Assembly (NCBI RefSeq): GCF_026241755.1
Contig: NZ_JAPJDA010000013.1
Span: 1-64,000, forward strand
Direction: 5' to 3'
Length of the DNA: 64,000 nt
Origin: Salinimicrobium profundisediminis
GTDB lineage: Bacteria > Bacteroidota > Bacteroidia > Flavobacteriales > Flavobacteriaceae
Below the pieces are notes generated by a model, which searched no databases, had not been told where the DNA came from, and saw only the letters and a program-made list of their open reading frames with translations. The position numbers and the translations under genes are program-made. Positions 1-64,000 of the stretch are shown here, piece after piece (positions within the stretch are counted from its first letter, which is position 1; each line of letters opens with the position of its first letter).

Positions 1-47
1 CTGCTCATACTTTAAAAATAAGCAGCTCCACCTTTTTATACAAAAAA

Positions 48-69
48 AGACTGCCTTTTCAGACAGCCT
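48..69 (-). terminator. Intrinsic terminator of the SDR gene
   Basis: Read on the minus strand, two 9-base arms (61-69 and 48-56) pair with two G-U wobbles around a short loop and are followed by a run of seven T. It lies about 70 bases downstream of the SDR stop codon. Confidence 0.7.
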
Positions 70-86
70 CTTTTATTTTTTAAACA

Positions 87-137
87 CTTCGTACTTCCAA
101 ATTTTATTTAACCTTCGTACTTCTACCTTCGTACTTC
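87..137. repeat. Three direct copies of CTTCGTACTTC
   Basis: The 11-base word CTTCGTACTTC occurs at 87-97, 113-123 and 127-137 between the terminator and the SDR stop codon. It is non-coding and resembles the other phrase-like tandem repeats in spacers of this window. No function is evident. Confidence 0.75.
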
Positions 138-141
138 AATC

Positions 142-882
142 TTATCTTGCCAGGTAGCCGCCGTCTATAGGATAATATGCTCCGGTGGCAAATGAAGCTT
201 TGTCGCTGCCGAGCCAAAGGATCAACTCGGCTACTTCATTGCTCCTGCCCAAACGTCCTATGGGGTGTAAAGAAATCAAATGTTTTTTTATATCCTCATC
301 AAGCTGGTCTAACAAAGGAGTGTCAATAAATGCCGGTCCCACAGCATTGATCCTAATATTCTGAGAAGAATATTCTATTGCCGCATTACGAGTTAAACCC
401 ACAGCAGCATGTTTTGCAGCAACATACCCGGCAGAACCTTCAAAGCCCACACTACCTAAAATAGAAGAGATATTGATGATGCTCCCCTGGCCATTTTTTA
501 GCATAGCTGCGATTTGGTACTTCATTCCGTAGAAAATGCTGTGCAGGTTAATATCTATCACCCTGTGCCAACCCTCCAGGCTCATATCTCCAATCTTGTT
601 TGCCTCGCCCCCAATACCTGCATTATTCACAGCAATATCAAGCTTCCCGTAATTTTTTACAGCAAAATCTACCAGGGCCTTATTTTCGGCAGCTGAGGCT
701 ACATCTGCTTTAAAGAAACTGGCTGTACCACCCGATTTCTTAATGCGTTTCACTACTTCCTCTCCTACTTCAGAATTAATATCAGAAACTACAACTTTAG
801 CACCTTCGCGGCCAAAAAGAAGAGCTGTGGCCTCTCCTATTCCCGAGGCCGCGCCTGTAATAATTACAACTTTATCTTTCAT
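142..882 (-). CDS. Short-chain dehydrogenase/reductase (SDR) family oxidoreductase
   Basis: A 246-residue cytoplasmic NAD(P)-dependent oxidoreductase of the classical SDR family, substrate unknown. The Rossmann motif TGAASGIG is at residues 9-16, NNAG at 86-89, the catalytic Ser near 140, and the Tyr-x-x-x-Lys pair at Y153/K157 (YVAAK). Length and the closing DGGYLAR are typical of a complete enzyme. The frame stays open 14 codons further upstream, but the ATG at 882 fits the family start (MKDKVVIITG). It is a single gene, divergent from the macrodomain gene. Family assignment is firm; the substrate cannot be told from sequence. Confidence 0.9.
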   Translation of the reverse strand: MKDKVVIITGAASGIGEATALLFGREGAKVVVSDINSEVGEEVVKRIKKSGGTASFFKADVASAAENKALVDFAVKNYGKLDIAVNNAGIGGEANKIGDMSLEGWHRVIDINLHSIFYGMKYQIAAMLKNGQGSIINISSILGSVGFEGSAGYVAAKHAAVGLTRNAAIEYSSQNIRINAVGPAFIDTPLLDQLDEDIKKHLISLHPIGRLGRSNEVAELILWLGSDKASFATGAYYPIDGGYLAR

Positions 883-954
883 AACACTCTGATTTAATTT
901 ATTGTAAATTAAAAAATACAGCAATTGAAAAGCATGATTAAAATCAGGAAGCGT

Positions 955-984
955 TTGAAGAGGGATAAAAATTTGCTATTTTAG
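955..984 (+). promoter_or_regulatory. Bacteroidetes-type promoter of the macrodomain gene
   Basis: A TTG at 955-957 is followed after 19 bases by TATTTTAG at 977-984, close to the Bacteroidetes -33/-7 pattern TTG-N19-TAnnTTTG. The ATG at 991 lies only six bases after the -7 box, so the transcript should have almost no leader. Confidence 0.5.
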
Positions 985-990
985 AGAAGT

Positions 991-1542
991 ATGAAAAAAT
1001 CTATATCGGGAGTAACAATAGAGCTGCGGCAGGGTGATATTGCGAATCAGGGAGATTGTGAGGCAGTGGTCAATGCAGCCAATGCGCAGCTGGAAACCGG
1101 CGGCGGAGTCGCGGGAGCTATCCACACAGCCGCAGGCCCAGAGCTTACTAGTGAAGCCCGGTCAATGGCACCTATAAAACCCGGAGAAGCTGTAATAACA
1201 AAAGCGTATAATCTCCCAAACCAGTACGTTATTCATTGCCTGGGGCCGGTTTACGGGCAGGACAAGCCGGAAGATAGGTTATTGGCTAACTGTTATTCAA
1301 ATGCTCTGAAGCTAGCTGAAGAGAAGCAAATTTCTTCTATTGCTTTTCCGGCTATCTCAACCGGCATTTTTGGATACCCTGTAGAAGATGCTGCAAAAGT
1401 GGCTTTCACAAAATTCATAGAAAGCATTTCTTCTCTGAAACATCTCAAAAATATCATTTTTGTACTGTACAGTGAAAAAGATCTAAACATACACAAAAGA
1501 GTGCTTGAGCAAATTTTGCAGGGGAAAGAATATTTAGGCTGA
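991..1542 (+). CDS. Macrodomain protein (probable O-acetyl-ADP-ribose deacetylase)
   Basis: A 183-residue stand-alone macrodomain of the MacroD/YmdB type, expected to bind ADP-ribose and hydrolyse O-acetyl-ADP-ribose or ADP-ribosyl-protein ester links in the cytoplasm. The ligand loops are clear: NAAN at residues 28-31, the glycine-rich GGGVAGAI at 37-44, and AFPAISTGIFGYP near 115-127. Length is normal for a single domain. It is monocistronic and transcribed away from the SDR gene. No sirtuin or ADP-ribosyltransferase lies beside it, so a toxin-antitoxin pairing is not indicated here. Confidence 0.9.
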   Translation: MKKSISGVTIELRQGDIANQGDCEAVVNAANAQLETGGGVAGAIHTAAGPELTSEARSMAPIKPGEAVITKAYNLPNQYVIHCLGPVYGQDKPEDRLLANCYSNALKLAEEKQISSIAFPAISTGIFGYPVEDAAKVAFTKFIESISSLKHLKNIIFVLYSEKDLNIHKRVLEQILQGKEYLG

Positions 1543-1651
1543 ACCTTTCACGCCTTATAAGTTGCGGGTTTCTAGGTTGCGGGTTAATTGCCGGTAAATT
1601 TTTTCATTACCGGATATGATTTTTACTTCCTTAAACCTTGAACTTTGAGAG

Positions 1652-2647
1652 TTAAACCTTCACGACCATTTTACCCATGTTACGCCCTTCAAACAGACCT
1701 ATAAACGCTTCAGGGAGTTTATCAAAGCCTTCTACGGTGGTTTCATCATAATCGAGGCTTCCATCCTTTAACCAGCTGCTTAACTGCCGCAGCGCTCTTC
1801 CGAAGTCTTTTGCGTGATCACGAATTAAAAAGCCCTGCATCAAAGCTGTTTTTTTGATGAGAATATTTTCGGGACGTGGTCCTGTTGGTACATCAGTTTC
1901 ATTATAAAGAGATATCGCACCACAATTAATGATTCGGGCGTCTTTATTGATGGTTTGCAACACGGCATCCAGAATTTCACCTCCTACATTGTCAAAGTAA
2001 ACATCTACCCCATCGGTACAAATCCTTCTAATGGCATCGGCCATGTCTTCCTCTTTATTGTAGTTTAGTGCTTTGTCAAGGCCAAATTTTTCTTCCAGAT
2101 GTTTTACTTTTTCATCACTACCGGCAATTCCCACTACCATGCAGCCTTTAATCTTTCCGATTTGCCCGGCTATGTTTCCCACAGCGCCGGCTGCACCCGA
2201 AACTACAAGGGTCTCTCCAGGTTTAAGTCTACCAATTTTATCAAGCGCCAGGTAAGCAGTTAGCCCCGTTAATCCCAGCACGCCAAGAAAGGCTGGTAAA
2301 GGTGCGAGTTCGGTATCTACTCTGTTCAAGCCGGTACCGGCAGATACCTGCAGCTCCTTCCATTTTAGCATTCCTGAAACATACTCTCCTTTTTGAAAAT
2401 TTTGGTTCTTGCTTTCCACAACCTCGGCCACCACCATAGATTCCAGCGGCTCATTGAGCTGAAAAGGAGGAATATAAGATTCTTCATTTCTCATTCTTCC
2501 ACGCAGATATGGATCTACCGAAATATATAGTGCTTTGAGCAGAATCTCTCCTTCTCCCGGCTTTGGGTCGTTCTCTTCAACAGTTTCAAAATCTGATGCG
2601 GAAGGCTTCCCTGCAGGACGATTCCTGAATATAATGGTTTTGGACAT
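1652..2647 (-). CDS. NADP-dependent oxidoreductase, zinc-free MDR family (PTGR/CurA-like)
   Basis: A 331-residue medium-chain dehydrogenase/reductase like prostaglandin reductase or curcumin reductase, expected to reduce alpha,beta-unsaturated carbonyls with NADPH. It has the family N-terminal segment with VDPYLRGRM near residues 45-53, the dinucleotide-binding GAAGAVGNIAGQIGK near 151-165, and the conserved FDNVGG near 218-223. The cysteine ligands of zinc-dependent alcohol dehydrogenases are absent, as expected for this branch. It is a single gene in the cytoplasm; the physiological substrate is unknown. Confidence 0.88.
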   Translation of the reverse strand: MSKTIIFRNRPAGKPSASDFETVEENDPKPGEGEILLKALYISVDPYLRGRMRNEESYIPPFQLNEPLESMVVAEVVESKNQNFQKGEYVSGMLKWKELQVSAGTGLNRVDTELAPLPAFLGVLGLTGLTAYLALDKIGRLKPGETLVVSGAAGAVGNIAGQIGKIKGCMVVGIAGSDEKVKHLEEKFGLDKALNYNKEEDMADAIRRICTDGVDVYFDNVGGEILDAVLQTINKDARIINCGAISLYNETDVPTGPRPENILIKKTALMQGFLIRDHAKDFGRALRQLSSWLKDGSLDYDETTVEGFDKLPEAFIGLFEGRNMGKMVVKV

Positions 2648-2844
2648 GATTGGTTGGTTTTTATTGAAGATAAGGCTTCTCCAGCATTTTCACAAGCTGA
2701 GTTTCGGGTAATTCCAAATTTTAAGAAGTTCTATTTATCGTTTTAAACCAAATCCAAAAATTGTTCTAAAATCTTCATTCCGCAGTACATTCCCATGGCA
2801 GTTACCAGGTATTAATTGCAAGATAGACGCCTGATAATCTATAA

Positions 2845-3582
2845 TTATTCTATGAGCGTGGCAGTCCACGGCCGGTGTGTCATTCCGTTGGAAGTAAGAA
2901 AAGTGTATGTTCCGCTCATTTCATTCTCATGGAGCTCACCTGTAAGAATGTAGCTCTCGCCTTCATCATCAGGGATCATATCATAGGTTAAAACTTTGCC
3001 TTCCATACTCCACTCTCCCCATAGATCGTATACCTCGGGTGCTGCGGGCTCGGTATAAAAAGCCGTACCATCTTCATGAAAAACTACATGGCCAATCCAG
3101 GAAGTATCTTCATCATGATGGTAAGTAATTTCCCATTTAGATCCTTCCAGGCTATCTGTTTCAACACTCAGCTCTTCTCCATAAGCCGTACCCGCCTCAT
3201 TTGTAGCAAAGGTTCTGAAGTAATAATTGATCCCGGGATTGAGGTCTTCAATCTTCACCACAAAAGAGCTTTCAGATTGTTTTTGAGTACTTTTCGATAT
3301 GGAGGTGGTAGCACTTTGCCCTTCGGGTAATGCAACATTATCTTCAAGAGTGGGATTGGGATTGGTACCCCAAACAACACCATAAGACTGAATTTCACTG
3401 TCAGTTTCCATAACGGTTCCTGAAATTTGGACAGAAGTATAGGTGATAACAGTTTCAAATTCATCACTTACTGTAACTACTTCGGGTAATTGCGGCTCGC
3501 GGTCTTCATCTTCTGAATCGCACCCCAAAAATACGCTTAAGAACATAAGAAGATAAATACCTTTTAATAATGGAAATTTCAT
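2845..3582 (-). CDS. Putative lipoprotein with a fibronectin III-like region
   Basis: A 245-residue secreted protein of unknown function. The N-terminus is a lipoprotein signal ending in the lipobox FLGC near residue 20, followed by an acidic stretch (DSEDEDREP). Residues about 35-140 resemble the fibronectin III-like segment of Bacteroidetes surface proteins: paired strands with VTYTSVQISGTV, YGVVWGTNPNP and YYFRTFATNEAGTAYGE. The last 100 residues (WEITYHHDED onwards) form a separate strand-rich domain like those that report on stored or secreted lipids or sugars, but I do not recognise it. The localisation is well supported; the role is not. Confidence 0.7.
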   Translation of the reverse strand: MKFPLLKGIYLLMFLSVFLGCDSEDEDREPQLPEVVTVSDEFETVITYTSVQISGTVMETDSEIQSYGVVWGTNPNPTLEDNVALPEGQSATTSISKSTQKQSESSFVVKIEDLNPGINYYFRTFATNEAGTAYGEELSVETDSLEGSKWEITYHHDEDTSWIGHVVFHEDGTAFYTEPAAPEVYDLWGEWSMEGKVLTYDMIPDDEGESYILTGELHENEMSGTYTFLTSNGMTHRPWTATLIE

Positions 3583-3706
3583 AACATCTGTTTTTAAAAT
3601 GAAAGAGAAAGTTACCCGAAAGTTCCACTCAAGGCAATACCCCCTTATAGGTATTTTACTGATTTAAAGCAACTTAATTGTAAAATGAACCGGTTTTATC
3701 CATAAA

Positions 3707-3736
3707 AAAACCTCTCCGGTTTCCCGGAGAGGTTTT
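3707..3736 (-). terminator. Intrinsic terminator of rpsA
   Basis: A perfect 13-bp inverted repeat (3707-3719 with 3724-3736) with a four-base loop, ending on the minus strand in a T run, lies 24 bases after the rpsA stop codon. Confidence 0.9.
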
Positions 3737-3759
3737 AAATATTTAAAAATTTCAGGAAA

Positions 3760-5619
3760 TTAGTTCTTTCCTTCCATTTTATCTTTCAACGCCTGAAGTT
3801 CTGCGTTAACATCACCAATAGTAGTGTTGCTTTGAGCTTGTTGTGCAGCGGCTTTCTTTTGGGCCTGCTTTACAATTTGCTGCTCTTCTTCCTTGTGGAT
3901 AGCAGTGTGAGATGCTACCACTCTCTTGAATTCTTTATTGAATTCAATGATTTGGAATTCTGCAGATTCTCCCTGCTTCAGTTTGCTTCCGTCTTCTTTT
4001 TCAAGGTGACGTTGCGGAACGAATGCAGTGATATCTTCATTAAAATCTATAGTCGCACCTTTGTCAACGATCTCTGTAATTGCAGCTGTGTGAGTAGTTC
4101 CTACAGCGAATTCAGATTCGTATTTATCCCATGGGTTAGACTCAGTTTGCTTGTGACCAAGGCTTAACTTACGTCCTTCTACATCTAATTCAAGAACAAC
4201 TACCTCAAGTTTATCACCTACGTTAGTGAATTCACTTGGATGCTTGATCTTCTTGGTCCATGAAAGGTCAGAAATATAGATAAGTCCGTCAATTCCTTCT
4301 TCAAGTTCTACGAACACTCCGAAGTTAGTGAAGTTACGAACAATACCTGTGTGTCTTGAACCTACAGGGTACTTAGAAGTGATGTCAGTCCATGGATCTG
4401 GAGTCAATTGCTTGATACCAAGAGACATTTTTCTGTCTTCACGATCTAAAGTAAGGATTTGAGCTTCAACCTCATCTCCAACGTTCACGAAGTCCTGAGC
4501 TGAGCGCAGGTGAGTACTCCATGACATTTCAGAAACGTGGATAAGACCTTCAACACCTTCAGCAACTTCGATAAATGCACCGTAATCTGCGATCACAACT
4601 ACTTTACCTTTTACTTTGTCACCTACTTTAAGGTTCTCGTCAAGAGCTTCCCATGGGTGTTTGCTAAGTTGTTTAAGACCTAACTGGATTCTTGTTTTAG
4701 CCTCATCAAAGTCAAGGATAACAACGTTCAGTTTTTGATCAAGTTCAACGATCTCATTTGGATGGTTGATACGTGACCAGCTAAGATCGGTGATGTGAAC
4801 AAGTCCGTCAACACCTCCAAGGTCAACGAATACACCGTAAGAAGTGATGTTCTTAACAGTACCTTCAAGTACCTGACCTTTTTCAAGCTGCCCAATGATC
4901 TCTTTTTTCTGCTCTTCGATATCGGCTTCGATAAGTGCTTTGTGAGATACAACAACGTTTTTGAATTCGTGGTTAATCTTCACAACTTTGAATTCCATTG
5001 TTTTACCTACGTATGCATCGTAATCCCTGATTGGTTTCACATCGATTTGTGAACCAGGAAGGAAAGCTTCAATACCAAATACGTCTACGATCATACCACC
5101 TTTTGTGCGACATTTCACGTAACCGTTCACGATAAGACTTTCGTCGTGTGCTTTGTTCACACGATCCCATGCCATAATAACACGAGCCTTACGGTGAGAA
5201 AGGATCAACTGTCCTGTAGCATCTTCACGAACATCGATCAATACCTCTACTTCATCTCCAACTTTAAGATCTGGGTTGTAACGGAACTCATTAAGAGAAA
5301 TTACACCTTCACTTTTTGCATTGATGTCAATGATCGCATCACGATCTGTGATGTTGATCACTTTTCCGGTAACTACTTCATCATGTAAAGTGTCAACGAA
5401 ATTTTCTGCTACAAGCTTTTCAAATTCTTCCAGCTTTTGATCGTCGATAGGATCAATTCCTTCTTCGTAGTTGTGCCAGTTGAATTCCTTTAAGAATTGC
5501 TCAGGATCTTGTTGCTGTACCTCTGCATCAGGTTGAGACTTAGTCTCCATACCTGCTACCGGTTGAATTTCAGCGTTTTCAGAACCCTGAACTTCTTGAT
5601 TTTTTGTTTCTTCAGCCAT
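3760..5619 (-). CDS. rpsA: 30S ribosomal protein S1
   Basis: A 619-residue S1 protein that binds mRNA on the small ribosomal subunit and helps initiation on weakly structured leaders. Six S1 (OB-fold) repeats can be seen, starting roughly at residues 78, 163, 250, 335, 422 and 507; the central ones carry the signature YGVFVDL / YGAFIEV / FGVFVEL followed by G(V/I)(D/E)GL(V/I)(H/Y). The acidic, Gln/Glu-rich N-terminal 50 residues and the low-complexity C-terminus (KKAAAQQAQ) are usual in Bacteroidetes. It is a single gene ending at a strong terminator. The identity is secure. Confidence 0.97.
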   Translation of the reverse strand: MAEETKNQEVQGSENAEIQPVAGMETKSQPDAEVQQQDPEQFLKEFNWHNYEEGIDPIDDQKLEEFEKLVAENFVDTLHDEVVTGKVINITDRDAIIDINAKSEGVISLNEFRYNPDLKVGDEVEVLIDVREDATGQLILSHRKARVIMAWDRVNKAHDESLIVNGYVKCRTKGGMIVDVFGIEAFLPGSQIDVKPIRDYDAYVGKTMEFKVVKINHEFKNVVVSHKALIEADIEEQKKEIIGQLEKGQVLEGTVKNITSYGVFVDLGGVDGLVHITDLSWSRINHPNEIVELDQKLNVVILDFDEAKTRIQLGLKQLSKHPWEALDENLKVGDKVKGKVVVIADYGAFIEVAEGVEGLIHVSEMSWSTHLRSAQDFVNVGDEVEAQILTLDREDRKMSLGIKQLTPDPWTDITSKYPVGSRHTGIVRNFTNFGVFVELEEGIDGLIYISDLSWTKKIKHPSEFTNVGDKLEVVVLELDVEGRKLSLGHKQTESNPWDKYESEFAVGTTHTAAITEIVDKGATIDFNEDITAFVPQRHLEKEDGSKLKQGESAEFQIIEFNKEFKRVVASHTAIHKEEEQQIVKQAQKKAAAQQAQSNTTIGDVNAELQALKDKMEGKN

Positions 5620-5814
5620 TGCTGATAATTAATTTGTATCCTGTATTCTTCCGGAAGATATTTGCAATAAAAGAACACAGAAGTGTTTATAATATTGATT
5701 TTCAACCCTTTTAGTCTCCCGACCTATTGCTAAAAGGAGTGCAAAAATACAACTATTTATAACAATTTGCAATAATCAATTAACAATTATCAAAGGAGGT
5801 TTGTTAGCAGTTTT

Positions 5815-6045
5815 TTGCCACGAATACACGAAAAATTTTTTGAGACATTCCTTTCAACCTTAGAATTTCCCGAAGACTACGCTGATTTTCGCAGATGCTG
5901 CATAGTTTCCTCCAGCGCAGTCGAGAGGCTTTGTCACCACGGGCAGAATCGAAAGACATTGTCACCACGCTCTAAATCCAAAAAGCATTGTCACCTTGAG
6001 TCCTTCGGCTATCGCTCAGGACAGGCTCGTCGAGAGGTTATTTTA
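5815..6045. repeat. Intergenic interspersed and tandem repeats between rpsA and cmk
   Basis: The 485-base spacer 5620-6104 carries the rpsA upstream region and then non-coding repeat sequence. It starts with the phrase TTTTGCCACGAATACACGAA (5812-5831), and an ACGCTGATTTTCGCAGATG phrase lies at 5880-5898. Then come imperfect units of about 28 bases, each ending in TTGTCACC (5931-5938, 5961-5968, 5989-5996), with the GTCGAGAGG word flanking at 5919-5927 and 6030-6038. I recognise such phrases as common in Bacteroidetes spacers. A 97-codon open frame over it is not a gene. Confidence 0.6.
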
Positions 6046-6104
6046 AATTTTCAAATCCACAAATTTTCAAATTCTCAAATTGAAAGATTGGAATTTGGTG
6101 CTTG

Positions 6105-6797
6105 CTAATTGTTAATTGCCTCATCGTACAACTCGAGGATCTTCTCAAATTGTCCTTCAAGCGTGAGGTGGGAATTGTCTATTTCTTTTGCGTCTTCTGC
6201 TTTTACAAGAGGGGAATCTTTTCTTGTGGTGTCTAAAAGGTCTCTTTCTTCAACATTTTCAAGCACCTGCTGGTAGGTCACTTCTTCTCCCCTTTCAGAA
6301 AGTTCCTTGAACCTTCTCTGGGCACGCTCCCGGGCGCTGGCTGTCATGAAAATTTTAAGCTCGGCATTTGGAAAAACCACTGTCCCAATATCACGCCCGT
6401 CCATTACAATGCCTTTTTCCCTGCCCATTTCCTGTTGTTGTGCAACCAGCATTTCACGTACCTGTGGCACCGCTGCAATCTTACTCACATATTGTGAAAC
6501 CTGCATTTGTCGGATCTCTTTTTCCACATTCTCACCATTTAAATACATTTCACCAAAACCCACTTCAGGATTAAAGATAAACTTCAGTTTTATAAGGGAA
6601 AGATCGGCTATGAGTCCGGCAACATCGAAATTATTTTCAGAAATAAATTTTTTCCGCAGCGCATAAAGGGTAACTGCCCTGTACATTGCGCCAGTATCTA
6701 CGTACACATAGCCTAACTCTTTGGCTAGCTGCTTTGCCACGGTACTTTTACCTGTTGATGAAAACCCGTCTATTGCAATGGTGATCTTTCTGTTCAT
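6105..6797 (-). CDS. cmk: Cytidylate kinase
   Basis: A 230-residue (d)CMP kinase that makes CDP and dCDP from CMP/dCMP and ATP in the cytoplasm. The P-loop GFSSTGKST is at residues 11-19, the conserved YVDTGAMYRA near 31-40 and MDGRDIGT(V) near 131-139, the last being a CMP-kinase signature; the RR and DLLDTTRKDSPLV segments of the C-terminal half are also present. Full length. A near-palindrome (6841-6857) lies 44 bases upstream of its start codon. Confidence 0.96.
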   Translation of the reverse strand: MNRKITIAIDGFSSTGKSTVAKQLAKELGYVYVDTGAMYRAVTLYALRKKFISENNFDVAGLIADLSLIKLKFIFNPEVGFGEMYLNGENVEKEIRQMQVSQYVSKIAAVPQVREMLVAQQQEMGREKGIVMDGRDIGTVVFPNAELKIFMTASARERAQRRFKELSERGEEVTYQQVLENVEERDLLDTTRKDSPLVKAEDAKEIDNSHLTLEGQFEKILELYDEAINN

Positions 6798-6840
6798 AAA
6801 TGTTTGTTCTTCGGCTTAAAGAGCCAGAAATAGAGACTCT

Positions 6841-6857
6841 CAAAAATGCCATTTTTG
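6841..6857. repeat. Best copy of the 17-bp near-palindrome CAAAAATGNCATTTTTG
   Basis: CAAAAATGCCATTTTTG is self-complementary except for its central base. Related copies occur at 17483-17499, 20842-20858, 23367-23383 and 27291-27307, all in spacers upstream of start codons. Function is unknown; it could be an operator, a weak hairpin or an interspersed repeat. Confidence 0.6.
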
Positions 6858-6920
6858 GCACCTCTGCAAAAATAGGTATTTCTTACAGGTTTAAAAGGAA
6901 ATCGTTCTTAAACAAAAAAA

Positions 6921-6939
6921 GCCCCGCTGTTAGCGGGGC
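6921..6939 (-). terminator. Intrinsic terminator of lon
   Basis: GCCCCGCT and AGCGGGGC pair perfectly around a three-base loop, and the minus strand continues into a run of seven T (6914-6920). It lies 18 bases after the lon stop codon. Confidence 0.9.
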
Positions 6940-6956
6940 CCGTTTTCAATTACTTT

Positions 6957-9407
6957 CTATAACTGTTTAGGATTTTTAACCTTCTCATCGAGGATAGCCA
7001 GGTCAATAACCTCAGACATTTCCTTCACATAATGAAAAGTTAGGCCATTAAGATATTCTTCTTTAATATCTTCTATATCCCTTCGGTTTTCTACACAAAG
7101 TATGATCTCTTTAATGTGGGCCCTTTTTGCAGCGAGGATCTTTTCTTTGATCCCGCCCACCGGAAGCACTTTACCCCGCAAGGTGATCTCTCCTGTCATG
7201 GCGATGCTTTTCTTCACTTTTCGCTGGGTGAATAACGACACAAGGGAAGTAAGCATGGTAATTCCTGCACTGGGGCCATCTTTTGGAGTAGCACCTTCGG
7301 GCACGTGAATGTGCACATTATATTTCTCCATTACCTCGGGGTCTATCCCAAGGGCTTCAGCATTTCCTTTAATATATTCCAAAGCAATAGTAGCCGATTC
7401 TTTCATCACTTTCCCCAGGTTCCCGGTAATATTGAGGGAGCCTTTTCCTTTAGAAAGAATAGATTCAATAAACAGGATATCTCCTCCTACCTGCGTCCAG
7501 GCCAGGCCTGTAACCACCCCGGCAGTCTCGTTATCTTCATATTTGTTGCGCTCGAGTTTGGGGCTGCCCAAAACATCAAGAATATCCGAATCTTTGATCT
7601 TAACGTTATACTGCTCTTCCATCGCCATGTTCTTGGCGGCATATCGCACCATTTTGGCAATCTGCTTTTCAAGGCTACGCACACCAGATTCCCGGGTGTA
7701 ACCTTCAACTATCTTCTCCAGTTGTTTTTTGCCAATCTTCAGGTTGTCTTTGGTAAGGCCGTGTTCTTTTAATTGCTTCGGAAGTAAATGCTGTTTCGCA
7801 ATCTCAACTTTCTCTTCAATGGTGTACCCGGTCACGTTGATGATCTCCATCCTGTCACGCAGGGCCGGCTGAATGTTACCCAAATTATTTGCCGTAGCTA
7901 TGAACATCACTTTGGAAAGGTCAAAGGGCATCTCCAGGAAATTGTCGTGAAATTCACTGTTTTGTTCGGGATCCAACACCTCCAGTAAAGCTGAAGAAGG
8001 ATCTCCGCTATGGCCTATACTCAGTTTATCAATTTCGTCAAGAACAAAAACAGGGTTGCTGGTCCCTGCCTTTTTGAGAGACTGAATGATCCTTCCAGGC
8101 ATAGCACCGATGTAAGTTTTTCTATGTCCCCTTATTTCGGCTTCATCTCTAAGTCCGCCAAGGGAAACCCGCACATATTCCCTACCCAAAGCTTCGGCAA
8201 CAGAACGGCCCAGACTGGTCTTACCAACTCCCGGGGGCCCGTAGAGACATAAAATAGGTGATTTCATGTCATTTCTCAACTTAAGAACCGCAAGGTATTC
8301 TATAATCCTTTGCTTCACATCTTCAAGGCCATAGTGATCACGGTCAAGAATACGCTGGGCTCGCTTAAGGTCAAATTTATCTTTACTGAAGTCGTTCCAC
8401 GGCAGGTCCAGGAACAGGTCCAGATAATTCCTCTGAATGGAATACTCGGCCACCTGCGGATTCATCCGCTGCATTTTAGACAATTCTTTAGTGAAGTGTT
8501 CTTTTACATTTTCAGGCCATTTCTTCTTTTTTGCCCTGGCGCGCATTTCTTCCACTTCCCCTTCATGAGAAACACCACCCAGTTCTTCCTGGATGGTTTT
8601 CATTTGCTGGTGAAGAAAATATTCCCGCTGCTGCTGGCTCATGTCACTTTGCACCTTGCTTTGAATGTCATTGCGAAGTTCCAGCTTGTGATACTCCACA
8701 TTCATGAACTTAAGCGTGGAAAGTGCCCGTTCTTTAAGATCATTCGTTTCAAGTAGCTTCTGTTTCTCCTCTACTGAAAGATTCATGTTTGAAGAAACAA
8801 AATTGATCAGGAACGAAGGACTCTCAATATTCTGTATGGCGAAAGAAGCTTCCGAAGGTATATTTGGGCTGTTCTTTATAATTTGTAAAGCCAGTTCTTT
8901 GATAGAATCAATAATGGCTTTAAATTCCTCATTTTCTTCGGCAGGACGTGCCTCGGGCACTTCAATGATCCTGGCCTTCAAAAATGGCTTATCGGCAATT
9001 ACTTCATCTACTTCAAACCGTTTTTTACCCTGGATGATCACGGTGGTATTTCCATCGGGCATTTTAAGCACCCTAAGAATCCTCGCAACTACCCCAATTT
9101 TATTGATGTCCTGTGCGGTAGGATTTTCTACTTTCTCATCTTTTTGAGAAACCACCCCAATAACTTTAGTATCGTTGTTGGCTTCATTAATAAGTTTTAT
9201 AGAAGTATCGCGACCTGCCGTGATAGGTATTACCACCCCGGGAAATAGCACTGTATTTCTCAAGGGTAAGATAGGTAATATTTCAGGAAGGTCTTCCTTA
9301 TTTATTTCTTCTTCATCTTCAGGCGTCATTAGGGGAATCAATTCTGCATCTTCATCTATTCCCTGTAATGACAGACTGTCAAGATTTTTAAATTTTGTTC
9401 TGCCCAT
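6957..9407 (-). CDS. lon: ATP-dependent protease Lon
   Basis: An 816-residue hexameric AAA+ serine protease that degrades misfolded and regulatory proteins in the cytoplasm. In order it has the N-terminal LON substrate domain (about 40-240), a coiled-coil linker, the AAA+ module with Walker A GPPGVGKTS and Walker B FVLDEIDKL, and the C-terminal protease domain. There the catalytic Ser713 lies in KDGPSAGITM and the Lys about 43 residues later in GIKEKILAAKRA. Length and motifs are complete. It is monocistronic, with a strong terminator; the 218-base upstream spacer is shared with the divergent sigma-factor operon. Confidence 0.97.
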   Translation of the reverse strand: MGRTKFKNLDSLSLQGIDEDAELIPLMTPEDEEEINKEDLPEILPILPLRNTVLFPGVVIPITAGRDTSIKLINEANNDTKVIGVVSQKDEKVENPTAQDINKIGVVARILRVLKMPDGNTTVIIQGKKRFEVDEVIADKPFLKARIIEVPEARPAEENEEFKAIIDSIKELALQIIKNSPNIPSEASFAIQNIESPSFLINFVSSNMNLSVEEKQKLLETNDLKERALSTLKFMNVEYHKLELRNDIQSKVQSDMSQQQREYFLHQQMKTIQEELGGVSHEGEVEEMRARAKKKKWPENVKEHFTKELSKMQRMNPQVAEYSIQRNYLDLFLDLPWNDFSKDKFDLKRAQRILDRDHYGLEDVKQRIIEYLAVLKLRNDMKSPILCLYGPPGVGKTSLGRSVAEALGREYVRVSLGGLRDEAEIRGHRKTYIGAMPGRIIQSLKKAGTSNPVFVLDEIDKLSIGHSGDPSSALLEVLDPEQNSEFHDNFLEMPFDLSKVMFIATANNLGNIQPALRDRMEIINVTGYTIEEKVEIAKQHLLPKQLKEHGLTKDNLKIGKKQLEKIVEGYTRESGVRSLEKQIAKMVRYAAKNMAMEEQYNVKIKDSDILDVLGSPKLERNKYEDNETAGVVTGLAWTQVGGDILFIESILSKGKGSLNITGNLGKVMKESATIALEYIKGNAEALGIDPEVMEKYNVHIHVPEGATPKDGPSAGITMLTSLVSLFTQRKVKKSIAMTGEITLRGKVLPVGGIKEKILAAKRAHIKEIILCVENRRDIEDIKEEYLNGLTFHYVKEMSEVIDLAILDEKVKNPKQL

Positions 9408-9625
9408 ATCTGTTTTTAAGTCAAACTGTCACTGCAGTTATTATATCACAATCTATTTAGTTACTTTACTACCTTTACTCATGCTGTATAACAGGCATTT
9501 AAAGCACATTTTAGACACATTATTTCAATTGTTATGCCAACGTTCAGAAAATCAATTAAAAGAAAATTCTGCAAAACTGTAACAAACTTTGTTCTACCTC
9601 ATCTTTATAGTAAAGCTTTTAGATT

Positions 9626-10186
9626 TTGACACTAACCACCACACATATTGATGAGCTTTTGGAGAAATGCCGCCGGGGAGACGAGCGTGCCCAAATGAAA
9701 GTGTACAACAAGTACAGCAAAGCGATGTATAACGTGGCGCTGCGTATTGTAAAAGACTCTGCGGAAGCTGAAGATATTATGCAGGAATGCTTCTTAAAAG
9801 CCTTTGACAAACTTGACACTTTTGAAGGGACATCAACATTTGGCGCATGGCTTAAAAGGATAGTGGTAAACCACAGCATAGGAGTGTACAATAAAAACAC
9901 CCGGTATACTGAAGTGGAATACCACGACCAATTCAGGCATGAAGCCGATGAATCGGCAGGGATAGCTTCCGAAGAAGAAGAGCAGAATCCAAAAGTAAAG
10001 ATGATCTTAAAGACCATGGAATCTTTAAAAGAAAATTACCGGGTAGCCTTAACCCTCCATTTAATTGAAGGTTATGATTACGAGGAGATATGTGAAATCT
10101 TAAACATTACCTACGCCAATTGCAGAACAACAATTTCACGGGCTAAAGAAAGCCTACGCACCAAATTACTGAGCTATGAAAAATGA
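9626..10186 (+). CDS. ECF-type RNA polymerase sigma factor
   Basis: A 186-residue sigma factor of the extracytoplasmic-function class. Region 2 spans about residues 22-90 (SAEAEDIMQECFLKAF, then FGAWLKRIVVNHSI) and region 4 about 130-180 (LTLHLIEGYDYEEICEILN, then CRTTISRAKESLR). The frame opens with TTG at 9626; no ATG occurs before codon 25, inside region 2, so the TTG start is the best choice. It overlaps the next gene by 11 bases, which points to translational coupling with an anti-sigma-like membrane protein. It probably controls an envelope stress response and perhaps its own operon. Confidence 0.88.
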   Translation: MTLTTTHIDELLEKCRRGDERAQMKVYNKYSKAMYNVALRIVKDSAEAEDIMQECFLKAFDKLDTFEGTSTFGAWLKRIVVNHSIGVYNKNTRYTEVEYHDQFRHEADESAGIASEEEEQNPKVKMILKTMESLKENYRVALTLHLIEGYDYEEICEILNITYANCRTTISRAKESLRTKLLSYEK

Positions 10187-10739
10187 TAACGATTTAAAGG
10201 ACCTTTTTGAGGGGCTGGATTTCGATATTGCCGAGCCTACACCACGGCATGAAGATCGCTTCAGGGAAAAACTACGGCAACGCTCTCAAACAAAGAAACC
10301 CAGGCACAACGGATTAATTAGCCTGTGGCTACCTGTGATGGCAGTAGCAGCAAGTTTTCTTGTGGCTGTGCTCATCTTCCAGGGGATATTTAACAACCCC
10401 TTTACAGGAGAACAGGAACTGGCAAATGTTTCACCAGAGATGAAGCAGACCCAGGAATTCTATTCCTCGGTTATAAGAACTGAGCTAGCCGCATTAAAGG
10501 AGCAAAAAACACCAGAAAATGAAGCAGTGATCAATGATGCCCTAACTCAACTGGACATCCTTGAAAAAGATTATGAAACCTTAAAAAAAGACCTGGGAAA
10601 AAGCGGCCACGACCAAAGAGTGATCTACGCTATGATAACAAATTTTCAAAAAAGAATTGACCTGTTAAAAATGGTACTTGAAAAAGTAAATGATATAAAT
10701 ACCCTAAAAAACACAAATCATGAAAACAAAACTATATAA
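10176..10739 (+). CDS. Probable anti-sigma factor, single-pass membrane protein
   Basis: A 187-residue protein overlapping the sigma gene by 11 bases and the next gene by 20. It has an acidic cytoplasmic N-terminus of about 45 residues, one membrane segment at about 46-69 (LWLPVMAVAASFLVAVLIF) and an extracytoplasmic C-terminal half rich in helices (TELAALKEQ, LEKDYETLKKDLGK) that should form a coiled coil. It lacks the zinc-binding HxxxCxxC motif of ZAS anti-sigma factors. The role is inferred from its topology and its coupling to the sigma gene. Confidence 0.6.
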   Translation: MKNDNDLKDLFEGLDFDIAEPTPRHEDRFREKLRQRSQTKKPRHNGLISLWLPVMAVAASFLVAVLIFQGIFNNPFTGEQELANVSPEMKQTQEFYSSVIRTELAALKEQKTPENEAVINDALTQLDILEKDYETLKKDLGKSGHDQRVIYAMITNFQKRIDLLKMVLEKVNDINTLKNTNHENKTI

Positions 10740-11817
10740 GGCTTTGATCGTTCTCTTCCTTATCCCGGCAGTAGCCTGTGCAGAAGGAGATCTTAGAGGA
10801 AAATACACCAAACAAAAGCGCGTAAAGAAAGAATTTAAAGTCTCGGCCAATGATATGCTGAAGATCTCCAACAGCTATGGCAACATCGACATCGTAACCT
10901 GGAACCAGAACCGGGTAGAAATAGATGTCATTGTTCGCACCAACGGGAATGACGAAGAAAAAGTAGAACAGCGCCTAAGGGAAATTGATGTTGCTTTTAA
11001 TCAAACCAGTGGGCAGGTAACAGCAAGAACCATCCTTGAGAAAAACAATAACAATTCTTTTTGGGGAAGCCTTTTTGGCGGTAGCAGCAGCAATGTCAAC
11101 ATAGAAATCAATTACAGGGTGAAAGCCCCGGTGACCAACAGCGTAGATCTCTCTAATGACTACGGAAGCATTAACCTCGACAAGCTGAAAGGTGATGCTC
11201 AAATCTCCTGTGACTACGGAAAGATCATGATAGGCGAACTTCACGGGAACAACAATGAGTTGGATTTTGACTACACCCGAAACAGCAGCATTGGCTATGT
11301 AAAACGTGCCAGGATCAACGCCGATTACTCTGAGTTCACCATAGATGAAGCCGGAACCCTGGACCTGAGTGCCGATTATACAGATTCCAACATTCTGAAA
11401 GTAGAACATCTATCTTTCAACAACGACTACGGCTCCCTAAAAGTGGAAAAATTAAAGAACATGAAAGGAGAAGGCGATTACCTGGGAATAAAACTTGGAC
11501 TTTTGTACGGCAGCCTCAATCTCAATATGGATTACGGTTCACTGGTAATTCAAAAGATCATGCCCAGCTTTAAAGACATCAATATCAACAGCGATTACAC
11601 GGGAGTGAAGCTGGGATATGACAGGGAAGCCTCTTTTAGCTTTGAGATAAAAACGGCTTATGGAGGTGTTAATGGAGTAAATAACAGTAACTTCACTGTA
11701 AATAAACGCAACCACAGCGGCAGTGATAATTATTACCAGGGATACCACCGCACCGAAAATACAGGAGGAAAAATCTATGTAGATTCCAGCTATGGCAGTG
11801 TTTCCTTTACCGATTAA
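10720..11817 (+). CDS. Secreted beta-repeat protein with DYGS motifs (DUF4097-like)
   Basis: A 365-residue exported protein with signal peptide LYKALIVLFLIPAVACAEG. The mature part is a series of short beta strands with a recurring D-Y-G/T-x motif (NDYGSINL, CDYGKIMI, ADYSEFTI, ADYTDSNIL, NDYGSLKV, MDYGSLVI, SDYTGVKL), spaced roughly 20-30 residues apart, as expected for a right-handed beta-helix or a flat beta fold. It is the third gene of the sigma-factor operon, so it is likely part of the envelope response that the sigma factor directs. The biochemical function is unknown. Confidence 0.65.
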   Translation: MKTKLYKALIVLFLIPAVACAEGDLRGKYTKQKRVKKEFKVSANDMLKISNSYGNIDIVTWNQNRVEIDVIVRTNGNDEEKVEQRLREIDVAFNQTSGQVTARTILEKNNNNSFWGSLFGGSSSNVNIEINYRVKAPVTNSVDLSNDYGSINLDKLKGDAQISCDYGKIMIGELHGNNNELDFDYTRNSSIGYVKRARINADYSEFTIDEAGTLDLSADYTDSNILKVEHLSFNNDYGSLKVEKLKNMKGEGDYLGIKLGLLYGSLNLNMDYGSLVIQKIMPSFKDININSDYTGVKLGYDREASFSFEIKTAYGGVNGVNNSNFTVNKRNHSGSDNYYQGYHRTENTGGKIYVDSSYGSVSFTD

Positions 11818-11854
11818 TATTTAAAGAACATCAATCACCCAAAAAACAATAATC

Positions 11855-12589
11855 ATGAAAAAATTATTATCAACACTTTTTTTAGCCCTCTTTTGTATCA
11901 CCGCAACACAGGCACAATGGTGGCAGGGAACCAAAAAAATAGATGGCAACGGGAATATGGTTTCAAAAACCAGGACAGTATCAAGTTATGATGCAGTATC
12001 GCTTACCGGCTCTATGGATGTGATCCTGGTAAAAGGCAGGGAAGGAAGTTTAAAAATTGAGGCTGAAGAGAACCTGCAACAGCATATTGAAACCGAAGTT
12101 AGTGGCGGAAGGCTCAAAATTTCAGTTGAGAAAGGCTATTCTTTAAATCCTTCCCGAAATAAGGGCATTACCATTACCGTTCCTTTTACAGATATTGAAG
12201 AGGTTAGTTTAACAGGGTCTGGCGACATACGCTCCAGTGACCTGGTGAAATCCAGCAATTTTTCTATCAACATCACCGGTTCGGGTAATGTAAAACTTCC
12301 GGTTGAAACCAGGAATGCTTCAGCAAGTATTACAGGATCTGGGGATATTGACCTCTCTGGCAAGGCCGAAGATTTTGATTGCAAGGTAACAGGATCTGGA
12401 GATATAAGTGCTTTCGATTTTAGGTGTAAAAACGTTTCTGCAATGGTAACAGGATCGGGAGATATTCAGGTTTATGCATCAGAATCTTTAAAAGCCAGCA
12501 CTCCGGGTTCGGGAGATATCGAATACAGGGGAAATCCTAAAAAAGAGGATTTCAGGACTATGGGTTCTGGATCTATCAGCAAAAACTAA
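11855..12589 (+). CDS. GIN-domain (DUF2807) putative surface protein
   Basis: A 244-residue secreted protein with signal peptide MKKLLSTLFLALFCITATQA and a single GIN / head-domain adhesin-like region (DUF2807). Its hallmark is the tandem T-G-S-G-D-I turn: LTGSGDIRS, ITGSGNVKL, ITGSGDIDL, VTGSGDISA, VTGSGDIQV, TPGSGDIEY and finally MGSGSIS, with a spacing of about 20 residues that suits a beta-solenoid. It follows the DYGS-repeat gene by 37 bases and probably shares its transcript. Members are common in Bacteroidetes; their role in the envelope is not settled. Confidence 0.85.
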   Translation: MKKLLSTLFLALFCITATQAQWWQGTKKIDGNGNMVSKTRTVSSYDAVSLTGSMDVILVKGREGSLKIEAEENLQQHIETEVSGGRLKISVEKGYSLNPSRNKGITITVPFTDIEEVSLTGSGDIRSSDLVKSSNFSINITGSGNVKLPVETRNASASITGSGDIDLSGKAEDFDCKVTGSGDISAFDFRCKNVSAMVTGSGDIQVYASESLKASTPGSGDIEYRGNPKKEDFRTMGSGSISKN

Positions 12590-12607
12590 AAAACTTCAGA
12601 AGTAACT

Positions 12608-12660
12608 GCGGCTTAAAGACCTCATCCCGGCAGGGTGTCAAAAAGGGGTTTTTAAGCCGC
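12608..12660 (+). terminator. Inverted repeat between convergent genes, probable terminator
   Basis: GCGGCTTAAA (12608-12617) pairs with TTTAAGCCGC (12651-12660), then TTCTTTTTTT follows. The downstream arm overlaps the last codons of the convergent MFS gene. The loop is long (33 bases), so it may be less efficient than the other terminators. Confidence 0.5.
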
Positions 12661-13992
12661 TTCTTTTTTTGAAAGTTTCCCCGTACGAGGCACCTTCAGC
12701 AATAAAAATACTCCAATCAAAAAGAAGGCTGTAAGAAAAAGAATAGAATATCTAATGCTCCCAAATACCTGTGTAACCAAGCCATAAAGCGACATCCCTA
12801 TCACAATGCCTATTTTTTCTGAAACATCATAAAAACTGAAGTAACTAGTGGTATCTAACGTACCTTCGGGAAGCATTTTTGAGTAGGTGGATCGCGAAAG
12901 GGTTTGTATACCGCCCATTACCAGCCCAACCAGCCCTGCAGCGATATAGAACTGCATGGGTGTTTTCACAAAAAACGCATAAACGCAAATGCCAATCCAC
13001 ATTACATTTACCAGGATAAGGGTCTCAATATTTCCCATTTTTGAAGAAATCCGGGAGGTAATAGTTGCTCCTGCCACAGCCACCAGCTGTATTAACAGTA
13101 TACTTACAATTAATCCTGTTGTTGCATCCTGCCCTGTCCAGTTCACTTCTTCTATGCCAAAATAAGTGGCGATCAACATCACGGTTTGTACCGCCATACT
13201 GTACACGAAAAAGGCCCGCAGATACTTCTTTAACTGCAAATTATTTTCAAAAGACCTCCAGATCATTCTAATTTCTTTGTACCCGTTAAAAAGTACATCT
13301 CGCGTGAGTTTTTCTTTCTTGTTGCCTTTTGGAAGATAGTAATAAGTGATCTGGCTAAACCCAATCCACCAGATGCCGGTAAGCACGAATGAAATACGGG
13401 TGGGCATGGCTTCACTTTCAAACCCAAACCACTCATAGTTTAGTACCAGCATAAGACACAGGATGAGCAGGATAACACTCCCAATATACCCCAAAGAAAA
13501 TCCTTTTGCACTTACCTTATCCTGTTGGTTAGGAAAGGCAATATCGGGCAGGTATGAATTATAAAAGACAAGGCTGGCCCAGAATCCCACCAATGCAAGA
13601 AAATAACAGACCAGTCCAAAAATGAGGTTTTCAAGACTAAACCAGAATAACCCTATGCAAGACAGGGCGCCAAGGTAGCAGAAGAATTTCAGGAAGTTCT
13701 TTTTATTCCCCACATAGTCTGCAATCCCCGAGAGGAACGGACTTATCACCGCCACCAGCATAAATGCCATGGCGGTCACGTAACTAATGAGGGAATCGTT
13801 ATTGAAGTTAAAACCAAAAAGCTGCACGGTATCCTGTATCACCCTGCCTTCTTCATTTTTCACGATAGTGAGAGCAGCATAGAAAATAGGAAAAATGGTA
13901 GAAGCTATTACAAGGCTGTAAACCGAATTTGCCCAGTCGTAAAAAGCCCAGGCATTGAGCAATTTTTTACTTCCCTTGGGGAGTTGTTTCAT
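12652..13992 (-). CDS. MFS transporter, UMF1/Atg22-like family
   Basis: A 446-residue integral membrane transporter with 12 predicted helices. The opening (NAWAFYDWANSVYSLVIAS...FPIFYA) and the loop ADYVGNKK are characteristic of the UMF1 (Atg22-related) branch of the major facilitator superfamily. Substrate unknown; eukaryotic relatives export amino acids from vacuoles, but this cannot be carried over. The frame extends nine codons upstream of the chosen ATG (MKQLPKGSKK), which fits homologues better. It converges with the GIN-domain gene and starts 66 bases beyond the end of the M48 protease gene (stop at 14057). Confidence 0.85.
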   Translation of the reverse strand: MKQLPKGSKKLLNAWAFYDWANSVYSLVIASTIFPIFYAALTIVKNEEGRVIQDTVQLFGFNFNNDSLISYVTAMAFMLVAVISPFLSGIADYVGNKKNFLKFFCYLGALSCIGLFWFSLENLIFGLVCYFLALVGFWASLVFYNSYLPDIAFPNQQDKVSAKGFSLGYIGSVILLILCLMLVLNYEWFGFESEAMPTRISFVLTGIWWIGFSQITYYYLPKGNKKEKLTRDVLFNGYKEIRMIWRSFENNLQLKKYLRAFFVYSMAVQTVMLIATYFGIEEVNWTGQDATTGLIVSILLIQLVAVAGATITSRISSKMGNIETLILVNVMWIGICVYAFFVKTPMQFYIAAGLVGLVMGGIQTLSRSTYSKMLPEGTLDTTSYFSFYDVSEKIGIVIGMSLYGLVTQVFGSIRYSILFLTAFFLIGVFLLLKVPRTGKLSKKEAA

Positions 13993-14056
13993 GGAGTAAC
14001 AAATTAAAAGAGCTGCCAATTTTGGCAGCTCCTAAAATACTGTTTTTTTAAGACCT

Positions 14057-14878
14057 CTATTTAAAAGAAGTTACTCCGTACTTCTGGGCCTCGGCTTTAG
14101 CCTGGGGAGCCCATTGTTCTATGTTGTTAATACGGGTTTGAGGATTAGGGTGCGTACTTAGAAACTCTGGCTGTGATTGCCCTCCACTTTGCTGCGCCAT
14201 CCTTCTCCAAAGGTTGGCAGCCTCAGCCGGATCGTAACCGGCAATAGCCATAAGCGTTAAACCAATCCTGTCTGCTTCACTTTCATGGCTTCGGCTAAAA
14301 GGCAACATTCCGCCAAGGTTGGTACCAAGGCCGTAAGCCTGTGCTATAATTTGTTGGGTACTTTCACTCTTACCACCAACTGCAGCTCCTACAACTGCGC
14401 CACCTACCTGTTGTAGCTGTGCGGCACTCATACGTTGTGCCCCGTGATTTGCCACGGCGTGGGCTACCTCGTGAGCCATAATGGCAGCAACCCCTGTTTC
14501 ATTTTGGGCAATAGGCATGATACCAGTATAAAAGGCAATCTTACCACCAGGCATAGCCCAGGCGTTCACCTGGTCATCCTTTATCAAAGAATATTCCCAT
14601 TCATAGCCATCAAGATATCCCTGGTAGCCATTGGCGTTTAGATACCTTTCTGCAGCAACAGCAATTTTTCTTCCTACATTCTCGATCATTCTTGCTTCCG
14701 AAGTATTTTTAACCACCTCACTCTGCGCCAGGACTTCATTATACTGCTGAAAAGAAGCCGGAAAAATCTGCGAGTTAGAAACAAAATTCAGGTTTCTTTC
14801 ACCGGTAAAAGGGTTTGTTTTACATCCTGCCAACAGGAGTAAAAAACTAGCCACTATAGTTATTTGTCTCAATTTCAT
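14057..14878 (-). CDS. M48-family metalloprotease, lipoprotein
   Basis: A 273-residue zinc protease of the periplasmic M48 (BepA/LoiP-like) group, anchored as a lipoprotein: the signal ends in LLLAGCKT. The zinc motif HEVAH has H136, E137 and H140, and the third ligand is in the downstream HESEADRIG. The closing STHPNPQTRI is the usual substrate-cleft signature. It is likely to cleave misfolded outer-membrane proteins. I chose the ATG at 14878 because it gives a proper signal peptide; the 15 extra upstream codons do not. Confidence 0.92.
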   Translation of the reverse strand: MKLRQITIVASFLLLLAGCKTNPFTGERNLNFVSNSQIFPASFQQYNEVLAQSEVVKNTSEARMIENVGRKIAVAAERYLNANGYQGYLDGYEWEYSLIKDDQVNAWAMPGGKIAFYTGIMPIAQNETGVAAIMAHEVAHAVANHGAQRMSAAQLQQVGGAVVGAAVGGKSESTQQIIAQAYGLGTNLGGMLPFSRSHESEADRIGLTLMAIAGYDPAEAANLWRRMAQQSGGQSQPEFLSTHPNPQTRINNIEQWAPQAKAEAQKYGVTSFK

Positions 14879-15031
14879 GATAGTTTTATTTTTGTTAAAG
14901 TTAATAAATCGAACCGGCTCCACTTGAAGCTTTAAATTAGGTTTAACAAAATACCTGCCAATCTTGAAAAGGCGCTGTACAGCTTGCCCCGTAAAGATTC
15001 ATATTCGTACCTTGCACACTTTCTCCCTTTT

Positions 15032-15901
15032 ATGACACAACAAAAAAAAGATCAAACTCCTGTGCAGAGGCTCCTGGTTCCCTCCTATATTTTGGCCACA
15101 GGAAAAATACTTACCACCCTTTCCCCTTTTTTGGCCAGTAGGTTTGCGGCTCGGCTTTTTCTAACCCCTTTCAGGTACAAACTTCCGGAACGGGAAAAGA
15201 AAATGGACAGAAAAAGTAAGCAGGAAAAGTTAGTCCTTCCTCATTTTCAACGGGAGATTGTAGTTTACCAATACGGCGAATCTTCCCGAAAAATACTGCT
15301 TTCTCACGGCTGGAGCGGCCGCGGCACCCAACTCGCTGTAATGGCCGAAGCCCTTATAAAAGCAGGTTTTGCTGTGGTGAGTTTTGATGCCCCGGCTCAT
15401 GGAAAAGCATCGGGAAAAATGAGCATGATGCCTCACTTCATAGAAGCTATTGAAGTCCTGGAAAAAAAATACAGACCTTTTGAAGCAGCCATAGGGCATT
15501 CCCTGGGTGGTATGGCGTCTCTAAAGGCAGTTTCAAATGGCCTGCCCGTTAAAAAACTGGTCATTATAGGTACCGCGAACAGCATTACGCACATCACCCG
15601 CGAGTTCGCCCGTAACATGAAGATGAATAACAAAGTAGCAGACAAAATGAAAAGCTATTTTGACAGGAAGTTTGATGAAGATATGAATAAACTCTCGGGT
15701 GCAGTTTCTGCGGAAGGAGTCAAAATTCCCACCCTTGTTATTCATGATGAAGATGATGTGGATGTGCACATCAATTCGGCTTATGATATTCATGAAAAGC
15801 TAGAAAATAGTGAGCTTATGACCACCAAAGGACTGGGCCACCGCCGCATATTAGGTAATTATGATGTAATTAAGAAAATTGTTGATTTTCTTTCGGTATA
15901 G
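15032..15901 (+). CDS. Alpha/beta hydrolase
   Basis: A 289-residue cytoplasmic alpha/beta-hydrolase fold protein. It shows the oxyanion region LLSHGWSGRG, the nucleophile elbow GHSLGG (Ser about residue 155), a candidate Asp in VIHDEDDVDVH and a His in GLGHRRIL near the end. Substrate unknown (ester or lipid). The frame is open from a TTG at 14984, but a TACCTTGC -7 box at 15008-15015, 21 bases after a TTG, would place the transcript start just before the ATG at 15032, so I use that ATG. Confidence 0.82.
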   Translation: MTQQKKDQTPVQRLLVPSYILATGKILTTLSPFLASRFAARLFLTPFRYKLPEREKKMDRKSKQEKLVLPHFQREIVVYQYGESSRKILLSHGWSGRGTQLAVMAEALIKAGFAVVSFDAPAHGKASGKMSMMPHFIEAIEVLEKKYRPFEAAIGHSLGGMASLKAVSNGLPVKKLVIIGTANSITHITREFARNMKMNNKVADKMKSYFDRKFDEDMNKLSGAVSAEGVKIPTLVIHDEDDVDVHINSAYDIHEKLENSELMTTKGLGHRRILGNYDVIKKIVDFLSV

Positions 15902-15929
15902 TTCTTGTATCTTCAGTAGTAAATAAACT

Positions 15930-16412
15930 ATGAAGCTTACAATCTCTATTATAATTTTAGTTTTTAGCCTTGGCTGTAACTCAAATGCGCAAGAGGCCAA
16001 AAACCAAAAAACCTATCCTGTTTCCAAAACTGAAGCTCAGTGGAAATCGGAATTAACTACAGCAGAATTTCAGGTACTTCGGAAAAAAGGAACCGAAAGG
16101 GCCTTTTCCAGTAAACTCAACCGTATTGAAGAACCCGGAACATTTGTTTGTGCTGCCTGTGGTAACGAATTGTATAAAACCCGCCACAAATTTGAAAGCG
16201 GAACCGGATGGCCAAGTTTTGACCGCCCTGTAGATGAAAAGAATGTAGACTACAGGCCCGACAGGACAGGAGGCTTCAGCGCTCTAGAGGTACTTTGCGC
16301 GAATTGCGGCGGACACCTGGGCCATGTCTTTAATGACGGACCTCGAAATACAACCGGAAAAAGACATTGTATTAACGGGGTTGCCATGGATTTTATTCCG
16401 AAGAAAAAATAG
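15930..16412 (+). CDS. msrB: Peptide-methionine (R)-S-oxide reductase, lipoprotein form
   Basis: A 160-residue MsrB that reduces R-methionine sulfoxide in proteins. It is exported: the N-terminus ends in the lipobox FSLGC, so this copy works in the periplasm or outer envelope. Zinc ligands are in CAACG and CANCG, GHVFNDGP is conserved, and the catalytic Cys is in GKRHCINGVAMDF. It lies 28 bases after the hydrolase gene and is followed 74 bases later by a second, cytoplasmic msrB. Confidence 0.93.
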   Translation: MKLTISIIILVFSLGCNSNAQEAKNQKTYPVSKTEAQWKSELTTAEFQVLRKKGTERAFSSKLNRIEEPGTFVCAACGNELYKTRHKFESGTGWPSFDRPVDEKNVDYRPDRTGGFSALEVLCANCGGHLGHVFNDGPRNTTGKRHCINGVAMDFIPKKK

Positions 16413-16486
16413 CAGGAATAAAGTTTACCAATTGTTTAAGAATGCCAACACCCCCTAATTTTTATATTTAGACAAAACAAAATTAT

Positions 16487-16894
16487 ATGATTAAGAAATA
16501 TCCCATAGAACGCTCAGAAGCTGAATGGCGAAAGCAACTTTCAGAAGAACAATACCGGGTACTGCGCGAAAAAGGCACAGAAGCGCCTCATTCAGGAAAA
16601 TATAACATGCACTTTCAGGAAGGAGCTTATTGCTGTGCTGCCTGTGACGCCAAACTCTTTGAAAGCGGCCAAAAATTTGAGAGCAACTGTGGCTGGCCCA
16701 GTTTTGACGAAGCTTTAGATGGCGCGATAGAATACGTACAAGACAGGAGCTTTGGCATGATTAGAACTGAAATTCTTTGTGCTAACTGCGGCAGTCACCT
16801 TGGGCATGTTTTTGACGATGGCCCCACCGACACCGGCCAGCGCTACTGCGTGAATTCGGCCAGTATAGAATTTGAATCTAAACCTAAATCCTAA
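16487..16894 (+). CDS. msrB: Peptide-methionine (R)-S-oxide reductase, cytoplasmic form
   Basis: A 135-residue MsrB without signal sequence, so cytoplasmic. Zinc ligands CAAC and CANC, the GHVFDDGP segment and the catalytic Cys in GQRYCVNSASIEF are all present. Next to the lipoprotein copy it forms a pair that would repair the same oxidised residue on both sides of the inner membrane. The next gene follows after five bases and probably shares the transcript. Confidence 0.93.
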   Translation: MIKKYPIERSEAEWRKQLSEEQYRVLREKGTEAPHSGKYNMHFQEGAYCCAACDAKLFESGQKFESNCGWPSFDEALDGAIEYVQDRSFGMIRTEILCANCGSHLGHVFDDGPTDTGQRYCVNSASIEFESKPKS

Positions 16895-16899
16895 TAAAA

Positions 16900-17412
16900 A
16901 TGAAAAAAATATTCTTTCTTTTTGCACTAGTCAGTTTTAGCCTTACCTCCTGCTCCGACGACGGAGAAGTTGGCCCACAAGGCCCTCCAGGACAACCGGG
17001 AGTCAATATCCTGGGACAGACTTTTGGAGACCTGACTGCCAGAAATTTTACTTTTGACAGTGACTTCAATTTATACAACCACTTCTTCCAAATTCCCGCC
17101 GATGTCGAGATTTATGAGTCTGATGCTATTTTAGCTTACAGACTTGAAGTTATAGACAACGTGGAGACATGGAATTTATTACCAAAATCTTATTTTCTTG
17201 AAGACGGAAGAATTATCCAGTACTCCTTTAACCACACAGACGAAGACGTGGAGGTATTGATCACCGGAAATTTTGATCTAGAAACTTTAAGTGAAGATTA
17301 CCTTCAAAACCAATACTTCAAATTTGTAGTTGTGCCATCTGAATTTATAGATGAAATGAGCATTGACATTTCCGACCATGATGCTGTGATGCAGGCCCTC
17401 GATATCCAATAA
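16900..17412 (+). CDS. Lipoprotein with a short collagen-like segment
   Basis: A 170-residue putative lipoprotein of unknown function. The signal peptide ends in LTSCSDD; immediately after it comes a short Gly-x-y run (GPQGPPGQPG), then a strand-rich domain of about 130 residues. This layout, a lipobox then a collagen-like linker then a small domain, recurs in Bacteroidetes surface lipoproteins. It is five bases downstream of the cytoplasmic msrB and ends before a terminator hairpin. Confidence 0.75.
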   Translation: MKKIFFLFALVSFSLTSCSDDGEVGPQGPPGQPGVNILGQTFGDLTARNFTFDSDFNLYNHFFQIPADVEIYESDAILAYRLEVIDNVETWNLLPKSYFLEDGRIIQYSFNHTDEDVEVLITGNFDLETLSEDYLQNQYFKFVVVPSEFIDEMSIDISDHDAVMQALDIQ

Positions 17413-17432
17413 GAAATAATCGGTTTATAGAT

Positions 17433-17469
17433 AAAATATCCTTTTCCCTTCAGGGGAAGAGGATATTTT
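17433..17469 (+). terminator. Intrinsic terminator after the msrB-lipoprotein unit
   Basis: A long hairpin (17433-17448 with 17453-17469, one bulge and two G-U pairs) with loop TTCA runs into eight T. It closes the msrB-lipoprotein transcript 20 bases after the stop codon. Confidence 0.8.
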
Positions 17470-17482
17470 TTTGCCCGGGTGT

Positions 17483-17499
17483 CAAAAAGGGCATTTTTG
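17483..17499. repeat. Near-palindrome copy upstream of lpdA
   Basis: CAAAAAGGGCATTTTTG differs from the 17-bp consensus at one position. Its right end supplies a TTG (17497-17499) that lies 21 bases before TACTTTCG (17521-17528), a weak -7 match, so this copy may overlap the lpdA promoter. Confidence 0.45.
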
Positions 17500-17588
17500 A
17501 AAGGATTTCCCGAAACCATATACTTTCGGTTTAAGGTTAATTTCCGTAAATTCGCTGTCTTAAATTCAGTTACATAAAATTCCGAATA

Positions 17589-18980
17589 ATGAGTAAATAT
17601 GACGTTATAGTTTTAGGAAGTGGTCCTGGAGGCTACGTGACTGCCATTCGTGCATCACAATTAGGATTCAAGACGGCGGTTATAGAAAAAGAAAATCTTG
17701 GAGGCGTTTGTCTTAACTGGGGGTGTATTCCTACCAAAGCCCTTCTTAAAAGTGCCCAGGTCTTTGAATACCTCAACCATGCAGGGGACTACGGATTAAA
17801 AGTAGAAAAAGCCGAAAAAGATTTTGGTGCCGTTATCAAACGCAGCCGAAATGTGGCCGATGGAATGAGCAAAGGAGTGCAGTTCCTGATGAAGAAAAAT
17901 AAAATCGAGGTTATTGACGGTTTCGGAAAACTGAAATCTGGCAAAAAGATCGAGGTTACCGATAAAAACGATAAGAAAACAGAATATTCTGCAGATCATA
18001 TTATCATCGCTACAGGAGCACGTTCAAGAGAACTGCCAAACCTTCCGCAAGATGGCAAAAAAGTGATTGGTTACCGCCAGGCAATGAGCCTTGAGAAGCA
18101 GCCAAAATCTATGATCGTGGTAGGATCGGGCGCCATTGGAGTTGAGTTCGCCCACTTCTACAAGACTATGGGTACAGAGGTTACTATTGTTGAGTTTCTT
18201 CCTAACCTGGTGCCGCTTGAAGATGAGGAAATCTCAAAACAATTTGAGCGCAGCTTCAAAAAAGCCGGAATAAAAGTAATGACCAGCTCTTCTGTAGAGA
18301 GTGTTGATACCTCGGGAGACCTTGTAAAAGCACAGGTTAAAACTAAAAAAGGTATGGAAACCCTTGAGGCCGAAGTTGTACTTTCAGCCGTGGGTATCAA
18401 ATCTAACCTTGAAAACATCGGGCTTGAAGAATTAGGTATCAAAACTGACAGGGATAAGATCCTTGTTAACGATTTCTACGAGACCAACGTGAAGGGAATC
18501 TATGCTATTGGAGATGTAGTTGCAGGCCCTGCACTAGCTCACGTAGCTTCTGCGGAAGGGATTACCTGTGTTGAGAAGATCAAGGGAATGCATGTTGAGC
18601 CTATTGACTACGGAAATATTCCCGGATGTACTTATGCCACCCCTGAAATAGCTTCAGTAGGTATGACCGAAAAGCAAGCTAAAGAGGCCGGTTATGAGCT
18701 GAAGGTTGGGAAATTCCCATTCTCTGCTTCCGGAAAAGCAAAAGCTGCAGGAACTCCTGACGGATTTGTAAAAGTGATCTTTGACGCCAAATACGGCGAA
18801 TGGTTAGGCTGCCACATGATTGGTGCCGGTGTTACCGATATGATCGCTGAAGCTGTTCTTGGCCGAAAACTGGAAACTACAGGGCACGAGGTACTAAAAG
18901 CCATTCACCCTCACCCAACCATGAGTGAAGCAGTGATGGAAGCCGTAGCCGATGCTTACGGGGAAGTGATACACCTTTAG
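17589..18980 (+). CDS. lpdA: Dihydrolipoyl dehydrogenase
   Basis: A 463-residue FAD enzyme (E3) that reoxidises dihydrolipoamide in the pyruvate and 2-oxoglutarate dehydrogenase complexes and the glycine cleavage system. The FAD motif GSGPGGYVTA is at residues 10-19, the redox disulfide is in GGVCLNWGCIPTK (about 38-50), the NAD motif GSGAIGVEFAHF about 178-189, and the C-terminal interface has the HPHPTMSEA motif with the active-site His. Complete length. It is a lone gene bounded by terminators, so it probably serves several complexes. Confidence 0.96.
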   Translation: MSKYDVIVLGSGPGGYVTAIRASQLGFKTAVIEKENLGGVCLNWGCIPTKALLKSAQVFEYLNHAGDYGLKVEKAEKDFGAVIKRSRNVADGMSKGVQFLMKKNKIEVIDGFGKLKSGKKIEVTDKNDKKTEYSADHIIIATGARSRELPNLPQDGKKVIGYRQAMSLEKQPKSMIVVGSGAIGVEFAHFYKTMGTEVTIVEFLPNLVPLEDEEISKQFERSFKKAGIKVMTSSSVESVDTSGDLVKAQVKTKKGMETLEAEVVLSAVGIKSNLENIGLEELGIKTDRDKILVNDFYETNVKGIYAIGDVVAGPALAHVASAEGITCVEKIKGMHVEPIDYGNIPGCTYATPEIASVGMTEKQAKEAGYELKVGKFPFSASGKAKAAGTPDGFVKVIFDAKYGEWLGCHMIGAGVTDMIAEAVLGRKLETTGHEVLKAIHPHPTMSEAVMEAVADAYGEVIHL

Positions 18981-19050
18981 AAGGTATATTGTATATTGAA
19001 TAATGTATAATTTATAATGTGGAGCGGGTTATTTAGTTCCACAGAATAAA

Positions 19051-19080
19051 AAAACCTCCGGAAAAACTTCCGGAGGTTTT
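19051..19080 (+). terminator. Intrinsic terminator of lpdA
   Basis: AAAACCTCCGGAA and TTCCGGAGGTTTT form a perfect 13-bp stem with a four-base loop, followed by more T. It lies 70 bases after the lpdA stop. Confidence 0.9.
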
Positions 19081-19351
19081 TTTTATTTTCAGCTTGTCCC
19101 CTCCTTCGGAAGGGTGCCCGTAGGCGGGGTGGGTTTTTGGTGCTTAAAACCTGATGATTAGATTTTGGAATTTGGCATCAGGCATTGCCTCTGTTCTCGA
19201 TACTTTTTTCTTCGCCCCTTTCAGGGCAAATAAAAAAACTCGAACTGACGGCAATTCAGAGAAAGTATGGAACTCAATGTTTGGAATTTGGTGCTTGGAA
19301 TTTCAATACCAAATATTCAATCTAAAATAATAAATCATTACTCCTTATCCC
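19081..19351. repeat. Spacer with phrase-like repeats between lpdA and the MoxR-like gene
   Basis: No gene seen. A GC-rich hairpin-prone phrase (CCCCTCCTTCGGAAGGGTGC, 19098-19117, continuing to GGCGGGGTGGGTTTTT) resembles a repeat common in Bacteroidetes spacers. TTTGGAATTTGGTGCTTGGA (19279-19298) matches the reverse complement of phrases at 22085-22125. Before it, 18985-19010 has TATATTGTATATTG-like words also seen at 27695 and 34163. Confidence 0.5.
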
Positions 19352-20824
19352 TTATTCATTTCTAAGTCCTTCTATATAGCTTCCGTACATATCCTTGAAT
19401 TGCATTCCCTGCGAAAACCGGAATTTATTCAGCTTTTTGTATTCTACCAGCCCCCAAAGCACAAACTCCTTCAGAAAATATTTGTCTTCTTCAGGTACGT
19501 TGGGCTGATATTTATTCACCAAATCTTCCAGTGCCGGAATGGAGTCAAGCGCTTTTTTATAGTCGGCATCCGAAGTTTCATCAAGCAATTCAAAGCCACT
19601 TTCGGAGAAGAACCATTCCACAATTTCGGAATAAGGATCTTCGGCATCGGGCTTCTGCAGCTTTTCGATCTTCGGAAACATGGTTGGGAAAAGTGATTTT
19701 ACGGCTTCTCCTATAAGTTCCTGGGCTACCATAGCACTTCCTTCCTGCTCTCCTTCATAAACCAGTTCAATCTTTCCGGTAATCGAAGGAATAACCCCAA
19801 GAAAATCCCCCAGCCGGAGAAGGGTCTTATTTTCGCCATTTTTGACACCCCTGCGCTCGGCTGTACTTATAAGGTTTTCAAATGCGGTAATACTCAGCCG
19901 CGCACTTATCCCGCTGCGGGAATCAACATATTCATGGTCTCGCGCCTCAAAACTTATTTGCTCCAGGAGGTCTTTGGCAAGTTCGGGAACCTGAACCATT
20001 TCCAGCTGCCCCGGCTCCAGCCTGGCTTCCTGATGCGTGATCTTTTTGGCAGTTTTCACGTCTACTGGGTAGTGAGTGAGAATTTGGGAGCCAATCCTGT
20101 CTTTAAGAGGCGTAACAATACTTCCGCGATTGGTATAATCTTCAGGGTTTGCAGTGAATACAAATTGCATGTCTAAAGGCAACCGCAGCTTAAATCCACG
20201 AATTTGAATATCTCCTTCCTGTAAGATATTAAATAGAGCCACCTGTATTCTCGCCTGTAGATCGGGCAGCTCATTGATCACAAAAATACTGCGGTTGGCA
20301 CGCGGAATCATTCCGTAGTGAATTACGCGGTCATCGGCATAATTCAGTTTCAGGTTGGCAGCTTTGATTGGGTCTACATCCCCAATAATATCGGCTACGG
20401 TCACATCGGGCGTGGCAAGTTTTTCGAAAAACCTGTCATTCCTGTGAATCCAGGAAATTGGTGTCTCGTCTCCCTGCTCTTCCAAAAGTTCACGGGCGTA
20501 GCGCGAAATAGGACGAAAAGGATCATCATTGATTTCGGAACCTTCAACTATAGGGATATACTCATCCAGAAGATTTACCATCATTCTGGCGAGGCGGGTT
20601 TTAGCCTGCCCCCTCAACCCAAGAAAGTTAATATTGTGCTTTGAGAGGATTGCCCGCTCTACTTCGGGAATTACCGTATTTTCATACCCGTGAATCCCTT
20701 CAAAAGCCGGTTCATTGTTCTTAATTCTCTTCAGCAGATTTTGCCTGAGTTCCTCTTTTATGCTTTTGCTTTTATAGCCATAGTCCTTTAATGCTCCAAA
20801 GGTGCTGAGCTTTTGTATATCCAT
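19352..20824 (-). CDS. MoxR/Mg-chelatase-I-like AAA+ ATPase
   Basis: A 490-residue AAA+ ATPase related to ChlI and MoxR. Walker A is GLRGQAKTRL near residues 73-82, the Walker B region is IFVINELPDLQARIQVALFN, and the conserved sensor segment FVFTANPEDYTNRGSIVTPLKDRIG follows. It sits 47 bases downstream of a VWA-domain gene on the same strand, the usual arrangement for MoxR-VWA chaperone or metal-insertion pairs. No chlorophyll or cobalamin genes are near, so a metallochelatase role is not supported; it may activate an unknown target complex in the cytoplasm. Confidence 0.85.
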   Translation of the reverse strand: MDIQKLSTFGALKDYGYKSKSIKEELRQNLLKRIKNNEPAFEGIHGYENTVIPEVERAILSKHNINFLGLRGQAKTRLARMMVNLLDEYIPIVEGSEINDDPFRPISRYARELLEEQGDETPISWIHRNDRFFEKLATPDVTVADIIGDVDPIKAANLKLNYADDRVIHYGMIPRANRSIFVINELPDLQARIQVALFNILQEGDIQIRGFKLRLPLDMQFVFTANPEDYTNRGSIVTPLKDRIGSQILTHYPVDVKTAKKITHQEARLEPGQLEMVQVPELAKDLLEQISFEARDHEYVDSRSGISARLSITAFENLISTAERRGVKNGENKTLLRLGDFLGVIPSITGKIELVYEGEQEGSAMVAQELIGEAVKSLFPTMFPKIEKLQKPDAEDPYSEIVEWFFSESGFELLDETSDADYKKALDSIPALEDLVNKYQPNVPEEDKYFLKEFVLWGLVEYKKLNKFRFSQGMQFKDMYGSYIEGLRNE

Positions 20825-20844
20825 GTCCTGAAAATTTGTTTGAA

Positions 20845-20865
20845 AAAGGCCATTTTTGGGCCTTT
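20845..20865 (-). terminator. Terminator-like hairpin between the VWA and MoxR-like genes
   Basis: On the minus strand AAAGGCC and GGCCTTT pair with a seven-base loop and run into T. This is also a copy of the near-palindrome (20842-20858). Lying between two apparently co-transcribed genes, it may attenuate transcription into the ATPase gene. Confidence 0.5.
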
Positions 20866-20871
20866 AATATT

Positions 20872-21990
20872 TTAACCTTTAATTCTTTTCTTGCGGTTGG
20901 TCTCGTAATCTTCAAAGATCATTTCTCCAAGACCTTTAAGTCCGGTGAAGAATGCCTTCCCCTGGTTAGCCTGTGTAAATTCCCTTACAAAGCGCTCCAG
21001 ATAAGGATCTTGCGCTATCATAAAAGTGGTAATAGGAATATGCAGTTTACGTGCCTGGCTCGCGGCATTGTAGCATTTCTCGACAATATATGGATCTAGC
21101 CCCACACTGTTTTGATAATACCCTCCATCCCGCTCTCTCAAACAGCTGGGTTTCCCATCGGTGATCATAAAGATCTGTTTGTTGGTGTTACGCTTGCGCC
21201 TAAGCAAATCCATAGCCAGTTCAAGCCCGGCTACAGTATTGGTATGATATGGCCCCACCTGTAGGTAAGGCAGGTCTCCTATAGAAATGCGCCAGGCGTC
21301 ATTCCCAAAAACGAGTATATCGAGGGTATCTTTTGGATACCTGGTAGTAATGAGCTCGGCCAGGGCCATGGCGACTTTCTTCGCCGGGGTGATCCTGTCT
21401 TCGCCATAAAGTATCATACTGTGGCTTATGTCTATCATAAGCACGGTACTCATTTGGCTCTTATGATGGGTTTCTTCGACTACAAGATCGTCTTCGGTCA
21501 TCCGGAAATCATCGGCGCCATGCTGTATCTGGGCATTTCGCAAAGATTCTGTCATGGAGATTTTATCGAGCGAATCTCCAAAATTATAATTTCTGAATTC
21601 TCCCGTGTGCTCATCGCCCAGCCCCAACTGCTTGGTGCTGTGGTTCCCTGACCGACTTTTGCGCAGTTTTCCGAAGATTTGATTGAGCGCCTGCTGCCTA
21701 ATGGCTCTTTCGGTCTTGGCCGTAATAGCCATTCCTCCACTCCCCTCAATTTCCTCACGGATGTAGCCTTTTTTCTTAAGGTCTTCTATAAAATCATCTA
21801 TAGTGTAGTTTTCATCGGTGAGTTTATATTCAACATCCAGCTGTCTTAGCCATTCTATAGCCTCATCAAAATCTCCGGAAGTATGAGTGATAAGCTCTTT
21901 AAAAATCTCAAAAAGCTTGTCAAAAGGAGGGATATTCTCGGCCTCAAAGCGTTTAAAAACAAAACCTTTTTTCACAATATTCCTTTCCAT
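20872..21990 (-). CDS. VWA-domain protein paired with the MoxR-like ATPase
   Basis: A 372-residue protein with a von Willebrand A domain in its C-terminal half (about residues 175-350). The metal-ion site has the DxSxS form in VLMIDISHSMILYG, followed by MITDGKPS. The N-terminal half is helical with no recognised fold. It is first in a two-gene unit with the ATPase, a pairing known for MoxR AAA+ proteins and their VWA adaptors. No signal peptide, so it is cytoplasmic. Confidence 0.83.
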   Translation of the reverse strand: MERNIVKKGFVFKRFEAENIPPFDKLFEIFKELITHTSGDFDEAIEWLRQLDVEYKLTDENYTIDDFIEDLKKKGYIREEIEGSGGMAITAKTERAIRQQALNQIFGKLRKSRSGNHSTKQLGLGDEHTGEFRNYNFGDSLDKISMTESLRNAQIQHGADDFRMTEDDLVVEETHHKSQMSTVLMIDISHSMILYGEDRITPAKKVAMALAELITTRYPKDTLDILVFGNDAWRISIGDLPYLQVGPYHTNTVAGLELAMDLLRRKRNTNKQIFMITDGKPSCLRERDGGYYQNSVGLDPYIVEKCYNAASQARKLHIPITTFMIAQDPYLERFVREFTQANQGKAFFTGLKGLGEMIFEDYETNRKKRIKG

Positions 21991-22081
21991 GCCCTAATTT
22001 AATTGTTAGCATGAACATCTCACAAAAGTGGAGGATAAATTTGTGTTAATTAGATATGAGATATTAGTAGTGAGAAAATCT

Positions 22082-22175
22082 AAAATTCCAAGCACCAAAT
22101 ATTAAGTACCAAGCACCAAGTTCTAATTCCTAACTTTCAAATCTTCAAATTTTCAAATTGGCAAATTTTCAAATC
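22082..22175. repeat. AT-rich phrase repeats
   Basis: The spacer contains CCAAGCACCAAATATTAAGT (22087-22106), then another ACCAAGCACCAAG (22108-22120), then tandem words CAAATCTTCAAATTTTCAAA / CAAATTTTCAAATC up to the stop codon of the following gene. Similar words occur at 6056-6080 and 19260-19320. Non-coding, function unknown. Confidence 0.55.
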
Positions 22176-22894
22176 GAAATCAGGTCGCAATAATAAAATT
22201 TGGTGTCCCAGGCTTCCTTCTCTTTTTTAAAGCAATCATCTTCTTCATCTCCTGCGGAAGCAAAAAATTTCTCTACAATTTGTCCTTTTTGGAAGGTTAC
22301 TGGGTGGGAAAATATAGGTCCGTCAAAAACGAAAATATGAAATTCCCCATTCTCCCCGGCAGGATCTACGCCTGAAGGTAAATCGGCAAGGAAACTTTCA
22401 TCTACAAGCCTTCCGCAGAAAGACCTATCCAAAAACTTTGCATTTACGCTCACAGTTATAGCTTTAAATCCGGCGGCGAGTATTTCCTTCATGAGGGCTG
22501 AAGTATCTTTTTTCCACAGCGGAAAAACCCCTTCAATTTCCACTTTTTGAAGCTGCTGTTCCCGGTAAAGCTTTAAATCTTCCAGGAAGATATCACCAAA
22601 AATACTGTAATTGAATCCGGAATTCTTCAGCTTCAGCATTTCCTCTTCCATGACTTTATTATAGGTTGTCATAGAAACATTTCCCGCAAGCGGAAGAACT
22701 TCCAGGGGAATACCAATACTTTGAGCCTGTTTCAGCAATAAATCACTCCGAAGGCCATGCATAGAAATCCTGTCAACTTCAGAATTAACTGTGGTAAGCA
22801 ACTTTTCTACGGAATATTCTTTCTGCTGTTGAGTGAGATAAAGAGCAAAGGCCGCATCTTTCCCCGAACTCCAGTTTATGAACGCTTTTTTCAT
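22169..22894 (-). CDS. Dph6-related ATP pyrophosphatase
   Basis: A 241-residue PP-loop ATPase of the diphthine-ammonia-ligase-like (Dph6/ATP-PPase) family. The PP-loop is NWSSGKDAAFAL at residues 7-18; the conserved HGLRSDLL (about 47) and the AVTVSVNAKFLDRSFCGRL segment are typical. Bacteria lack diphthamide, so the substrate must differ from the eukaryotic one; it probably makes an adenylated intermediate for amide formation. Its ATG overlaps the stop of aroQ (ATGA), so the two are translationally coupled. Confidence 0.85.
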   Translation of the reverse strand: MKKAFINWSSGKDAAFALYLTQQQKEYSVEKLLTTVNSEVDRISMHGLRSDLLLKQAQSIGIPLEVLPLAGNVSMTTYNKVMEEEMLKLKNSGFNYSIFGDIFLEDLKLYREQQLQKVEIEGVFPLWKKDTSALMKEILAAGFKAITVSVNAKFLDRSFCGRLVDESFLADLPSGVDPAGENGEFHIFVFDGPIFSHPVTFQKGQIVEKFFASAGDEEDDCFKKEKEAWDTKFYYCDLISI

Positions 22895-23310
22895 GCTTCA
22901 GTAAAACTCAAGACAGCCAGTTCATAACTCTGCAATCCAAACCCCAGGATCACGCCTTTGGCATTGGGCGCAATGAAAGATCTATGCCGAAATTCTTCCC
23001 TGGCCGAAGTATTGGAAATATGCACTTCTACCACCGGCTTTGAAATCGCTTTTACAGCGTCTCCAATCCCGACTGAAGTATGCGTGTAGGCTGCAGCGTT
23101 AAGCACAATACCATCAAATTCCTTATCGGCCGCATGAAGCCGGTCTATGATTTCCCCTTCAATATTAGATTGATAAGAGGCTAATTCTACTTGCGGAAAT
23201 TTCTTTTCCAGGTTTTGAAAGTAATCTTCAAAAGTTTGGCTTCCGTAGGTTCCTGGTTCACGGCTGCCGAGTAAATTGAGGTTGGGCCCGTTAATGATCA
23301 ATATTTTCAT
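22891..23310 (-). CDS. aroQ: 3-dehydroquinate dehydratase, type II
   Basis: A 139-residue type II dehydroquinase of the shikimate pathway, forming a dodecamer. NGPNLNLLGSREPGTYG at the N-terminus carries the catalytic Arg and Tyr, NAAAYTHTSVGIGDA binds substrate, and VEVHISNTSAREEFRHRS carries the His and Arg of the active site. Length is typical. It overlaps the next gene by four bases. A near-palindrome lies 57 bases upstream. Confidence 0.95.
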   Translation of the reverse strand: MKILIINGPNLNLLGSREPGTYGSQTFEDYFQNLEKKFPQVELASYQSNIEGEIIDRLHAADKEFDGIVLNAAAYTHTSVGIGDAVKAISKPVVEVHISNTSAREEFRHRSFIAPNAKGVILGFGLQSYELAVLSFTEA

Positions 23311-23366
23311 AAAGTAAAAATAGAAAATAAAAAAACGGAAACCACAGCTTCCGCTTTTAACAGGCT

Positions 23367-23383
23367 CAAAAATGTCATTTTTT
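23367..23383. repeat. Near-palindrome copy upstream of aroQ
   Basis: CAAAAATGTCATTTTTT matches the 17-bp consensus at 16 positions and lies between the end of the outer-membrane protein gene and the aroQ start. Confidence 0.5.
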
Positions 23384-23396
23384 AATTCAATCTTTT

Positions 23397-23858
23397 TTAG
23401 AGCCGGAATTCTACCCCAAGGTTAACGGAAGCTGCCGTGCCGCCATCTATACTTATCCCGGTGTAAGATGCAATAAGGCCCACCCCGAGGAGGTTGAACC
23501 CAATCTTGGGTTTATAGTAAAAACCACCGTCTGTCCCATCACTAATACCTAGGGCATAACCAAGATCGGCTCCCAATTCAAGATTGGCGAGGCTAAACCT
23601 TGCTGTTGCAGCAAGAGGCAGAAAAGAAACATCATCAAACTCATCTACAAAAAAGTGATTGTACCCTACCATAGGCCCTAACTGGAAATTCTCAAACCCC
23701 ATGAGATAAGCAATGTCTGCGCCCACATTAAAGTCTGATGCATCTGAAATATCCCCTACCGGAATTCCTGCATTCACTCCTAACCTAATATCGCGCTGAG
23801 CATAGGTTGATGTAAAACCTACTGCAATAAAAATAAGAGAACATAAAAATTTCTTCAT
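23397..23858 (-). CDS. Small outer-membrane beta-barrel protein
   Basis: A 153-residue protein with signal peptide MKKFLCSLIFIAVGFTSTYA. The mature part alternates Gly-rich amphipathic strands (RLGVNAGIPVGDI, VGADIAYLMG, LGADLGYALG, FNLLGVGLIASYTGI) and ends in the aromatic-type C-terminal strand VNLGVEFRL, typical of eight-stranded OmpA/OmpX-like barrels in Bacteroidetes. Function unknown; it neighbours another small barrel protein on the same strand. Confidence 0.8.
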   Translation of the reverse strand: MKKFLCSLIFIAVGFTSTYAQRDIRLGVNAGIPVGDISDASDFNVGADIAYLMGFENFQLGPMVGYNHFFVDEFDDVSFLPLAATARFSLANLELGADLGYALGISDGTDGGFYYKPKIGFNLLGVGLIASYTGISIDGGTAASVNLGVEFRL

Positions 23859-23984
23859 AACTCAAAGTTTTAAAGGTTATCTATCACTAAATTAGTAATT
23901 TACATATTACTCTTATCGACTAAGTAAAATTCCTTTGAAAGGAAAACCTCACATTCACAGGTAGTTTCAATAGGCACAAAAAAA

Positions 23985-24009
23985 AGGCTGCCTTGATTAA
24001 AGACAACCT
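23985..24009 (-). terminator. Intrinsic terminator of the second beta-barrel gene
   Basis: Arms 24000-24009 and 23985-23994 pair over ten bases (two G-U) with a five-base loop and are followed by eight T on the minus strand. It lies 22 bases after the stop codon. Confidence 0.75.
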
Positions 24010-24031
24010 CTTTATTAATTTTCAGTTTTTC

Positions 24032-24628
24032 TTAGAACAAGAATCCAATCCCAGCCTGTACTACAGAGTTCTTGGCTTCAACTCCTTCAATGTCATAAAT
24101 GTCGGTCATACCCGCATTGTAACGTCCATAAAGGAAAAAGTTGTTGAATTTGTAAGAGGCTCCCAGTCCAAGACTAAGATCGAACTTATTAATGTTATCA
24201 TCAGATACATCAACATCGTTTTCTCCAGTTCCTATTTCATGATCTGCAAGAAAACCGAACTGTGGACCGGCTTCAAGACTTAGCCCTTTTACTAAATAGA
24301 ACTTAGCCATAACGGGAACAGTTACATAATCCAATTTATGTTCCAGGTCGTTTCCATCTTCAATTTCTACGATGTCGTATCCCTGAGCAGAATAAAGTAC
24401 CTCGGGCTGGATTGAGAAACGATCTGATAAAGGGATTTCAGCAACTAAACCTAAGTGATATGCGGTTCTTGCACTTTCATCCTCAAAATCTGACCATCCG
24501 TCTCCTGAAAAGGTCGAGAAGTTCACCCCTCCTTTTGCTCCAAAGTAAACGAATTCCTGTGCAGTTACAAATGTTGTACTAAATACCATCGCTGCGATAA
24601 ACAAAATTGACTTTTTCATAAATTTCAT
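24032..24628 (-). CDS. Porin-family outer-membrane beta-barrel protein
   Basis: A protein of about 198 residues of the PorT / outer-membrane beta-barrel family. Signal peptide MKKSILFIAAMVFSTTFVTAQE, then FVYFGAKGGVNFSTF, the classic first strand, acidic loops, and the last strand VVQAGIGFLF. Either ATG 24628 (MKFMKK) or ATG 24619 (MKK) is possible; I give the longer. It is probably a structural or adhesive barrel without transport role; function not known. Confidence 0.82.
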   Translation of the reverse strand: MKFMKKSILFIAAMVFSTTFVTAQEFVYFGAKGGVNFSTFSGDGWSDFEDESARTAYHLGLVAEIPLSDRFSIQPEVLYSAQGYDIVEIEDGNDLEHKLDYVTVPVMAKFYLVKGLSLEAGPQFGFLADHEIGTGENDVDVSDDNINKFDLSLGLGASYKFNNFFLYGRYNAGMTDIYDIEGVEAKNSVVQAGIGFLF

Positions 24629-24731
24629 TTTTAAAAGTTCAGGGACAAATGTAGGAGGCATAGTGTTAAGAAAAACTCACTTTATATTAAAGTACTCGTA
24701 AATCCGTACTTTTAGCCCCTATTTTTAGCCT

Positions 24732-25628
24732 GTGAACTGGAAAAATGCCTTGAAAGACTATCGCCATTACCTCAAAATTGAGCGAGGCCTGGCTGCAAAT
24801 ACCATCGAGAATTACAGTCTGGATGTGGAGAAACTTTCAAACTGGCTACAACTAAATAACAATAAAGTCTCGCCCCTGTCTATTTCTGAAGAAGAAGTGC
24901 AACAGTTCATTTACACGCTTGCCAAAACTATGAACGCCCGTTCACAAGCCAGGATAATTTCGGGCCTCCGCGGATTCTTTAGCTATCTGGTCTTTGAAGA
25001 TTACCGACAAACCAACCCTCTCGAGTTAATTGAATCTCCAAAAACAGGACGTAAACTACCCCACACGCTTTCTACGGAAGAAATCGATACTCTTATCGCG
25101 GCCATAGACCTTAATAAACCTGAAGGAGAAAGGAACCGCGCCATCCTGGAAACCCTGTACGGCTGCGGGCTCCGGGTTTCTGAATTAACCAATCTACGCC
25201 TTAGCGATCTATTTTTTGAGGAAGGCTTTATTAAGGTAACAGGAAAAGGAAGTAAATCGCGATTTGTACCCATAGCCGAAACTACCTGCAAATACATTGA
25301 GCTTTACATGCACCATATAAGAGCGCATCAGGATATTCAAAAAGGCCACGAAGACACTTTATTTCTTAATCGCCGTGGTAAACAGCTCACCCGCGCCATG
25401 ATCTTCACCATAATAAAGAGACTGGCCACCATAACCGGACTACATAAAAATATTAGTCCGCACACCTTCAGGCATTCCTTTGCAACACACTTACTTGAAA
25501 ACGGAGCCGATTTACGGGCCATTCAGCAAATGCTGGGGCACGAGAGCATCACCACTACCGAAATCTACGTTCACCTTGACCGTTCCCACCTGCGCAAGGT
25601 GATGGAAGAATTTCACCCAAGACGATAA
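24732..25628 (+). CDS. xerD: Site-specific tyrosine recombinase XerD-like
   Basis: A 298-residue tyrosine recombinase that should resolve chromosome dimers at dif. The SAM-like N-terminal DNA-binding domain spans about 1-90. Catalytic residues are R148 (GCGLRVSEL), H244 and R247 (HTFRH), a His in LGHESI and the nucleophile Y279 (TTTEIYVHLD). The start is GTG (24732). Length and housekeeping neighbours argue for a core Xer protein and not an element integrase. Heptamer repeats follow its stop codon. Confidence 0.9.
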   Translation: MNWKNALKDYRHYLKIERGLAANTIENYSLDVEKLSNWLQLNNNKVSPLSISEEEVQQFIYTLAKTMNARSQARIISGLRGFFSYLVFEDYRQTNPLELIESPKTGRKLPHTLSTEEIDTLIAAIDLNKPEGERNRAILETLYGCGLRVSELTNLRLSDLFFEEGFIKVTGKGSKSRFVPIAETTCKYIELYMHHIRAHQDIQKGHEDTLFLNRRGKQLTRAMIFTIIKRLATITGLHKNISPHTFRHSFATHLLENGADLRAIQQMLGHESITTTEIYVHLDRSHLRKVMEEFHPRR

Positions 25629-25629
25629 T

Positions 25630-25678
25630 GGGTTCAAGGTTCAAGGTTCAAGGTTCAGGGTTTAAGGTTTAAGGTTTG
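25630..25678. repeat. Seven tandem heptamers GGTTCAA/GGTTTAA
   Basis: Directly after the xerD stop, a 7-base unit is repeated about seven times: GGTTCAA three times, then GGTTCAG, GGTTTAA twice and GGTTTGT. A second phrase repeat (GAGCACTGAACACTAAATA) occurs at 25785-25803. Non-coding. Confidence 0.75.
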
Positions 25679-25874
25679 TGAAGTCCTGAATAGGGTTGAG
25701 CGTTTTGCGGAGTTTAAAACAACTCAGTACTACGGCAAAACCACAGCATTCAAATCTTTACCGGGTACTTACTAATACGAATACTGAGCACTGAACACTA
25801 AATATTTGCTAAACCATAGAAATTCCTTTGGCAGCAGCCTTTTCCTCATTAATTTAAGCTTATAAAACAATATT

Positions 25875-26822
25875 ATGGAAACACTTAAATTTAAAAACGG
25901 AGATACCATGCCGGCTATAGGCCTGGGCACCTGGAAATCGGGTAAGGGAAAAGTTGAAGAAGCAGTAAAAATTGCACTTAATAACGGTTATCGCCATATA
26001 GATTGTGCCTCCACTTATGGCAATGAAGCCGAAATTGGACGTGCATTTAAAGACATATTTGCTCAGGGCAAAATAAAAAGGGAAGATGTTTGGGTTACCT
26101 CTAAACTATGGAACGATTCTCACAAAAAAGAGCACGTAATTCCTGCCCTTAAAAAGACTTTAGACGATCTACAATTAGATTACCTCGACCTCTACCTTAT
26201 GCACTGGCCGGTAGCTTTTAAACACGGGGTTGGTTTCCCGTCTAACGATGACGACTATCTTTCTCTTGAAGAAGTCCCTATTATTGAAACCTGGAATGCC
26301 ATGATCGAAGCAAAAAAGCAAGGTCTGGTTAAGCACATTGGGGTATCAAACTTCAGCAGTAAAAAGCTGGACGACCTTATGTCACAAACTACCGAAACCC
26401 CTGAAATGAACCAGGTAGAACTCCACCCATTCTTACCACAACCTGAACTTATACAGTTTTGCCGCGAAAACAATATTCACAATACCGCCTATTCTCCGCT
26501 AGGAAGTGGCGATCGCAGTGCGCAAATGAAAGCTGAAGATGAACCTTCTCTTTTAGAAGAACCTGCAATTGTTGAAATTGCTGAGAAGCACAATGTTTCC
26601 CCGGCGCAGGTGCTCATCAAGTGGGCGGTCTCTCGTGGCACAGCAGTTATCCCTAAATCTACTACCGGGAAACACATTATTTCAAACCTGGAAAGCATCA
26701 ATGTAAAATTAGATGAAGAAGACCTTAAGAAAATCGCGGGAATAGAACGCCATTTTAGATACGTGACCGGCGAGTTCTTTGTCACTCCAGGCAATTCATA
26801 CAACAACATCTATGACTTATAG
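25875..26822 (+). CDS. Aldo/keto reductase
   Basis: A 315-residue NADPH-dependent aldo-keto reductase with a TIM barrel. The tetrad is visible as Asp in HIDCASTYGNE, the Tyr of the same motif, Lys in WVTSKLW and His in DLYLMHWPV; NADPH is bound by IPKSTTGKHI. Substrate unknown, sugar or aldehyde. A TTG at 25828-25830 followed after 19 bases by TAATTTAA (25850-25857) is a possible promoter. The next gene starts inside its last codons. Confidence 0.92.
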   Translation: METLKFKNGDTMPAIGLGTWKSGKGKVEEAVKIALNNGYRHIDCASTYGNEAEIGRAFKDIFAQGKIKREDVWVTSKLWNDSHKKEHVIPALKKTLDDLQLDYLDLYLMHWPVAFKHGVGFPSNDDDYLSLEEVPIIETWNAMIEAKKQGLVKHIGVSNFSSKKLDDLMSQTTETPEMNQVELHPFLPQPELIQFCRENNIHNTAYSPLGSGDRSAQMKAEDEPSLLEEPAIVEIAEKHNVSPAQVLIKWAVSRGTAVIPKSTTGKHIISNLESINVKLDEEDLKKIAGIERHFRYVTGEFFVTPGNSYNNIYDL

Positions 26823-27279
26823 ATCATACCTTCCAAAAATGGCACTTTGGCTCCTCTTTTTGGGAGCCTTAAGCAGCTGCAACAATCAGAATAGGGAGCT
26901 AGAGTCCAAAAATCAGGAAATTGATTCCCTTTCACAGGAACTCACCCAGAAAAGGCAGCTCATAGACTCCCTGCAAAACCGCCCGGTTATAACTGAAGAT
27001 CAGGAGACTATCCCGGTTTACTTCGGAAAGAAATTTGAAGACATTCAGGATCCCAAAAAACATATTACTGAGGCTTTAAAACAGCAAAAAGATCTGATTC
27101 CGTTAGATCCTGTGCTTGGTGGCACTATGGAATTCAGGCAGGTACAGGTAATCACTGAAAACTGGGTGCTGGCAATCTATGATGATGGCCATGTACAGGG
27201 AAAATCAATTTTTGAATATGAACTTCAGGAAAATAATAAGGTAACTTTTAAAGAAGTTGCTTCCAGGCTTCAGCAGTAG
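26812..27279 (+). CDS. Putative lipoprotein with N-terminal coiled coil
   Basis: A 155-residue lipoprotein of unknown function. The signal ends in LFLGALSSC, then a short heptad-like coil (NRELESKNQEIDSLSQELTQ), then a globular C-terminal part of about 90 residues. It starts at ATG 26812 within the last four codons of the aldo-keto reductase gene, so the two are coupled. An internal ATG at 26839 would also keep the lipobox. Confidence 0.7.
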   Translation: MTYRSYLPKMALWLLFLGALSSCNNQNRELESKNQEIDSLSQELTQKRQLIDSLQNRPVITEDQETIPVYFGKKFEDIQDPKKHITEALKQQKDLIPLDPVLGGTMEFRQVQVITENWVLAIYDDGHVQGKSIFEYELQENNKVTFKEVASRLQQ

Positions 27280-27290
27280 GAAAAGACTGA

Positions 27291-27307
27291 GGAAAATGCC
27301 ATTTTTG
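27291..27307. repeat. Near-palindrome copy upstream of the HPF-like gene
   Basis: GGAAAATGCCATTTTTG matches the 17-bp consensus at 15 positions and lies 85 bases before the start codon of the ribosome-hibernation gene. Confidence 0.45.
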
Positions 27308-27392
27308 GAACGTTATATTTTTTATAAACTAACCACTTTTCGAAGCAATTTTGCTATCTTGAAGAAGTATATTTTAAGTAAAAAAGAAGAAT

Positions 27393-27692
27393 ATGAAGAC
27401 AAACATTCAATTTGTACACGCAGACACAAAACTTTCGGCAGAACAACTTGTTCAGAGAAAACTTGATAAACTTGAAAATAAATATGACTGGATCATCTCT
27501 GCAGATGTAATGTTTAAGGAAGAAAAATCAACCAACGGCAACGGGAAAACCTGTGCTATAGAATTGAGCCTTCCGGGCCCAAAGATCCATGCCTCCTCAA
27601 ATTCTGACAGCTTTGAAGCCGCTGCTGCCGAAACCGTTAAAGACCTCGAAAAACAACTTAAGAAACGTAAAGCCGAAATGCAAAGCCACTAA
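27393..27692 (+). CDS. hpf: Ribosome hibernation / HPF-RaiA family protein
   Basis: A 99-residue short-form ribosome-associated inhibitor that binds the decoding centre of the 30S subunit in stationary phase. The fold is the usual beta-alpha-beta-beta-beta-alpha, with FVHADTKLS, VQRKLDKLENKYD, CAIELSLPGPKIHASS and a basic C-terminal helix (LKKRKAEMQ). It lacks the long-HPF C-terminal dimerisation domain. Monocistronic; shares a bidirectional terminator with the convergent murA. Confidence 0.88.
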   Translation: MKTNIQFVHADTKLSAEQLVQRKLDKLENKYDWIISADVMFKEEKSTNGNGKTCAIELSLPGPKIHASSNSDSFEAAAAETVKDLEKQLKKRKAEMQSH

Positions 27693-27730
27693 ACAATTGT
27701 ATATTGTATAAGGTATAATGTATACGAATA

Positions 27731-27770
27731 AAAAAAGCTGCCGGAAAAATCTCTTTCCGGCAGCTTTTTT
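27731..27770. terminator. Bidirectional terminator between hpf and murA
   Basis: A perfect 17-bp stem (27731-27747 with 27754-27770) with a six-base loop has A runs on one side and T runs on the other, serving the convergent hpf and murA transcripts. A phrase repeat (TCTTGATTCTTGTCTCTTGA) follows at 27783-27802. Confidence 0.92.
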
Positions 27771-27820
27771 TATATCTGTTTAGTCTTGATTCTTGTCTCT
27801 TGACTCTTGGTTCTTTCCGA

Positions 27821-29134
27821 TTAAGCTACTCTCTTAATTCTGGCTCCAATAGCCTGCAGGCGCTCATCAATATTTTCATAACCCCTGTCGATTTGCTCGA
27901 TATTATGAATTATTGAAGTTCCCTTTGCAGAAAGCGCTGCAATTAAAAGGGAAATCCCTGCGCGTATGTCAGGAGAAACCATGGTCGTAGCTTTTAGCTG
28001 AGACTTGAAATCATGTCCTATCACTGTAGCCCTGTGCGGGTCACAAAGAATGATCTTGGCCCCCATGTCTATTAACTTATCGACGAAGAAGAGTCGGCTT
28101 TCAAACATCTTTTGATGAATGAGCACATCGCCTTTCGCCTGGGTAGCCACAACCAGCATGATACTCAAAAGATCGGGTGTGAATCCTGGCCATGGTGCAT
28201 CACTGATACTCATAATGGAGCCATCAATAAAACTTTGCACTTCATAACCATTGGTATGAGCCGGAATGTAAATATCATCCCCTTTTCGCTCCATTTGAAT
28301 ACCTAACTTTCTAAAAGTAGCGGGGATCAAACCTAAGTGTTCCCAGCCTACATTCTTTATAGTGATCTCACTTTTGGTCATGGCGGCAAGGCCAATCCAG
28401 GAGCCAATCTCGATCATGTCGGGAAGTATGGTATGCGTACAACCTCCTAAAGATTCCACTCCTTCAATTTCCAGTAAATTTGAACCTACCCCGCTTATCT
28501 TTGCGCCCATACTGTTAAGCATATTGCAAAGTTGTTGCAGGTATGGTTCGCAAGCGGCATTATAAATAGTAGTCTTGCCTTTTGCAAGTACAGCTGCCAT
28601 CACAATATTGGCAGTTCCGGTTACCGAGGCTTCTTCGAGCAACATGTAAGTACCCTTCAAACCATTTGGCGCTTCCACCCCGTAAAACCGTTCCTCTTTA
28701 TTATAACGGAAGTCGGCTCCAAGTTTTATAAAGCCTTCAAAATGCGTATCGAGTCTTCTACGCCCAATTTTATCGCCACCCGGCCTTGGGATATAACCCT
28801 GACCAAATCTTGCCAGCATTGGCCCCACGATCATTATTGAACCCCGAAGTCCACTTCCTTCTTCCTTGAATTTTTCACTCTTAAGGTAATCAAGGTCAAG
28901 CTCATCGGACTGGAAAGTATAAGATCCCTTTCCAATTTTTTCTACCTTCACACCCAGCTGTTTTAGCAGGTGAATAAGCTTATTGACATCCAGGATGTCG
29001 GGAATATTATTTATTGTAACTTTTTCGGAAGTGAGCAATACGGCACAAAGAATTTGCAGAGCTTCGTTCTTTGCTCCCTGGGGTTGAATTTCCCCTTTTA
29101 AAGCATGCCCTCCTTCAATTTGAAAAGATCCCAT
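27821..29134 (-). CDS. murA: UDP-N-acetylglucosamine 1-carboxyvinyltransferase
   Basis: A 437-residue MurA, first committed step of peptidoglycan synthesis, transferring enolpyruvate from PEP to UDP-GlcNAc in the cytoplasm. The GAKNEAL segment near residue 20 and the six-fold repeated inside-out barrel are present. The mobile active-site loop reads PGGDKIGRRRLDTH: the position of the usual Cys115 is Asp121 here, the substitution known to give fosfomycin resistance in mycobacteria and chlamydiae. It is followed upstream by a DUF4290 gene 15 bases away, probably one transcript. Confidence 0.96.
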   Translation of the reverse strand: MGSFQIEGGHALKGEIQPQGAKNEALQILCAVLLTSEKVTINNIPDILDVNKLIHLLKQLGVKVEKIGKGSYTFQSDELDLDYLKSEKFKEEGSGLRGSIMIVGPMLARFGQGYIPRPGGDKIGRRRLDTHFEGFIKLGADFRYNKEERFYGVEAPNGLKGTYMLLEEASVTGTANIVMAAVLAKGKTTIYNAACEPYLQQLCNMLNSMGAKISGVGSNLLEIEGVESLGGCTHTILPDMIEIGSWIGLAAMTKSEITIKNVGWEHLGLIPATFRKLGIQMERKGDDIYIPAHTNGYEVQSFIDGSIMSISDAPWPGFTPDLLSIMLVVATQAKGDVLIHQKMFESRLFFVDKLIDMGAKIILCDPHRATVIGHDFKSQLKATTMVSPDIRAGISLLIAALSAKGTSIIHNIEQIDRGYENIDERLQAIGARIKRVA

Positions 29135-29149
29135 AGAAAATTCGTAATT

Positions 29150-29791
29150 TTAGTATCGTTTACGGCTGCGTGTTCTGTTATTTGACTTTTTAACCGGCTT
29201 TTTAGAGGTGAATTTCTTGTTGCTTCTCAAAAGTTCTGAAGCTTCGCTAAGGTCCTCTTCGGTATTTTTTAAATTGATCTTACCGTCACTTAGTTCCCTT
29301 AAATGCTCAAAGATCACTTTGTCATCAACAGAATCTTTATTCCAGCTCAGGTAAGACTTCTTCATGTGATTGGCAATTGTGAAGACAAGACCTTCTTTTT
29401 CGGGCCCATCTTCAAATTTATTTGCCTCATCGATCATCCGCTTAATGTTATTTCCGTAGAAACGATACTTCGGAAAGTTTTGCGGGTAAGTCATACGTTC
29501 AGGTCTCTCTTCCAGTATTTCCCTGGATGGTTTTGGGTAAGGACTTTCTACATCAAGTTTAAAATCACTTATTATGAACAACTGGTCCCAAAGTTTATGC
29601 TGAAAATCGGGTACATCCCGAAGGTGAGGATTGAGATTCCCCATCACTGAAATTATAGCTTTCGCAACTTTATTGCGCTCTTCATCATCTGCGATCTCTA
29701 CGGCGTGTTCAACCATCTTTTGAATATGTCTTCCATACTCAGGAATGATGAGTTTACTCCTTTCGGAGTTATATTCTAATTCGTTTGTCAA
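29150..29791 (-). CDS. DUF4290 family protein
   Basis: A 213-residue Bacteroidetes-restricted protein of unknown function. LEYNSERSKLIIPEYGRHIQKMVEHA at the N-terminus is the family hallmark (split here over residues 5-30), followed by conserved NLNPHLRDVPDFQHKLWDQLF. The C-terminus is strongly basic (KKPVKKSNNRTRSRKRY), suggesting contact with nucleic acid. The only start available is TTG at 29791; family members begin just before LEYN, which supports it. It precedes murA by 15 bases. Confidence 0.82.
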   Translation of the reverse strand: MTNELEYNSERSKLIIPEYGRHIQKMVEHAVEIADDEERNKVAKAIISVMGNLNPHLRDVPDFQHKLWDQLFIISDFKLDVESPYPKPSREILEERPERMTYPQNFPKYRFYGNNIKRMIDEANKFEDGPEKEGLVFTIANHMKKSYLSWNKDSVDDKVIFEHLRELSDGKINLKNTEEDLSEASELLRSNKKFTSKKPVKKSNNRTRSRKRY

Positions 29792-29894
29792 AATGAATAA
29801 TATTAGGTGATAATATACTGCAGAAGTTTATCGACTGCAAATTAAATAAATTATTCAGGAAAAAAGCAGCTCTACTAAATTATCCTGCAATTAT

Positions 29895-30188
29895 TTAGAG
29901 TGAGATCACTCCTTCAATTTTTTGTCCTACTTCCTTGTATTTGGCTATAACCGCATCGGGATCCTGCATTTTCACATTTACAGAAACACTCGTATAGTTC
30001 CCCTTTTTGGACTGCTTTGTATTAATAACGGCGCCCATATTGTTGAAGATCTCTTCAACCCCCTGTATTTTCTCAGGTTTTGTGGGCACTATAAATTTAT
30101 ATAAATAAATAGACGGCCAGCTTGCAGTGTCCAGCAATTGCGACTTTAGCTTGCGATAAAATTCTTCCGGGTCTTTAGCTTCGCTCAT
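29895..30188 (-). CDS. DUF493 family protein
   Basis: A 97-residue cytoplasmic protein of the DUF493 (YbeD-like) family, a small ferredoxin-like alpha/beta fold that in other bacteria is thought to be regulatory. WPSIYLYKFIVPT, the middle segment GNYTSVSVNVKMQDPDAVIAKY and the closing VEGVISL-type end fit the family. Function unknown. It is a single gene divergent from the nucleotide-kinase-like gene. Confidence 0.8.
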   Translation of the reverse strand: MSEAKDPEEFYRKLKSQLLDTASWPSIYLYKFIVPTKPEKIQGVEEIFNNMGAVINTKQSKKGNYTSVSVNVKMQDPDAVIAKYKEVGQKIEGVISL

Positions 30189-30270
30189 AATAATCTTGCT
30201 TCATGATTCCTGCAAAGATACATTTTAGAATCTATTTTTTAAATTGGATGCAAATCGCGAAATTTGCCGG

Positions 30271-30807
30271 GTGAATACCAGAAAGATTGTAATAACCGGC
30301 GGTCCCGGTACAGGAAAGACATCTGTCATTGAAGCCCTTGAAAAACACGGATATTTTTGTTTTCATGAAGTGTCACGGGAGATCATAAGAGAGTCTCAAA
30401 AAAAGGGAATTGATCAATTGTTTCTTAAAGACCCTCTGCTCTTTAGCGAACTCTTGCTCGAAGGAAGAATTAAGCAGTTTAAGGAGGCTCATGAGAAGAA
30501 GACCAACATGGTCTTTCTAGATCGCGGTGTGCCCGATGTTGTGGCTTACATGAATTACTTCGGAAATGAATATCCTCCCGTATTTAATCGCGTGTGCAAA
30601 GAATATGTTTATGACAGGGTGTTTATTTTGCCTCCGTGGAAGCAGATATATACTGAAGACAACGAACGCTATGAAAGTTATGAGCAGGCAGTAGAGATTC
30701 ATGATGAGCTGGCCCGCAGCTATGCCTTTCACGGTTATGAAGCTATAGAAGTCCCCGAAGGCACCATTGCCGAACGGACCCTGTTTATTCTTAACCACCT
30801 TGAATAG
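30271..30807 (+). CDS. AAA_28-type P-loop ATPase
   Basis: A 178-residue P-loop protein with Walker A GGPGTGKTSVIE near the start, LDRGVPDVVAYMNYFG in the middle and REII / EVSREI typical of the AAA_28 (predicted nucleotide or NTPase kinase) family. The start is uncertain: GTG at 30271 places the P-loop eight residues from the N-terminus as in relatives; a TTG at 30244 is possible. It overlaps recQ by eight bases. Function not established. Confidence 0.75.
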   Translation: MNTRKIVITGGPGTGKTSVIEALEKHGYFCFHEVSREIIRESQKKGIDQLFLKDPLLFSELLLEGRIKQFKEAHEKKTNMVFLDRGVPDVVAYMNYFGNEYPPVFNRVCKEYVYDRVFILPPWKQIYTEDNERYESYEQAVEIHDELARSYAFHGYEAIEVPEGTIAERTLFILNHLE

Positions 30808-32704
30808 CCCCGAAGACATATTAAAGCAATACTGGGGCTTTGACAGCTTTAGACCGCTGCAAAATGACATTATTGAACAATTACTTCGGAAGCAGGACGT
30901 CATTGCCCTGCTGCCCACCGGCGGCGGAAAATCCCTTTGTTTTCAGGTCCCCGCCATCATACAACCCGGAATTTGCATCGTTATCTCGCCCCTGGTCGCC
31001 CTCATGGAAGACCAGGTAAAGGCCCTGCAGGCAAAAAACATCAAAGCCATGGCACTCACCGGCGGAATCCATTTTAGGGAAGTGGACACCATGCTGGATA
31101 ATTGCATCTACGGAAATTACAAGTTCCTCTACCTCTCCCCCGAAAGATTGCAGCAGGAGCTGGTGCAGGAACGCATCAAACAAATGCAGGTAAACCTTAT
31201 TGCTGTAGATGAAGCGCACTGTATTTCACAATGGGGCCATGACTTTAGACCTGCCTACCGCAACATATCTTTGCTGCGCCAACTAAAACCTGATGTTAAT
31301 GTAGTGGCGTTGACTGCCACGGCAACACTTCCGGTAGTAAAGGATATCGCGCAGCAACTGGAATTGAAGGATGTAAAACTGCTTCAGAAATCCTTCCGAA
31401 GAGAAAACCTGGCATATATTGTAAAAGAGGCCCAGGACAAAAATTACTACATGGAGCAATTGCTCCGGGAGCACAACGAAGCAGGAATTATCTATGTTAG
31501 GTCTCGCAAGGCCACTATTGAACTGGAGCAATACCTGCTCAAAAAGGGCATTTCTGCCACCTCTTTCCACGGCGGACTCCCAAAATCTGAAAAATCCTTA
31601 CGCCTGCAGCAATGGCTTAAAGAAGATAAAAGGGTAATGGTAGCCACCAGCGCCTTTGGGATGGGTATAGACAAGGCAAATGTGCGTACAGTGATACATT
31701 TGAACCTGCCCGAGAGCCTTGAAAGCTATTTTCAGGAAGCCGGAAGGGCCGGAAGGGATGGGAAACCTGCCAAAGCAGTTGTGCTAACCAACAAGAGTGA
31801 TATTCCCCTGCTTAAAAATCAGTTTTTGGCCACGCTTCCGGGAGTTGAGATGGTAAAACTGGTTTACAAAAAACTGAATTCTTATTTTAGGATAGCCTAT
31901 GGCGAAGGTGAAGGCACAGAGCACTATTTCAACTTTTACCAGTTTTGCCAAAAATACGAGCTTAACACTTTGCTCGCCTATAATACGATGCAGTTACTGG
32001 ACAGGATGAGCATCCTGACGCTGGCAGAGCAATTTCAGAAGAAAACACGAATTCAGTTTTTGGTTACAGGAAAACAGATCAACTGGTACCTGGAAGCAAA
32101 TCCGCAGTTTGATGCTGTTGTAAAATCCATTTTACGCACCTATGGCGGGGCTTTTGACAGCATGGTTGAACTAAATTTACAGGTGATAGCCGGGAAAGCA
32201 GGAACTACAGTTCAGGAAGCGACAAAGCTGCTCCAACAGCTTCAAAAAGAAGATATAGTTAATTTTGAACACGATCAACACGACACAAAAATCACATTTT
32301 TGGTGCCCCGGGAAGACGACATCACTATTAATCCTTTAATACCTTACATAAAACTTCAGGGGAAGACTAAACAGGAAAAAATTGAGCAGGTGCTTGCATA
32401 TGTTGAGAACGACAGGCAGTGTAAAAGTGAACAACTGTTGCAGTATTTTGGAGAAAAGGAAACTGAGCCCTGCGGAATTTGTTCTGTTTGCCGGCCTTTA
32501 AAGACCAAACTTGACCGTGAGGAGATGAAAAGGATTTACTTTGCAATTATAGGCCTCCTGGAAGCGCAGCAATACACTTCACGAGAGATGGTTGAAAGAC
32601 TTGATTTCCAGGAAGATCAAATCATTAAGGTCTTACAGTTACTGGTTGAGAAAGGAGCTTTGGCTATCACTGCATCTAATAAATATAAATTAAAACATTT
32701 ATGA
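30800..32704 (+). CDS. recQ: ATP-dependent DNA helicase RecQ
   Basis: A 634-residue RecQ helicase for recombinational repair. Walker A is LLPTGGGKSLCFQ, the DEAH box is AVDEAHCISQWGHDFRPAYR's first seven residues plus its aromatic loop, and motif VI is QEAGRAGRDG. The RQC zinc site is only partly seen at EPCGICSVC near residue 560, and a short C-terminal winged helix follows. No HRDC domain is evident. No ATG precedes the helicase core, so a TTG at 30800 is taken as start. It overlaps fmt by four bases. Confidence 0.92.
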   Translation: MNSPEDILKQYWGFDSFRPLQNDIIEQLLRKQDVIALLPTGGGKSLCFQVPAIIQPGICIVISPLVALMEDQVKALQAKNIKAMALTGGIHFREVDTMLDNCIYGNYKFLYLSPERLQQELVQERIKQMQVNLIAVDEAHCISQWGHDFRPAYRNISLLRQLKPDVNVVALTATATLPVVKDIAQQLELKDVKLLQKSFRRENLAYIVKEAQDKNYYMEQLLREHNEAGIIYVRSRKATIELEQYLLKKGISATSFHGGLPKSEKSLRLQQWLKEDKRVMVATSAFGMGIDKANVRTVIHLNLPESLESYFQEAGRAGRDGKPAKAVVLTNKSDIPLLKNQFLATLPGVEMVKLVYKKLNSYFRIAYGEGEGTEHYFNFYQFCQKYELNTLLAYNTMQLLDRMSILTLAEQFQKKTRIQFLVTGKQINWYLEANPQFDAVVKSILRTYGGAFDSMVELNLQVIAGKAGTTVQEATKLLQQLQKEDIVNFEHDQHDTKITFLVPREDDITINPLIPYIKLQGKTKQEKIEQVLAYVENDRQCKSEQLLQYFGEKETEPCGICSVCRPLKTKLDREEMKRIYFAIIGLLEAQQYTSREMVERLDFQEDQIIKVLQLLVEKGALAITASNKYKLKHL

Positions 32705-33648
32705 GAGATTTGAGAATTGTCTTTATGGGTACGCCCGAATTTGCTGTTTATTCACTCAAAGCCATAGTGGAAGCAGGATATAATGTTGTGGGAGTTATCA
32801 CAGCACCCGATAGGCCTGCAGGTAGGGGAAGAAAACTCCAGGCATCGGCAGTAAAGCAATTTGCAATTCAGCAAAACCTGAAAGTACTGCAACCGGTAAA
32901 CTTAAAGTCGGATGATTTTTTAGCCGAACTAAAGGAACTCAGCGCTAATTTACAGGTAGTAGTGGCTTTTAGAATGCTGCCCGAAGTAGTTTGGAAAATG
33001 CCGGAATTTGGAACTTTTAACCTTCATGCGTCATTACTACCCCAGTACCGCGGGGCAGCCCCTATTAACTGGGCTATAATTAACGGAGAAAAAGAAACCG
33101 GCGTGTCGACCTTTTTTATAGACGAAAAGATTGACACCGGGGAAATGATCATGCAGGAAAAAATAGCCATCACCCCTACTGAAAGTGCCGGAGAATTGCA
33201 CGACAAACTTATGCAGACCGGATCTCACCTTATTCTAGAGACTTTAGAGGCCATTAAGAAAGGAGAGGTTAAAACGACTGCCCAACCTGAAAGCGACGAT
33301 TTAAAGACCGCCTATAAGCTAGACAGGGAAAATACCAGGGTGAACTGGGAAGCACCTTTAGAAAACACCTACAACCTTATTCGCGGACTAAGCCCCTATC
33401 CTACCGCCTGGACCATGTTGAGTAATGGCAACAAGGAGGAGATCATGAAGATCTACGCCAGCGATATTGAAAAAACTGAACACGAAAATGTTACCGGGAA
33501 AATTGTACAGGAAGGAAAAACAGTAAAAGTGGCGGTAAAAGAAGGATTCCTGGTACTTACGGAAGTTCAGCTTCCCGGAAAGAAAAAGATGCCGATTATG
33601 GATCTTTTGAACGGCTATGAATTTTATCCTAACGCCAAAGTTCTGTGA
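32701..33648 (+). CDS. fmt: Methionyl-tRNA formyltransferase
   Basis: A 315-residue enzyme that formylates Met-tRNAfMet using 10-formyl-tetrahydrofolate. The N-terminal MGTPEFAV, the catalytic NLHASLLPQYRGAAPINWAI region (Asn, His) and the C-terminal OB-like domain (about 210-315) are complete. It is coupled to recQ by ATGA overlap, which is a common recQ-fmt arrangement in Bacteroidetes. Confidence 0.95.
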   Translation: MRDLRIVFMGTPEFAVYSLKAIVEAGYNVVGVITAPDRPAGRGRKLQASAVKQFAIQQNLKVLQPVNLKSDDFLAELKELSANLQVVVAFRMLPEVVWKMPEFGTFNLHASLLPQYRGAAPINWAIINGEKETGVSTFFIDEKIDTGEMIMQEKIAITPTESAGELHDKLMQTGSHLILETLEAIKKGEVKTTAQPESDDLKTAYKLDRENTRVNWEAPLENTYNLIRGLSPYPTAWTMLSNGNKEEIMKIYASDIEKTEHENVTGKIVQEGKTVKVAVKEGFLVLTEVQLPGKKKMPIMDLLNGYEFYPNAKVL

Positions 33649-33696
33649 GGCCTTATAAATGCTGATATTAGCGTATTTCCAAAAAAATCAACTAAG

Positions 33697-33728
33697 GTTA
33701 TCAACAATTTACCGAAGTTATTAACAAT
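33697..33728. promoter_or_regulatory. Paired GTTATYAACAAT boxes upstream of the HU gene
   Basis: GTTATCAACAAT (33697-33708) and GTTATTAACAAT (33717-33728) are direct copies with starts exactly 20 bases apart, two helical turns, 25 bases before the -33 element. They look like an operator or DnaA-box-like pair; the binding protein is unknown. Confidence 0.45.
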
Positions 33729-33752
33729 ATCCGGCTTTTCCCTTGATATTAC

Positions 33753-33782
33753 TTGCATGGGAAAGTTTTCCATATAAATTTG
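33753..33782 (+). promoter_or_regulatory. Bacteroidetes-type promoter of the HU gene
   Basis: TTG (33753-33755), a 19-base gap and TAAATTTG (33775-33782) match the consensus TTG-N19-TAnnTTTG exactly. The HU ATG follows at 33832, leaving a leader of about 45 bases. Confidence 0.75.
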
Positions 33783-33831
33783 TAAAGCAAATTATTAAAA
33801 GTTCAACCAACAACTATTAAAAACTCAGATT

Positions 33832-34104
33832 ATGAACAAAACAGATTTAATTGATGCAATGGCTGAAAATGCCGGGATTTCTAAAGCAGCTGCAAAAAAA
33901 GCGCTAGAATCTTTTCTTGAGAATGTTGAGAAATCTCTTAAAAAAGGAGATCGCGTTTCATTAGTAGGATTTGGTTCCTGGTCAGTTTCTAAAAGAGCTG
34001 CAAGAGAAGGAAGAAACCCTCAAACAGGAAAAACTATTAAGATTGGTGCTAAGAATGTAGTAAAATTCAAAGCAGGTGCAGATCTTCAAAAAGCTGTGAA
34101 CTAA
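33832..34104 (+). CDS. HU family DNA-binding protein
   Basis: A 90-residue nucleoid protein of the HU/IHF family. MNKTDLIDAMAENAGISKAAAKKAL is the dimerisation helix pair, GFGSWSVSKRAAREGRNPQTG is the DNA-binding arm with the intercalating proline, and the length is standard. It bends DNA and compacts the nucleoid. Monocistronic, with strong promoter and terminator. Confidence 0.95.
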   Translation: MNKTDLIDAMAENAGISKAAAKKALESFLENVEKSLKKGDRVSLVGFGSWSVSKRAAREGRNPQTGKTIKIGAKNVVKFKAGADLQKAVN

Positions 34105-34130
34105 CATTCACAAAAGCTAATAAAATATTA

Positions 34131-34152
34131 AACTCTCCCAAACGGGGGAGTT
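34131..34152 (+). terminator. Intrinsic terminator of the HU gene
   Basis: AACTCTCCC pairs with GGGGGAGTT (one G-U) around AAAC, followed by a run of seven T starting within the arm. 27 bases after the stop codon. Confidence 0.85.
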
Positions 34153-34238
34153 TTTTTGTTAAATATTGTATATTCTCATTTGACGCTGTACAATATTTTT
34201 TTAGATTTAGGTAAAAGATTGCAGAAACTATTGAAGAA

Positions 34239-34799
34239 ATGACTACACTAAAACCTGCCAAAGGATTACTTCTTATTGCCGAGCCTGCCATTACAGGAGA
34301 CCTCTCCTTCAATAGATCTGTGGTGCTCATTGCCGATCATACCGAGAGCGGCTCTGTGGGTTTTATCCTGAACAAGGAACTCGATTTTGCACTCAAAGAT
34401 CTTCTGCCAGATATTACCGGGAATTTCAAGGTGTACAATGGCGGACCTGTGGAGCAGGACAATCTTTACTTTATCCACAAAGTCCCCGATCTTATTCCTG
34501 ATAGCGTTGAGATTGCCAGCGGAATTTACTGGGGCGGAAATTTTGAGGCGGTTAAAGGACTTATCAATGAGGACCTCATTAGTGATAAAGAGATTAAATT
34601 CTTTTTAGGCTACTCCGGGTGGGAATTTGATCAATTAAACCAGGAACTCAATGCAAATTCCTGGATAGTGGCCGAAAACAACGATCATAAAGACATTTTA
34701 AACCGTAAACCACGCACTTTCTGGAAAGATAAAATGATCCAGTTAGGTGGCAACTATATAATCTGGTCTAACGCTCCAGAGAATCCTTCATACAACTAG
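34239..34799 (+). CDS. YqgE/AlgH family protein
   Basis: A 186-residue cytoplasmic protein of the UPF0301 (YqgE/AlgH) family. KGLLLIAEPAITGDLSFNRSVVLI, HTESGSVGFILNK, YNGGPVEQDNLYFIH and FFLGYSGWEFDQL are conserved landmarks. The function is unknown; in some bacteria relatives influence alginate or stress regulation. Its stop codon overlaps that of the convergent aminotransferase by four bases. Confidence 0.9.
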   Translation: MTTLKPAKGLLLIAEPAITGDLSFNRSVVLIADHTESGSVGFILNKELDFALKDLLPDITGNFKVYNGGPVEQDNLYFIHKVPDLIPDSVEIASGIYWGGNFEAVKGLINEDLISDKEIKFFLGYSGWEFDQLNQELNANSWIVAENNDHKDILNRKPRTFWKDKMIQLGGNYIIWSNAPENPSYN

Positions 34800-35641
34800 C
34801 TTAATCTGGCCAGCGTATTTAGACGGCCAAGCAACACTTTAGCCACTTCACTGCTGTACTCTTTCTTTCGGTATTTTTTGACCGGCTGTATTCCCATTAC
34901 TACGTTTGAAATAAACATCTCATCTGCCTTTTGCAATTCAAAGGGAGAGATAGAAGCCTCTTCAAAAGTGTAATCGGGCAGTTTCTTTATGATTTCCAGG
35001 ATCTTCCCACGGGTGATCCCCTTTAAACAACCGTCGGTTATTGGAGGCGTTTTAATAACATTCCCAACTACCAAAAAGATATTACCATTGAGTGCCTCAA
35101 CAACATTTTTTTGCTCGTTGAGCAGCAAACAGTTGTGGTAATCATTTTCAATGGCGTAAATACCTGCCAAGACATTCACCGCCCTGTTATTAGTTTTTAA
35201 CGTAGAGAGTAATCCCTTAGCTACGTAATGATCCTTAAAAAGTTCAACTTCATAGAAGTCTTCATTTAAAAGGTAGAAAGCATCAGGGAGAGCTTCAGCA
35301 GTAATGAGATAGTCTATTTCGTTGGTTTGAGGTGTGTAGAAACCACCTGCTTGTCGGGACACATTGAGCTTCACACGTGCCTGGGTGTCAAAAAGGTCAT
35401 TTTCACGTACAATTTGTAAAATTTCAGCTTCAAGAAATTCAGGAGAGAAAGTAGCAGGAATATCCATTCTCATAATGCGCATAGATGCCATTAACCTAAA
35501 ATAATGATCTTCCCAGAAAATGATCCTGCCATTGATTACGCGAATAGTCTCAAACACCGCATCTCCATAAGCAAAGCCACGGTTAGCAATAGAAAGAGAG
35601 GCCTCTTTTTCTTCAAACAACTGTCCGTTGATATTAACCAT
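34796..35641 (-). CDS. Class IV aminotransferase
   Basis: A 281-residue PLP enzyme of fold type IV, related to D-amino acid transaminase, branched-chain aminotransferase and 4-amino-4-deoxychorismate lyase (PabC). RGFAYGDAVFETIRV is the substrate loop, the PLP-binding Lys is in LLSTLKTNNRA, and the C-terminal phosphate loop reads GCLKGITRG. Substrate choice is not settled by sequence. Its ATG at 35641 directly follows the T run of an upstream hairpin. Confidence 0.85.
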   Translation of the reverse strand: MVNINGQLFEEKEASLSIANRGFAYGDAVFETIRVINGRIIFWEDHYFRLMASMRIMRMDIPATFSPEFLEAEILQIVRENDLFDTQARVKLNVSRQAGGFYTPQTNEIDYLITAEALPDAFYLLNEDFYEVELFKDHYVAKGLLSTLKTNNRAVNVLAGIYAIENDYHNCLLLNEQKNVVEALNGNIFLVVGNVIKTPPITDGCLKGITRGKILEIIKKLPDYTFEEASISPFELQKADEMFISNVVMGIQPVKKYRKKEYSSEVAKVLLGRLNTLARLS

Positions 35642-35648
35642 AAAAAAA

Positions 35649-35665
35649 CCCGTTTTTAAAACGGG
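35649..35665 (-). terminator. Terminator-like hairpin abutting the aminotransferase ATG
   Basis: On the minus strand CCCGTTTT and AAAACGGG pair and the T run ends at the ATG of the aminotransferase. It should terminate the START-like gene, and may limit read-through into the aminotransferase. Confidence 0.6.
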
Positions 35666-35691
35666 CAAAGGTAGTATTAAATAAGGGATTT

Positions 35692-36078
35692 CTAAACTGA
35701 ACCCAGTACTTGTTTAAGATCTGAAATCATATTTTCCCACAACATTTTCCCTTCATCTATTTCATCTTCTTCAGCAAAGTCGGTAATCATAATAGAAACA
35801 TCTTTGGTGATCTCGTCTACCTGGATACGCAATTCAAAAAAATATTGTGTATCATCATCGGCTAACCACCGAAACTTCACTCTTTCTCCAGATTTCTTGC
35901 TCAGTAATTTTGCTTTTTCTTCGCTTCCGTTCCAAATAAAGGTAAATAATTCTCCGCGCGAATTTACATTATCTGCATACCACTCACTTAAGCCTGACGG
36001 GGTTGCGATATAGTTGTAGAGTAAAGAAGGGGAAGCCTGGATTGGAAATTCCATTTCAAACTTTATTTTATCGTCCAT
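35692..36078 (-). CDS. START-like (SRPBCC) domain protein
   Basis: A 128-residue helix-grip protein of the SRPBCC/AHSA1-like superfamily, in the Bacteroidetes group called START-like. KFEMEFPIQASPSLLYNYIATPSGLSEWYAD (residues 5-35) is the hallmark, with the pocket-lining strands RVKFRWLADDDTQYFFELRIQV. It is expected to bind a small hydrophobic ligand in the cytoplasm. Ligand unknown. Confidence 0.85.
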   Translation of the reverse strand: MDDKIKFEMEFPIQASPSLLYNYIATPSGLSEWYADNVNSRGELFTFIWNGSEEKAKLLSKKSGERVKFRWLADDDTQYFFELRIQVDEITKDVSIMITDFAEEDEIDEGKMLWENMISDLKQVLGSV

Positions 36079-36163
36079 GCTGCGGTTTTGTTAGTTTCGG
36101 GCAATATAAATATTAATTAGAAACATAAAAAGAAATCAATTTAAATAATTACTAAAAGATAGT

Positions 36164-36193
36164 TTGCGGCAAGATAAAATGTTTTTATATTTG
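36164..36193 (+). promoter_or_regulatory. Promoter of tRNA-Met
   Basis: TTG (36164-36166) is followed after 19 bases by TATATTTG (36186-36193), an exact Bacteroidetes consensus. The direct word CTAAAAGATAG occurs on both sides of it (36152-36162 and 36200-36210), and CTAAAAGA at 36200-36207 could pair with TCTTTTAG at 36231-36238 in the tRNA leader. Confidence 0.7.
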
Positions 36194-36244
36194 CACCCGC
36201 TAAAAGATAGCACAGCCCTTACAGGTAGCCTCTTTTAGAAACAT

Positions 36245-36321
36245 GGCGAGGTAGCTCAGTTGGTTAGAGCGTCGGATTCATAACCCGGAGGTCACGAGTT
36301 CAAATCTCGTTCTCGCTACCA
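36245..36321 (+). tRNA. tRNA-Met (CAT)
   Basis: A 77-base cloverleaf with encoded CCA. Acceptor arm GGCGAGG pairs with TCTCGCT (G-U at the ends), D arm GCTC/GAGC, anticodon CAT in loop TTCATAA, and a T arm ACGAG/CTCGT around TTCAAAT. The stem has an A-C mismatch next to the loop, which I have seen in flavobacterial elongator tRNA-Met. It could also be tRNA-Ile with a lysidine-modified C34; not separable here. It marks the left edge of the accessory region. Confidence 0.93.
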
Positions 36322-36330
36322 GTAAAATCA

Positions 36331-36354
36331 AGGCTTTCGAGAAATCGAAGGCCT
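36331..36354 (+). terminator. Terminator of tRNA-Met
   Basis: AGGCTTTCG pairs with CGAAGGCCT (one G-U) around AGAAAT, followed by a T run, ten bases after the tRNA. Confidence 0.8.
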
Positions 36355-36370
36355 TTTTTATTTTACCCTA

Positions 36371-36391
36371 GTACAGAATAAGTACAGAATA
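36371..36391. repeat. Direct repeat GTACAGAATA, candidate attachment-site arm
   Basis: GTACAGAATA is present twice, at 36371-36380 and 36382-36391. Its place right after a tRNA gene at the start of an accessory region suits an integrase-binding site, but no integrase is seen and the far end is outside the window. Confidence 0.35.
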
Positions 36392-36847
36392 TTAAATTTT
36401 TCCAGATTCACATTTAAATTGTTCGTTTTTGATCTCATTAAAAGGCAAATTTCACATTGAAAATTTAACTTATTCAAAATAGACCTGCGTTCGCACTTTC
36501 TATAATTTTTCAGCGAAGCGCTTTGGATTGCCACCTTTATTTAGACAAACAGTTCAGAAATTGGGTGACTTAGACTTCTATGAACATTAAAGATGTGAGA
36601 AATACAACAGTTAAAGGTAATGCGTCGTATGTAGTGCTAATTCAAAAAAATTAAATCTAATCTCAGAATTCAAGAGGTTGTTTACTGAAAACTTACTTTG
36701 GAATGTGTAACAAGTCAAACAATAAACAGATTTTAAAGTCTCCTAAAAATTTCATAAAACCCATAATAATTAAAGTTTTGCCCTTAAAACCAAAAGGTCT
36801 TTTTCGTCGTTAAGCTGTAATTTCGAAACAAATTAAAAAAATTAACT
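36392..36847. other. AT-rich stretch without a supported gene
   Basis: No intact gene found. A 36-codon open segment (36451-36600 area, ending in FGLPPLFRQTVQKLGDLDFYE before a stop near 36590) reads like a coding remnant but I cannot name it. The rest is AT-rich with no clear promoter or hairpin. Confidence 0.4.
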
Positions 36848-36922
36848 ATGAGAAATGAAGAACTAGTAAGAGGCATGTCCAACTGCGTAAATCACTGCAA
36901 CTGGTGTGCTGAAGACTATTGA
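36848..36922 (+). pseudogene. 24-residue stump of a Cys-rich four-helix copper-binding protein
   Basis: ATG to TGA encodes MRNEELVRGMSNCVNHCNW and five more residues (CAEDY). This matches what I recall of the start of Bacteroidetes four-helix-bundle copper-binding proteins (DUF326/Csp-like), with the CxxxCxxC spacing of the first helix, but those proteins are about 105-115 residues long. The stop is followed at once by a terminator hairpin, as if the middle and end of the gene were deleted while its own terminator was kept. It may still be expressed as a short metal-binding peptide; whether it is functional is unknown. Confidence 0.55.
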
Positions 36923-36947
36923 AAGGCTGCTAAAAAAAGTAGCCTTT
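36922..36947 (+). terminator. Terminator directly after the 24-residue frame
   Basis: AAAGGCTGCT pairs with AGTAGCCTTT (one G-U) over ten bases with a six-A loop, then CTTTT. The stem begins on the last base of the TGA stop codon. Confidence 0.8.
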
Positions 36948-36985
36948 CTTTTCTACCCATTAATTTTAATACAAAGATTTTTTCG

Positions 36986-36994
36986 CCCCCCCCC
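36986..36994 (+). repeat. Tract of nine C upstream of the DUF2490 gene
   Basis: A run of nine C, surrounded by AT-rich DNA, lies 80 bases before the ATG of the outer-membrane protein and inside an upstream frame that reads into it. Such tracts are prone to slippage and may vary between cells. Confidence 0.6.
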
Positions 36995-37073
36995 GACCAC
37001 TTTAAAAATTTCAAATCCATTTGATATTAAAAACAGCAACAATTTCATTTTAGAATGTTCCGGCTTCGCTGCA

Positions 37074-37760
37074 ATGAAGAAATTCTTTTCTGCAAATGTA
37101 ATTTTCATTGCTCTTTTCATATTAACCACTCCCAAAGTCTTTTCTCAGGAGACTGAAGCACTAATGTTGGAGCCAACTTTTACGTTGAATTTCTCCACGG
37201 AGACAAAATGGTCTTATTCATTCGGCCTGGCAAACAGGGGAATTCTTATCGATGAAATTGATGTCAATAATTTTTCTGAAGACGTAACTGAACATTTAGA
37301 AATAAACTCATGGGTCAAATATTCTACCGGAGAAGATTCAAATTTCAGCATTGGAATACGCTATCGATTCAGGAAATCTTTTGACTCAGAACAGGAAAAT
37401 TTTGCCAGAATTTTACAACAGTATTATAATGAAAACAGTAATATTTGGATTGGGTGGTGGCATCGTGTTCGTTTTGAACAGCGATTTAGCCCTTCTATTA
37501 ACATTTTCAGGCTTCGGTATCAGTTAGGATTATCAAGAGCTATAAGTAAAACATTTGACCTGAAACTGTCCACAGAAGCACTGTACAGCATGTCAAGTAG
37601 CTTCAAACCTCAGCCTGAGCAACGTATTGCCTTTCAACTGGCGGCTAATTCCATAGGATCTTGGGATTTCTACCTGGGGCCACAGTATAGAATGGATAAC
37701 TACGTCAGAAAACAGCGTAATACTTTGTATATTTTAACAGGAGCTACATTAAACCTTTAG
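37074..37760 (+). CDS. DUF2490 family outer-membrane beta-barrel protein
   Basis: A 228-residue exported protein with signal peptide MKKFFSANVIFIALFILTT and cleavage after VFSQ. The mature part shows DUF2490 features: the repeated aromatic and Arg-rich strands (FSIGIRYRFRKSF, IWIGWWHRVRFEQRF, RLRYQLGLSRAI) and a last barrel strand (RNTLYILTGATLNL). It should be a 12-strand-type barrel of unknown function. The frame is open for 56 codons upstream through the C tract, but the ATG at 37074 gives the signal peptide. Confidence 0.75.
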   Translation: MKKFFSANVIFIALFILTTPKVFSQETEALMLEPTFTLNFSTETKWSYSFGLANRGILIDEIDVNNFSEDVTEHLEINSWVKYSTGEDSNFSIGIRYRFRKSFDSEQENFARILQQYYNENSNIWIGWWHRVRFEQRFSPSINIFRLRYQLGLSRAISKTFDLKLSTEALYSMSSSFKPQPEQRIAFQLAANSIGSWDFYLGPQYRMDNYVRKQRNTLYILTGATLNL

Positions 37761-38126
37761 CATAACCAACTTAGGTTGGACTTCGATATTAGATATGATT
37801 TTCACTTTACTATTTCCTCACCGTTGCCTACAAATTAAATATCCTCCTTACTTAGAATTCAAAAATTTAGCTTTCACCATTTTTTAAGTAGAACAATTTT
37901 ATTTCTTTCCAAAATAACTTCTGAATCACCACCTCTGTATCGGTTAACTTACCTCTTCAAAATTTACCCACTCTGACATAAATATTATTAACAAATGGTA
38001 ATATTTATTCTTAAAAAATAATTAAAACCATAAAAACTAACATATTACACATAAAATTTAAGTCTCCCTGACTGCGTGTTATTGTAATTTTAATTTAGTT
38101 AAAATCCGCTAACTCTGCCCTTTGTT
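37761..38126. other. AT-rich spacer without a gene
   Basis: Apart from a five-base-pair hairpin (CCAACTTAGGTTGG, 37766-37779) just after the DUF2490 stop, which lacks a T run, I see no gene, repeat or promoter that I can support. Confidence 0.4.
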
Positions 38127-38324
38127 CTATTCAGCAGGCCCAAACAGTAGCCAATGAAATGTAAATACAGGAGTAATATAAAAGAGTACTACATAAAATT
38201 GTGTGTCATCTGGTAAGCCAAAAAATGGAACTCTGGATAAGGGCTTTTTTGGTCTGGAAACTGACATCAAACTATAAACATTAAAAAGGATTAAATAAAA
38301 TAACTCAAAAAAAGACCTGCGCAT
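38127..38324 (-). CDS. Small hypothetical membrane protein (doubtful)
   Basis: A 65-codon frame on the minus strand, Phe-rich, with one or two hydrophobic segments (ELFYLILFNVYSLM and FYVVLFYITPVFTFHWLLF) around a basic stretch SRPKKPLSR. The pattern is plausible for a small inner-membrane protein, but the composition also fits a random frame in AT-rich DNA. No relative recognised. Confidence 0.25.
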   Translation of the reverse strand: MRRSFFELFYLILFNVYSLMSVSRPKKPLSRVPFFGLPDDTQFYVVLFYITPVFTFHWLLFGPAE

Positions 38325-38375
38325 TAAGAAGCATGAGCTTCAATGGAATCAATATCAATTAGAATTTCGTTAAAA

Positions 38376-38942
38376 ATGAAAAAAATATACTTCTACTATT
38401 TCTTATTTTCTTTTGCTTTTATTTCCTGTAAAGATGCTGAAAGAACGTGTACAGCTACTCCTGAAGAAGTTGTGAATCAACCTTCTCAGCGAGAAATTAA
38501 TACAGGAGACATTGTTGTTCCTGAAGGTTACAGTATAGAGGCAGTGAACACAGGCCTCTCCTATCCGGTAGATGTTACTTTTGACGAAGAAGAAAATTAC
38601 TACATTGCTGAAGCAGGACGTCATACCTACGGCCCTAAACCTCCGCGAGCACCGAAAACCCGAATTCTTAAAGTATTCCCCAATAGGCAGGTAGAAGTAC
38701 TTTGTGATAAGGTGGTTCCCATGACTGAAATAAAGGAATCAGCGTCCAATATTATTGGAATAGGACATTTTAGTCATGTTATAGCAGGCTCTGTGGAAAC
38801 TTTCACTCTGGCTTTTATGAACCAGGCAGGATGGTGGTCCGTCCTCGGCAATTATACACTACCTGCCCTTATCGGAAACATTATAGGGGGCGTAATGATT
38901 GTGGCAGGAATTAATCATGCCCAGGTAAAATCAGATAACTAA
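38376..38942 (+). pseudogene. Chimeric remnant: sugar-dehydrogenase-like lipoprotein fused to a formate/nitrite transporter end
   Basis: A 188-residue frame in two unrelated parts. Residues 1-115 are a lipoprotein signal (lipobox FISC) followed by the first blade region of a PQQ-dependent sugar dehydrogenase-like beta-propeller (VPEGYSIEAVNTGLSYPVD, then YYIAEAGRHTYG). From about residue 124 it becomes the last part of a formate/nitrite transporter: IGIGHFSHVIAGSVETFTL, NYTLPALIGNIIGG and NHAQVK. Neither part is complete, and the family ends of both are missing at the join near 38720-38750. The simplest reading is a deletion that joined two neighbouring genes. A functional fusion is unlikely, as five transporter helices are absent. 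Confidence 0.7.
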
Positions 38943-38963
38943 TAATTCTTATAAGCTAAAAAG

Positions 38964-39158
38964 ATGAGAGAAAAATATTTAGTCACAGAGGATAGTGTTC
39001 CACTGATCGTTTTTTTTGAAAGGAACGCAGCGTACTCATATAAAAATGAAGTTTGTCCTACCTTGAAAAAGCTTATTGAGCCGGGAGTTCCAGCCTATTT
39101 CACTCTTAGTAAACTATTAATTCAAGGACTACAGCTCTTTAAAGGTTATGGTAAATAA
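38964..39158 (+). CDS. Small hypothetical protein, possible thioredoxin-like remnant
   Basis: A 64-residue frame, 22 bases after the chimeric remnant. The order of segments VPLIVFFERNAAYSY, CPTLKKLIE and LIQGLQLFKGYGK faintly recalls a thioredoxin fold (strand, active-site helix, then the TLLLFKNGK strand), but the CxxC active site would be replaced by AYSY and the length is about 40 residues short. If so it is a decayed gene. It could equally be an unrelated small protein. Confidence 0.3.
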   Translation: MREKYLVTEDSVPLIVFFERNAAYSYKNEVCPTLKKLIEPGVPAYFTLSKLLIQGLQLFKGYGK

Positions 39159-39310
39159 AGTCATCCTGAAAATCACTCCCAAAGACAAAAATTAGATTTA
39201 ACACAATTTTTATGTAATTATATTTTCAGGCTATTTAATTTGCAAAAGCCTTCAATACCCAATCAAATTAATTTTAAATCAAAATAATTTCTAACCAAAC
39301 AATTTAAAAA

Positions 39311-39874
39311 ATGGAAAATAATCAAAACAACCAAAAGGCTTATCTAAAATTTTTTTTAATGATAGCCACATCAATGCTTGCTATGTTCTTCCTGATGTAT
39401 ACAAATTCTTATCAAATTATAGATCATTTTTGGTTTAGTGAAACCCGGTTGTTTATGACAATGATCATGGGAGGAGCAATGATCATTATTATGTTATTGT
39501 ATATGCTCAACATGTACAATAACAGGAAAGCCAATATGCTCACTCTTGCTTTTGGAGTCATATTAATAGGTGGGGCGATATGGCTGGTACGAAGCCAGGT
39601 AACCGTTTCGGATACAGATTATATGGAAGGCATGATACCTCATCATTCCATCGCAATTTTAACCAGCGAACGTTCTCAAATAGAAGATGTTAGGGTAAGA
39701 GAGCTGGCAGATGAAATCATTAAGGCGCAGCGTAGGGAGATCATGGAAATGCAATGGCTGATAAATGACATAAGAGAGAACGGCATAGTAGAAACAGAGG
39801 AAGAAAAAAGGGAACGCCCGGTTCCATATTTTGAAGGTACGCTCGAGAAAGAGACCATAGATTTAGAGGAATAA
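39311..39874 (+). CDS. DUF305 membrane protein
   Basis: A 187-residue inner-membrane protein with three helices at about 12-32, 43-66 and 75-94, then an extracytoplasmic DUF305 region. That region holds the metal-ligand-like motif MEGMIPHHSIAILTSE and the downstream RELADEIIKAQRREIMEMQ helix. DUF305 proteins are ferritin-like and commonly sit in copper-resistance clusters, which fits the neighbourhood. The role, perhaps periplasmic metal storage, is inferred from family context. Confidence 0.85.
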   Translation: MENNQNNQKAYLKFFLMIATSMLAMFFLMYTNSYQIIDHFWFSETRLFMTMIMGGAMIIIMLLYMLNMYNNRKANMLTLAFGVILIGGAIWLVRSQVTVSDTDYMEGMIPHHSIAILTSERSQIEDVRVRELADEIIKAQRREIMEMQWLINDIRENGIVETEEEKRERPVPYFEGTLEKETIDLEE

Positions 39875-39925
39875 CAATCCTGGAGTTAAATTGGCGATAC
39901 TTCTAAAATCCGTGCATAACTTTAG

Positions 39926-40435
39926 ATGAAAAGCTCCGGCTCCTGGTGGGTCGAAGAGGTGACTAATGTTCAAAACCAACTTTTTGTGAAAATAGCCAAT
40001 GCACTTTTTGCAGTAATTTTTCTTGTTTCTGCCTTTATACAACACAACGACCCGGACCCACTTTTATGGATGTCTATTTACGGATATGGAGCGCTAGTCT
40101 CCATGCTGGCTATTTTCCGGAAGGATAGTAAAATTTTACATTATGCAGGGCTGGTCGTTTTCGTTTCGTACGCTGTTTATTTATTCTTTGCTCCCAATGG
40201 CGTCTTCACCTGGTTCAGCTTGCATTCCGCGGAAAATATCACCGGTTCCATGTCTGATGATAAGCCCTGGATAGAAGCCACCCGGGAATTCTTCGGACTG
40301 CTCATCCTAAGTTTTGTACATATTCTCAACCTGCTTTTTCGAAAGTCAGTTTTATATAACAGAACCCAAACTAATAAAGAATGGACAAAAAATTATTCTT
40401 CGGAATTCTTTTCAGCCTTTTCACCTTTCTGTTAA
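39926..40435 (+). CDS. TMEM220-like membrane protein
   Basis: A 169-residue protein with four predicted helices. FLVSAFIQHNDPDPLLWMSIYGYG is the family landmark (residues 34-57), followed by helices around 77-95 and 115-135. Function unknown. A GTG at 39959 is an alternative start; a TAACTTTA -7-like box at 39917-39924, 23 bases after a TTG, would favour the later start. The 3' end overlaps the TonB receptor gene by 55 bases, longer than usual, which suggests an extended C-terminus. Confidence 0.7.
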   Translation: MKSSGSWWVEEVTNVQNQLFVKIANALFAVIFLVSAFIQHNDPDPLLWMSIYGYGALVSMLAIFRKDSKILHYAGLVVFVSYAVYLFFAPNGVFTWFSLHSAENITGSMSDDKPWIEATREFFGLLILSFVHILNLLFRKSVLYNRTQTNKEWTKNYSSEFFSAFSPFC

Positions 40436-42747
40436 ACGCACAGGAACCTGGCACTTTGCAAGGAAAAGTGATTTCAGATTCTTCTGAGCCCTTGGCAAAT
40501 GTTGAGATAAGGTTATTGAATACCTCTTTTCAAGCCCGTACCGGAGTCGATGGAAATTTTTCTTTTCAGGAAATACCCTTTGGCTCATATGTAATGAGGA
40601 TTCGAAAATCAGGGTTTTCAGAAACTATAAGAAATATTACCGTCGATTCAGCAATAACTGAACTGGAAGTGATTTTAGGTTCCGAAGGAGAACGCCTCAG
40701 GGAAGTGGTTGTGACTGCTCAAAAAAGGGAAGAGGTGATCCAGGAGATCCCCCTTAGTGTTACCAGTCTTTCTGCTGAAAACATAGAACAGAGCCAGATC
40801 CAGAATGTCAATGATCTAACAGCAATTTCCCCTAACCTCTACGCAAGTGATCCCGGGGATAGAAGAACCGTTACCTCAATAAGGGGAGTTGTTACTACCT
40901 CCTATGATCCGGCCATTGCAACTTATATTGACGGTGTAAACCAGTACAATCTTGATACCTATATCACCCAACTTTTTGATATTGAAAGAATAGAAGTCCT
41001 GCGCGGACCTCAGGGAACTCTCTACGGAAGAAATGCCATGGGGGGAGTGATCAACATTATAACCCGGGAGCCTCAAAATGAAACCACCATATTTGGAGAA
41101 GCTAGCCTGGGCAATTACAGCCAACAGCGGTACATTGCCGGAATAAGAACCCCCTTAGGAGAGAAACTCTTTTTTGGTGCAGCCGGATTATATGAGGAAA
41201 GAGAAGGATTTTACACCAATGAATTCACCGGCTCCAGTTATGATGATCAGAAAAATTTCTCGGGAAATTACTATCTGAAGTACCTTTTTAGCCCCACCTG
41301 GAATGCCACCTTAAATCTAAAACACTTCACAGCAGAGAATGACGGTGCATTTCCTCTGAACATGGGTGTAGAAGCGGCTTTTGAAAACCCTTACACTCTA
41401 AACCAGAATCAACTTTCCACAATGAAGGACAACACATTCAATACATCTCTGGTCATTGATCACAAAGGGAGGAATTTTAATTTTAGTTCACAAACTGCCT
41501 ACCAGCAGAATTACAGGTATTATGAAAGCCCAATTGATGCAGACTTCTCTCCTCTGGATGCTGTGTCCATCATCAATGACTATGGAAAAGACTGGAACAC
41601 GGTAAAAGTAGCTACACAGGAATTTAGATTCTCCTCTCCCAGTAGATCGGACAAAAACCTGGAATGGACGGCAGGAACTTTTATGTTCTATCAGGAAAGC
41701 CCGGTAAAACAGGCGACCCATTTGGGGGAAGATGCCGCCCTTATGGGATCTGAAGACACCAACTATTCGCTAATCAATACTACAGAATCAACAGGTAAAG
41801 GAATTGCCTTTTTTGGGCAGCTAAATTATCAGCTTACCGAGAACATCGGGGCCATCGCTGGATTGCGATACGATCATGAATACAAGAAGCAGTCTGTGCT
41901 TGGAGAATATCAATTGGACTCTGATACTGAACCTCTCTTTGAATATCAACCAGACTCTACCGCTACTGCGAGTTTCAATGCCTTCTCGCCTAAGGTTGGT
42001 CTTACCTATGATCTTTCAGAAGAGAACCTCGTTTTCCTTACCTATAGTCGTGGTTTTAGGGCGGGAGGCCTCACTCCTTTAAGTACAGACCCTACACAGC
42101 CACCTTTGTACGAGTACAAACCAGAGTTCAGCTATAATTATGAAATAGGCACTAAAAACTCTTTTTTAGAGAATAAGCTACTGTTGAATGCCACTGTTTT
42201 TTATACGGAAGTGACCGACGTACAGGTACCGACCTTAGTCATGCCCGATGGGGTTATCGTCACACGAAACACCGGAAAACTCACGAGCAAAGGTATGGAA
42301 GTAGAGCTAAAAGCCTTATTGGCCACCGGCCTTGAACTTGGTTATGATTTTGGTCTTACAGACGCCGGTTATGAGTCGCTGCTCGTGGCGCAAGATGCCG
42401 GTGAAGTCAATCTTGAAGGTAACAAACAAATCTACACTCCGGAAATAACTTCAATGCTCGCTCTACAATACGAGTCAAGCCTGGGACTGAATGACAACTG
42501 GGAGTTCTCAGCCCGTACAGAATGGAAGTACCTGGGGGAACATTATTTCGATCTTGCAAATAATCTAAGGCAGGAACCGTACAACCTGTACCACGGAAAT
42601 ATTGGGGTCTCCTACCGGGACTTTAAGCTCATGCTATGGAGCCGTAATATTTTTGATAAAAAATATATTAGCTACGGCTATAACTTTGGAGCAGTTCACC
42701 TCGGGAATCCTGCTACTTACGGTGTAACTTTATCATTTAAGATATGA
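40381..42747 (+). CDS. TonB-dependent outer-membrane receptor
   Basis: A 788-residue receptor. After signal peptide MDKKLFFGILFSLFTFLLNA comes a carboxypeptidase-like regulatory domain (about 25-105), a TonB-box-like segment before VVVTAQKREE, a plug (about 115-235, with VLRGPQGTLYGRNAMGG) and the barrel ending in GVTLSFKI. The plug and barrel resemble iron-complex and vitamin receptors more than SusC; no SusD partner follows, so a siderophore, cobalamin or metal-chelate ligand is likelier than a glycan. Ligand unknown. Confidence 0.88.
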   Translation: MDKKLFFGILFSLFTFLLNAQEPGTLQGKVISDSSEPLANVEIRLLNTSFQARTGVDGNFSFQEIPFGSYVMRIRKSGFSETIRNITVDSAITELEVILGSEGERLREVVVTAQKREEVIQEIPLSVTSLSAENIEQSQIQNVNDLTAISPNLYASDPGDRRTVTSIRGVVTTSYDPAIATYIDGVNQYNLDTYITQLFDIERIEVLRGPQGTLYGRNAMGGVINIITREPQNETTIFGEASLGNYSQQRYIAGIRTPLGEKLFFGAAGLYEEREGFYTNEFTGSSYDDQKNFSGNYYLKYLFSPTWNATLNLKHFTAENDGAFPLNMGVEAAFENPYTLNQNQLSTMKDNTFNTSLVIDHKGRNFNFSSQTAYQQNYRYYESPIDADFSPLDAVSIINDYGKDWNTVKVATQEFRFSSPSRSDKNLEWTAGTFMFYQESPVKQATHLGEDAALMGSEDTNYSLINTTESTGKGIAFFGQLNYQLTENIGAIAGLRYDHEYKKQSVLGEYQLDSDTEPLFEYQPDSTATASFNAFSPKVGLTYDLSEENLVFLTYSRGFRAGGLTPLSTDPTQPPLYEYKPEFSYNYEIGTKNSFLENKLLLNATVFYTEVTDVQVPTLVMPDGVIVTRNTGKLTSKGMEVELKALLATGLELGYDFGLTDAGYESLLVAQDAGEVNLEGNKQIYTPEITSMLALQYESSLGLNDNWEFSARTEWKYLGEHYFDLANNLRQEPYNLYHGNIGVSYRDFKLMLWSRNIFDKKYISYGYNFGAVHLGNPATYGVTLSFKI

Positions 42748-42761
42748 TCTTTCATAAATAA

Positions 42762-42788
42762 GGAACCACCCTAAAAAAGGGTGGTTCC
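42762..42788. terminator. Bidirectional terminator between receptor and dehydrogenase
   Basis: GGAACCACCCT pairs with AGGGTGGTTCC over 11 bases with a five-A loop, between the convergent receptor and dehydrogenase genes. No strong T run is present on the plus side. Confidence 0.65.
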
Positions 42789-42811
42789 GCGTGTATTTAA
42801 AATGTCTTTTT

Positions 42812-44128
42812 TTAATTCCCCGAAGTCATTTTGAAAACCTTTCCGGTAGTACCTACAGGGCCTTCTTCATCGGTTGTAAGCACAAACATTTCTCCTTCCT
42901 TGTTCTGACCGAAAGACAGCAAATAATGGCCAACTGAAGTAGAGTTGGTCTGAGCAATTTTCAGCTCTTGAAAATCCCACATGCCGGTCTCTTTTGGAGT
43001 TGACATGAACACGGCTCCCGCAGGTTTTCCATGATGCTGTGTCCAGGTACCAAAAATGTATTTCCCGTCCATATTTTTAAGGTCTTTACCCCTGTAAACA
43101 TAGCCTCCTATTACGACCAGTCCATTGCCTCCATCGTCAAGGCCACCCTGTTTAAACTCGATGACGGGATTTATTAGAGGGTTGCCTATCTTATCTTTTT
43201 CAGGACATTCCTCCTTCTCTTTATCGTTGTTATAAACATTGAAGCAGTGAGTGCCTTCCTTGACATTCCATCCATAATTGCCACCTTTTGTGATTACACT
43301 TACTTCTTCCCAAAGTACCTGTCCCGCATCCCCCGCAATGAGATCTTTGTTTCCTTTCATATCAAAGGAGAACCTGTATGGATTCCTAAGCCCATAGGCG
43401 TAGATCTCGTCCATTCCCTCCTTATCTACAAAAGGATTGTCTTCAGGAATATCATAAGGAGCATCTCCATTTACGTCAATTCTCAGGATACTGCCCAGCA
43501 GGTTTTGCTCTACATCCTGACCGTTTCCTCCTGCATTTTTTTCATACCAATCGGGGACATGGCCCATATCGATATCGTTTGCTCCTCCTCCATCGCCAAG
43601 GGCAATGTAGAGGTAATTGTCTGGCCCAAAGGCCAAAGTCCCAGCATTGTGATTATCCTGTGGCTGATCGACCTTCAGAATGATCTTTTCTGAAGCTTTG
43701 TCAGCCATATCGGGGTTATCCGGAGAGACCCTGAATTCTGAAATGTGGCTGGTATGATCCCAGTTCTCGGGACCATCCCCACTCAGGGGTGCACTATAAT
43801 AGACGAAGAACCTGCCGTTTTCACTATAATTGGGGTGAAAAGCAAGTCCTAACAAACCTCGTTCTTCATGGGCATCTTTTAGTTCAACTATCTTATTTTT
43901 CAGATTTAAGAATGGTTCTTCCAAAAGTCCTTTTTGGGGAGTATGAATTCGGATCACCCCTACCTGGTCAACGATGAAATACCTTCCAGATTCATCAGGA
44001 GATTCAACAAATGCCACAGGGGAAACTAGATTATCTGCTACAACCTCCAGTCCTACCGATTCCTGCGAAAAAGTTGCGAAGGATATAGTTAATAAGCAGA
44101 TTAAAGAGAAAAAGGATTTGATTTTCAT
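42812..44128 (-). CDS. PQQ-dependent sugar dehydrogenase-like protein
   Basis: A 438-residue secreted beta-propeller related to soluble glucose/sorbosone dehydrogenases. The signal peptide ends in ATFSQ; DERGLLGLAFHPNYSENGRFFVYYS, DHNAGTLAFGPDNYLYIALGDGGG, and YGLRNPYRFSF are the family landmarks, shown here as separate stretches. Cofactor PQQ synthesis genes are not near, so it may use an imported cofactor or none. It is complete, unlike the lipoprotein fragment of the same superfamily at 38376. Confidence 0.88.
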   Translation of the reverse strand: MKIKSFFSLICLLTISFATFSQESVGLEVVADNLVSPVAFVESPDESGRYFIVDQVGVIRIHTPQKGLLEEPFLNLKNKIVELKDAHEERGLLGLAFHPNYSENGRFFVYYSAPLSGDGPENWDHTSHISEFRVSPDNPDMADKASEKIILKVDQPQDNHNAGTLAFGPDNYLYIALGDGGGANDIDMGHVPDWYEKNAGGNGQDVEQNLLGSILRIDVNGDAPYDIPEDNPFVDKEGMDEIYAYGLRNPYRFSFDMKGNKDLIAGDAGQVLWEEVSVITKGGNYGWNVKEGTHCFNVYNNDKEKEECPEKDKIGNPLINPVIEFKQGGLDDGGNGLVVIGGYVYRGKDLKNMDGKYIFGTWTQHHGKPAGAVFMSTPKETGMWDFQELKIAQTNSTSVGHYLLSFGQNKEGEMFVLTTDEEGPVGTTGKVFKMTSGN

Positions 44129-44495
44129 AATGGTCTATTTTTAGTGGAATTCCTTGTTATCAATCTGTTAGCAAGGTACACAAAACCATATACAGCAGTG
44201 GTTAACAGGCTGTTAAAGACTGACATATGACTGATAAGTCTATAAATACTAAATCGACATTTAACCGCTCTATTTAACTATGATTTAAACTTATCCTCTT
44301 ATTAACTTTAAAGAGAGTAAAGTATTAGTTCTTCAATAGTATTTCTATCATTTTATTTTAAAAAAAAGAAGAATATTTGAATGTAATTTTATCCATGGCT
44401 ATCTATAGTAAAAATCGATTCCGCTAGGAGAGACATTTTATTTTTAAGTTTTTTATTCAGAATAGAGGATATAATTGTTAATTATGACATATTTT
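44129..44495. other. AT-rich spacer without a gene
   Basis: No gene, hairpin terminator or repeat that I can support. It holds the upstream region of the dehydrogenase gene and the downstream region of the channel-like gene. Confidence 0.45.
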
Positions 44496-45473
44496 TTAGC
44501 TTTCTTGATCCTGTTCCACGACCTGGTGCCAGCTAAGGCCCTCGCTTCTAAGCAAGCTCCCCAAAATACGCCTACGCTCAACCAACTCTTGTGAGTTTCT
44601 TTGAGTCAAACTGCGCGGTAAATCTTCATTGCCTGGGGAAACTTCAGCTTTAGGCAAGCTGCGGGAGAAATTTTTATCTAGATTTCGAAGAAAATCTGAC
44701 AGAGAAGAACGCAAAATTTTCAATTCCTCCCGAAAATTTTCTCCCTTGTTAGATTTAAGAAGAATTGATAAAGCCTCATCTAATCTTGTGATATTAATAC
44801 TGAACGAGTCTTTCACTTGGGACCGACTGTAGTAATGAACAACAGGATAAGCCTGATGACTTACGGAATGTTCGTCTACCTTCTCCTGAAGGTCAAGGAT
44901 CTGTAGGTAACTATAGGGGGAATCTAGTCTAAGTAACTTATTTGCTATGGCCTGGGGGCTATTACCCAAATTATGGATGCTTTTCGCCAGGGTTCTTTTC
45001 TTTACCACAGCAGATGAAACTGAAAGAAAATAAGTCATCGAGCTGGTGAAAAAAATGAATCCAAAGAAGGAAAAGCAGCTCGTAACCAGTTCAAAAAAAG
45101 GCGATATAGGTTTAAAATTTCCCATCCCCAGAGTAGAAAGTATATATCCAGTAAAATAGAGCCGTTCCCAGAAATTTGCTACTCTGCCGCTACTGTTAGT
45201 AATATCCTCGGGGTTGGAAGAATAAACCAGGAAAAGTCCAAACCAAATCATAGAAAGCCATACTGCGAGGATCATGAGATTTATGAATAGCCCGTGATAG
45301 TTATAAAGCTTTCTCCCAAAAATCCCCACACAGAACTGTAGTATCCTATCTGATAAAATTGCCACATTTTCAGAAATAAAACCCGCCCCACTGGCGGAAA
45401 GAGTAGTGTAAAAGAAATCATGTATAGCTATTAATAGTATAATGAATCCAAGGATTAGCAATGTTTCTGACAT
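44496..45473 (-). CDS. Ion-channel-like membrane protein with altered selectivity filter
   Basis: A 325-residue membrane protein with helices at about 3-25, 45-80, then a pore segment and a further helix near 128-155. The pore reads FTGYILSTLGMGNFKPISPFF, laid out like a two-transmembrane K+ channel loop (TVGYGD), but with TLGMGN in place of TVGYGD. The C-terminal 160 residues are a cytoplasmic, helical regulatory part. Relatives in Bacteroidetes are annotated as potassium channels; the filter change makes true K+ selectivity uncertain. The small upstream gene lies 27 bases away and is probably co-transcribed. Confidence 0.7.
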   Translation of the reverse strand: MSETLLILGFIILLIAIHDFFYTTLSASGAGFISENVAILSDRILQFCVGIFGRKLYNYHGLFINLMILAVWLSMIWFGLFLVYSSNPEDITNSSGRVANFWERLYFTGYILSTLGMGNFKPISPFFELVTSCFSFFGFIFFTSSMTYFLSVSSAVVKKRTLAKSIHNLGNSPQAIANKLLRLDSPYSYLQILDLQEKVDEHSVSHQAYPVVHYYSRSQVKDSFSINITRLDEALSILLKSNKGENFREELKILRSSLSDFLRNLDKNFSRSLPKAEVSPGNEDLPRSLTQRNSQELVERRRILGSLLRSEGLSWHQVVEQDQES

Positions 45474-45500
45474 TTTATTATTTATTTGTTTTTATCTATG

Positions 45501-45728
45501 TTATAATTTTTGAGAAGCCAATATAAATAGACCCTGAAATTCATCCTGAAATCCTACAAAAAAAGAATCATTAGGTGAAATTTCTTTCTCTCCTTTAGAA
45601 TCAACCTCTATTACAGGCTCACAGAAAACTTCTTCTGCTATCCACCATCCCAACTCTACAATTACTATTGAAGCGAAAATCAGACACCATAGCCGCTTAT
45701 TCGCATCTCTCTCTCTTTTGAAATCCAT
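45501..45728 (-). CDS. Small hypothetical membrane protein
   Basis: A 75-residue protein with a basic N-terminus (DFKRERDANKR), one membrane segment (LWCLIFASIVIVELGWWIA) and an acidic outer part. It is 27 bases upstream of the channel-like gene and likely shares its transcript. No family recognised. The ATG at 45728 is preferred over a TTG 27 bases further upstream. Confidence 0.5.
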   Translation of the reverse strand: MDFKRERDANKRLWCLIFASIVIVELGWWIAEEVFCEPVIEVDSKGEKEISPNDSFFVGFQDEFQGLFILASQKL

Positions 45729-45874
45729 AACGTAATTTGTATCAATTTTGAACAAATTAGTTATTATGGATTTCGCCCTGTTCTATTATTTTAGAAAATA
45801 CATTCACTATCCCAGGATAATGGTAATTTAGATTGTAATGTCTTTGTCAAGGAACCATAGATTTTCATTATATG

Positions 45875-46718
45875 CTAAACCTTTGCAGCTCTAAGACGCC
45901 AAGCATTTGCTATTACCGCAACAGGGCTGCAATAGCCAAGGCAGCAATTATAGGTGAAAGAAGTATTACTAAAAATGACTACGGCAATCCTGCTGCAACT
46001 GGAATACCCAGGGTCTTGTTTTCAATAAGCTCGTTCAAAAAACATCCAGGTGGCATAAAAAACAACAGGAACAGATAGCCCTAAATGAACCCATTTCCGG
46101 TACTTTCAATCCATTAGCTCTAACAGTGGATTATCTGAAAACATTTCCTCAGACATCGCTGCTATTAAATTAGGAACGGTGAAGACAGTAGCAGTCAAGA
46201 ACTTCTTCAGCAGTTTCTTAAGTCTTATCATCTCCATCCACACCTCCTTCCATAGGCACAAGATCCATCCCGCAAATTGGGCAGGAACCCATTTCATCCT
46301 CTACTGTTTTAGGATGCATGAGGGAGGTAAATCACTGAGGCATCTTTTGCGAAAACGGTACTTCCACAAGATTCACCCTACACACCGTGCAATCCCCGGG
46401 TTTGTTGTAGGTTTTTTCCTCCTCGCAGTACATTGGATAATAAAAGGTTCCAGATCCTCCCGTCGCTTTTTATGTATTTTCTTTAGACGGTTTTTTGGGT
46501 TTCTCTCCCGGCACAGTGATAGAATAAGTTCCTCCATCTTCCTCCAGCTTTTTCTGAAAGGTTTTAAGTGGAATATGTTTATCCATCTCTATCATCGCCT
46601 CTTCCTTTTCTAGGTCTACCGAAGCCTTTGTGACTCCTTCTACTTCATTTAAGGTTTTTTCGACACGGCTACGGCAGCCGTTGCAGGTCATCCCGTGAAC
46701 AGCATAGGTATGCGTCAT
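45875..46718 (-). pseudogene. Gutted copper-transporting P-type ATPase gene (CopA-like)
   Basis: Read on the minus strand, the parts of a CopA follow in order. First an HMA domain (ATG 46718, HGMTCNGCRSRVEK) that ends at a stop at 46470. In the same frame comes a first heavy-metal-binding domain (YPMYCEEEKTYNKPGDC), a stop (46332-46334), a second one (GSCPICGMDLVPM) and a stop (46218-46220). After a frameshift there is the first helix region (KKLLKKFLTATVFTVPN), another stop (46106-46108), and GLSVPVVFYATWMFFERAY. Then, near 46020, the sequence jumps to the last transmembrane pair (KTLGIPVAAGL, LLSPIIAALAIAA, NAWRLRAAKV). The phosphorylation, ATP-binding and CPC segments are gone. Only the 82-residue HMA stub (46470-46718) may still be made. 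Confidence 0.85.
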
Positions 46719-46957
46719 ATTGTTTGAGAACTACCTTCATCCTCAAGTGGTAGAGCAATAGAATAGCTTCCTTTCGTTTCTTCCAGTGCCTGCTGTAGCT
46801 TTGCCACGGGCACATGCTGCTTCATCTCAATAACTGCCTGTTCATTCTGAAGGTTTACTTCAACATTAGATACTCCTTCAACTCCCTGCAAAGCTTTCTC
46901 CACCGTACTTCGGCAGCCGTTGCAGGTCATTCCTGATATTTTATATTTATGGGTCAT
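46715..46957 (-). CDS. Stand-alone heavy-metal-associated (HMA) domain protein
   Basis: An 80-residue copper-chaperone-like protein with MTHKYKISGMTCNGCRSTVEK at the start, where GMTCxxC is the metal-binding loop. It is about ten residues longer than CopZ, with an acidic tail. Its stop overlaps the ATG of the CopA stump by four bases, so it was the first gene of a CopZ-CopA unit. It is closely similar to the stump's own HMA domain (shared GMTCNGCRS and VEGV), which suggests duplication. Confidence 0.88.
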   Translation of the reverse strand: MTHKYKISGMTCNGCRSTVEKALQGVEGVSNVEVNLQNEQAVIEMKQHVPVAKLQQALEETKGSYSIALPLEDEGSSQTI

Positions 46958-47017
46958 TTAATTACGTTTTTAGTTAAAATAATTTACGCTACTATTCTGT
47001 AAAAGTAGAATTTGTAT

Positions 47018-48340
47018 TTACTCATGGGAATGCATATCAGCTTCCCCTTCGTCAAACCTGTTTTTCAGAAAGAAAAATTCAGCAATAAAAATTAGAATAA
47101 TAGAAGGAACCGCGACATAAATTATAAATATGTCAGTTTGAGATTTTACAATCAAGAAGGCAAGAAGAACAACAACATCAAGAATAATTGCTGTAATCAA
47201 AATAGCTGATTTTGCTTTTACTTCCTTTCTCAGATATCTCAAAACCCCCACATGAACGATTATATCCATGACCAGGTAGAAAATAGCACCCAAAGAAGCA
47301 ATTCGGCTTAGGTCAAAGAATATGGTCAAGATAATTGCAATTACTACTATATATATCAGCATATGCCTTTGGATAGTTCCAGACATTCCAAGATGGCTAT
47401 GGGGGATTAAATGCATATCTGTGAGCATTCCTGTCATCCGGGAAACTGCAAAAATACTGGCGATCACCCCGGAAACCGTTGCTATAATAGCAATTCCAAC
47501 GGTAAAGATTAATCCAAAATCCCCGAACAGGGGCCGAGCAGCTTCCGCAAGCGAGTAATCTTTTGCTTCTATTATTTGAGTAATAGAAAGATTCGATCCT
47601 ACAGCCAGAGCTACTAAAAAATAGATTACCACACAAGTTGATAAAGAAATTACTATGGCCCTACTAACATTTTTGTGAGGCTTTTCAATTTCACTCCCGC
47701 TATTGGTTATAGTAGTAAAACCTTTATATGCCAAAATAGATAAGGCAAGTGCAGCAACATAATCAACAATGCTGTTTTTGCGTTCTTCAGAAGGAACAGC
47801 CGCATCCAGATCCACCCCGGAAGCCCAAAGGGCTCCAGCTGCAAAAATAATTAAACCTCCAATTTTTAAAGCTGCCATATAAAGGGAGATTTTTCCAATT
47901 GCTTTATTTCCAAGAATATTTACAACAAAGGCTGTTATAAGCAATCCTACCCCTAAGGCTGGAACCCAGAAGCTTCTTTCCCCAGCATCAAATAGCTGCA
48001 AGGTGTAACTCCCAAATGTCCTGGCGACCAGGCTTTCATTAATAATCATAGAAAAGGCCATGAGCAAAGATGCGGCAGCTGTAATAGTTCCTTTGCCATA
48101 CGCTTTTTGCAGGTACATAGCTATCCCTCCTGCTGAAGGATAAGCATTGGACATTTTAATATAAGAGTAGGCACTAAAACCGGAAATAATTCCTCCCAGG
48201 ATAAAAGCATATGCAAAGTATTCCCCGGAGAGTTCGGCCACCTGCCCAAGGAGCGCAAAAATCCCTGCACCAATCATTACACCTGTTCCCATTGCCACCG
48301 CACCGGTAAGGGAAAGGCTGTTCTTTTTATATTCAGACAT
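47018..48340 (-). CDS. APC-family amino acid permease
   Basis: A 440-residue transporter with 12 helices. The first is GAVAMGTGVMIGAGIFALLGQ, with the unwound GTGVMIGAG motif of the amino acid-polyamine-organocation family. Substrate unknown; relatives import neutral amino acids or polyamines. It lies between the HMA gene and the PRC-barrel gene without obvious coupling. Confidence 0.88.
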   Translation of the reverse strand: MSEYKKNSLSLTGAVAMGTGVMIGAGIFALLGQVAELSGEYFAYAFILGGIISGFSAYSYIKMSNAYPSAGGIAMYLQKAYGKGTITAAASLLMAFSMIINESLVARTFGSYTLQLFDAGERSFWVPALGVGLLITAFVVNILGNKAIGKISLYMAALKIGGLIIFAAGALWASGVDLDAAVPSEERKNSIVDYVAALALSILAYKGFTTITNSGSEIEKPHKNVSRAIVISLSTCVVIYFLVALAVGSNLSITQIIEAKDYSLAEAARPLFGDFGLIFTVGIAIIATVSGVIASIFAVSRMTGMLTDMHLIPHSHLGMSGTIQRHMLIYIVVIAIILTIFFDLSRIASLGAIFYLVMDIIVHVGVLRYLRKEVKAKSAILITAIILDVVVLLAFLIVKSQTDIFIIYVAVPSIILIFIAEFFFLKNRFDEGEADMHSHE

Positions 48341-48452
48341 ATAATTCTTTAAAAAAAATCAATCAACCTTCAATATAACTTCAAAAAAAGGAAATTCCGG
48401 GCTTTCATTTAATAAGCTGAATTCCTTTGACTATAAGTAGACCTGCATTTCC

Positions 48453-49004
48453 TCATTCTTCATCAGAACCGAAAAAAGTCCTTTCATTGAAATCCTCCTG
48501 GTTGTAAAAATTCCCTTGCGTATAACTGATTTCCTCCTTTTGTTTTGCGGAAAAAATTAGCAGAGTCTTCTTTTCATCTTCAATAGCGAGACTTTTTAAG
48601 TTTTTATAGGTGGGCAATGTTTTTAGTTTCTCAGCACTTACTTGTTCCTGAACAACAATTTTTTGTTTCTCTTGATTTAGTTCTGCTCTTCCTATGGGAA
48701 TTAAAACATCCTTATCCTCTTTTACATTTATCTCTAATCCCACAACGAGGTATCTTATTCTTTTCTGGGTTTTGTCGAACAAAAAATCCTTCAGCTTTCC
48801 CACTCTTGTTCCAGTAGCATCAACTATCTGCCTTCCATAAATCCTGGAAAAATGATCATCAATTTTGTAGTCGCTGTTCTTAAGCTCTTCCAAATGTTCA
48901 AGTGGTGCAGAAATCTCATTAGGATCTCTTGAGGTACTTCTTTTTATATCCTGACCAACCTCATCATATTTCCACTTCTGTATCATTATTCTGTGTCTCG
49001 TCAT
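48453..49004 (-). CDS. PRC-barrel domain protein
   Basis: A 183-residue cytoplasmic protein with one PRC-barrel domain at about 52-115 (IYGRQIVDATGTRVGKLKDFLFD, then RIRYLVVGLEI). The flanks are charged and probably flexible. PRC-barrels bind photosynthetic reaction centres or RNA-processing factors; stand-alone members in metal islands have no known role. A 199-base spacer separates it from the CopB gene, so it probably has its own promoter. Confidence 0.8.
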   Translation of the reverse strand: MTRHRIMIQKWKYDEVGQDIKRSTSRDPNEISAPLEHLEELKNSDYKIDDHFSRIYGRQIVDATGTRVGKLKDFLFDKTQKRIRYLVVGLEINVKEDKDVLIPIGRAELNQEKQKIVVQEQVSAEKLKTLPTYKNLKSLAIEDEKKTLLIFSAKQKEEISYTQGNFYNQEDFNERTFFGSDEE

Positions 49005-49203
49005 ATCCTAATTTTAATCGGGTTTAATTATTTCAAAACATATCATTAAAAACTAAACATATTATTTTTCAAAGTAAAAATTGGACCCTTGATTTCCCTT
49101 TATAATTCTAATCAGTGAGAAAGAAATATTTTAGCCTTTGCAAGTGTCTCCATTGCAAAATTTTTCATGAAAATTAAATGAAATTTTCCAAGAACTTTTT
49201 CTC

Positions 49204-51348
49204 CTATTTTCCAATCTTTTTCTTCAGTAACTGCGCATTAATTGCAACAATAACTGTACTCAAACTCATAAACACGGCCCCAACGGCAGGTCCTAACACA
49301 AAACCTGTGGAATAAAGTACTCCGGCAGCTAATGGAATGGCTACAACGTTATAACCCGTTGCCCATACCAGGTTCTGAATCATCTTATCATAAGTAGCTT
49401 TTCCAAAAAGGATTAGATTGGCAATATCCTGAGGATTACTGTTGACCAGGATGATATCGGCAGTTTCTGCAGCCACATCTGTTCCCGAACCTACTGCAAT
49501 ACCAACGTTCGCCTGAGCCAAAGCCGGCGCATCATTAACCCCGTCACCGGTCATGGCCACAAATTCTCCCTTACTTTCCAATTCTTTAACTATTTCCACT
49601 TTTTGATGGGGTAAGACTTCTGCATAATATCCATCCAGACCGAGTTTGTCACTAACTCCTTTAGCGGTCCTCTCATTATCCCCTGTTGCCATAAAAACTT
49701 TAATATTGTTCTCTTTAAATATCCTGATGGCGTCTGCAGACTCGGGTCTAATCTCATCGGCAAGCGCGATATACCCGGCTAATTCACCGTTGATCAATAC
49801 AAAAACCACAGTTTCGGCTGCATCGCTATAGGCATCTTCGGGGATGTTGATATTTTCATCCCGCAAGTATCCAGGACTTACTACTTTCACCTCTTTTCCC
49901 TCTACAGTGGCCTCGACTCCTTTGCCGGTAATGGCATTAAAGTTTTCTGGTTTTGGAATAGGGACTTTATCATCTTTTACTTTTTTGATGATCCCAACAG
50001 CAATAGGGTGTTCAGAACTCTGTTCTAACGCGCTGGAAAGCCTTAGAATCTCTTCCTTGGAGAATTTATCATTCACAGATTCGATACGGGTGACGCCGAA
50101 GTCCCCTTTAGTAAGGGTTCCGGTTTTATCAAAAAGTAAGGCGGTAATTTTTCGGGATTCTTCAAAAGCCGTTCGGTTACGAATTAACAATCCATTTTGG
50201 GCAGATACTGCTGTAGAAATTGCGACTACAAGTGGAATTGCCAGTCCTAGCGCATGGGGGCAGGCAATGACCATAACCGTCACCATTCTCTCAAGTGCGT
50301 ACACAAAAGGAAAGCCTAAGATCAACCAAACCGCAAGAGTGCCAAAACCAATACCCAATGCTATGTAGGTCAACCATTTTGCGGCCCTGTCGGAAAGGTT
50401 TTGCATTTTGGATTTGGATTTTTGCGCTTCCTCCACCATAGTGATCACCTTATTGAGATAGCTATCCTTCCCGGTATGTTCGACTTTAGCCTTTAAGGAT
50501 CCATTGCCGTTAATAGATCCACCAATTATTTTTTGATCTGTACTTTTCTTTACCGGTTTTGATTCCCCGGTAAGCATCGACTCATTCAGGTAGCTTTCAC
50601 CCTCCACGATTATAGCATCTGCAGGCACTTTTTCACCAGGTTTAACAAGAATTATATCTCCTTTTTTTAGCGTATCCAGCTTTACATCTTCAATCTGATC
50701 TCCGTTTACCCGATGCGCTTCCGCAGGCATCATACTCACCAAAAGCTGTAAAGCTTTGGAAGCACCCAAAACAGATTTCATTTCAATCCAATGCCCTACC
50801 AGCATAATAGCAATAAGCGTAGCGAGTTCCCAGAAAAAGTCAACACCCTCGAGACCAAAGACCGTGGCAGAACTGTAGAGATAAGCCACTGTAATTGCCA
50901 TAGAAATGAGGGTCATCATCCCTGGGGCAGCTTTTTTCACTTCAGACCAAAAGCCTTTCAAAAATGGCCAGCCTCCATAGAAGTAAACAACAGTCGAGAG
51001 GGCAAAAAGGATGTACTTATTTCCTGGTAGAAGATATTTGTACCCAAAGAAATCCTGGATCATTGGCGACAGAAAGAGGATTGGGATAGTTAAAACAAGA
51101 GTTACCCAAAAACGCTTCTTAAAATCTTCAATCATCATTTTATGGTGATCATGACCTGCATGGCCATGAGCGGGTTCATCATCGTCATGTTTCCCCCTGT
51201 CATGATCCATCATGTCCCGGTCCATCGCCTTATTGTGCCCATGTTTTGTTTTTTCAGCAAGGTCATCCTTTAAGTTAGCTTCTTCTTTTCTTGCTTCCCG
51301 CTTCGCTGAATTCTTTGACTCCTCCTTGTGTTCGTCGTGATGTTCCAT
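49204..51348 (-). CDS. copB: Copper-exporting P-type ATPase, CopB type
   Basis: A 714-residue P1B-3-type ATPase for Cu/Ag export across the inner membrane. The N-terminal 75 residues are His/Asp-rich (HGHNKAMDRDMMDHD, HGHAGHDHHK) in place of an HMA domain. The membrane metal site is CPH (C363-H365), which separates it from the CPC of CopA; the phosphorylated Asp is D407 in DKTGTLT, and the ATP-binding HP motif and GDGVNDAPAL hinge follow. All parts are intact, in contrast to the gutted CopA nearby. It is the last gene of the long minus-strand unit, 11 bases after the small DUF gene. Confidence 0.95.
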   Translation of the reverse strand: MEHHDEHKEESKNSAKREARKEEANLKDDLAEKTKHGHNKAMDRDMMDHDRGKHDDDEPAHGHAGHDHHKMMIEDFKKRFWVTLVLTIPILFLSPMIQDFFGYKYLLPGNKYILFALSTVVYFYGGWPFLKGFWSEVKKAAPGMMTLISMAITVAYLYSSATVFGLEGVDFFWELATLIAIMLVGHWIEMKSVLGASKALQLLVSMMPAEAHRVNGDQIEDVKLDTLKKGDIILVKPGEKVPADAIIVEGESYLNESMLTGESKPVKKSTDQKIIGGSINGNGSLKAKVEHTGKDSYLNKVITMVEEAQKSKSKMQNLSDRAAKWLTYIALGIGFGTLAVWLILGFPFVYALERMVTVMVIACPHALGLAIPLVVAISTAVSAQNGLLIRNRTAFEESRKITALLFDKTGTLTKGDFGVTRIESVNDKFSKEEILRLSSALEQSSEHPIAVGIIKKVKDDKVPIPKPENFNAITGKGVEATVEGKEVKVVSPGYLRDENINIPEDAYSDAAETVVFVLINGELAGYIALADEIRPESADAIRIFKENNIKVFMATGDNERTAKGVSDKLGLDGYYAEVLPHQKVEIVKELESKGEFVAMTGDGVNDAPALAQANVGIAVGSGTDVAAETADIILVNSNPQDIANLILFGKATYDKMIQNLVWATGYNVVAIPLAAGVLYSTGFVLGPAVGAVFMSLSTVIVAINAQLLKKKIGK

Positions 51349-51359
51349 AATTCCTGAAT

Positions 51360-51665
51360 TTACTGGTTAATTTGTCTTAGTTTGGTTCGCATTGTTTCCG
51401 AAATATTTTCTGAATAGATACCGTATGCATCTACCAAAATCCCCCTGACCCCATAACGGGAAGAGATATCAAATAATATACTGTTGTCATCTGTACTGCT
51501 CATTCCTTCAAATCTATATACTTCATTGACCAAAAAATCCTGTGGGTGTATCTCCAGCTTTAAAGAGGGGCACTCAAGACAGTGAGGCTTTAAATTAAAA
51601 TCATATTTGTAACCTCTGGCCTGGAGGCCATTCACAGCTTCTGAAAGGGTGTCATAATTATTCAT
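51360..51665 (-). CDS. Small conserved protein, database-named PRPP synthetase-like
   Basis: A 101-residue protein of a family found in Bacteroidetes that I recall as being labelled phosphoribosylpyrophosphate synthetase in databases. Conserved stretches are MNNYDTLSEAVNGL, CLECPSLKLEIHPQDF, YRFEGMSSTDDNSILFDIS and GVLVDAYG-like GILVDAYGIYS. It contains no PRPP-binding loop and is far too short to be that enzyme, so the name is likely wrong. The CLEC pair may bind metal. It is encoded five bases after the unknown secreted protein gene. Confidence 0.7.
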   Translation of the reverse strand: MNNYDTLSEAVNGLQARGYKYDFNLKPHCLECPSLKLEIHPQDFLVNEVYRFEGMSSTDDNSILFDISSRYGVRGILVDAYGIYSENISETMRTKLRQINQ

Positions 51666-51671
51666 TTTCTT

Positions 51672-52316
51672 TTATTTATAAGTCATTGTAAAATAACTGT
51701 TGTCTTCTTCGATAAATTCTTGAAAGTTCAATAGACCTTGTCCATTTAATTTCTCGTTAACAGTATAATTTAGTTGCTTAATGCGAATCCCCCACGCATA
51801 GGTCTTAATATTGATCTTTGAATTAATAGTTTTTTTGTTGTCATTGAACTTTCGGTCATATATCTTTATAATACTTTTGGAACCAAAAAAATCGAGCAGT
51901 CCCGAATCAAAAGTCATTTCCAATTCTATATTTTCAAGGTTGTCCAAATCGTAAAGCCTTTTAAATTTTTCAGAGGTGGTATTAACCTTGGTCTGCCTTG
52001 ATTTTGGGTTGGAAAACGGCAAAGCCGTTATTATAATACTGGCTTCATCAGGCTTACAGAGATAGGTCGTGGTGTATTTATCGGTCAATTTTTTGTCTTT
52101 ATCCAACAATTCTGTAACTACCTCAATTTCATAATATCCATTTTTCTTTATTGTTTCACCCGCTTCAAATATTTGTTTATTGAGAAAAGCACCTTTTTCA
52201 TCAAAATTCTCACGAATGACCACTCTGCCTGAAATCTGCCCTATAAGCATTTCCGTTTGTCCAGTCATTGTGATGCTGAATAAGATAAATAGTACTATAA
52301 ATCCTTGTTTTCTCAT
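51672..52316 (-). CDS. Secreted protein of unknown function
   Basis: A 214-residue exported protein with signal peptide MRKQGFIVLFILFSITMTGQ, then strand-rich sequence without cysteines. A conserved-looking opening (GQISGRVVIRENFDEKG) may be a small beta domain. Its ATG overlaps the stop of the prs gene by four bases, so it belongs to the same operon. I do not recognise a family. Confidence 0.6.
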   Translation of the reverse strand: MRKQGFIVLFILFSITMTGQTEMLIGQISGRVVIRENFDEKGAFLNKQIFEAGETIKKNGYYEIEVVTELLDKDKKLTDKYTTTYLCKPDEASIIITALPFSNPKSRQTKVNTTSEKFKRLYDLDNLENIELEMTFDSGLLDFFGSKSIIKIYDRKFNDNKKTINSKINIKTYAWGIRIKQLNYTVNEKLNGQGLLNFQEFIEEDNSYFTMTYK

Positions 52317-53206
52317 ATATGGTGCATTAATTTCTTTACCTCTTTTGCAATAATATTGCTTAAATCTATGCCATTGGATGGATGCGGAATGGTATTGCAG
52401 GTAACTATCTTTTCTACTCCGGAATCCAATAAATCTTGATAGGCATTTCCTGAAAAAACGGCGTGAATGCCTACGCAGATAGGGGGTTTCATTCCTGCTT
52501 TTTTCAGATGTTGTACGGTTTCAATCATTGTTCGCGCGGTGGAAATAATATCATCTACCAAAATGGGTGTGGCATTCTTGTACTTATCCATATCAGGAAC
52601 AGAGACTTCCACGTCACGGTCGCCGTGACGTACTTTCTGTAATACCGTAAAAGGTGCGCCAGCATTTTTAGCGACTTCGGAAACCCATTGTTCACTTTCC
52701 AAATCGGGCCCGATAAGTACCGGGTTTTTGATGTATTTCTTGATCCATTCTGAAATGGCATCAGCAGCGTGAATTACTTTATTTGGAATTTGATACACTT
52801 CTCCCAAAGAACTAATTCTATGCAAATGAGGGTCAACTGTGATAATGCTATCGGCAAAACCTGAAATCAATTTTCCAAAAAAACCGGAATTCACTCCTTC
52901 ACCTTCATTAAATACTTTGTCCTGACGCATATACGCCAAATAGGGTGCTACCAAGCAGGTGCACATTGCTCCCAAGGATTTGGCTGTGTGGCTTAAAAAA
53001 TATAGAGGCAGCAGTTTCTCGTCCGGTTCGTGCAAGGTGCATACTAGTACCACACATTTATCTTTAACATCAGATAATATACGCGTGTATGACTCCCCGT
53101 CAGGGAATTTACGCACGTTGGCTTTCCCTATTTCAGCATCCATTTTTTTTGCTAAAAGCTCTGTAAGTTTTTCATTTCCGGGAAGGCTAAATAATATTGT
53201 TTTCAT
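52313..53206 (-). CDS. prs: Ribose-phosphate pyrophosphokinase
   Basis: A 297-residue PRPP synthetase that makes 5-phosphoribosyl 1-pyrophosphate from ribose 5-phosphate and ATP. It has the substrate-binding PGNEKLTELLAKKM opening, RKFPDGESYTRI, the flexible-loop region DPHLHRI, and the PRPP-binding loop VDDIISTARTM. It is shorter than the housekeeping bacterial enzyme (about 310-315 residues) and resembles the archaeal-type branch; a second, core prs elsewhere is likely. It follows the AMP phosphorylase gene by seven bases. Confidence 0.92.
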   Translation of the reverse strand: MKTILFSLPGNEKLTELLAKKMDAEIGKANVRKFPDGESYTRILSDVKDKCVVLVCTLHEPDEKLLPLYFLSHTAKSLGAMCTCLVAPYLAYMRQDKVFNEGEGVNSGFFGKLISGFADSIITVDPHLHRISSLGEVYQIPNKVIHAADAISEWIKKYIKNPVLIGPDLESEQWVSEVAKNAGAPFTVLQKVRHGDRDVEVSVPDMDKYKNATPILVDDIISTARTMIETVQHLKKAGMKPPICVGIHAVFSGNAYQDLLDSGVEKIVTCNTIPHPSNGIDLSNIIAKEVKKLMHHI

Positions 53207-53213
53207 AGCACGT

Positions 53214-54716
53214 TTAAATTATGGTTATGATGTCGTTATGGTTATTTTTATATTCCAATGCATAGTTAAGTTCGCCTTTGGATTCAGCATATAAAGTATA
53301 TAGCAATTGATTCTTTTCTATTTGTTCTCCCAAATGGATATTTAATAGAATTCCTGCCGAAATAGATTGAGGTGCTCCTGAAAGCTTTGCGAGCTTCGCT
53401 ATTTTTCGGTTATCAATTCTTTTTAAAATTCCGGATCTTTCGGCTGTAATTTCCATCTTATGAGGTGCTAAAACAGGTTTTGAAAAGCGTCCTTGTGCTT
53501 TGCAAATGGCCACAAATTTTTCATAAGCTTTTCCAGATTTGAGAATTTGACGTGCTGTTTCCAGTCCCTTTCCTTTTTCTTCTTTTCCAGAAAGCTCAAA
53601 TAGTTCAGCGGCTAAAAGCAATGCTCTTTCTGTTAGGTCTTTAGGTGCATCAGCTTCATTTTTCAAAACTTTTAATATATCAATAGCTTCTAAAGTGGGA
53701 CCGATACCCCTTCCAACAGGCTGCGTTCCATCAGTAACCACAGCTTTTGCCTTCAACCCAACAGCAGTGCCAACGGTTTCCATATGATTTTTTAATTTTA
53801 GAGCCATTTCAGTACTGCGAACCTTGGCGGTTTCACCAATTGGAATATCAATGACAACGTGAGTAGAACCTGCCGCCGCTTTTTTAGAAAGTACAGAAGC
53901 GATGAGCTGACCTTCACTATCGATATCCAAAGCTTTTTCAACTTTAATGAGCACATCGTCGGCAGGACTTAATTGCGCTGTACCTCCCCAGACAAAACAT
54001 CCTCCTTCTTTTTCGACTACAGCTTTTATTTCTTCGGAAGAGAGCGTTACATTGGTCAATACTTCCATCGTATCTGCTGTACCAGCTGGTGAAGTGATGG
54101 CACGTGACGAAGTTTTAGGCATTGTAAGTCCATAAGCGGCAACAATAGCTACTACCAATGGGGTTGTTCTATTGCCTGGTAAACCACCAATACAATGTTT
54201 ATCGACCACAATATCTTTACTCCAGTCCAACTGTCTTCCTGAAGCTATCATTGCTTTAGTAAGGTCGCATATCTCATCAATATCCATTCGGTCGCCCGCA
54301 CAGGCTGTAATAAATGCCGATAGGTGAATGTTAGAATAATTGCCTTCTACGATATCGTTGATGATGTTGTTATAGGCTTTAAAATCCAGTTTTTGATTAT
54401 AGATTTTAGCTCTTACGTGGCTTAACGATTCAATAGGCTCCAAATGGGAAACATACAGCATTTCATTTTGGGAAACATTCAGTTTTTTTGCTGCAGCATC
54501 CGAAAGGCCTATTTCATTTGGTAAAAGAAGGCCGGAACTCAAAACGTTCAAGCTTGCGACGATTGAGGTGGTTGCATTTGATATCCTGATCCTTGTTAGT
54601 GCTACAAACCCTTCAGAACTACAGACGTGGCAATCCTCACGCATATACACTACATATTCGTTTTGGGTGTAAATCCCGAGATGTTTATATTTTAGTATGT
54701 TTGAGTGTGGGTCCAT
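53214..54716 (-). CDS. Archaeal-type AMP phosphorylase (thymidine phosphorylase family)
   Basis: A 500-residue enzyme of the AMP phosphorylase (NMP phosphorylase) branch of the thymidine phosphorylase family, which in archaea splits AMP, CMP and UMP with phosphate into base and ribose 1,5-bisphosphate. It has the archaeal N-terminal extension (residues 1-90), absent from bacterial DeoA. DKHCIGGLPGNRTTPLVV, PKTSSRAITSPAGTADTMEVL (given as two stretches) and GSTHVVIDIPIGE are nearly the archaeal consensus I remember. A bacterial thymidine phosphorylase is ~440 residues, so this length is informative. Which nucleotide it prefers is unknown. Confidence 0.85.
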   Translation of the reverse strand: MDPHSNILKYKHLGIYTQNEYVVYMREDCHVCSSEGFVALTRIRISNATTSIVASLNVLSSGLLLPNEIGLSDAAAKKLNVSQNEMLYVSHLEPIESLSHVRAKIYNQKLDFKAYNNIINDIVEGNYSNIHLSAFITACAGDRMDIDEICDLTKAMIASGRQLDWSKDIVVDKHCIGGLPGNRTTPLVVAIVAAYGLTMPKTSSRAITSPAGTADTMEVLTNVTLSSEEIKAVVEKEGGCFVWGGTAQLSPADDVLIKVEKALDIDSEGQLIASVLSKKAAAGSTHVVIDIPIGETAKVRSTEMALKLKNHMETVGTAVGLKAKAVVTDGTQPVGRGIGPTLEAIDILKVLKNEADAPKDLTERALLLAAELFELSGKEEKGKGLETARQILKSGKAYEKFVAICKAQGRFSKPVLAPHKMEITAERSGILKRIDNRKIAKLAKLSGAPQSISAGILLNIHLGEQIEKNQLLYTLYAESKGELNYALEYKNNHNDIITII

Positions 54717-54737
54717 TATTTTATTGATTGCTGGGAT

Positions 54738-56114
54738 TTATTCTATTTCTTCGATGGTGTATAATTGCGGAATTTCTGTATTCCATCCATAGGTTTCCTT
54801 GATACCTTTTTGTAATGCTTCTGCACTTTCTTTTTCACCGTGGACGATGAATATACGTTCGGGCTTATTTTTAATGTCCCCCATCCATTCTATAAGTTCT
54901 GCGTGGTCTGCGTGTGCCGAGAGACCTTCAATTTCAGCGACCTGCATTTTAAAAGGTACCCATTTTCCATAGACTTTTAGTTCTTTCTCACCTTCCAATA
55001 ATTTTCTGCCACGTGTGCCTTCGGCTTGGTAGCCTATAAAAAGCAGAGTGTTGTTGGGATTTTGCGCCTGGGTTTCAAGATAGTTGAGCATTCTTCCACC
55101 TGTGAGCATTCCACTCCCTGCAATTACAATTTTCGGTTTGTTATTGGTTCTTAACTCCATTGTTTCCCGATAACTACTAACAACCGTAAAGTGTGAGCAC
55201 ATTTCGTCACATTCGTTATCTTCCAATTTGTGCCAATCACGAGTTCTATGAAACAGTTCCAATACGTTGGCACCCATAGGACTGTCCATAATCATTTGTA
55301 CTTTGGGAATTTTGTTCTCCTTGATTAATTTCCAAAAGATGAGCATCATCAATTGTGCACGCTCTACCGAAAAACTGGGAATAAATAAGCTGCCACCTCT
55401 ATTGATGGTATCGTTGATTAATTTTTCGATTTTTGGAAGCGCTTCTACTTCATCAGGATGAAACCTTCCTCCGTAAGTGGATTCAACGAAAAGTATATCC
55501 GCTTTTTTTGGTTTAAGGGGTGGATAGAGCAATAAATCATTGGTTCTACCAATGTCTCCAGAGAAGACAAAGCGTTTTCCATAAATATCCAACTCAATAT
55601 AAGTTGCACCCAGAATATGCCCGCTGTACTGGAACCGAGCCCTGATACCATCAAATAACGGAATCCATTGTGCTTGTGGAATGCCCTTAAAATGCGGAAT
55701 GGTTTTTTCTACATCCTTTAAATCGTAAAGCGGTTCTGCGAGACTGTGTTTGGAATAGCCTTCTTTATTGGCACGTTCTGCTTCCTGTTCCTGAATTTTT
55801 GCACTATCGTTCAATATGATTTTTGCAATGTCCAAAGTAGGATTCGTACCATAGATGGAACCATTGAAGCCTTGTTTCACCAACCTCGGCAGATAACCTG
55901 TATGGTCCATATGGCCGTGGGTGAGCAAAACAGCATCAATATTTGCAACATTAACAGGTGGGTACTCCCAGTTTTTAAGGCGTAATTCCTTTAGCCCTTG
56001 AAAAAGTCCGCAGTCTATGAGTATCTTTTTATCTCCTGTATCCACTAAATATTTTGAGCCGGTTACTGTACCTGCTGCCCCCAAAAAGTGAATGTTTATT
56101 TGATTAGTTTTCAT
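54738..56114 (-). CDS. Beta-CASP metallo-beta-lactamase RNase-like protein
   Basis: A 458-residue MBL-fold protein with the beta-CASP and RMMBL domains of RNA-processing nucleases (CPSF73/RNase J-like, but the Ysh1-type specificity group). The zinc motif is LLTHGHMDHTGYLP with H66, H68, D70 and H71; SGHILGATYIELD, FIPSFSVERAQ and the C-terminal FIVHGEKESAEAL are the family landmarks. It should degrade or process RNA in the cytoplasm. ATG 56114 is chosen, as the upstream ATG at 56141 would overlap the nuclease gene. Confidence 0.9.
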   Translation of the reverse strand: MKTNQINIHFLGAAGTVTGSKYLVDTGDKKILIDCGLFQGLKELRLKNWEYPPVNVANIDAVLLTHGHMDHTGYLPRLVKQGFNGSIYGTNPTLDIAKIILNDSAKIQEQEAERANKEGYSKHSLAEPLYDLKDVEKTIPHFKGIPQAQWIPLFDGIRARFQYSGHILGATYIELDIYGKRFVFSGDIGRTNDLLLYPPLKPKKADILFVESTYGGRFHPDEVEALPKIEKLINDTINRGGSLFIPSFSVERAQLMMLIFWKLIKENKIPKVQMIMDSPMGANVLELFHRTRDWHKLEDNECDEMCSHFTVVSSYRETMELRTNNKPKIVIAGSGMLTGGRMLNYLETQAQNPNNTLLFIGYQAEGTRGRKLLEGEKELKVYGKWVPFKMQVAEIEGLSAHADHAELIEWMGDIKNKPERIFIVHGEKESAEALQKGIKETYGWNTEIPQLYTIEEIE

Positions 56115-56128
56115 CGGTTGTTCTAGGA

Positions 56129-56968
56129 TTAGATTTTGCATAGTTCAAGTGAATCTTCCAGAATTCTTTTGTGTCGGGAGTTGGGAATCCCTACTTTATC
56201 CAACAAGTTCGGACTTTCGTGGAGTTCTTTACAGAGAACAATGCCTTCATCCAATAATTTTGTTTTCTCAGCTTTCGTTAAACTTGTTAAGGCTGTTAAG
56301 GGGTGCAATCCCGCCTGGTCAATTCTATCTTTGAGTCCACTCTCCTTTGGATAATCCCAACTGGTCATTAGCAGGCCAACACAATTGCCATAGTTTATGG
56401 CATCAGATGTAAAACGTGTATTGGTATATAAACCTCCTTTGTGGATTTTGTTCTGGTGACCCTTTTTACGTCTCCACTGTTTTTCCACATCTAAAAAACG
56501 GGAATGGATGTACAAAGGAATTTTTACATTGCAAAACCTGCCTTGATCACTATGGTATTTACATTCAATCATATAATGTTTTTCACCTTTTTGCGCTATC
56601 ACATCCACTTCATGCTGAACGCAATTGCCTTGTACAATCACACCAACCTTTGTTTCAAATCCTTCGTGTGCCAATAATTTGCCTACCAACTTTTCAAATG
56701 GGAAGCCAGAAGGGCCTAATTCCATCAATGCCTTTTTAAGCTTGTATTTAAAGGCACTTACTCTCGATTTTGCCTTAAGCATTTTAAACGCTGCCTCATA
56801 GATCCTTTTAGTGGTCATCCCTTCTTCAAGCTGTTCATACACCTTATGAGCTATATCCTTAACAATAACCTCATTTGCTCCCGCCCGCCTAAGGGAATTG
56901 ATGAGTTTTTCAATTTGGAAATCCTCATACTCACCCGAAGACTTTTTAACCAGGACTGATCTTTTCAT
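56129..56968 (-). CDS. ATP-cone and Mrr-like nuclease fusion protein
   Basis: A 279-residue protein in two parts. Residues 1-90 form an ATP-cone like the regulatory domain of ribonucleotide reductase and NrdR (VKKSSGEYEDFQIEKLINSL). Residues about 90-180 form a restriction-endonuclease-like fold with HEVDVIAQ and MIECKYH as the D...ExK catalytic residues. The C-terminal 100 residues are unassigned. It should be a DNA or RNA nuclease controlled by ATP/dATP level. Starts at ATG 56968; a GTG at 56974 overlaps the stop of the stress-protein gene. Confidence 0.82.
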   Translation of the reverse strand: MKRSVLVKKSSGEYEDFQIEKLINSLRRAGANEVIVKDIAHKVYEQLEEGMTTKRIYEAAFKMLKAKSRVSAFKYKLKKALMELGPSGFPFEKLVGKLLAHEGFETKVGVIVQGNCVQHEVDVIAQKGEKHYMIECKYHSDQGRFCNVKIPLYIHSRFLDVEKQWRRKKGHQNKIHKGGLYTNTRFTSDAINYGNCVGLLMTSWDYPKESGLKDRIDQAGLHPLTALTSLTKAEKTKLLDEGIVLCKELHESPNLLDKVGIPNSRHKRILEDSLELCKI

Positions 56969-56970
56969 AG

Positions 56971-57801
56971 TCACATTTTAATTGTCATAACGGGCAATTC
57001 AGAATGGTTGGTTACCTTTTCAACGGTGCTACTGGAGAAGAGACTTAAAAATCCCGTGCGCCCGTGCGTACACATGGCAATAAGATCCACATTTTTGTAG
57101 ATCAAAAAATCATTTATTCCTTCCTCTACACCCGATTCGTTATAGACATTCATTGAGTAAGTTGTGAGCCCTGGGAAATTTTCAAGGAAATCTTTTATAG
57201 GTTGCAGACTCTTTTCAATACTATTATAATCTGTTGTAGTATTCACCTTTAATAAATGGATACGTGCATCACATTTTTCAGCAAGTGATTTTACGTGTTG
57301 AAATTCTTCTGTCACATCTTCTTTAAAATCTGAGACAAACAAAATGTCTTTAAAAGGAAAAGAAACATCCTTATCTTTAACTACGATGACAGGCACCTCG
57401 GCTTTTCTCACTATTTCTTCTACATTGCTTCCCCGTAATTCACGAATTCCTCCTTTTGTGCCACTACTACCGGTAACTATAAAATCATGTTCAAAATGAC
57501 CGCAGTGGCTTAGGATGTTGCTTATTTCACCATTATATTCCAAAAAGGTTCTGCATTTAAGTCCAAGGCCCTCTGCTTTTTTTTCTAATTCTCTCAAATC
57601 TGCCTTCGCGCTGCCAATCTTTAATTTTGTTTCGGGGTATAGATCTTCCTTCTGTTTGTCCAGTCGAACCCAGTCAACCGGGGTTTTTACGTAATGGAAG
57701 AAATGGATTTCCGAATTGTAAAATTTAGCCATTTTGAGCCCCAGCTCCTCTGCTTTTTGACAATTTTCAGAAAAATTGGTAGGTACAAGTATATTGTTCA
57801 T
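56971..57801 (-). CDS. Tandem-domain universal stress protein
   Basis: A 276-residue UspA-family protein with two repeats (about 1-140 and 145-276). The second keeps the nucleotide-binding GRTGFLSLFSSSTVEKV and both have VPVIVVKD/LPVMTIKM ends. Probably an ATP- or nucleotide-binding stress protein of the cytoplasm, induced by starvation or low oxygen in other species. Directly coupled to the nuclease gene (overlap 4 bases with its GTG). Confidence 0.9.
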   Translation of the reverse strand: MNNILVPTNFSENCQKAEELGLKMAKFYNSEIHFFHYVKTPVDWVRLDKQKEDLYPETKLKIGSAKADLRELEKKAEGLGLKCRTFLEYNGEISNILSHCGHFEHDFIVTGSSGTKGGIRELRGSNVEEIVRKAEVPVIVVKDKDVSFPFKDILFVSDFKEDVTEEFQHVKSLAEKCDARIHLLKVNTTTDYNSIEKSLQPIKDFLENFPGLTTYSMNVYNESGVEEGINDFLIYKNVDLIAMCTHGRTGFLSLFSSSTVEKVTNHSELPVMTIKM

Positions 57802-57817
57802 AATTTAAAATTATTAG

Positions 57818-58153
57818 TTATTTCACATTATCGTTTTTGGTATTTTTTATCTTAAATATATCCTGGACATCAGAAACATATATGAGACCATCACCACTTT
57901 TTCCTGTTCTGCCATTTTGACGAACGATGTCACAAATAGCCGCCACTTTACTGTCCTCACAGACGATTTCCAGTTTATAGATCTTGCTGTGGAGGAATGG
58001 TAGTTTGAGGGAAGGCCAATCTTCTCCAGGATCTGTGTAATCGCCGGTTCCTTCTCCCTCAAAGACTGTTAAACAGCAATGGCCCTCTCTCCTCAAGGAA
58101 GAAATCACCTCCTTAATTTTATTTGGCCGTATGAATGCTTTTATTTCTTTCAT
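57818..58153 (-). CDS. PII-like signal protein with atypical T-loop
   Basis: A 111-residue PII-superfamily protein. MKEIKAFIRPNKIKEVISSLR is the usual start and GRTGKSGDGLIYVSDVQDIFKI the usual ATP-binding C-terminus. The T-loop region (about 30-58), GEGTGDYTDPGEDWPSLKL, has no uridylylated Tyr and is unlike GlnB/GlnK. This matches PII proteins found in metal and stress clusters rather than nitrogen genes. No amtB or glutamine synthetase gene is near. It may sense ATP/ADP, or a different ligand. Confidence 0.85.
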   Translation of the reverse strand: MKEIKAFIRPNKIKEVISSLRREGHCCLTVFEGEGTGDYTDPGEDWPSLKLPFLHSKIYKLEIVCEDSKVAAICDIVRQNGRTGKSGDGLIYVSDVQDIFKIKNTKNDNVK

Positions 58154-58180
58154 AACCTCTTATTTATTGTTATTGATAAA

Positions 58181-59191
58181 TCATATTCCTAACGTGCGGT
58201 TGGTTTTAAGTATGGATACGTGTTCATCTTCTATGATACCTGTGAGTGCTCTTATCGCATCAATAGTTTCGGGGATTACAATAGCCTGGTTGTCTACCAC
58301 ATAGGCATAGAAGAGTTCGTCTCCCTGTACTTTCAACATATCCTCCCAAAGTGCAACTTCGTACATGTCCCCCCAGGGTCTTCCCATATCCAGGAACATT
58401 TCTTTTATAGTATTGTTTGAAACCAAACCCTGCTCGTACCGAATCATCTTAATTCTTGTCGACGTTTTAAAAGCATTTAAAACTTCATCTTTTGAGGCCT
58501 TTTTTGTCAGTCGCACATTCCAGTAGTGCATATGGCTCAGGGTTTCAGGTACTTTTACTGCAGCAGTAATAACATCCAGTTCGGGATCTACACTTTGAGC
58601 ATCGGGACCCTGATGACTGGGAATATCTTTTTCAGGAACCATTGTATTCATGATTCCCCCCATATGGCTTTCCCAGGGATCTGTTGCTCTTCGTAAAAGA
58701 GTACCGCGGGCACTTTGTAACAGATTTGCCCTTTTTAGAGCCGTAAGAGTTCTTAAAATGGAGGTGGTGTTGCACGAAACCACCCGCGTAGCATCTATGT
58801 TTAGAGCGGTTTGGTAATTGTTTTCGGCACTGAAGGAATGGCCCGCAGTTTCATGCTTTTCACCTCCTTGTACAATAAATTTTTTACCTTGACTTTTGTA
58901 TCGTTCTACGTTTTTTGCGGCAACTTTTTTAGGGGTGCAATCCACAACCAGGTCCACCTGATCTAAAAGCTCTGTCATTCCGCCTTTAACGGAGAATCCG
59001 GCGTTTTTCATTTCCTTTTCTGCTTCTTGTGTCGCGCTGTAAATATTGTAGTTTTTTCTTACCGCATTTTCTATGCGCCAGTCACTTATGATATCACAAA
59101 TGCCGGTTAACTCCATATCATGTTGTTTGTCAATGGCATCGGCAACTCTTTTGCCGATGACTCCATAACCTACTACTGCTATTTTTTTCAT
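58181..59191 (-). CDS. Archaeal-type (type II) glyceraldehyde-3-phosphate dehydrogenase
   Basis: A 336-residue GAPDH of the type II group, which is typical of archaea and rare in bacteria; it phosphorylates glyceraldehyde 3-phosphate with NAD(P). The nucleotide motif is VVGYGVIGKRVADAI and the catalytic Cys is C140 in SCNTTSIL. Bacterial type I GAPDH (with SNASCTTN) must be present elsewhere for normal glycolysis. The start is ATG 59191; an upstream TTG adds three residues. First gene of the minus-strand unit. Confidence 0.93.
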   Translation of the reverse strand: MKKIAVVGYGVIGKRVADAIDKQHDMELTGICDIISDWRIENAVRKNYNIYSATQEAEKEMKNAGFSVKGGMTELLDQVDLVVDCTPKKVAAKNVERYKSQGKKFIVQGGEKHETAGHSFSAENNYQTALNIDATRVVSCNTTSILRTLTALKRANLLQSARGTLLRRATDPWESHMGGIMNTMVPEKDIPSHQGPDAQSVDPELDVITAAVKVPETLSHMHYWNVRLTKKASKDEVLNAFKTSTRIKMIRYEQGLVSNNTIKEMFLDMGRPWGDMYEVALWEDMLKVQGDELFYAYVVDNQAIVIPETIDAIRALTGIIEDEHVSILKTNRTLGI

Positions 59192-59356
59192 GACTTCCAA
59201 TTTTTTAATTTGATCTTGTTCCTTTGTTTCACATTACTTTCGTGTTTAAAGTAACCTGATTATGCTTTGGATGTACCAGGCGAGTGGCTTATCTCGATTA
59301 AAAGTGTATTTCAAGTAGATCCTTAATTACAAAAGCATTAAATGCAGCAGTATCCT

Positions 59357-59629
59357 TTAACCTTTTACTTGAGCATTATAAAATGCCGCTACACAAGCAC
59401 CGATTAGCCAGCTTAAGATGAAAACCTGGATAATTCCAAAGAACACCTCCAGTACAGGCACATCCATTCTTATTATACTACTTGTGTCCAGTCCGTGTAA
59501 AAGACTGTTAAAGAACTTTACTGTTCCTTCCCGCCCCACTGTGGCCATCACCAGTACACACCCCACATAAAGGAGAGCTCCGGTAAGACCGAGTGCCAAA
59601 CCAAATTTTTTTATGTTTAATCGATACAT
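59357..59629 (-). CDS. DUF5676-like small membrane protein
   Basis: A 90-residue protein with two hydrophobic helices (FGLALGLTGALLYVGCVLVMA and EVFFGIIQVFILSWLIGACVAAFYN). It resembles DUF5676 membrane proteins that are often found in metal-resistance clusters. Function unknown. It follows the SHOCT gene by 17 bases, in the same transcript. Confidence 0.75.
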   Translation of the reverse strand: MYRLNIKKFGLALGLTGALLYVGCVLVMATVGREGTVKFFNSLLHGLDTSSIIRMDVPVLEVFFGIIQVFILSWLIGACVAAFYNAQVKG

Positions 59630-59646
59630 ATTTTCAGATTTTAAAA

Positions 59647-59859
59647 TTATTTATCCGATTCTAATAGCTTCTTTTGTTCTTCGAACTGTTCCTTCGAAAT
59701 TTCGCCACGTGCAAATCGCTTTCTTAGGATGTCCAGTGGTTCTTCTCTTCTTGTTTTTTTTCCCCATTGTGTTGGTATCATGAAAACCCAGATAAGAAAA
59801 ACTATCCAGATGAACCACCAGATGAGGTGCATTCCAAAAAATCCATCATAATTGTGCAT
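59647..59859 (-). CDS. SHOCT-domain small membrane protein
   Basis: A 70-residue protein with one N-terminal membrane helix (LIWWFIWIVFLIWVFMIP) and a C-terminal SHOCT motif (PLDILRKRFARGEISKEQFEEQK). SHOCT proteins bind other membrane proteins or DNA in stress clusters. It lies four bases after the DUF2933 gene. Confidence 0.88.
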   Translation of the reverse strand: MHNYDGFFGMHLIWWFIWIVFLIWVFMIPTQWGKKTRREEPLDILRKRFARGEISKEQFEEQKKLLESDK

Positions 59860-59863
59860 GTCT

Positions 59864-60100
59864 TTATTTTTTTTGATGTTGGTTTGTTACTTGATCTTTG
59901 CTTTTTTTCTTTAAATTCTCATCGGTTAACCCGTGAGTATGATCTCCATGCCGCATAGGCATCATTAGATGTATGGCAAACATTATGATGATAAATGTGA
60001 AAAGCCAGACATCACCACCCAATCCAATTGATGGGGCCAAAAAGATGAGCAAAAGAGGTAAAACACATCCGATGATCATCCATAACCAGTGATTTTTCAT
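59864..60100 (-). CDS. DUF2933-like small membrane protein
   Basis: A 78-residue protein with two hydrophobic helices at the N-terminus and a His-containing loop (PMRHGDHTHGLTD), then a basic tail. DUF2933 proteins often lie in copper-resistance islands. First of three small membrane-protein genes; role unknown. Confidence 0.75.
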   Translation of the reverse strand: MKNHWLWMIIGCVLPLLLIFLAPSIGLGGDVWLFTFIIIMFAIHLMMPMRHGDHTHGLTDENLKKKSKDQVTNQHQKK

Positions 60101-60250
60101 TTTAATTTATTTTAATGATTAAACAATTACTTCATAGAGTATATTATAAGTTAACAAAAAAGATGTTTTAAAAACATGATATTGCTCAATTCTGCCCAAC
60201 ATTCAATACTCTTTGTTGACTGTATAGGTTATTTTCTCATCTATTTATCT

Positions 60251-62650
60251 TTAGTTTTGTTGATATTGAATCACTTTAGTTGATTTATTGGAAATTGTAA
60301 AAGATTGTTTCTTAAATTGAATTTTTATGTCGGATTCAACTTCATCCAGAGGCTCTATTCGACAACTATTGGCCGAAAAGTTTAACTGTAACCATACACC
60401 TCTATAATTGATCTTCATACTGAGGGAATTTATCTCTTTGGGTAATTGGGGATTTAGCCAAAGCACATCATTTCGGATCTCCAAACCTGTAAAACACCTT
60501 TGTACAATATCTATGGTACCTGCCATAGCGCCCAGATGTATACCCTCGGGTGTGGTGCCGCCCTGCACATCTTCAAAATCACTAACAAGTGCCTCTCTGA
60601 AACAATGCCAAGCACATTTACGATCGGATCTGGCCACAACCCAGGACCGGACTATACGGCTAAGAGTAGAACCATCTGAGGTGCGGGTACCGTAGTATTT
60701 AATGTTATCAGGAATGTTGGATGGAGTGAAATCATACCCTAAACCTTTGAATAGCAGTACTAATTGTTCAGAAGAAAAAAGGTAAAAGAGCATAAGCACA
60801 TCTGCCTGCTTGGAAGCCTTGTAGCGATTAACAGAGTCACCCTCGGCATCTAATATTCTGTCAAGCCGGTGAATATCGTTGTACTTCTTTCGATAGGCTT
60901 CCCATTCGAAATCCTCCAACTGTTCATAACCCTCAAACTGGGCGATAATTCCTTCTTCAATAAACGGAATATATAATTTGCTTCCTATTTCTTTCCATTT
61001 TTCCAACTCCCTGTCATCCAACTGCAGCTCTTGTTTTAAAACATCCCGACGGGTAATTCCAATTAAATCAAATGCTTTTAAAGAATGGGAGAAAAGCCAG
61101 GAAGCCATGACATTGGTGTATGCATTGTTATTTATTCCCGGTCTGTCACTTCCAGGATAGGCGGTATGGAATTCGTCGGGGCCTACTACTTTTCTTATTT
61201 CGTAACGCTGTTTTGAATCGCTCCAGCTGGCCAGTCCGGTAAAGAGACGAGCGATTTCAATGAGCATCTCAGCACCGTAGAATTTCATGAAGTTTTTATC
61301 TGCCGTCACTTCATAATATTGCCAGATATTATAAGCTATAGAGAGATTAACATGACGCTGGAGGTATGTATTGTCTGGAACCCATTGTCCAGATTTCGGA
61401 TTTAAATGAACCACCTGGCTTTCTTCCCGTCCATTGCTTCCGCTTTGCCAGGGGAACATAGCTCCATCATAACCTTCCCTTTTAGCGAGTTTTTTAGCTT
61501 CTTCTAAGCGTTTATATCGATAGAGGAGCAGGGAACGGGTAAGGTCAGGTAGGCGGTAATTAAGAATTGGGAATATGAATAACTCATCCCAGAAAATATG
61601 GCCACGATAAGCCTCTCCATGCCAACCTCGCGCCGGTAATCCAACATCCCGACCAATGGTAAGTTTAGAAGCCGTTTGAAGCAAATGAAAAATATGTAAT
61701 CTGAGGAGGAGCTGAGAGTTTCCCGATGCATTGACGAAAATATCAAACTTGTTCCACAATCTTTTCCAGGCTTCAGAATGTCTTCTTTTTACAACAGAAA
61801 AATCTGCCTGACCATTTACTTGCTTCAAAGCATCGTTGAGCGGTTCACTTATTGCATCGTCTTTGGAGGTAAAAAGGGACACCGTTTTTTCTATAGAAAC
61901 TTGTTCTCCCAGAGTCACGTGAAAAGTGAATATTTCACCAATTACCTCTTTTTCCCGAAAAAACTTTCGTATTACATCCAGCTTTTGAGTTTTAGAAAAA
62001 ATAACGCATTTGGCTGCCTGAGCCATATAGAGGAGGGATTGATTCGTTTGAACCAGAATGTAAATGGCATTTTCTGCTTCTCCTTTTTTAATTATTTTTA
62101 GATGCTGATTCTTTAAAGGTTTATATCGTTTTACGCCCTCATTTTTTGTTGATCCGTCAAGGGTAGAGCGTACTTCTACCATTCCGGACCAGTTTACCAG
62201 CACAAAATCCCATTTTATGGCGGCAAGGTGAGGATTATCCATACTTACCAGTCTTGTACTGATAATCCTTGTTTCCCGCTGTTGTTCATCGATGAAGTGC
62301 ATCTCCCTTCTCAGGATACCTGCAGAGATATCAAGTTCCTGAACATAATTTAAGACCTGTTTTTTTTCTAACTGAAACCAATTCTTATCTCCTTCCAGCC
62401 TGAAGCTTAAGTGCAGCCAGTTAGGCCAATTAACCAGATCTTCATTTTCAATGGTCTTTCCTGCTATTTGTGATTTAAGCCTGTTGTAACCACCTGCCAG
62501 GTAAATGCCCGGGTAATGAGTGCCATCAGCTTTTGATTCTTCTGCTGCTCCCCTGGTGGCGAAATAGCCATTGCCAAGGGTACATAGAGCTTCCCGGAGA
62601 CCCTCTTGTTCTTTTCTTAAACCGTCATATTTCAGCTTCCAGTTTTGCAT
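60251..62650 (-). CDS. Glycoside hydrolase family 65 disaccharide phosphorylase
   Basis: A 799-residue GH65 enzyme, cytoplasmic, that splits an alpha-linked disaccharide (maltose, kojibiose or trehalose type) with phosphate. The catalytic general acid is E493 in VVGPDEFHTAYPG, followed by GINNNAYTN; the (alpha/alpha)6 barrel and the C-terminal beta domain are complete. A beta-phosphoglucomutase, often next to GH65, is not in this window. Specificity cannot be told from sequence. Confidence 0.92.
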   Translation of the reverse strand: MQNWKLKYDGLRKEQEGLREALCTLGNGYFATRGAAEESKADGTHYPGIYLAGGYNRLKSQIAGKTIENEDLVNWPNWLHLSFRLEGDKNWFQLEKKQVLNYVQELDISAGILRREMHFIDEQQRETRIISTRLVSMDNPHLAAIKWDFVLVNWSGMVEVRSTLDGSTKNEGVKRYKPLKNQHLKIIKKGEAENAIYILVQTNQSLLYMAQAAKCVIFSKTQKLDVIRKFFREKEVIGEIFTFHVTLGEQVSIEKTVSLFTSKDDAISEPLNDALKQVNGQADFSVVKRRHSEAWKRLWNKFDIFVNASGNSQLLLRLHIFHLLQTASKLTIGRDVGLPARGWHGEAYRGHIFWDELFIFPILNYRLPDLTRSLLLYRYKRLEEAKKLAKREGYDGAMFPWQSGSNGREESQVVHLNPKSGQWVPDNTYLQRHVNLSIAYNIWQYYEVTADKNFMKFYGAEMLIEIARLFTGLASWSDSKQRYEIRKVVGPDEFHTAYPGSDRPGINNNAYTNVMASWLFSHSLKAFDLIGITRRDVLKQELQLDDRELEKWKEIGSKLYIPFIEEGIIAQFEGYEQLEDFEWEAYRKKYNDIHRLDRILDAEGDSVNRYKASKQADVLMLFYLFSSEQLVLLFKGLGYDFTPSNIPDNIKYYGTRTSDGSTLSRIVRSWVVARSDRKCAWHCFREALVSDFEDVQGGTTPEGIHLGAMAGTIDIVQRCFTGLEIRNDVLWLNPQLPKEINSLSMKINYRGVWLQLNFSANSCRIEPLDEVESDIKIQFKKQSFTISNKSTKVIQYQQN

Positions 62651-62815
62651 AGCTTCTATTTTTTTTAACTTTCTGACGATCTAAGTTTCTAGAGGCCGCC
62701 ATCACCTACATAACATTCTGATCATGTTTATAATACCATTAATTCTCCTTACAGTTAATACCTCTAAAGTTCATATTCCAATTGTTTCCAATATTTAATA
62801 GGTAATCTTTTTCTC

Positions 62816-63190
62816 TTAATGACTTACTCCAATAATCATAGCTGCCGTCATTCCTAAAACCATTACGATGCCGCCGACTGGAGCCAGGCCCATGTGCATC
62901 CAGTTTGTAGACCTTCTTTTTTGTTGGGATTTATGAAACTTTTCTGGATTCTTTCTAAAAACTGTCAGACATTGTTCAGAATCAAAATAGTGCGTGTTTT
63001 CCATGTATTTAAAGTTTATAGCACTTTTCTCGCTAACGACTACCCCACATACAGGATCCACGTGTTGACCTTGAGCTAAATCTATACGGCTGCTGCTACA
63101 AGAGGTGAAGGTGAGCAGGGCGGTAATCCAAATCAAGAGTATGATTAGAAAATTTCTTTTTCTGAGGGTGCTCGCAAAAATCGATTTCAT
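62816..63190 (-). CDS. YHS-domain lipoprotein
   Basis: A 124-residue putative lipoprotein with signal peptide ending in LTFTSCSSS, then a YHS metal-binding domain (HVDPVCGVVVSEKSAINF and HYFDSEQCLTVFRKNPEKF) with the two Cys typical of that fold, and a C-terminal hydrophobic helix (GGIVMVLGMTAAMIIGV). It probably handles a metal, copper or similar, in the periplasm. Confidence 0.85.
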   Translation of the reverse strand: MKSIFASTLRKRNFLIILLIWITALLTFTSCSSSRIDLAQGQHVDPVCGVVVSEKSAINFKYMENTHYFDSEQCLTVFRKNPEKFHKSQQKRRSTNWMHMGLAPVGGIVMVLGMTAAMIIGVSH

Positions 63191-63222
63191 CTTTTTATTT
63201 TTACTATTTTTTTATTCCACCA

Positions 63223-63390
63223 CTATAAGTACCAGTCTCTCAAAAATGCCATGGATAGAGCTAGAAGAAAGAGTATTACGAAAGCACATATTGCCAGAAA
63301 TTTATCACTCTTTTTGGCCTTGGAACGATACCGCTCTTTCTTTTTCTTTTTCTTTCTTGATTTTCTCCTTTGTTCCCTGTAAGATCTCAT
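63223..63390 (-). CDS. Small basic membrane protein
   Basis: A 55-residue frame with a very basic N-terminal half (MRSYREQRRKSRKKKKKK and on to residue 30) and one clear membrane helix (FLAICAFVILFLLALSMAF), ending RDWYL. This positive-inside layout is what is expected for a small inner-membrane protein. It lies 32 bases upstream of the YHS gene. No family recognised; an accidental frame in AT-rich sequence is possible. Confidence 0.45.
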   Translation of the reverse strand: MRSYREQRRKSRKKKKKKERYRSKAKKSDKFLAICAFVILFLLALSMAFLRDWYL

Positions 63391-63565
63391 GATAGAATTT
63401 TATGGTACTTATTATCTCTAATTAGTTCAAAATCTTCCTGATCCTTTTTCGAAAACTTTATTCAAAAAGTGCTGTTGTTCATACATTGTGCCTGCCAATG
63501 GGCCGGTAACCGATGTGGGGGAATGGGAAAAACCTCCGGCCCATTTATGCAGGCCTTAATATTAT

Positions 63566-64000
63566 CTAACTTCCAATTTTTCCTGTTTTCAAAGCTTTTT
63601 TGTATGTAGCTTCCGATTTGTAGTAGGCTACTTCGCCCTTTTTGTTTAGCAGGACAATAAAAGCTTCAGATTTGTCCACGGCCTCGCCGGTTACAGGATC
63701 AACAGCCACGCGGGCCGTTTCTTTTTCGTTAAGGGTGTCAACGCACATGTTACAACAGCCATAGTAGATCTTACCATTTACACCTATTGGAATCTGAATT
63801 TTGGCCATATATGCATCGTTGACCATACATACTAAATTATTTGGGATCTGATCTCCAATTTTATAATTGTGCTCTGCTTTCACAGTACTTTCTGCTACTT
63901 GATTAACCTCCGTTTGCGTTGTTTGCACTTTTTCTTTCTCTTGCGAATTACAACCGGACAAAAACATTGTACCTATTATCGCTAATGCGAAAATTTTTAT
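63566..64000 (-). CDS. Cys-rich lipoprotein, partial (start outside the window)
   Basis: The C-terminal 144 codons of a lipoprotein that begins beyond the window edge. The frame continues upstream of the first ATG to the edge with signal-like sequence IKIFALAIIGTMFLSGCNSQ, whose lipobox is LSGC. The mature part holds CMVNDAYMAK, a CC-x2-C cluster (YYGCCNMCVDTL) and a segment (EAFIVLLNKKGEVAYYKSEATYKKAL) like the metal-transfer domains of NosL and MlpB-like proteins. Metal binding, probably copper, is inferred. Confidence 0.7.
   Translation of the reverse strand: MKIFALAIIGTMFLSGCNSQEKEKVQTTQTEVNQVAESTVKAEHNYKIGDQIPNNLVCMVNDAYMAKIQIPIGVNGKIYYGCCNMCVDTLNEKETARVAVDPVTGEAVDKSEAFIVLLNKKGEVAYYKSEATYKKALKTGKIGS

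Follow-up and report, generated by a model that had tools for sequence, protein, structure and literature searches.

The ten-gene array analysed here can be read as a mobile bacterial module for the catabolism of RNA-derived ribose under energy limitation, in which a diverged paralogue of PRPP synthetase (PRS*) would consume ribose 1,5-bisphosphate (R15P); judged from sequence, we give this reading a probability of about one half. The array lies on the minus strand of a 64,000-nucleotide stretch of DNA from the Flavobacteriaceae bacterium Salinimicrobium profundisediminis (contig NZ_JAPJDA010000013.1), referred to as the window. Most gene names in the initial annotation hold against Pfam and NCBIfam profile matches, while those of the phosphorylase and the PRPP synthetase need correction.

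43815..62665, no strand: near-identical block, about 99.1-99.3% DNA identity to two congeneric species (blastn against G003, from 44474, and G009, from 43815)
58181..59191, minus: type II (archaeal-type) glyceraldehyde-3-phosphate dehydrogenase (GAPDH-II), a local associate and not core (NF003251, TIGR01546)
57818..58153, minus: PII-like signalling protein (PF00543, 51.1 bits, cut-off 25)
56971..57801, minus: tandem universal stress protein (PF00582, two stretches)
56129..56974, minus: fusion of ATP-cone and Mrr_cat (PD-(D/E)xK) nuclease domains (PF03477, PF04471; catalytic motif present)
54738..56141, minus: MBL/beta-CASP/RMMBL ribonuclease-like protein, core (PF10996, PF07521, PF00753; motifs)
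53214..54716, minus: nucleoside 5'-monophosphate (NMP) phosphorylase-type enzyme, core (TIGR02645, homology to Thermococcus 4ga5, conserved E260 and LPGNRT)
52313..53206, minus: PRS*, diverged PRPP synthetase paralogue and proposed R15P-handling enzyme, core (NF005537, PDxE loop, phosphorylase partner)
51672..52316, minus: probable exported protein with a LolA/YmcC-like beta fold (structure model, pLDDT 73.6; Foldseek; no family)
51360..51665, minus: small conserved CxxC protein (83% mean column identity, 11 sequences; no Pfam or NCBIfam family)
49204..51348, minus: CopB-like Cu P-type ATPase with a His-rich N-terminus and CPH motif (TIGR01511, 613.8 bits, cut-off 397)

Gene order and conserved linkage

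The tight packing first described for these genes is confirmed by the ORF list, in which all nine junctions overlap or leave at most 27 bases (gaps of 27, 16, 21, 7, 6 and 11 bases; overlaps of 4, 13 and 4) and the first ORF runs from 59200/59191. The core gene order is kept in 7/7 other genomes with a close relative of the phosphorylase, a degree of conservation that chance does not explain. The cassette sits on a recently exchanged block of DNA, outside which the other pieces aligned to the same two congeners share 75-97% identity (blastn).

In a sample of 185 gammaproteobacterial genomes, the phosphorylase is over cut-off in 43 and PRS* in 41, with both present in 40 (40/43, Fisher 8e-36; 39/42, 3e-35 without the centre genome), and the two genes are neighbours at 42/45 places. 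Among 80 named loci searched by tblastn, PRS* is found in 72, adjacent to the phosphorylase in 65 of them, and beta-CASP in 52. The 8/80 loci without PRS* within the stretch examined count against the proposed pairing; at four of them (L105, L114, L118 and L133) ackA and xfp come straight after the phosphorylase gene. The gene set is widespread but little studied, and its linkage is conserved with a core different from the genes stressed at first. As such, the linkage survey suggested in the initial annotation bears out the joint retention of phosphorylase, PRS* and RNase, and not that of GAPDH-II, which is present at 12/80 loci, nor that of PII and GH65, which lie beside the cassette in the window and two congeners and are absent there in five others of the seven genomes inspected. 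We place the copper ATPase, GAPDH-II, PII and GH65 at the periphery of the module.

The association with an RNase and a nuclease is borne out as well, by the beta-CASP count and by the ATP-cone/Mrr fusion, which is linked mainly in Bacteroidota (25/30 loci including the window; elsewhere 2/51). The beta-CASP protein of the window carries the THxHxDH, SGD, SxHAD and HGE catalytic motifs and scores below the cut-offs of the named equivalogs aCPSF1 (304.9 vs 580.2) and Cas14 (395.1 vs 800), while the ExD...(E/Q)xK motif is found in 26/27 members of the ATP-cone/Mrr cluster and can also be read in the window protein. Of the remaining neighbours, the tandem universal stress protein is retained in 7/7 other genomes inspected, and the PII-like protein is far below the cut-off of both matched NCBIfam P-II models. 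GAPDH-II exceeds both equivalog cut-offs (NF003251, 442.6 against 185 bits; TIGR01546, 325.7 against 232.9), has 1cf2 as its best PDB match and occurs in 14/296 genomes of the phylum, among which only the window genome and G342 also have a phosphorylase over cut-off. The LolA/YmcC-like protein occurs at 19/81 loci including the window, and its model best matches 4fvs, a putative lipoprotein (Foldseek, E 2.6e-8, TM 0.44); the model of the small CxxC protein is too weak to be interpreted (pLDDT 64.9).

Family assignment of the phosphorylase and PRS*

By its sequence, the window phosphorylase is assigned to the N-terminally extended NMP-phosphorylase family and not to the thymidine phosphorylases, and its function is probably that of an NMP phosphorylase. 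It exceeds the cut-off of TIGR02645 (587.1 bits vs 434.6, residues 8-496) and is related to Thermococcus 4ga5 across residues 58-487. In the alignment, the position of the PyNP Arg, which we take to be a pyrimidine-binding residue, is Glu (E260) in 74/74 phosphorylases, and the same holds for the enzyme of Thermococcus; LPGNRT corresponds to Thermococcus VPGNKT where PyNP has GDTT. Thymidine/pyrimidine nucleoside phosphorylase was rejected as an identity on the basis of this Glu and of scores below the cut-offs of TIGR02643, TIGR02644, NF004490 and NF004747; the protein is over the cut-off of NF003338 (678.3 vs 434 bits), a subfamily model named thymidine phosphorylase. Counting against the NMP reading, it falls below the TIGR03327 AMP_phos equivalog cut-off (480.8 vs 535 bits), as do its bacterial relatives at L130 (498.7) and L113 (470.7). 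The earlier name of archaeal-type AMP phosphorylase is therefore upheld for the broad archaeal-type family and the NMP-type residues, and not at the level of the AMP_phos equivalog.

PRS* exceeds the cut-off of NF005537, named ribose-phosphate diphosphokinase (397.7 vs 322 bits), and the designation PRPP synthetase is sound in terms of family. At face value it is less so, as PRS* is a diverged second copy sharing 21% identity with the genome's other PRS, which lies on contig C10 and has a canonical PDMGG loop. Next to the ribose C1 site, where the canonical loop is PDxG(G/A), PRS* has PDxES in 67/67 sequences and PDxE in 30/30 of a second, partly overlapping set (29 ES, 1 EA), such that the Gly-Gly or Gly-Ala adjoining the C1/Mg aspartate is replaced by Glu-Ser. 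The Gly of the R5P loop is also missing in 66/67, and a PHLHR motif is present in 67/67. Measured against the E. coli contact residues given in the relevant part of PMC9232217, PRS* retains its catalytic and ribose-5-phosphate (R5P) contacts and most of those to the nucleotide. F34, D36 and E38 (FPD.E), R94-D96 (RQD), H127, D168, K191, R193, D218, D219 and T226 are invariant in 67/67, and position T223 is T in 44 and S in 23. Two observations count against a role in R15P handling: the position of K97, equivalent to the ADP-contacting R99 of E. coli, is K/R in 61/67 and neither in the other 6, and G708, the sole genome with PRS* but without a phosphorylase match, also has a changed loop (PDAES), so that the altered loop is a feature of the subfamily in all cases seen. 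Taken together, PRS* may not be an ordinary PRPP synthetase and may itself be the R15P-handling step.

A possible route for RNA ribose and its alternatives

The absence of R15P isomerase and RuBisCO reported for the window holds for the whole genome, in which a search finds neither at E<=0.001. Across 32 phosphorylase carriers (this genome and 31 others), R15P isomerase is over cut-off in none, a RuBisCO-family gene is present in four, with none in the window genome, and PhnN is over cut-off in 9/32. The search for an R15P kinase or isomerase elsewhere in the genome thus yields no isomerase and no PhnN over cut-off. R15P handling had been named as the missing step; the archaeal enzymes for it are indeed not found, and PRS*, within the array, may be what supplies it.

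From the observed gene order, families, co-occurrence, residues and lack of any R15P isomerase over cut-off in the 32 carriers, we infer a set of reactions, their direction and a physiological trigger. The beta-CASP protein, aided in Bacteroidota by the ATP-cone/Mrr nuclease, would cut nucleic acid to 5'-NMPs, which the phosphorylase would convert to base and R15P, and PRS* would consume R15P in place of the archaeal R15P isomerase and RuBisCO. The favoured reaction would transfer the C1 phosphate to AMP (R15P + AMP -> R5P + ADP), with R5P entering the pentose phosphate route and lower glycolysis or, where phosphoketolase and acetate kinase share the operon, being directed there instead. This reaction is uphill by standard energies and would therefore require high AMP or removal of R5P. 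One locus (L130) has a composite ackA-xfp-PRS*-betaCASP-phosphorylase operon; counting against this branch, phosphoketolase co-occurs weakly with the phosphorylase (16/43, Fisher p 0.022) and was not found in the window genome. It could be speculated, though we regard it as doubtful, that PRS* represents a new activity, a ribose-1,5-bisphosphate:AMP phosphotransferase (R15P + AMP <-> R5P + ADP), evolved from PRPP synthetase once the PDxGG loop no longer bound the gamma-phosphate (pyrophosphate). Together with the NMP phosphorylase, it would form a RuBisCO-free and isomerase-free route from RNA ribose and free phosphate to ADP and R5P, a fermentation of self-RNA in Pseudomonadota and Bacteroidota that moved between phyla.

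The trigger would most likely be low oxygen. In Bradyrhizobium, the operon bll3117-bll3116-bll3115, annotated phosphorylase-prs-MBL, is described as FixK2-controlled in microoxia, and both bll3117 and bll3115 are reduced in a fixK2 mutant under 0.5% O2 (parts of PMC6515984 and PMC9104804), which points to low oxygen rather than copper. Counting against this, upstream FNR-type boxes are not clearly enriched (7/39 vs 22/280, Fisher p 0.066), and none is found near the window operon.

It is also possible, though at well below even odds, that PRS* has changed in its regulation but is otherwise an ordinary PRPP synthetase. Phosphorylase and PRS* would then recycle, with R5P + ATP giving PRPP + AMP, AMP giving adenine + R15P, PRPP driving base salvage and R15P passing to a phosphatase or mutase. 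The NF005537 score and the retained contacts fit this, as does the match between the expected PRS* product, AMP, and the expected phosphorylase substrate; the strictness of the PDxE change and its closeness to the C1 site, the canonical-loop PRS already in the genome and an R15P left with no recognised exit argue against it. A PhnN-type R15P kinase (R15P + ATP -> PRPP + ADP), carrying NMP ribose to PRPP, would draw on chemistry known in E. coli (part of PMC9700705), and PhnN itself is over cut-off in only 9/32 genomes with the phosphorylase. It is rather unlikely, as the phosphates must shift relative to the conserved PRS site and a negatively charged Glu close to the C1 phosphate would seem ill suited to a pyrophosphate product.

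Both reactions are in principle reversible, and R15P is described as a node joining nucleoside and nucleotide metabolism in Thermococcus (part of PMC9700705), such that PRS* could make R15P from R5P and a nucleotide for PRPP-free salvage of free bases to NMPs by the phosphorylase. That a ribonuclease-like protein, phosphoketolase and acetate kinase are linked to the module suggests breakdown instead, and an anabolic module appears quite unlikely. Finally, the copper/stress operon first proposed, with GAPDH-II, PII and CopB (the name given to CPH-type ATPases) as integral parts, is very improbable. All of these genes share one tight array and 47/80 loci have a P-type ATPase close to the phosphorylase, but the ATPase type differs by clade (in a clustered set, CPH in 15/16 Bacteroidota including the window; CPC or motif-less in 17/20 others), and GAPDH-II and PII are as sparsely linked as given above. 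Should the favoured reading of RNA-ribose catabolism through PRS* be true, bacteria would metabolise R15P in a way of their own that involves neither R15P isomerase nor RuBisCO, two common annotations (thymidine phosphorylase and PRPP synthetase) would mislead, and bacterial R15P handling would become a two-enzyme question for the test tube.

Comparison with known systems

The closest parallel for the phosphorylase is the NMP (AMP) phosphorylase of the Thermococcus kodakarensis pentose bisphosphate pathway, with which it shares, beyond the homology and the Glu described above, PGN(K/R)T and KTSSRAITS. It differs in having Lys-His-Cys for Val-His-Ser, in its score under the AMP_phos cut-off, in its partner PRS* and in a genome where neither R15P isomerase nor RuBisCO was found. 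PRS* resembles class I/III PRPP synthetases (E. coli, M. jannaschii) in its two-domain family and in the retained contacts, and departs from them in PDxE(S) for PDxG(G/A), the lost R5P-loop Gly and PHLHR. E. coli PhnN, an R15P phosphokinase, also acts on R15P (part of PMC9700705), but belongs to a different family.

In the haloarchaeal non-carboxylating pentose bisphosphate pathway, as far as described in the same source, nucleoside ribose likewise leaves via R15P without RuBisCO, with R15P formed from ribose 1-phosphate and passed to R15P isomerase, RuBP phosphatase and aldolase; the 32 carriers studied here differ in having no R15P isomerase over cut-off. The Bradyrhizobium operon is named without an ATP-cone nuclease, GAPDH-II or CopB in the parts of the reports cited above, but by annotation, rather than by sequence, it presents the same three core genes in one predicted operon.

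The array and its genomic setting

The initial annotation described an array of ten minus-strand genes (59191-49204), which is present as noted, with all nine of its junctions either overlapping or no more than 27 bases apart. The family names given to these genes are borne out by profile searches, with the qualification that the phosphorylase passes TIGR02645 and fails the AMP_phos equivalog TIGR03327. The members that concern us here are as follows.

58181-59191, minus strand, type II GAPDH (GAPDH-II)
53214-54716, minus strand, phosphorylase of the NMP-phosphorylase type
52313-53206, minus strand, PRS*, a diverged PRPP synthetase paralogue
51672-52316, minus strand, unk214
51360-51665, minus strand, unk101
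49204-51348, minus strand, CopB, a Cu P-type ATPase

The array sits within an 18.8-kb block (43815-62665) that is 99.1-99.3% identical to two congeners, G003 (from 44474) and G009 (from 43815), while the remaining pieces aligned to these genomes are 75-97% identical. A block that is near-identical among congeners and has diverged flanks points to recent exchange within the genus. A tRNA-Met was considered as the attachment site of the transferred block and rejected, as its last 12-20 bases have no second copy on the contig, and no tRNA repeat marks the block ends.

Of 149 genomes, 8 encode a protein closely related to the phosphorylase (85-100% identity), and the TIGR02645 cut-off is exceeded in 3 of the 395 genomes of the phylum sample, the window genome being counted in both cases. 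The order USP, ATP-cone/Mrr, betaCASP, phosphorylase, PRS*, unk214, unk101, CopB is found in all seven other genomes with close relatives. Some relatives carry extra genes between USP and GAPDH-II, and the window cassette therefore seems to be a reduced or variant form. At one such locus, L035, these genes encode a D-lactate dehydrogenase-like protein (below every NCBIfam cut-off), a phosphofructokinase, an SDF-family symporter, and a class I FBP aldolase. This cassette (L035:3516-19948) is fuller than that of the window: the genes for the lactate dehydrogenase-like protein, phosphofructokinase, aldolase, and GAPDH-II are strung together in one run, as though the module brought a set of fermentation genes along with it.

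Of the less familiar members, unk214 is probably exported, with a predicted fold that resembles LolA/YmcC (TM 0.44), and unk101 is a conserved CxxC protein whose predicted fold model is too weak for searching. The counterpart of GAPDH-II in G009 (locus L032) aligns as two overlapping pieces in different frames and may be a frameshifted gene or an assembly error. Elsewhere in the block, the GH65-family protein (60251-62650) scores too low to pass the NCBIfam models for GH65 and for kojibiose hydrolase and may be either a phosphorylase or a hydrolase, and two tandem small proteins (46470-46957) bear MTCNGC metal-binding-like motifs, with 56% identity between the two across 72 residues. The protein at 48453-49004, which we take to be perhaps a PRC-barrel protein, weakly matches the photosynthetic reaction centre H subunit (44.2 bits against a cut-off of 200).

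A conserved phosphorylase-PRS* core

A pattern search through genome contigs gave at least 571 confirmed phosphorylase relatives, of which the best 80 were taken. By tblastn at 90 bits or more, PRS* was found at 72 of these best 80 loci, 65 of them with PRS* on the same strand within 400 bases; betaCASP was found at 52 and a P-type ATPase at 47 (both counts may take in near paralogues), GAPDH-II at 12, phosphoketolase proper at 11, and acetate kinase at 10. These figures supersede those of the greedy ORF caller, which loses high-G+C genes, even the phosphorylase in 7 of the 80 loci, so that its cluster counts are lower bounds.

As the 80 loci were picked by similarity and many are related, a separate sample was taken of 185 Gammaproteobacteria genomes around that of locus L137, including the centre genome, G563, which had been picked as a carrier of the gene. 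The phosphorylase is over the cut-off in 43 of these genomes, PRS* is present (E<=1e-60) in 41, 39 of those over cut-off, and both occur together in 40 (Fisher 8e-36); with the centre genome left out, the counts become 42, 40, and 39 of 184 (Fisher 3e-35). PRS* lies immediately downstream of the phosphorylase at 42 of 45 places, with a median gap of 51 bases and a maximum of 298. Three phosphorylase genomes are without PRS*: in G686 the phosphorylase match is 252 bases from the contig end on the PRS* side, in G621 the match is partial, and G709, where no PRS* match accompanies the phosphorylase and the contig is 26.6 kb long, is an exception. At four of the 80 loci (L105, L114, L118, and L133), ackA and xfp come directly after the phosphorylase and the stretch examined contains no PRS*; unless PRS* is located elsewhere, these loci argue against its being indispensable. 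An apparent 963-residue beta-CASP-phosphorylase fusion (L172) has an unreadable codon (X) at its junction and was discarded.

The conserved core does not include CopB, PII, or GH65. The earlier interpretation of a copper and stress operon that phosphorolyses NMPs is supported in part, and the object of interest is the phosphorylase-PRS* pair rather than its copper or GAPDH neighbours. In the literature searched, which is incomplete and does not prove absence, no description of a bacterial phosphorylase-PRS module was found.

Proposed activities of the two enzymes

Residues 58-487 of the phosphorylase align to Thermococcus 4ga5. An Arg of PyNP has a pyrimidine-binding role; its position is occupied by Glu260 in all 74 bacterial sequences (that of the window and those of 73 of the 80 loci, the ORF caller having lost 7), and the Thermococcus enzyme likewise has Glu. 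The segment GGLPGNRT matches GGVPGNKT of Thermococcus and is unlike GGV-GDTT of PyNP. The Thermococcus enzyme TkAMPpase is described as accepting all natural NMPs (PMC8376864). Taken together, these features make it likely, with a probability of roughly 0.85, that the phosphorylase phosphorolyses NMPs. Against this reading, the best-fitting NCBIfam subfamily model, NF003338, bears the name thymidine phosphorylase; that function was rejected on the residues Glu260 and GGLPGNRT.

The initial annotation had singled out R15P handling as the missing step, and known consumers of R15P were sought in 32 carriers, namely the window genome and 31 genomes chosen by hand from the 80 loci. R15P isomerase is found neither in the window genome nor, over the cut-off, in any of the other 31; matches under the cut-off in 10 of these 31 are presumably related sugar-phosphate isomerases such as MtnA. 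The RuBisCO family is present in 4 of the 32 and PhnN, over its cut-off, in 9, the window genome having neither. With isomerase in 0 and PhnN in 9, 23 of the 32 carriers are therefore without either known R15P-consuming enzyme over cut-off.

PRS* could fill this gap. In E. coli PRPS, an Mg coordinated by D170 holds the C1-C3 hydroxyls of R5P, R5P is bound by D170, D220, D221, T225, and T228, and the ADP phosphates are bound by H131 and R99 (PMC9232217); the R5P loop is Asp224-Lys231 (PMC6332680). R99 corresponds to K or R in 61 of 67 PRS* sequences, and T223 is T in 44 and S in 23. The counterpart residues D168, H127, D218, D219, and T226 are kept in all 67, as are Lys191 and Arg193, which we take to be catalytic. 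The two small residues that follow D168-x have become Glu-Ser in all 67, and Glu-Ser/Ala stands at the same loop in 30 of 30 members of a second set that overlaps the first in part (30 taken from the 44 places of the PRS* search of the 185 genomes). The R5P-loop Gly is changed in 66 of 67, usually to Arg or His, and is replaced by various residues in the 26 of 30 in the second set that the script parsed. A second PRS in the window genome, 21% identical to PRS*, has the canonical PDMGG loop. The altered loop, as PDAES, is also found in the PRS* of G708 (L178), a genome with no phosphorylase match and no recognised module genes close by, and so is a feature of the subfamily and not of the linkage as such.

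The Gly-Gly segment of PRPP synthetases holds pyrophosphate. With both substrate sites kept and the pyrophosphate pocket altered, one phosphate could be moved instead of two, and PRS* may catalyse R5P + ADP <-> R15P + AMP.

Possible carbon fate, transfer, and link to low oxygen

Operons combine the module parts in varying orders: L130 has ackA-xfp-PRS*-betaCASP-phosphorylase, all over NCBIfam cut-offs except betaCASP, which matches models under theirs, whereas L113 has betaCASP, a small ORF, phosphorylase, ackA-like, xfp-like, and PRS*, where the ackA-like and xfp-like genes are under NCBIfam cut-offs and the Pfam XFP models are exceeded. Phosphoketolase as an obligate partner was nevertheless rejected, its co-occurrence being weak (16 of 43 phosphorylase genomes in the Gammaproteobacteria sample, p 0.022); among Bacteroidota that carry the module it is found in 1 of 21 entries, at least 2 genomes being listed twice, and not in the window genome. 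There, R5P would presumably enter the ordinary pentose phosphate route, with GAPDH-II a local add-on.

In trees built from 32 phosphorylases and from 30 PRS* chosen by hand among the loci, Marinicella (L068), a gammaproteobacterium, is nested in well-supported flavobacterial sets (97/92, 8 rows; 100/98, 11 rows, the latter also including a Verrucomicrobia MAG), which suggests that the module has moved from one phylum to another. Its pairing with Aequorivita has support of 92/81 and 83/78, under the starred level in both trees.

Enrichment of FNR boxes was considered and set aside as an unclear signal (7/39 vs 22/280, p 0.066), with none near the window operon. The module can be likened, by annotation, to bll3117-bll3116-bll3115 of Bradyrhizobium diazoefficiens, a predicted operon for which a FixK2 motif is listed at -74 and whose genes are annotated as thymidine phosphorylase family, ribose-phosphate pyrophosphokinase, and MBL hydrolase (PMC6515984, PMC9104804). 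A table of protein and gene expression differences under microoxia lists all three (PMC6515984). In a fixK2 mutant at 0.5% O2, bll3117 (-6.6) and bll3115 (-30.6) are lowered, along with a universal stress protein and a pair made up of phosphoketolase and acetate kinase (PMC9104804).
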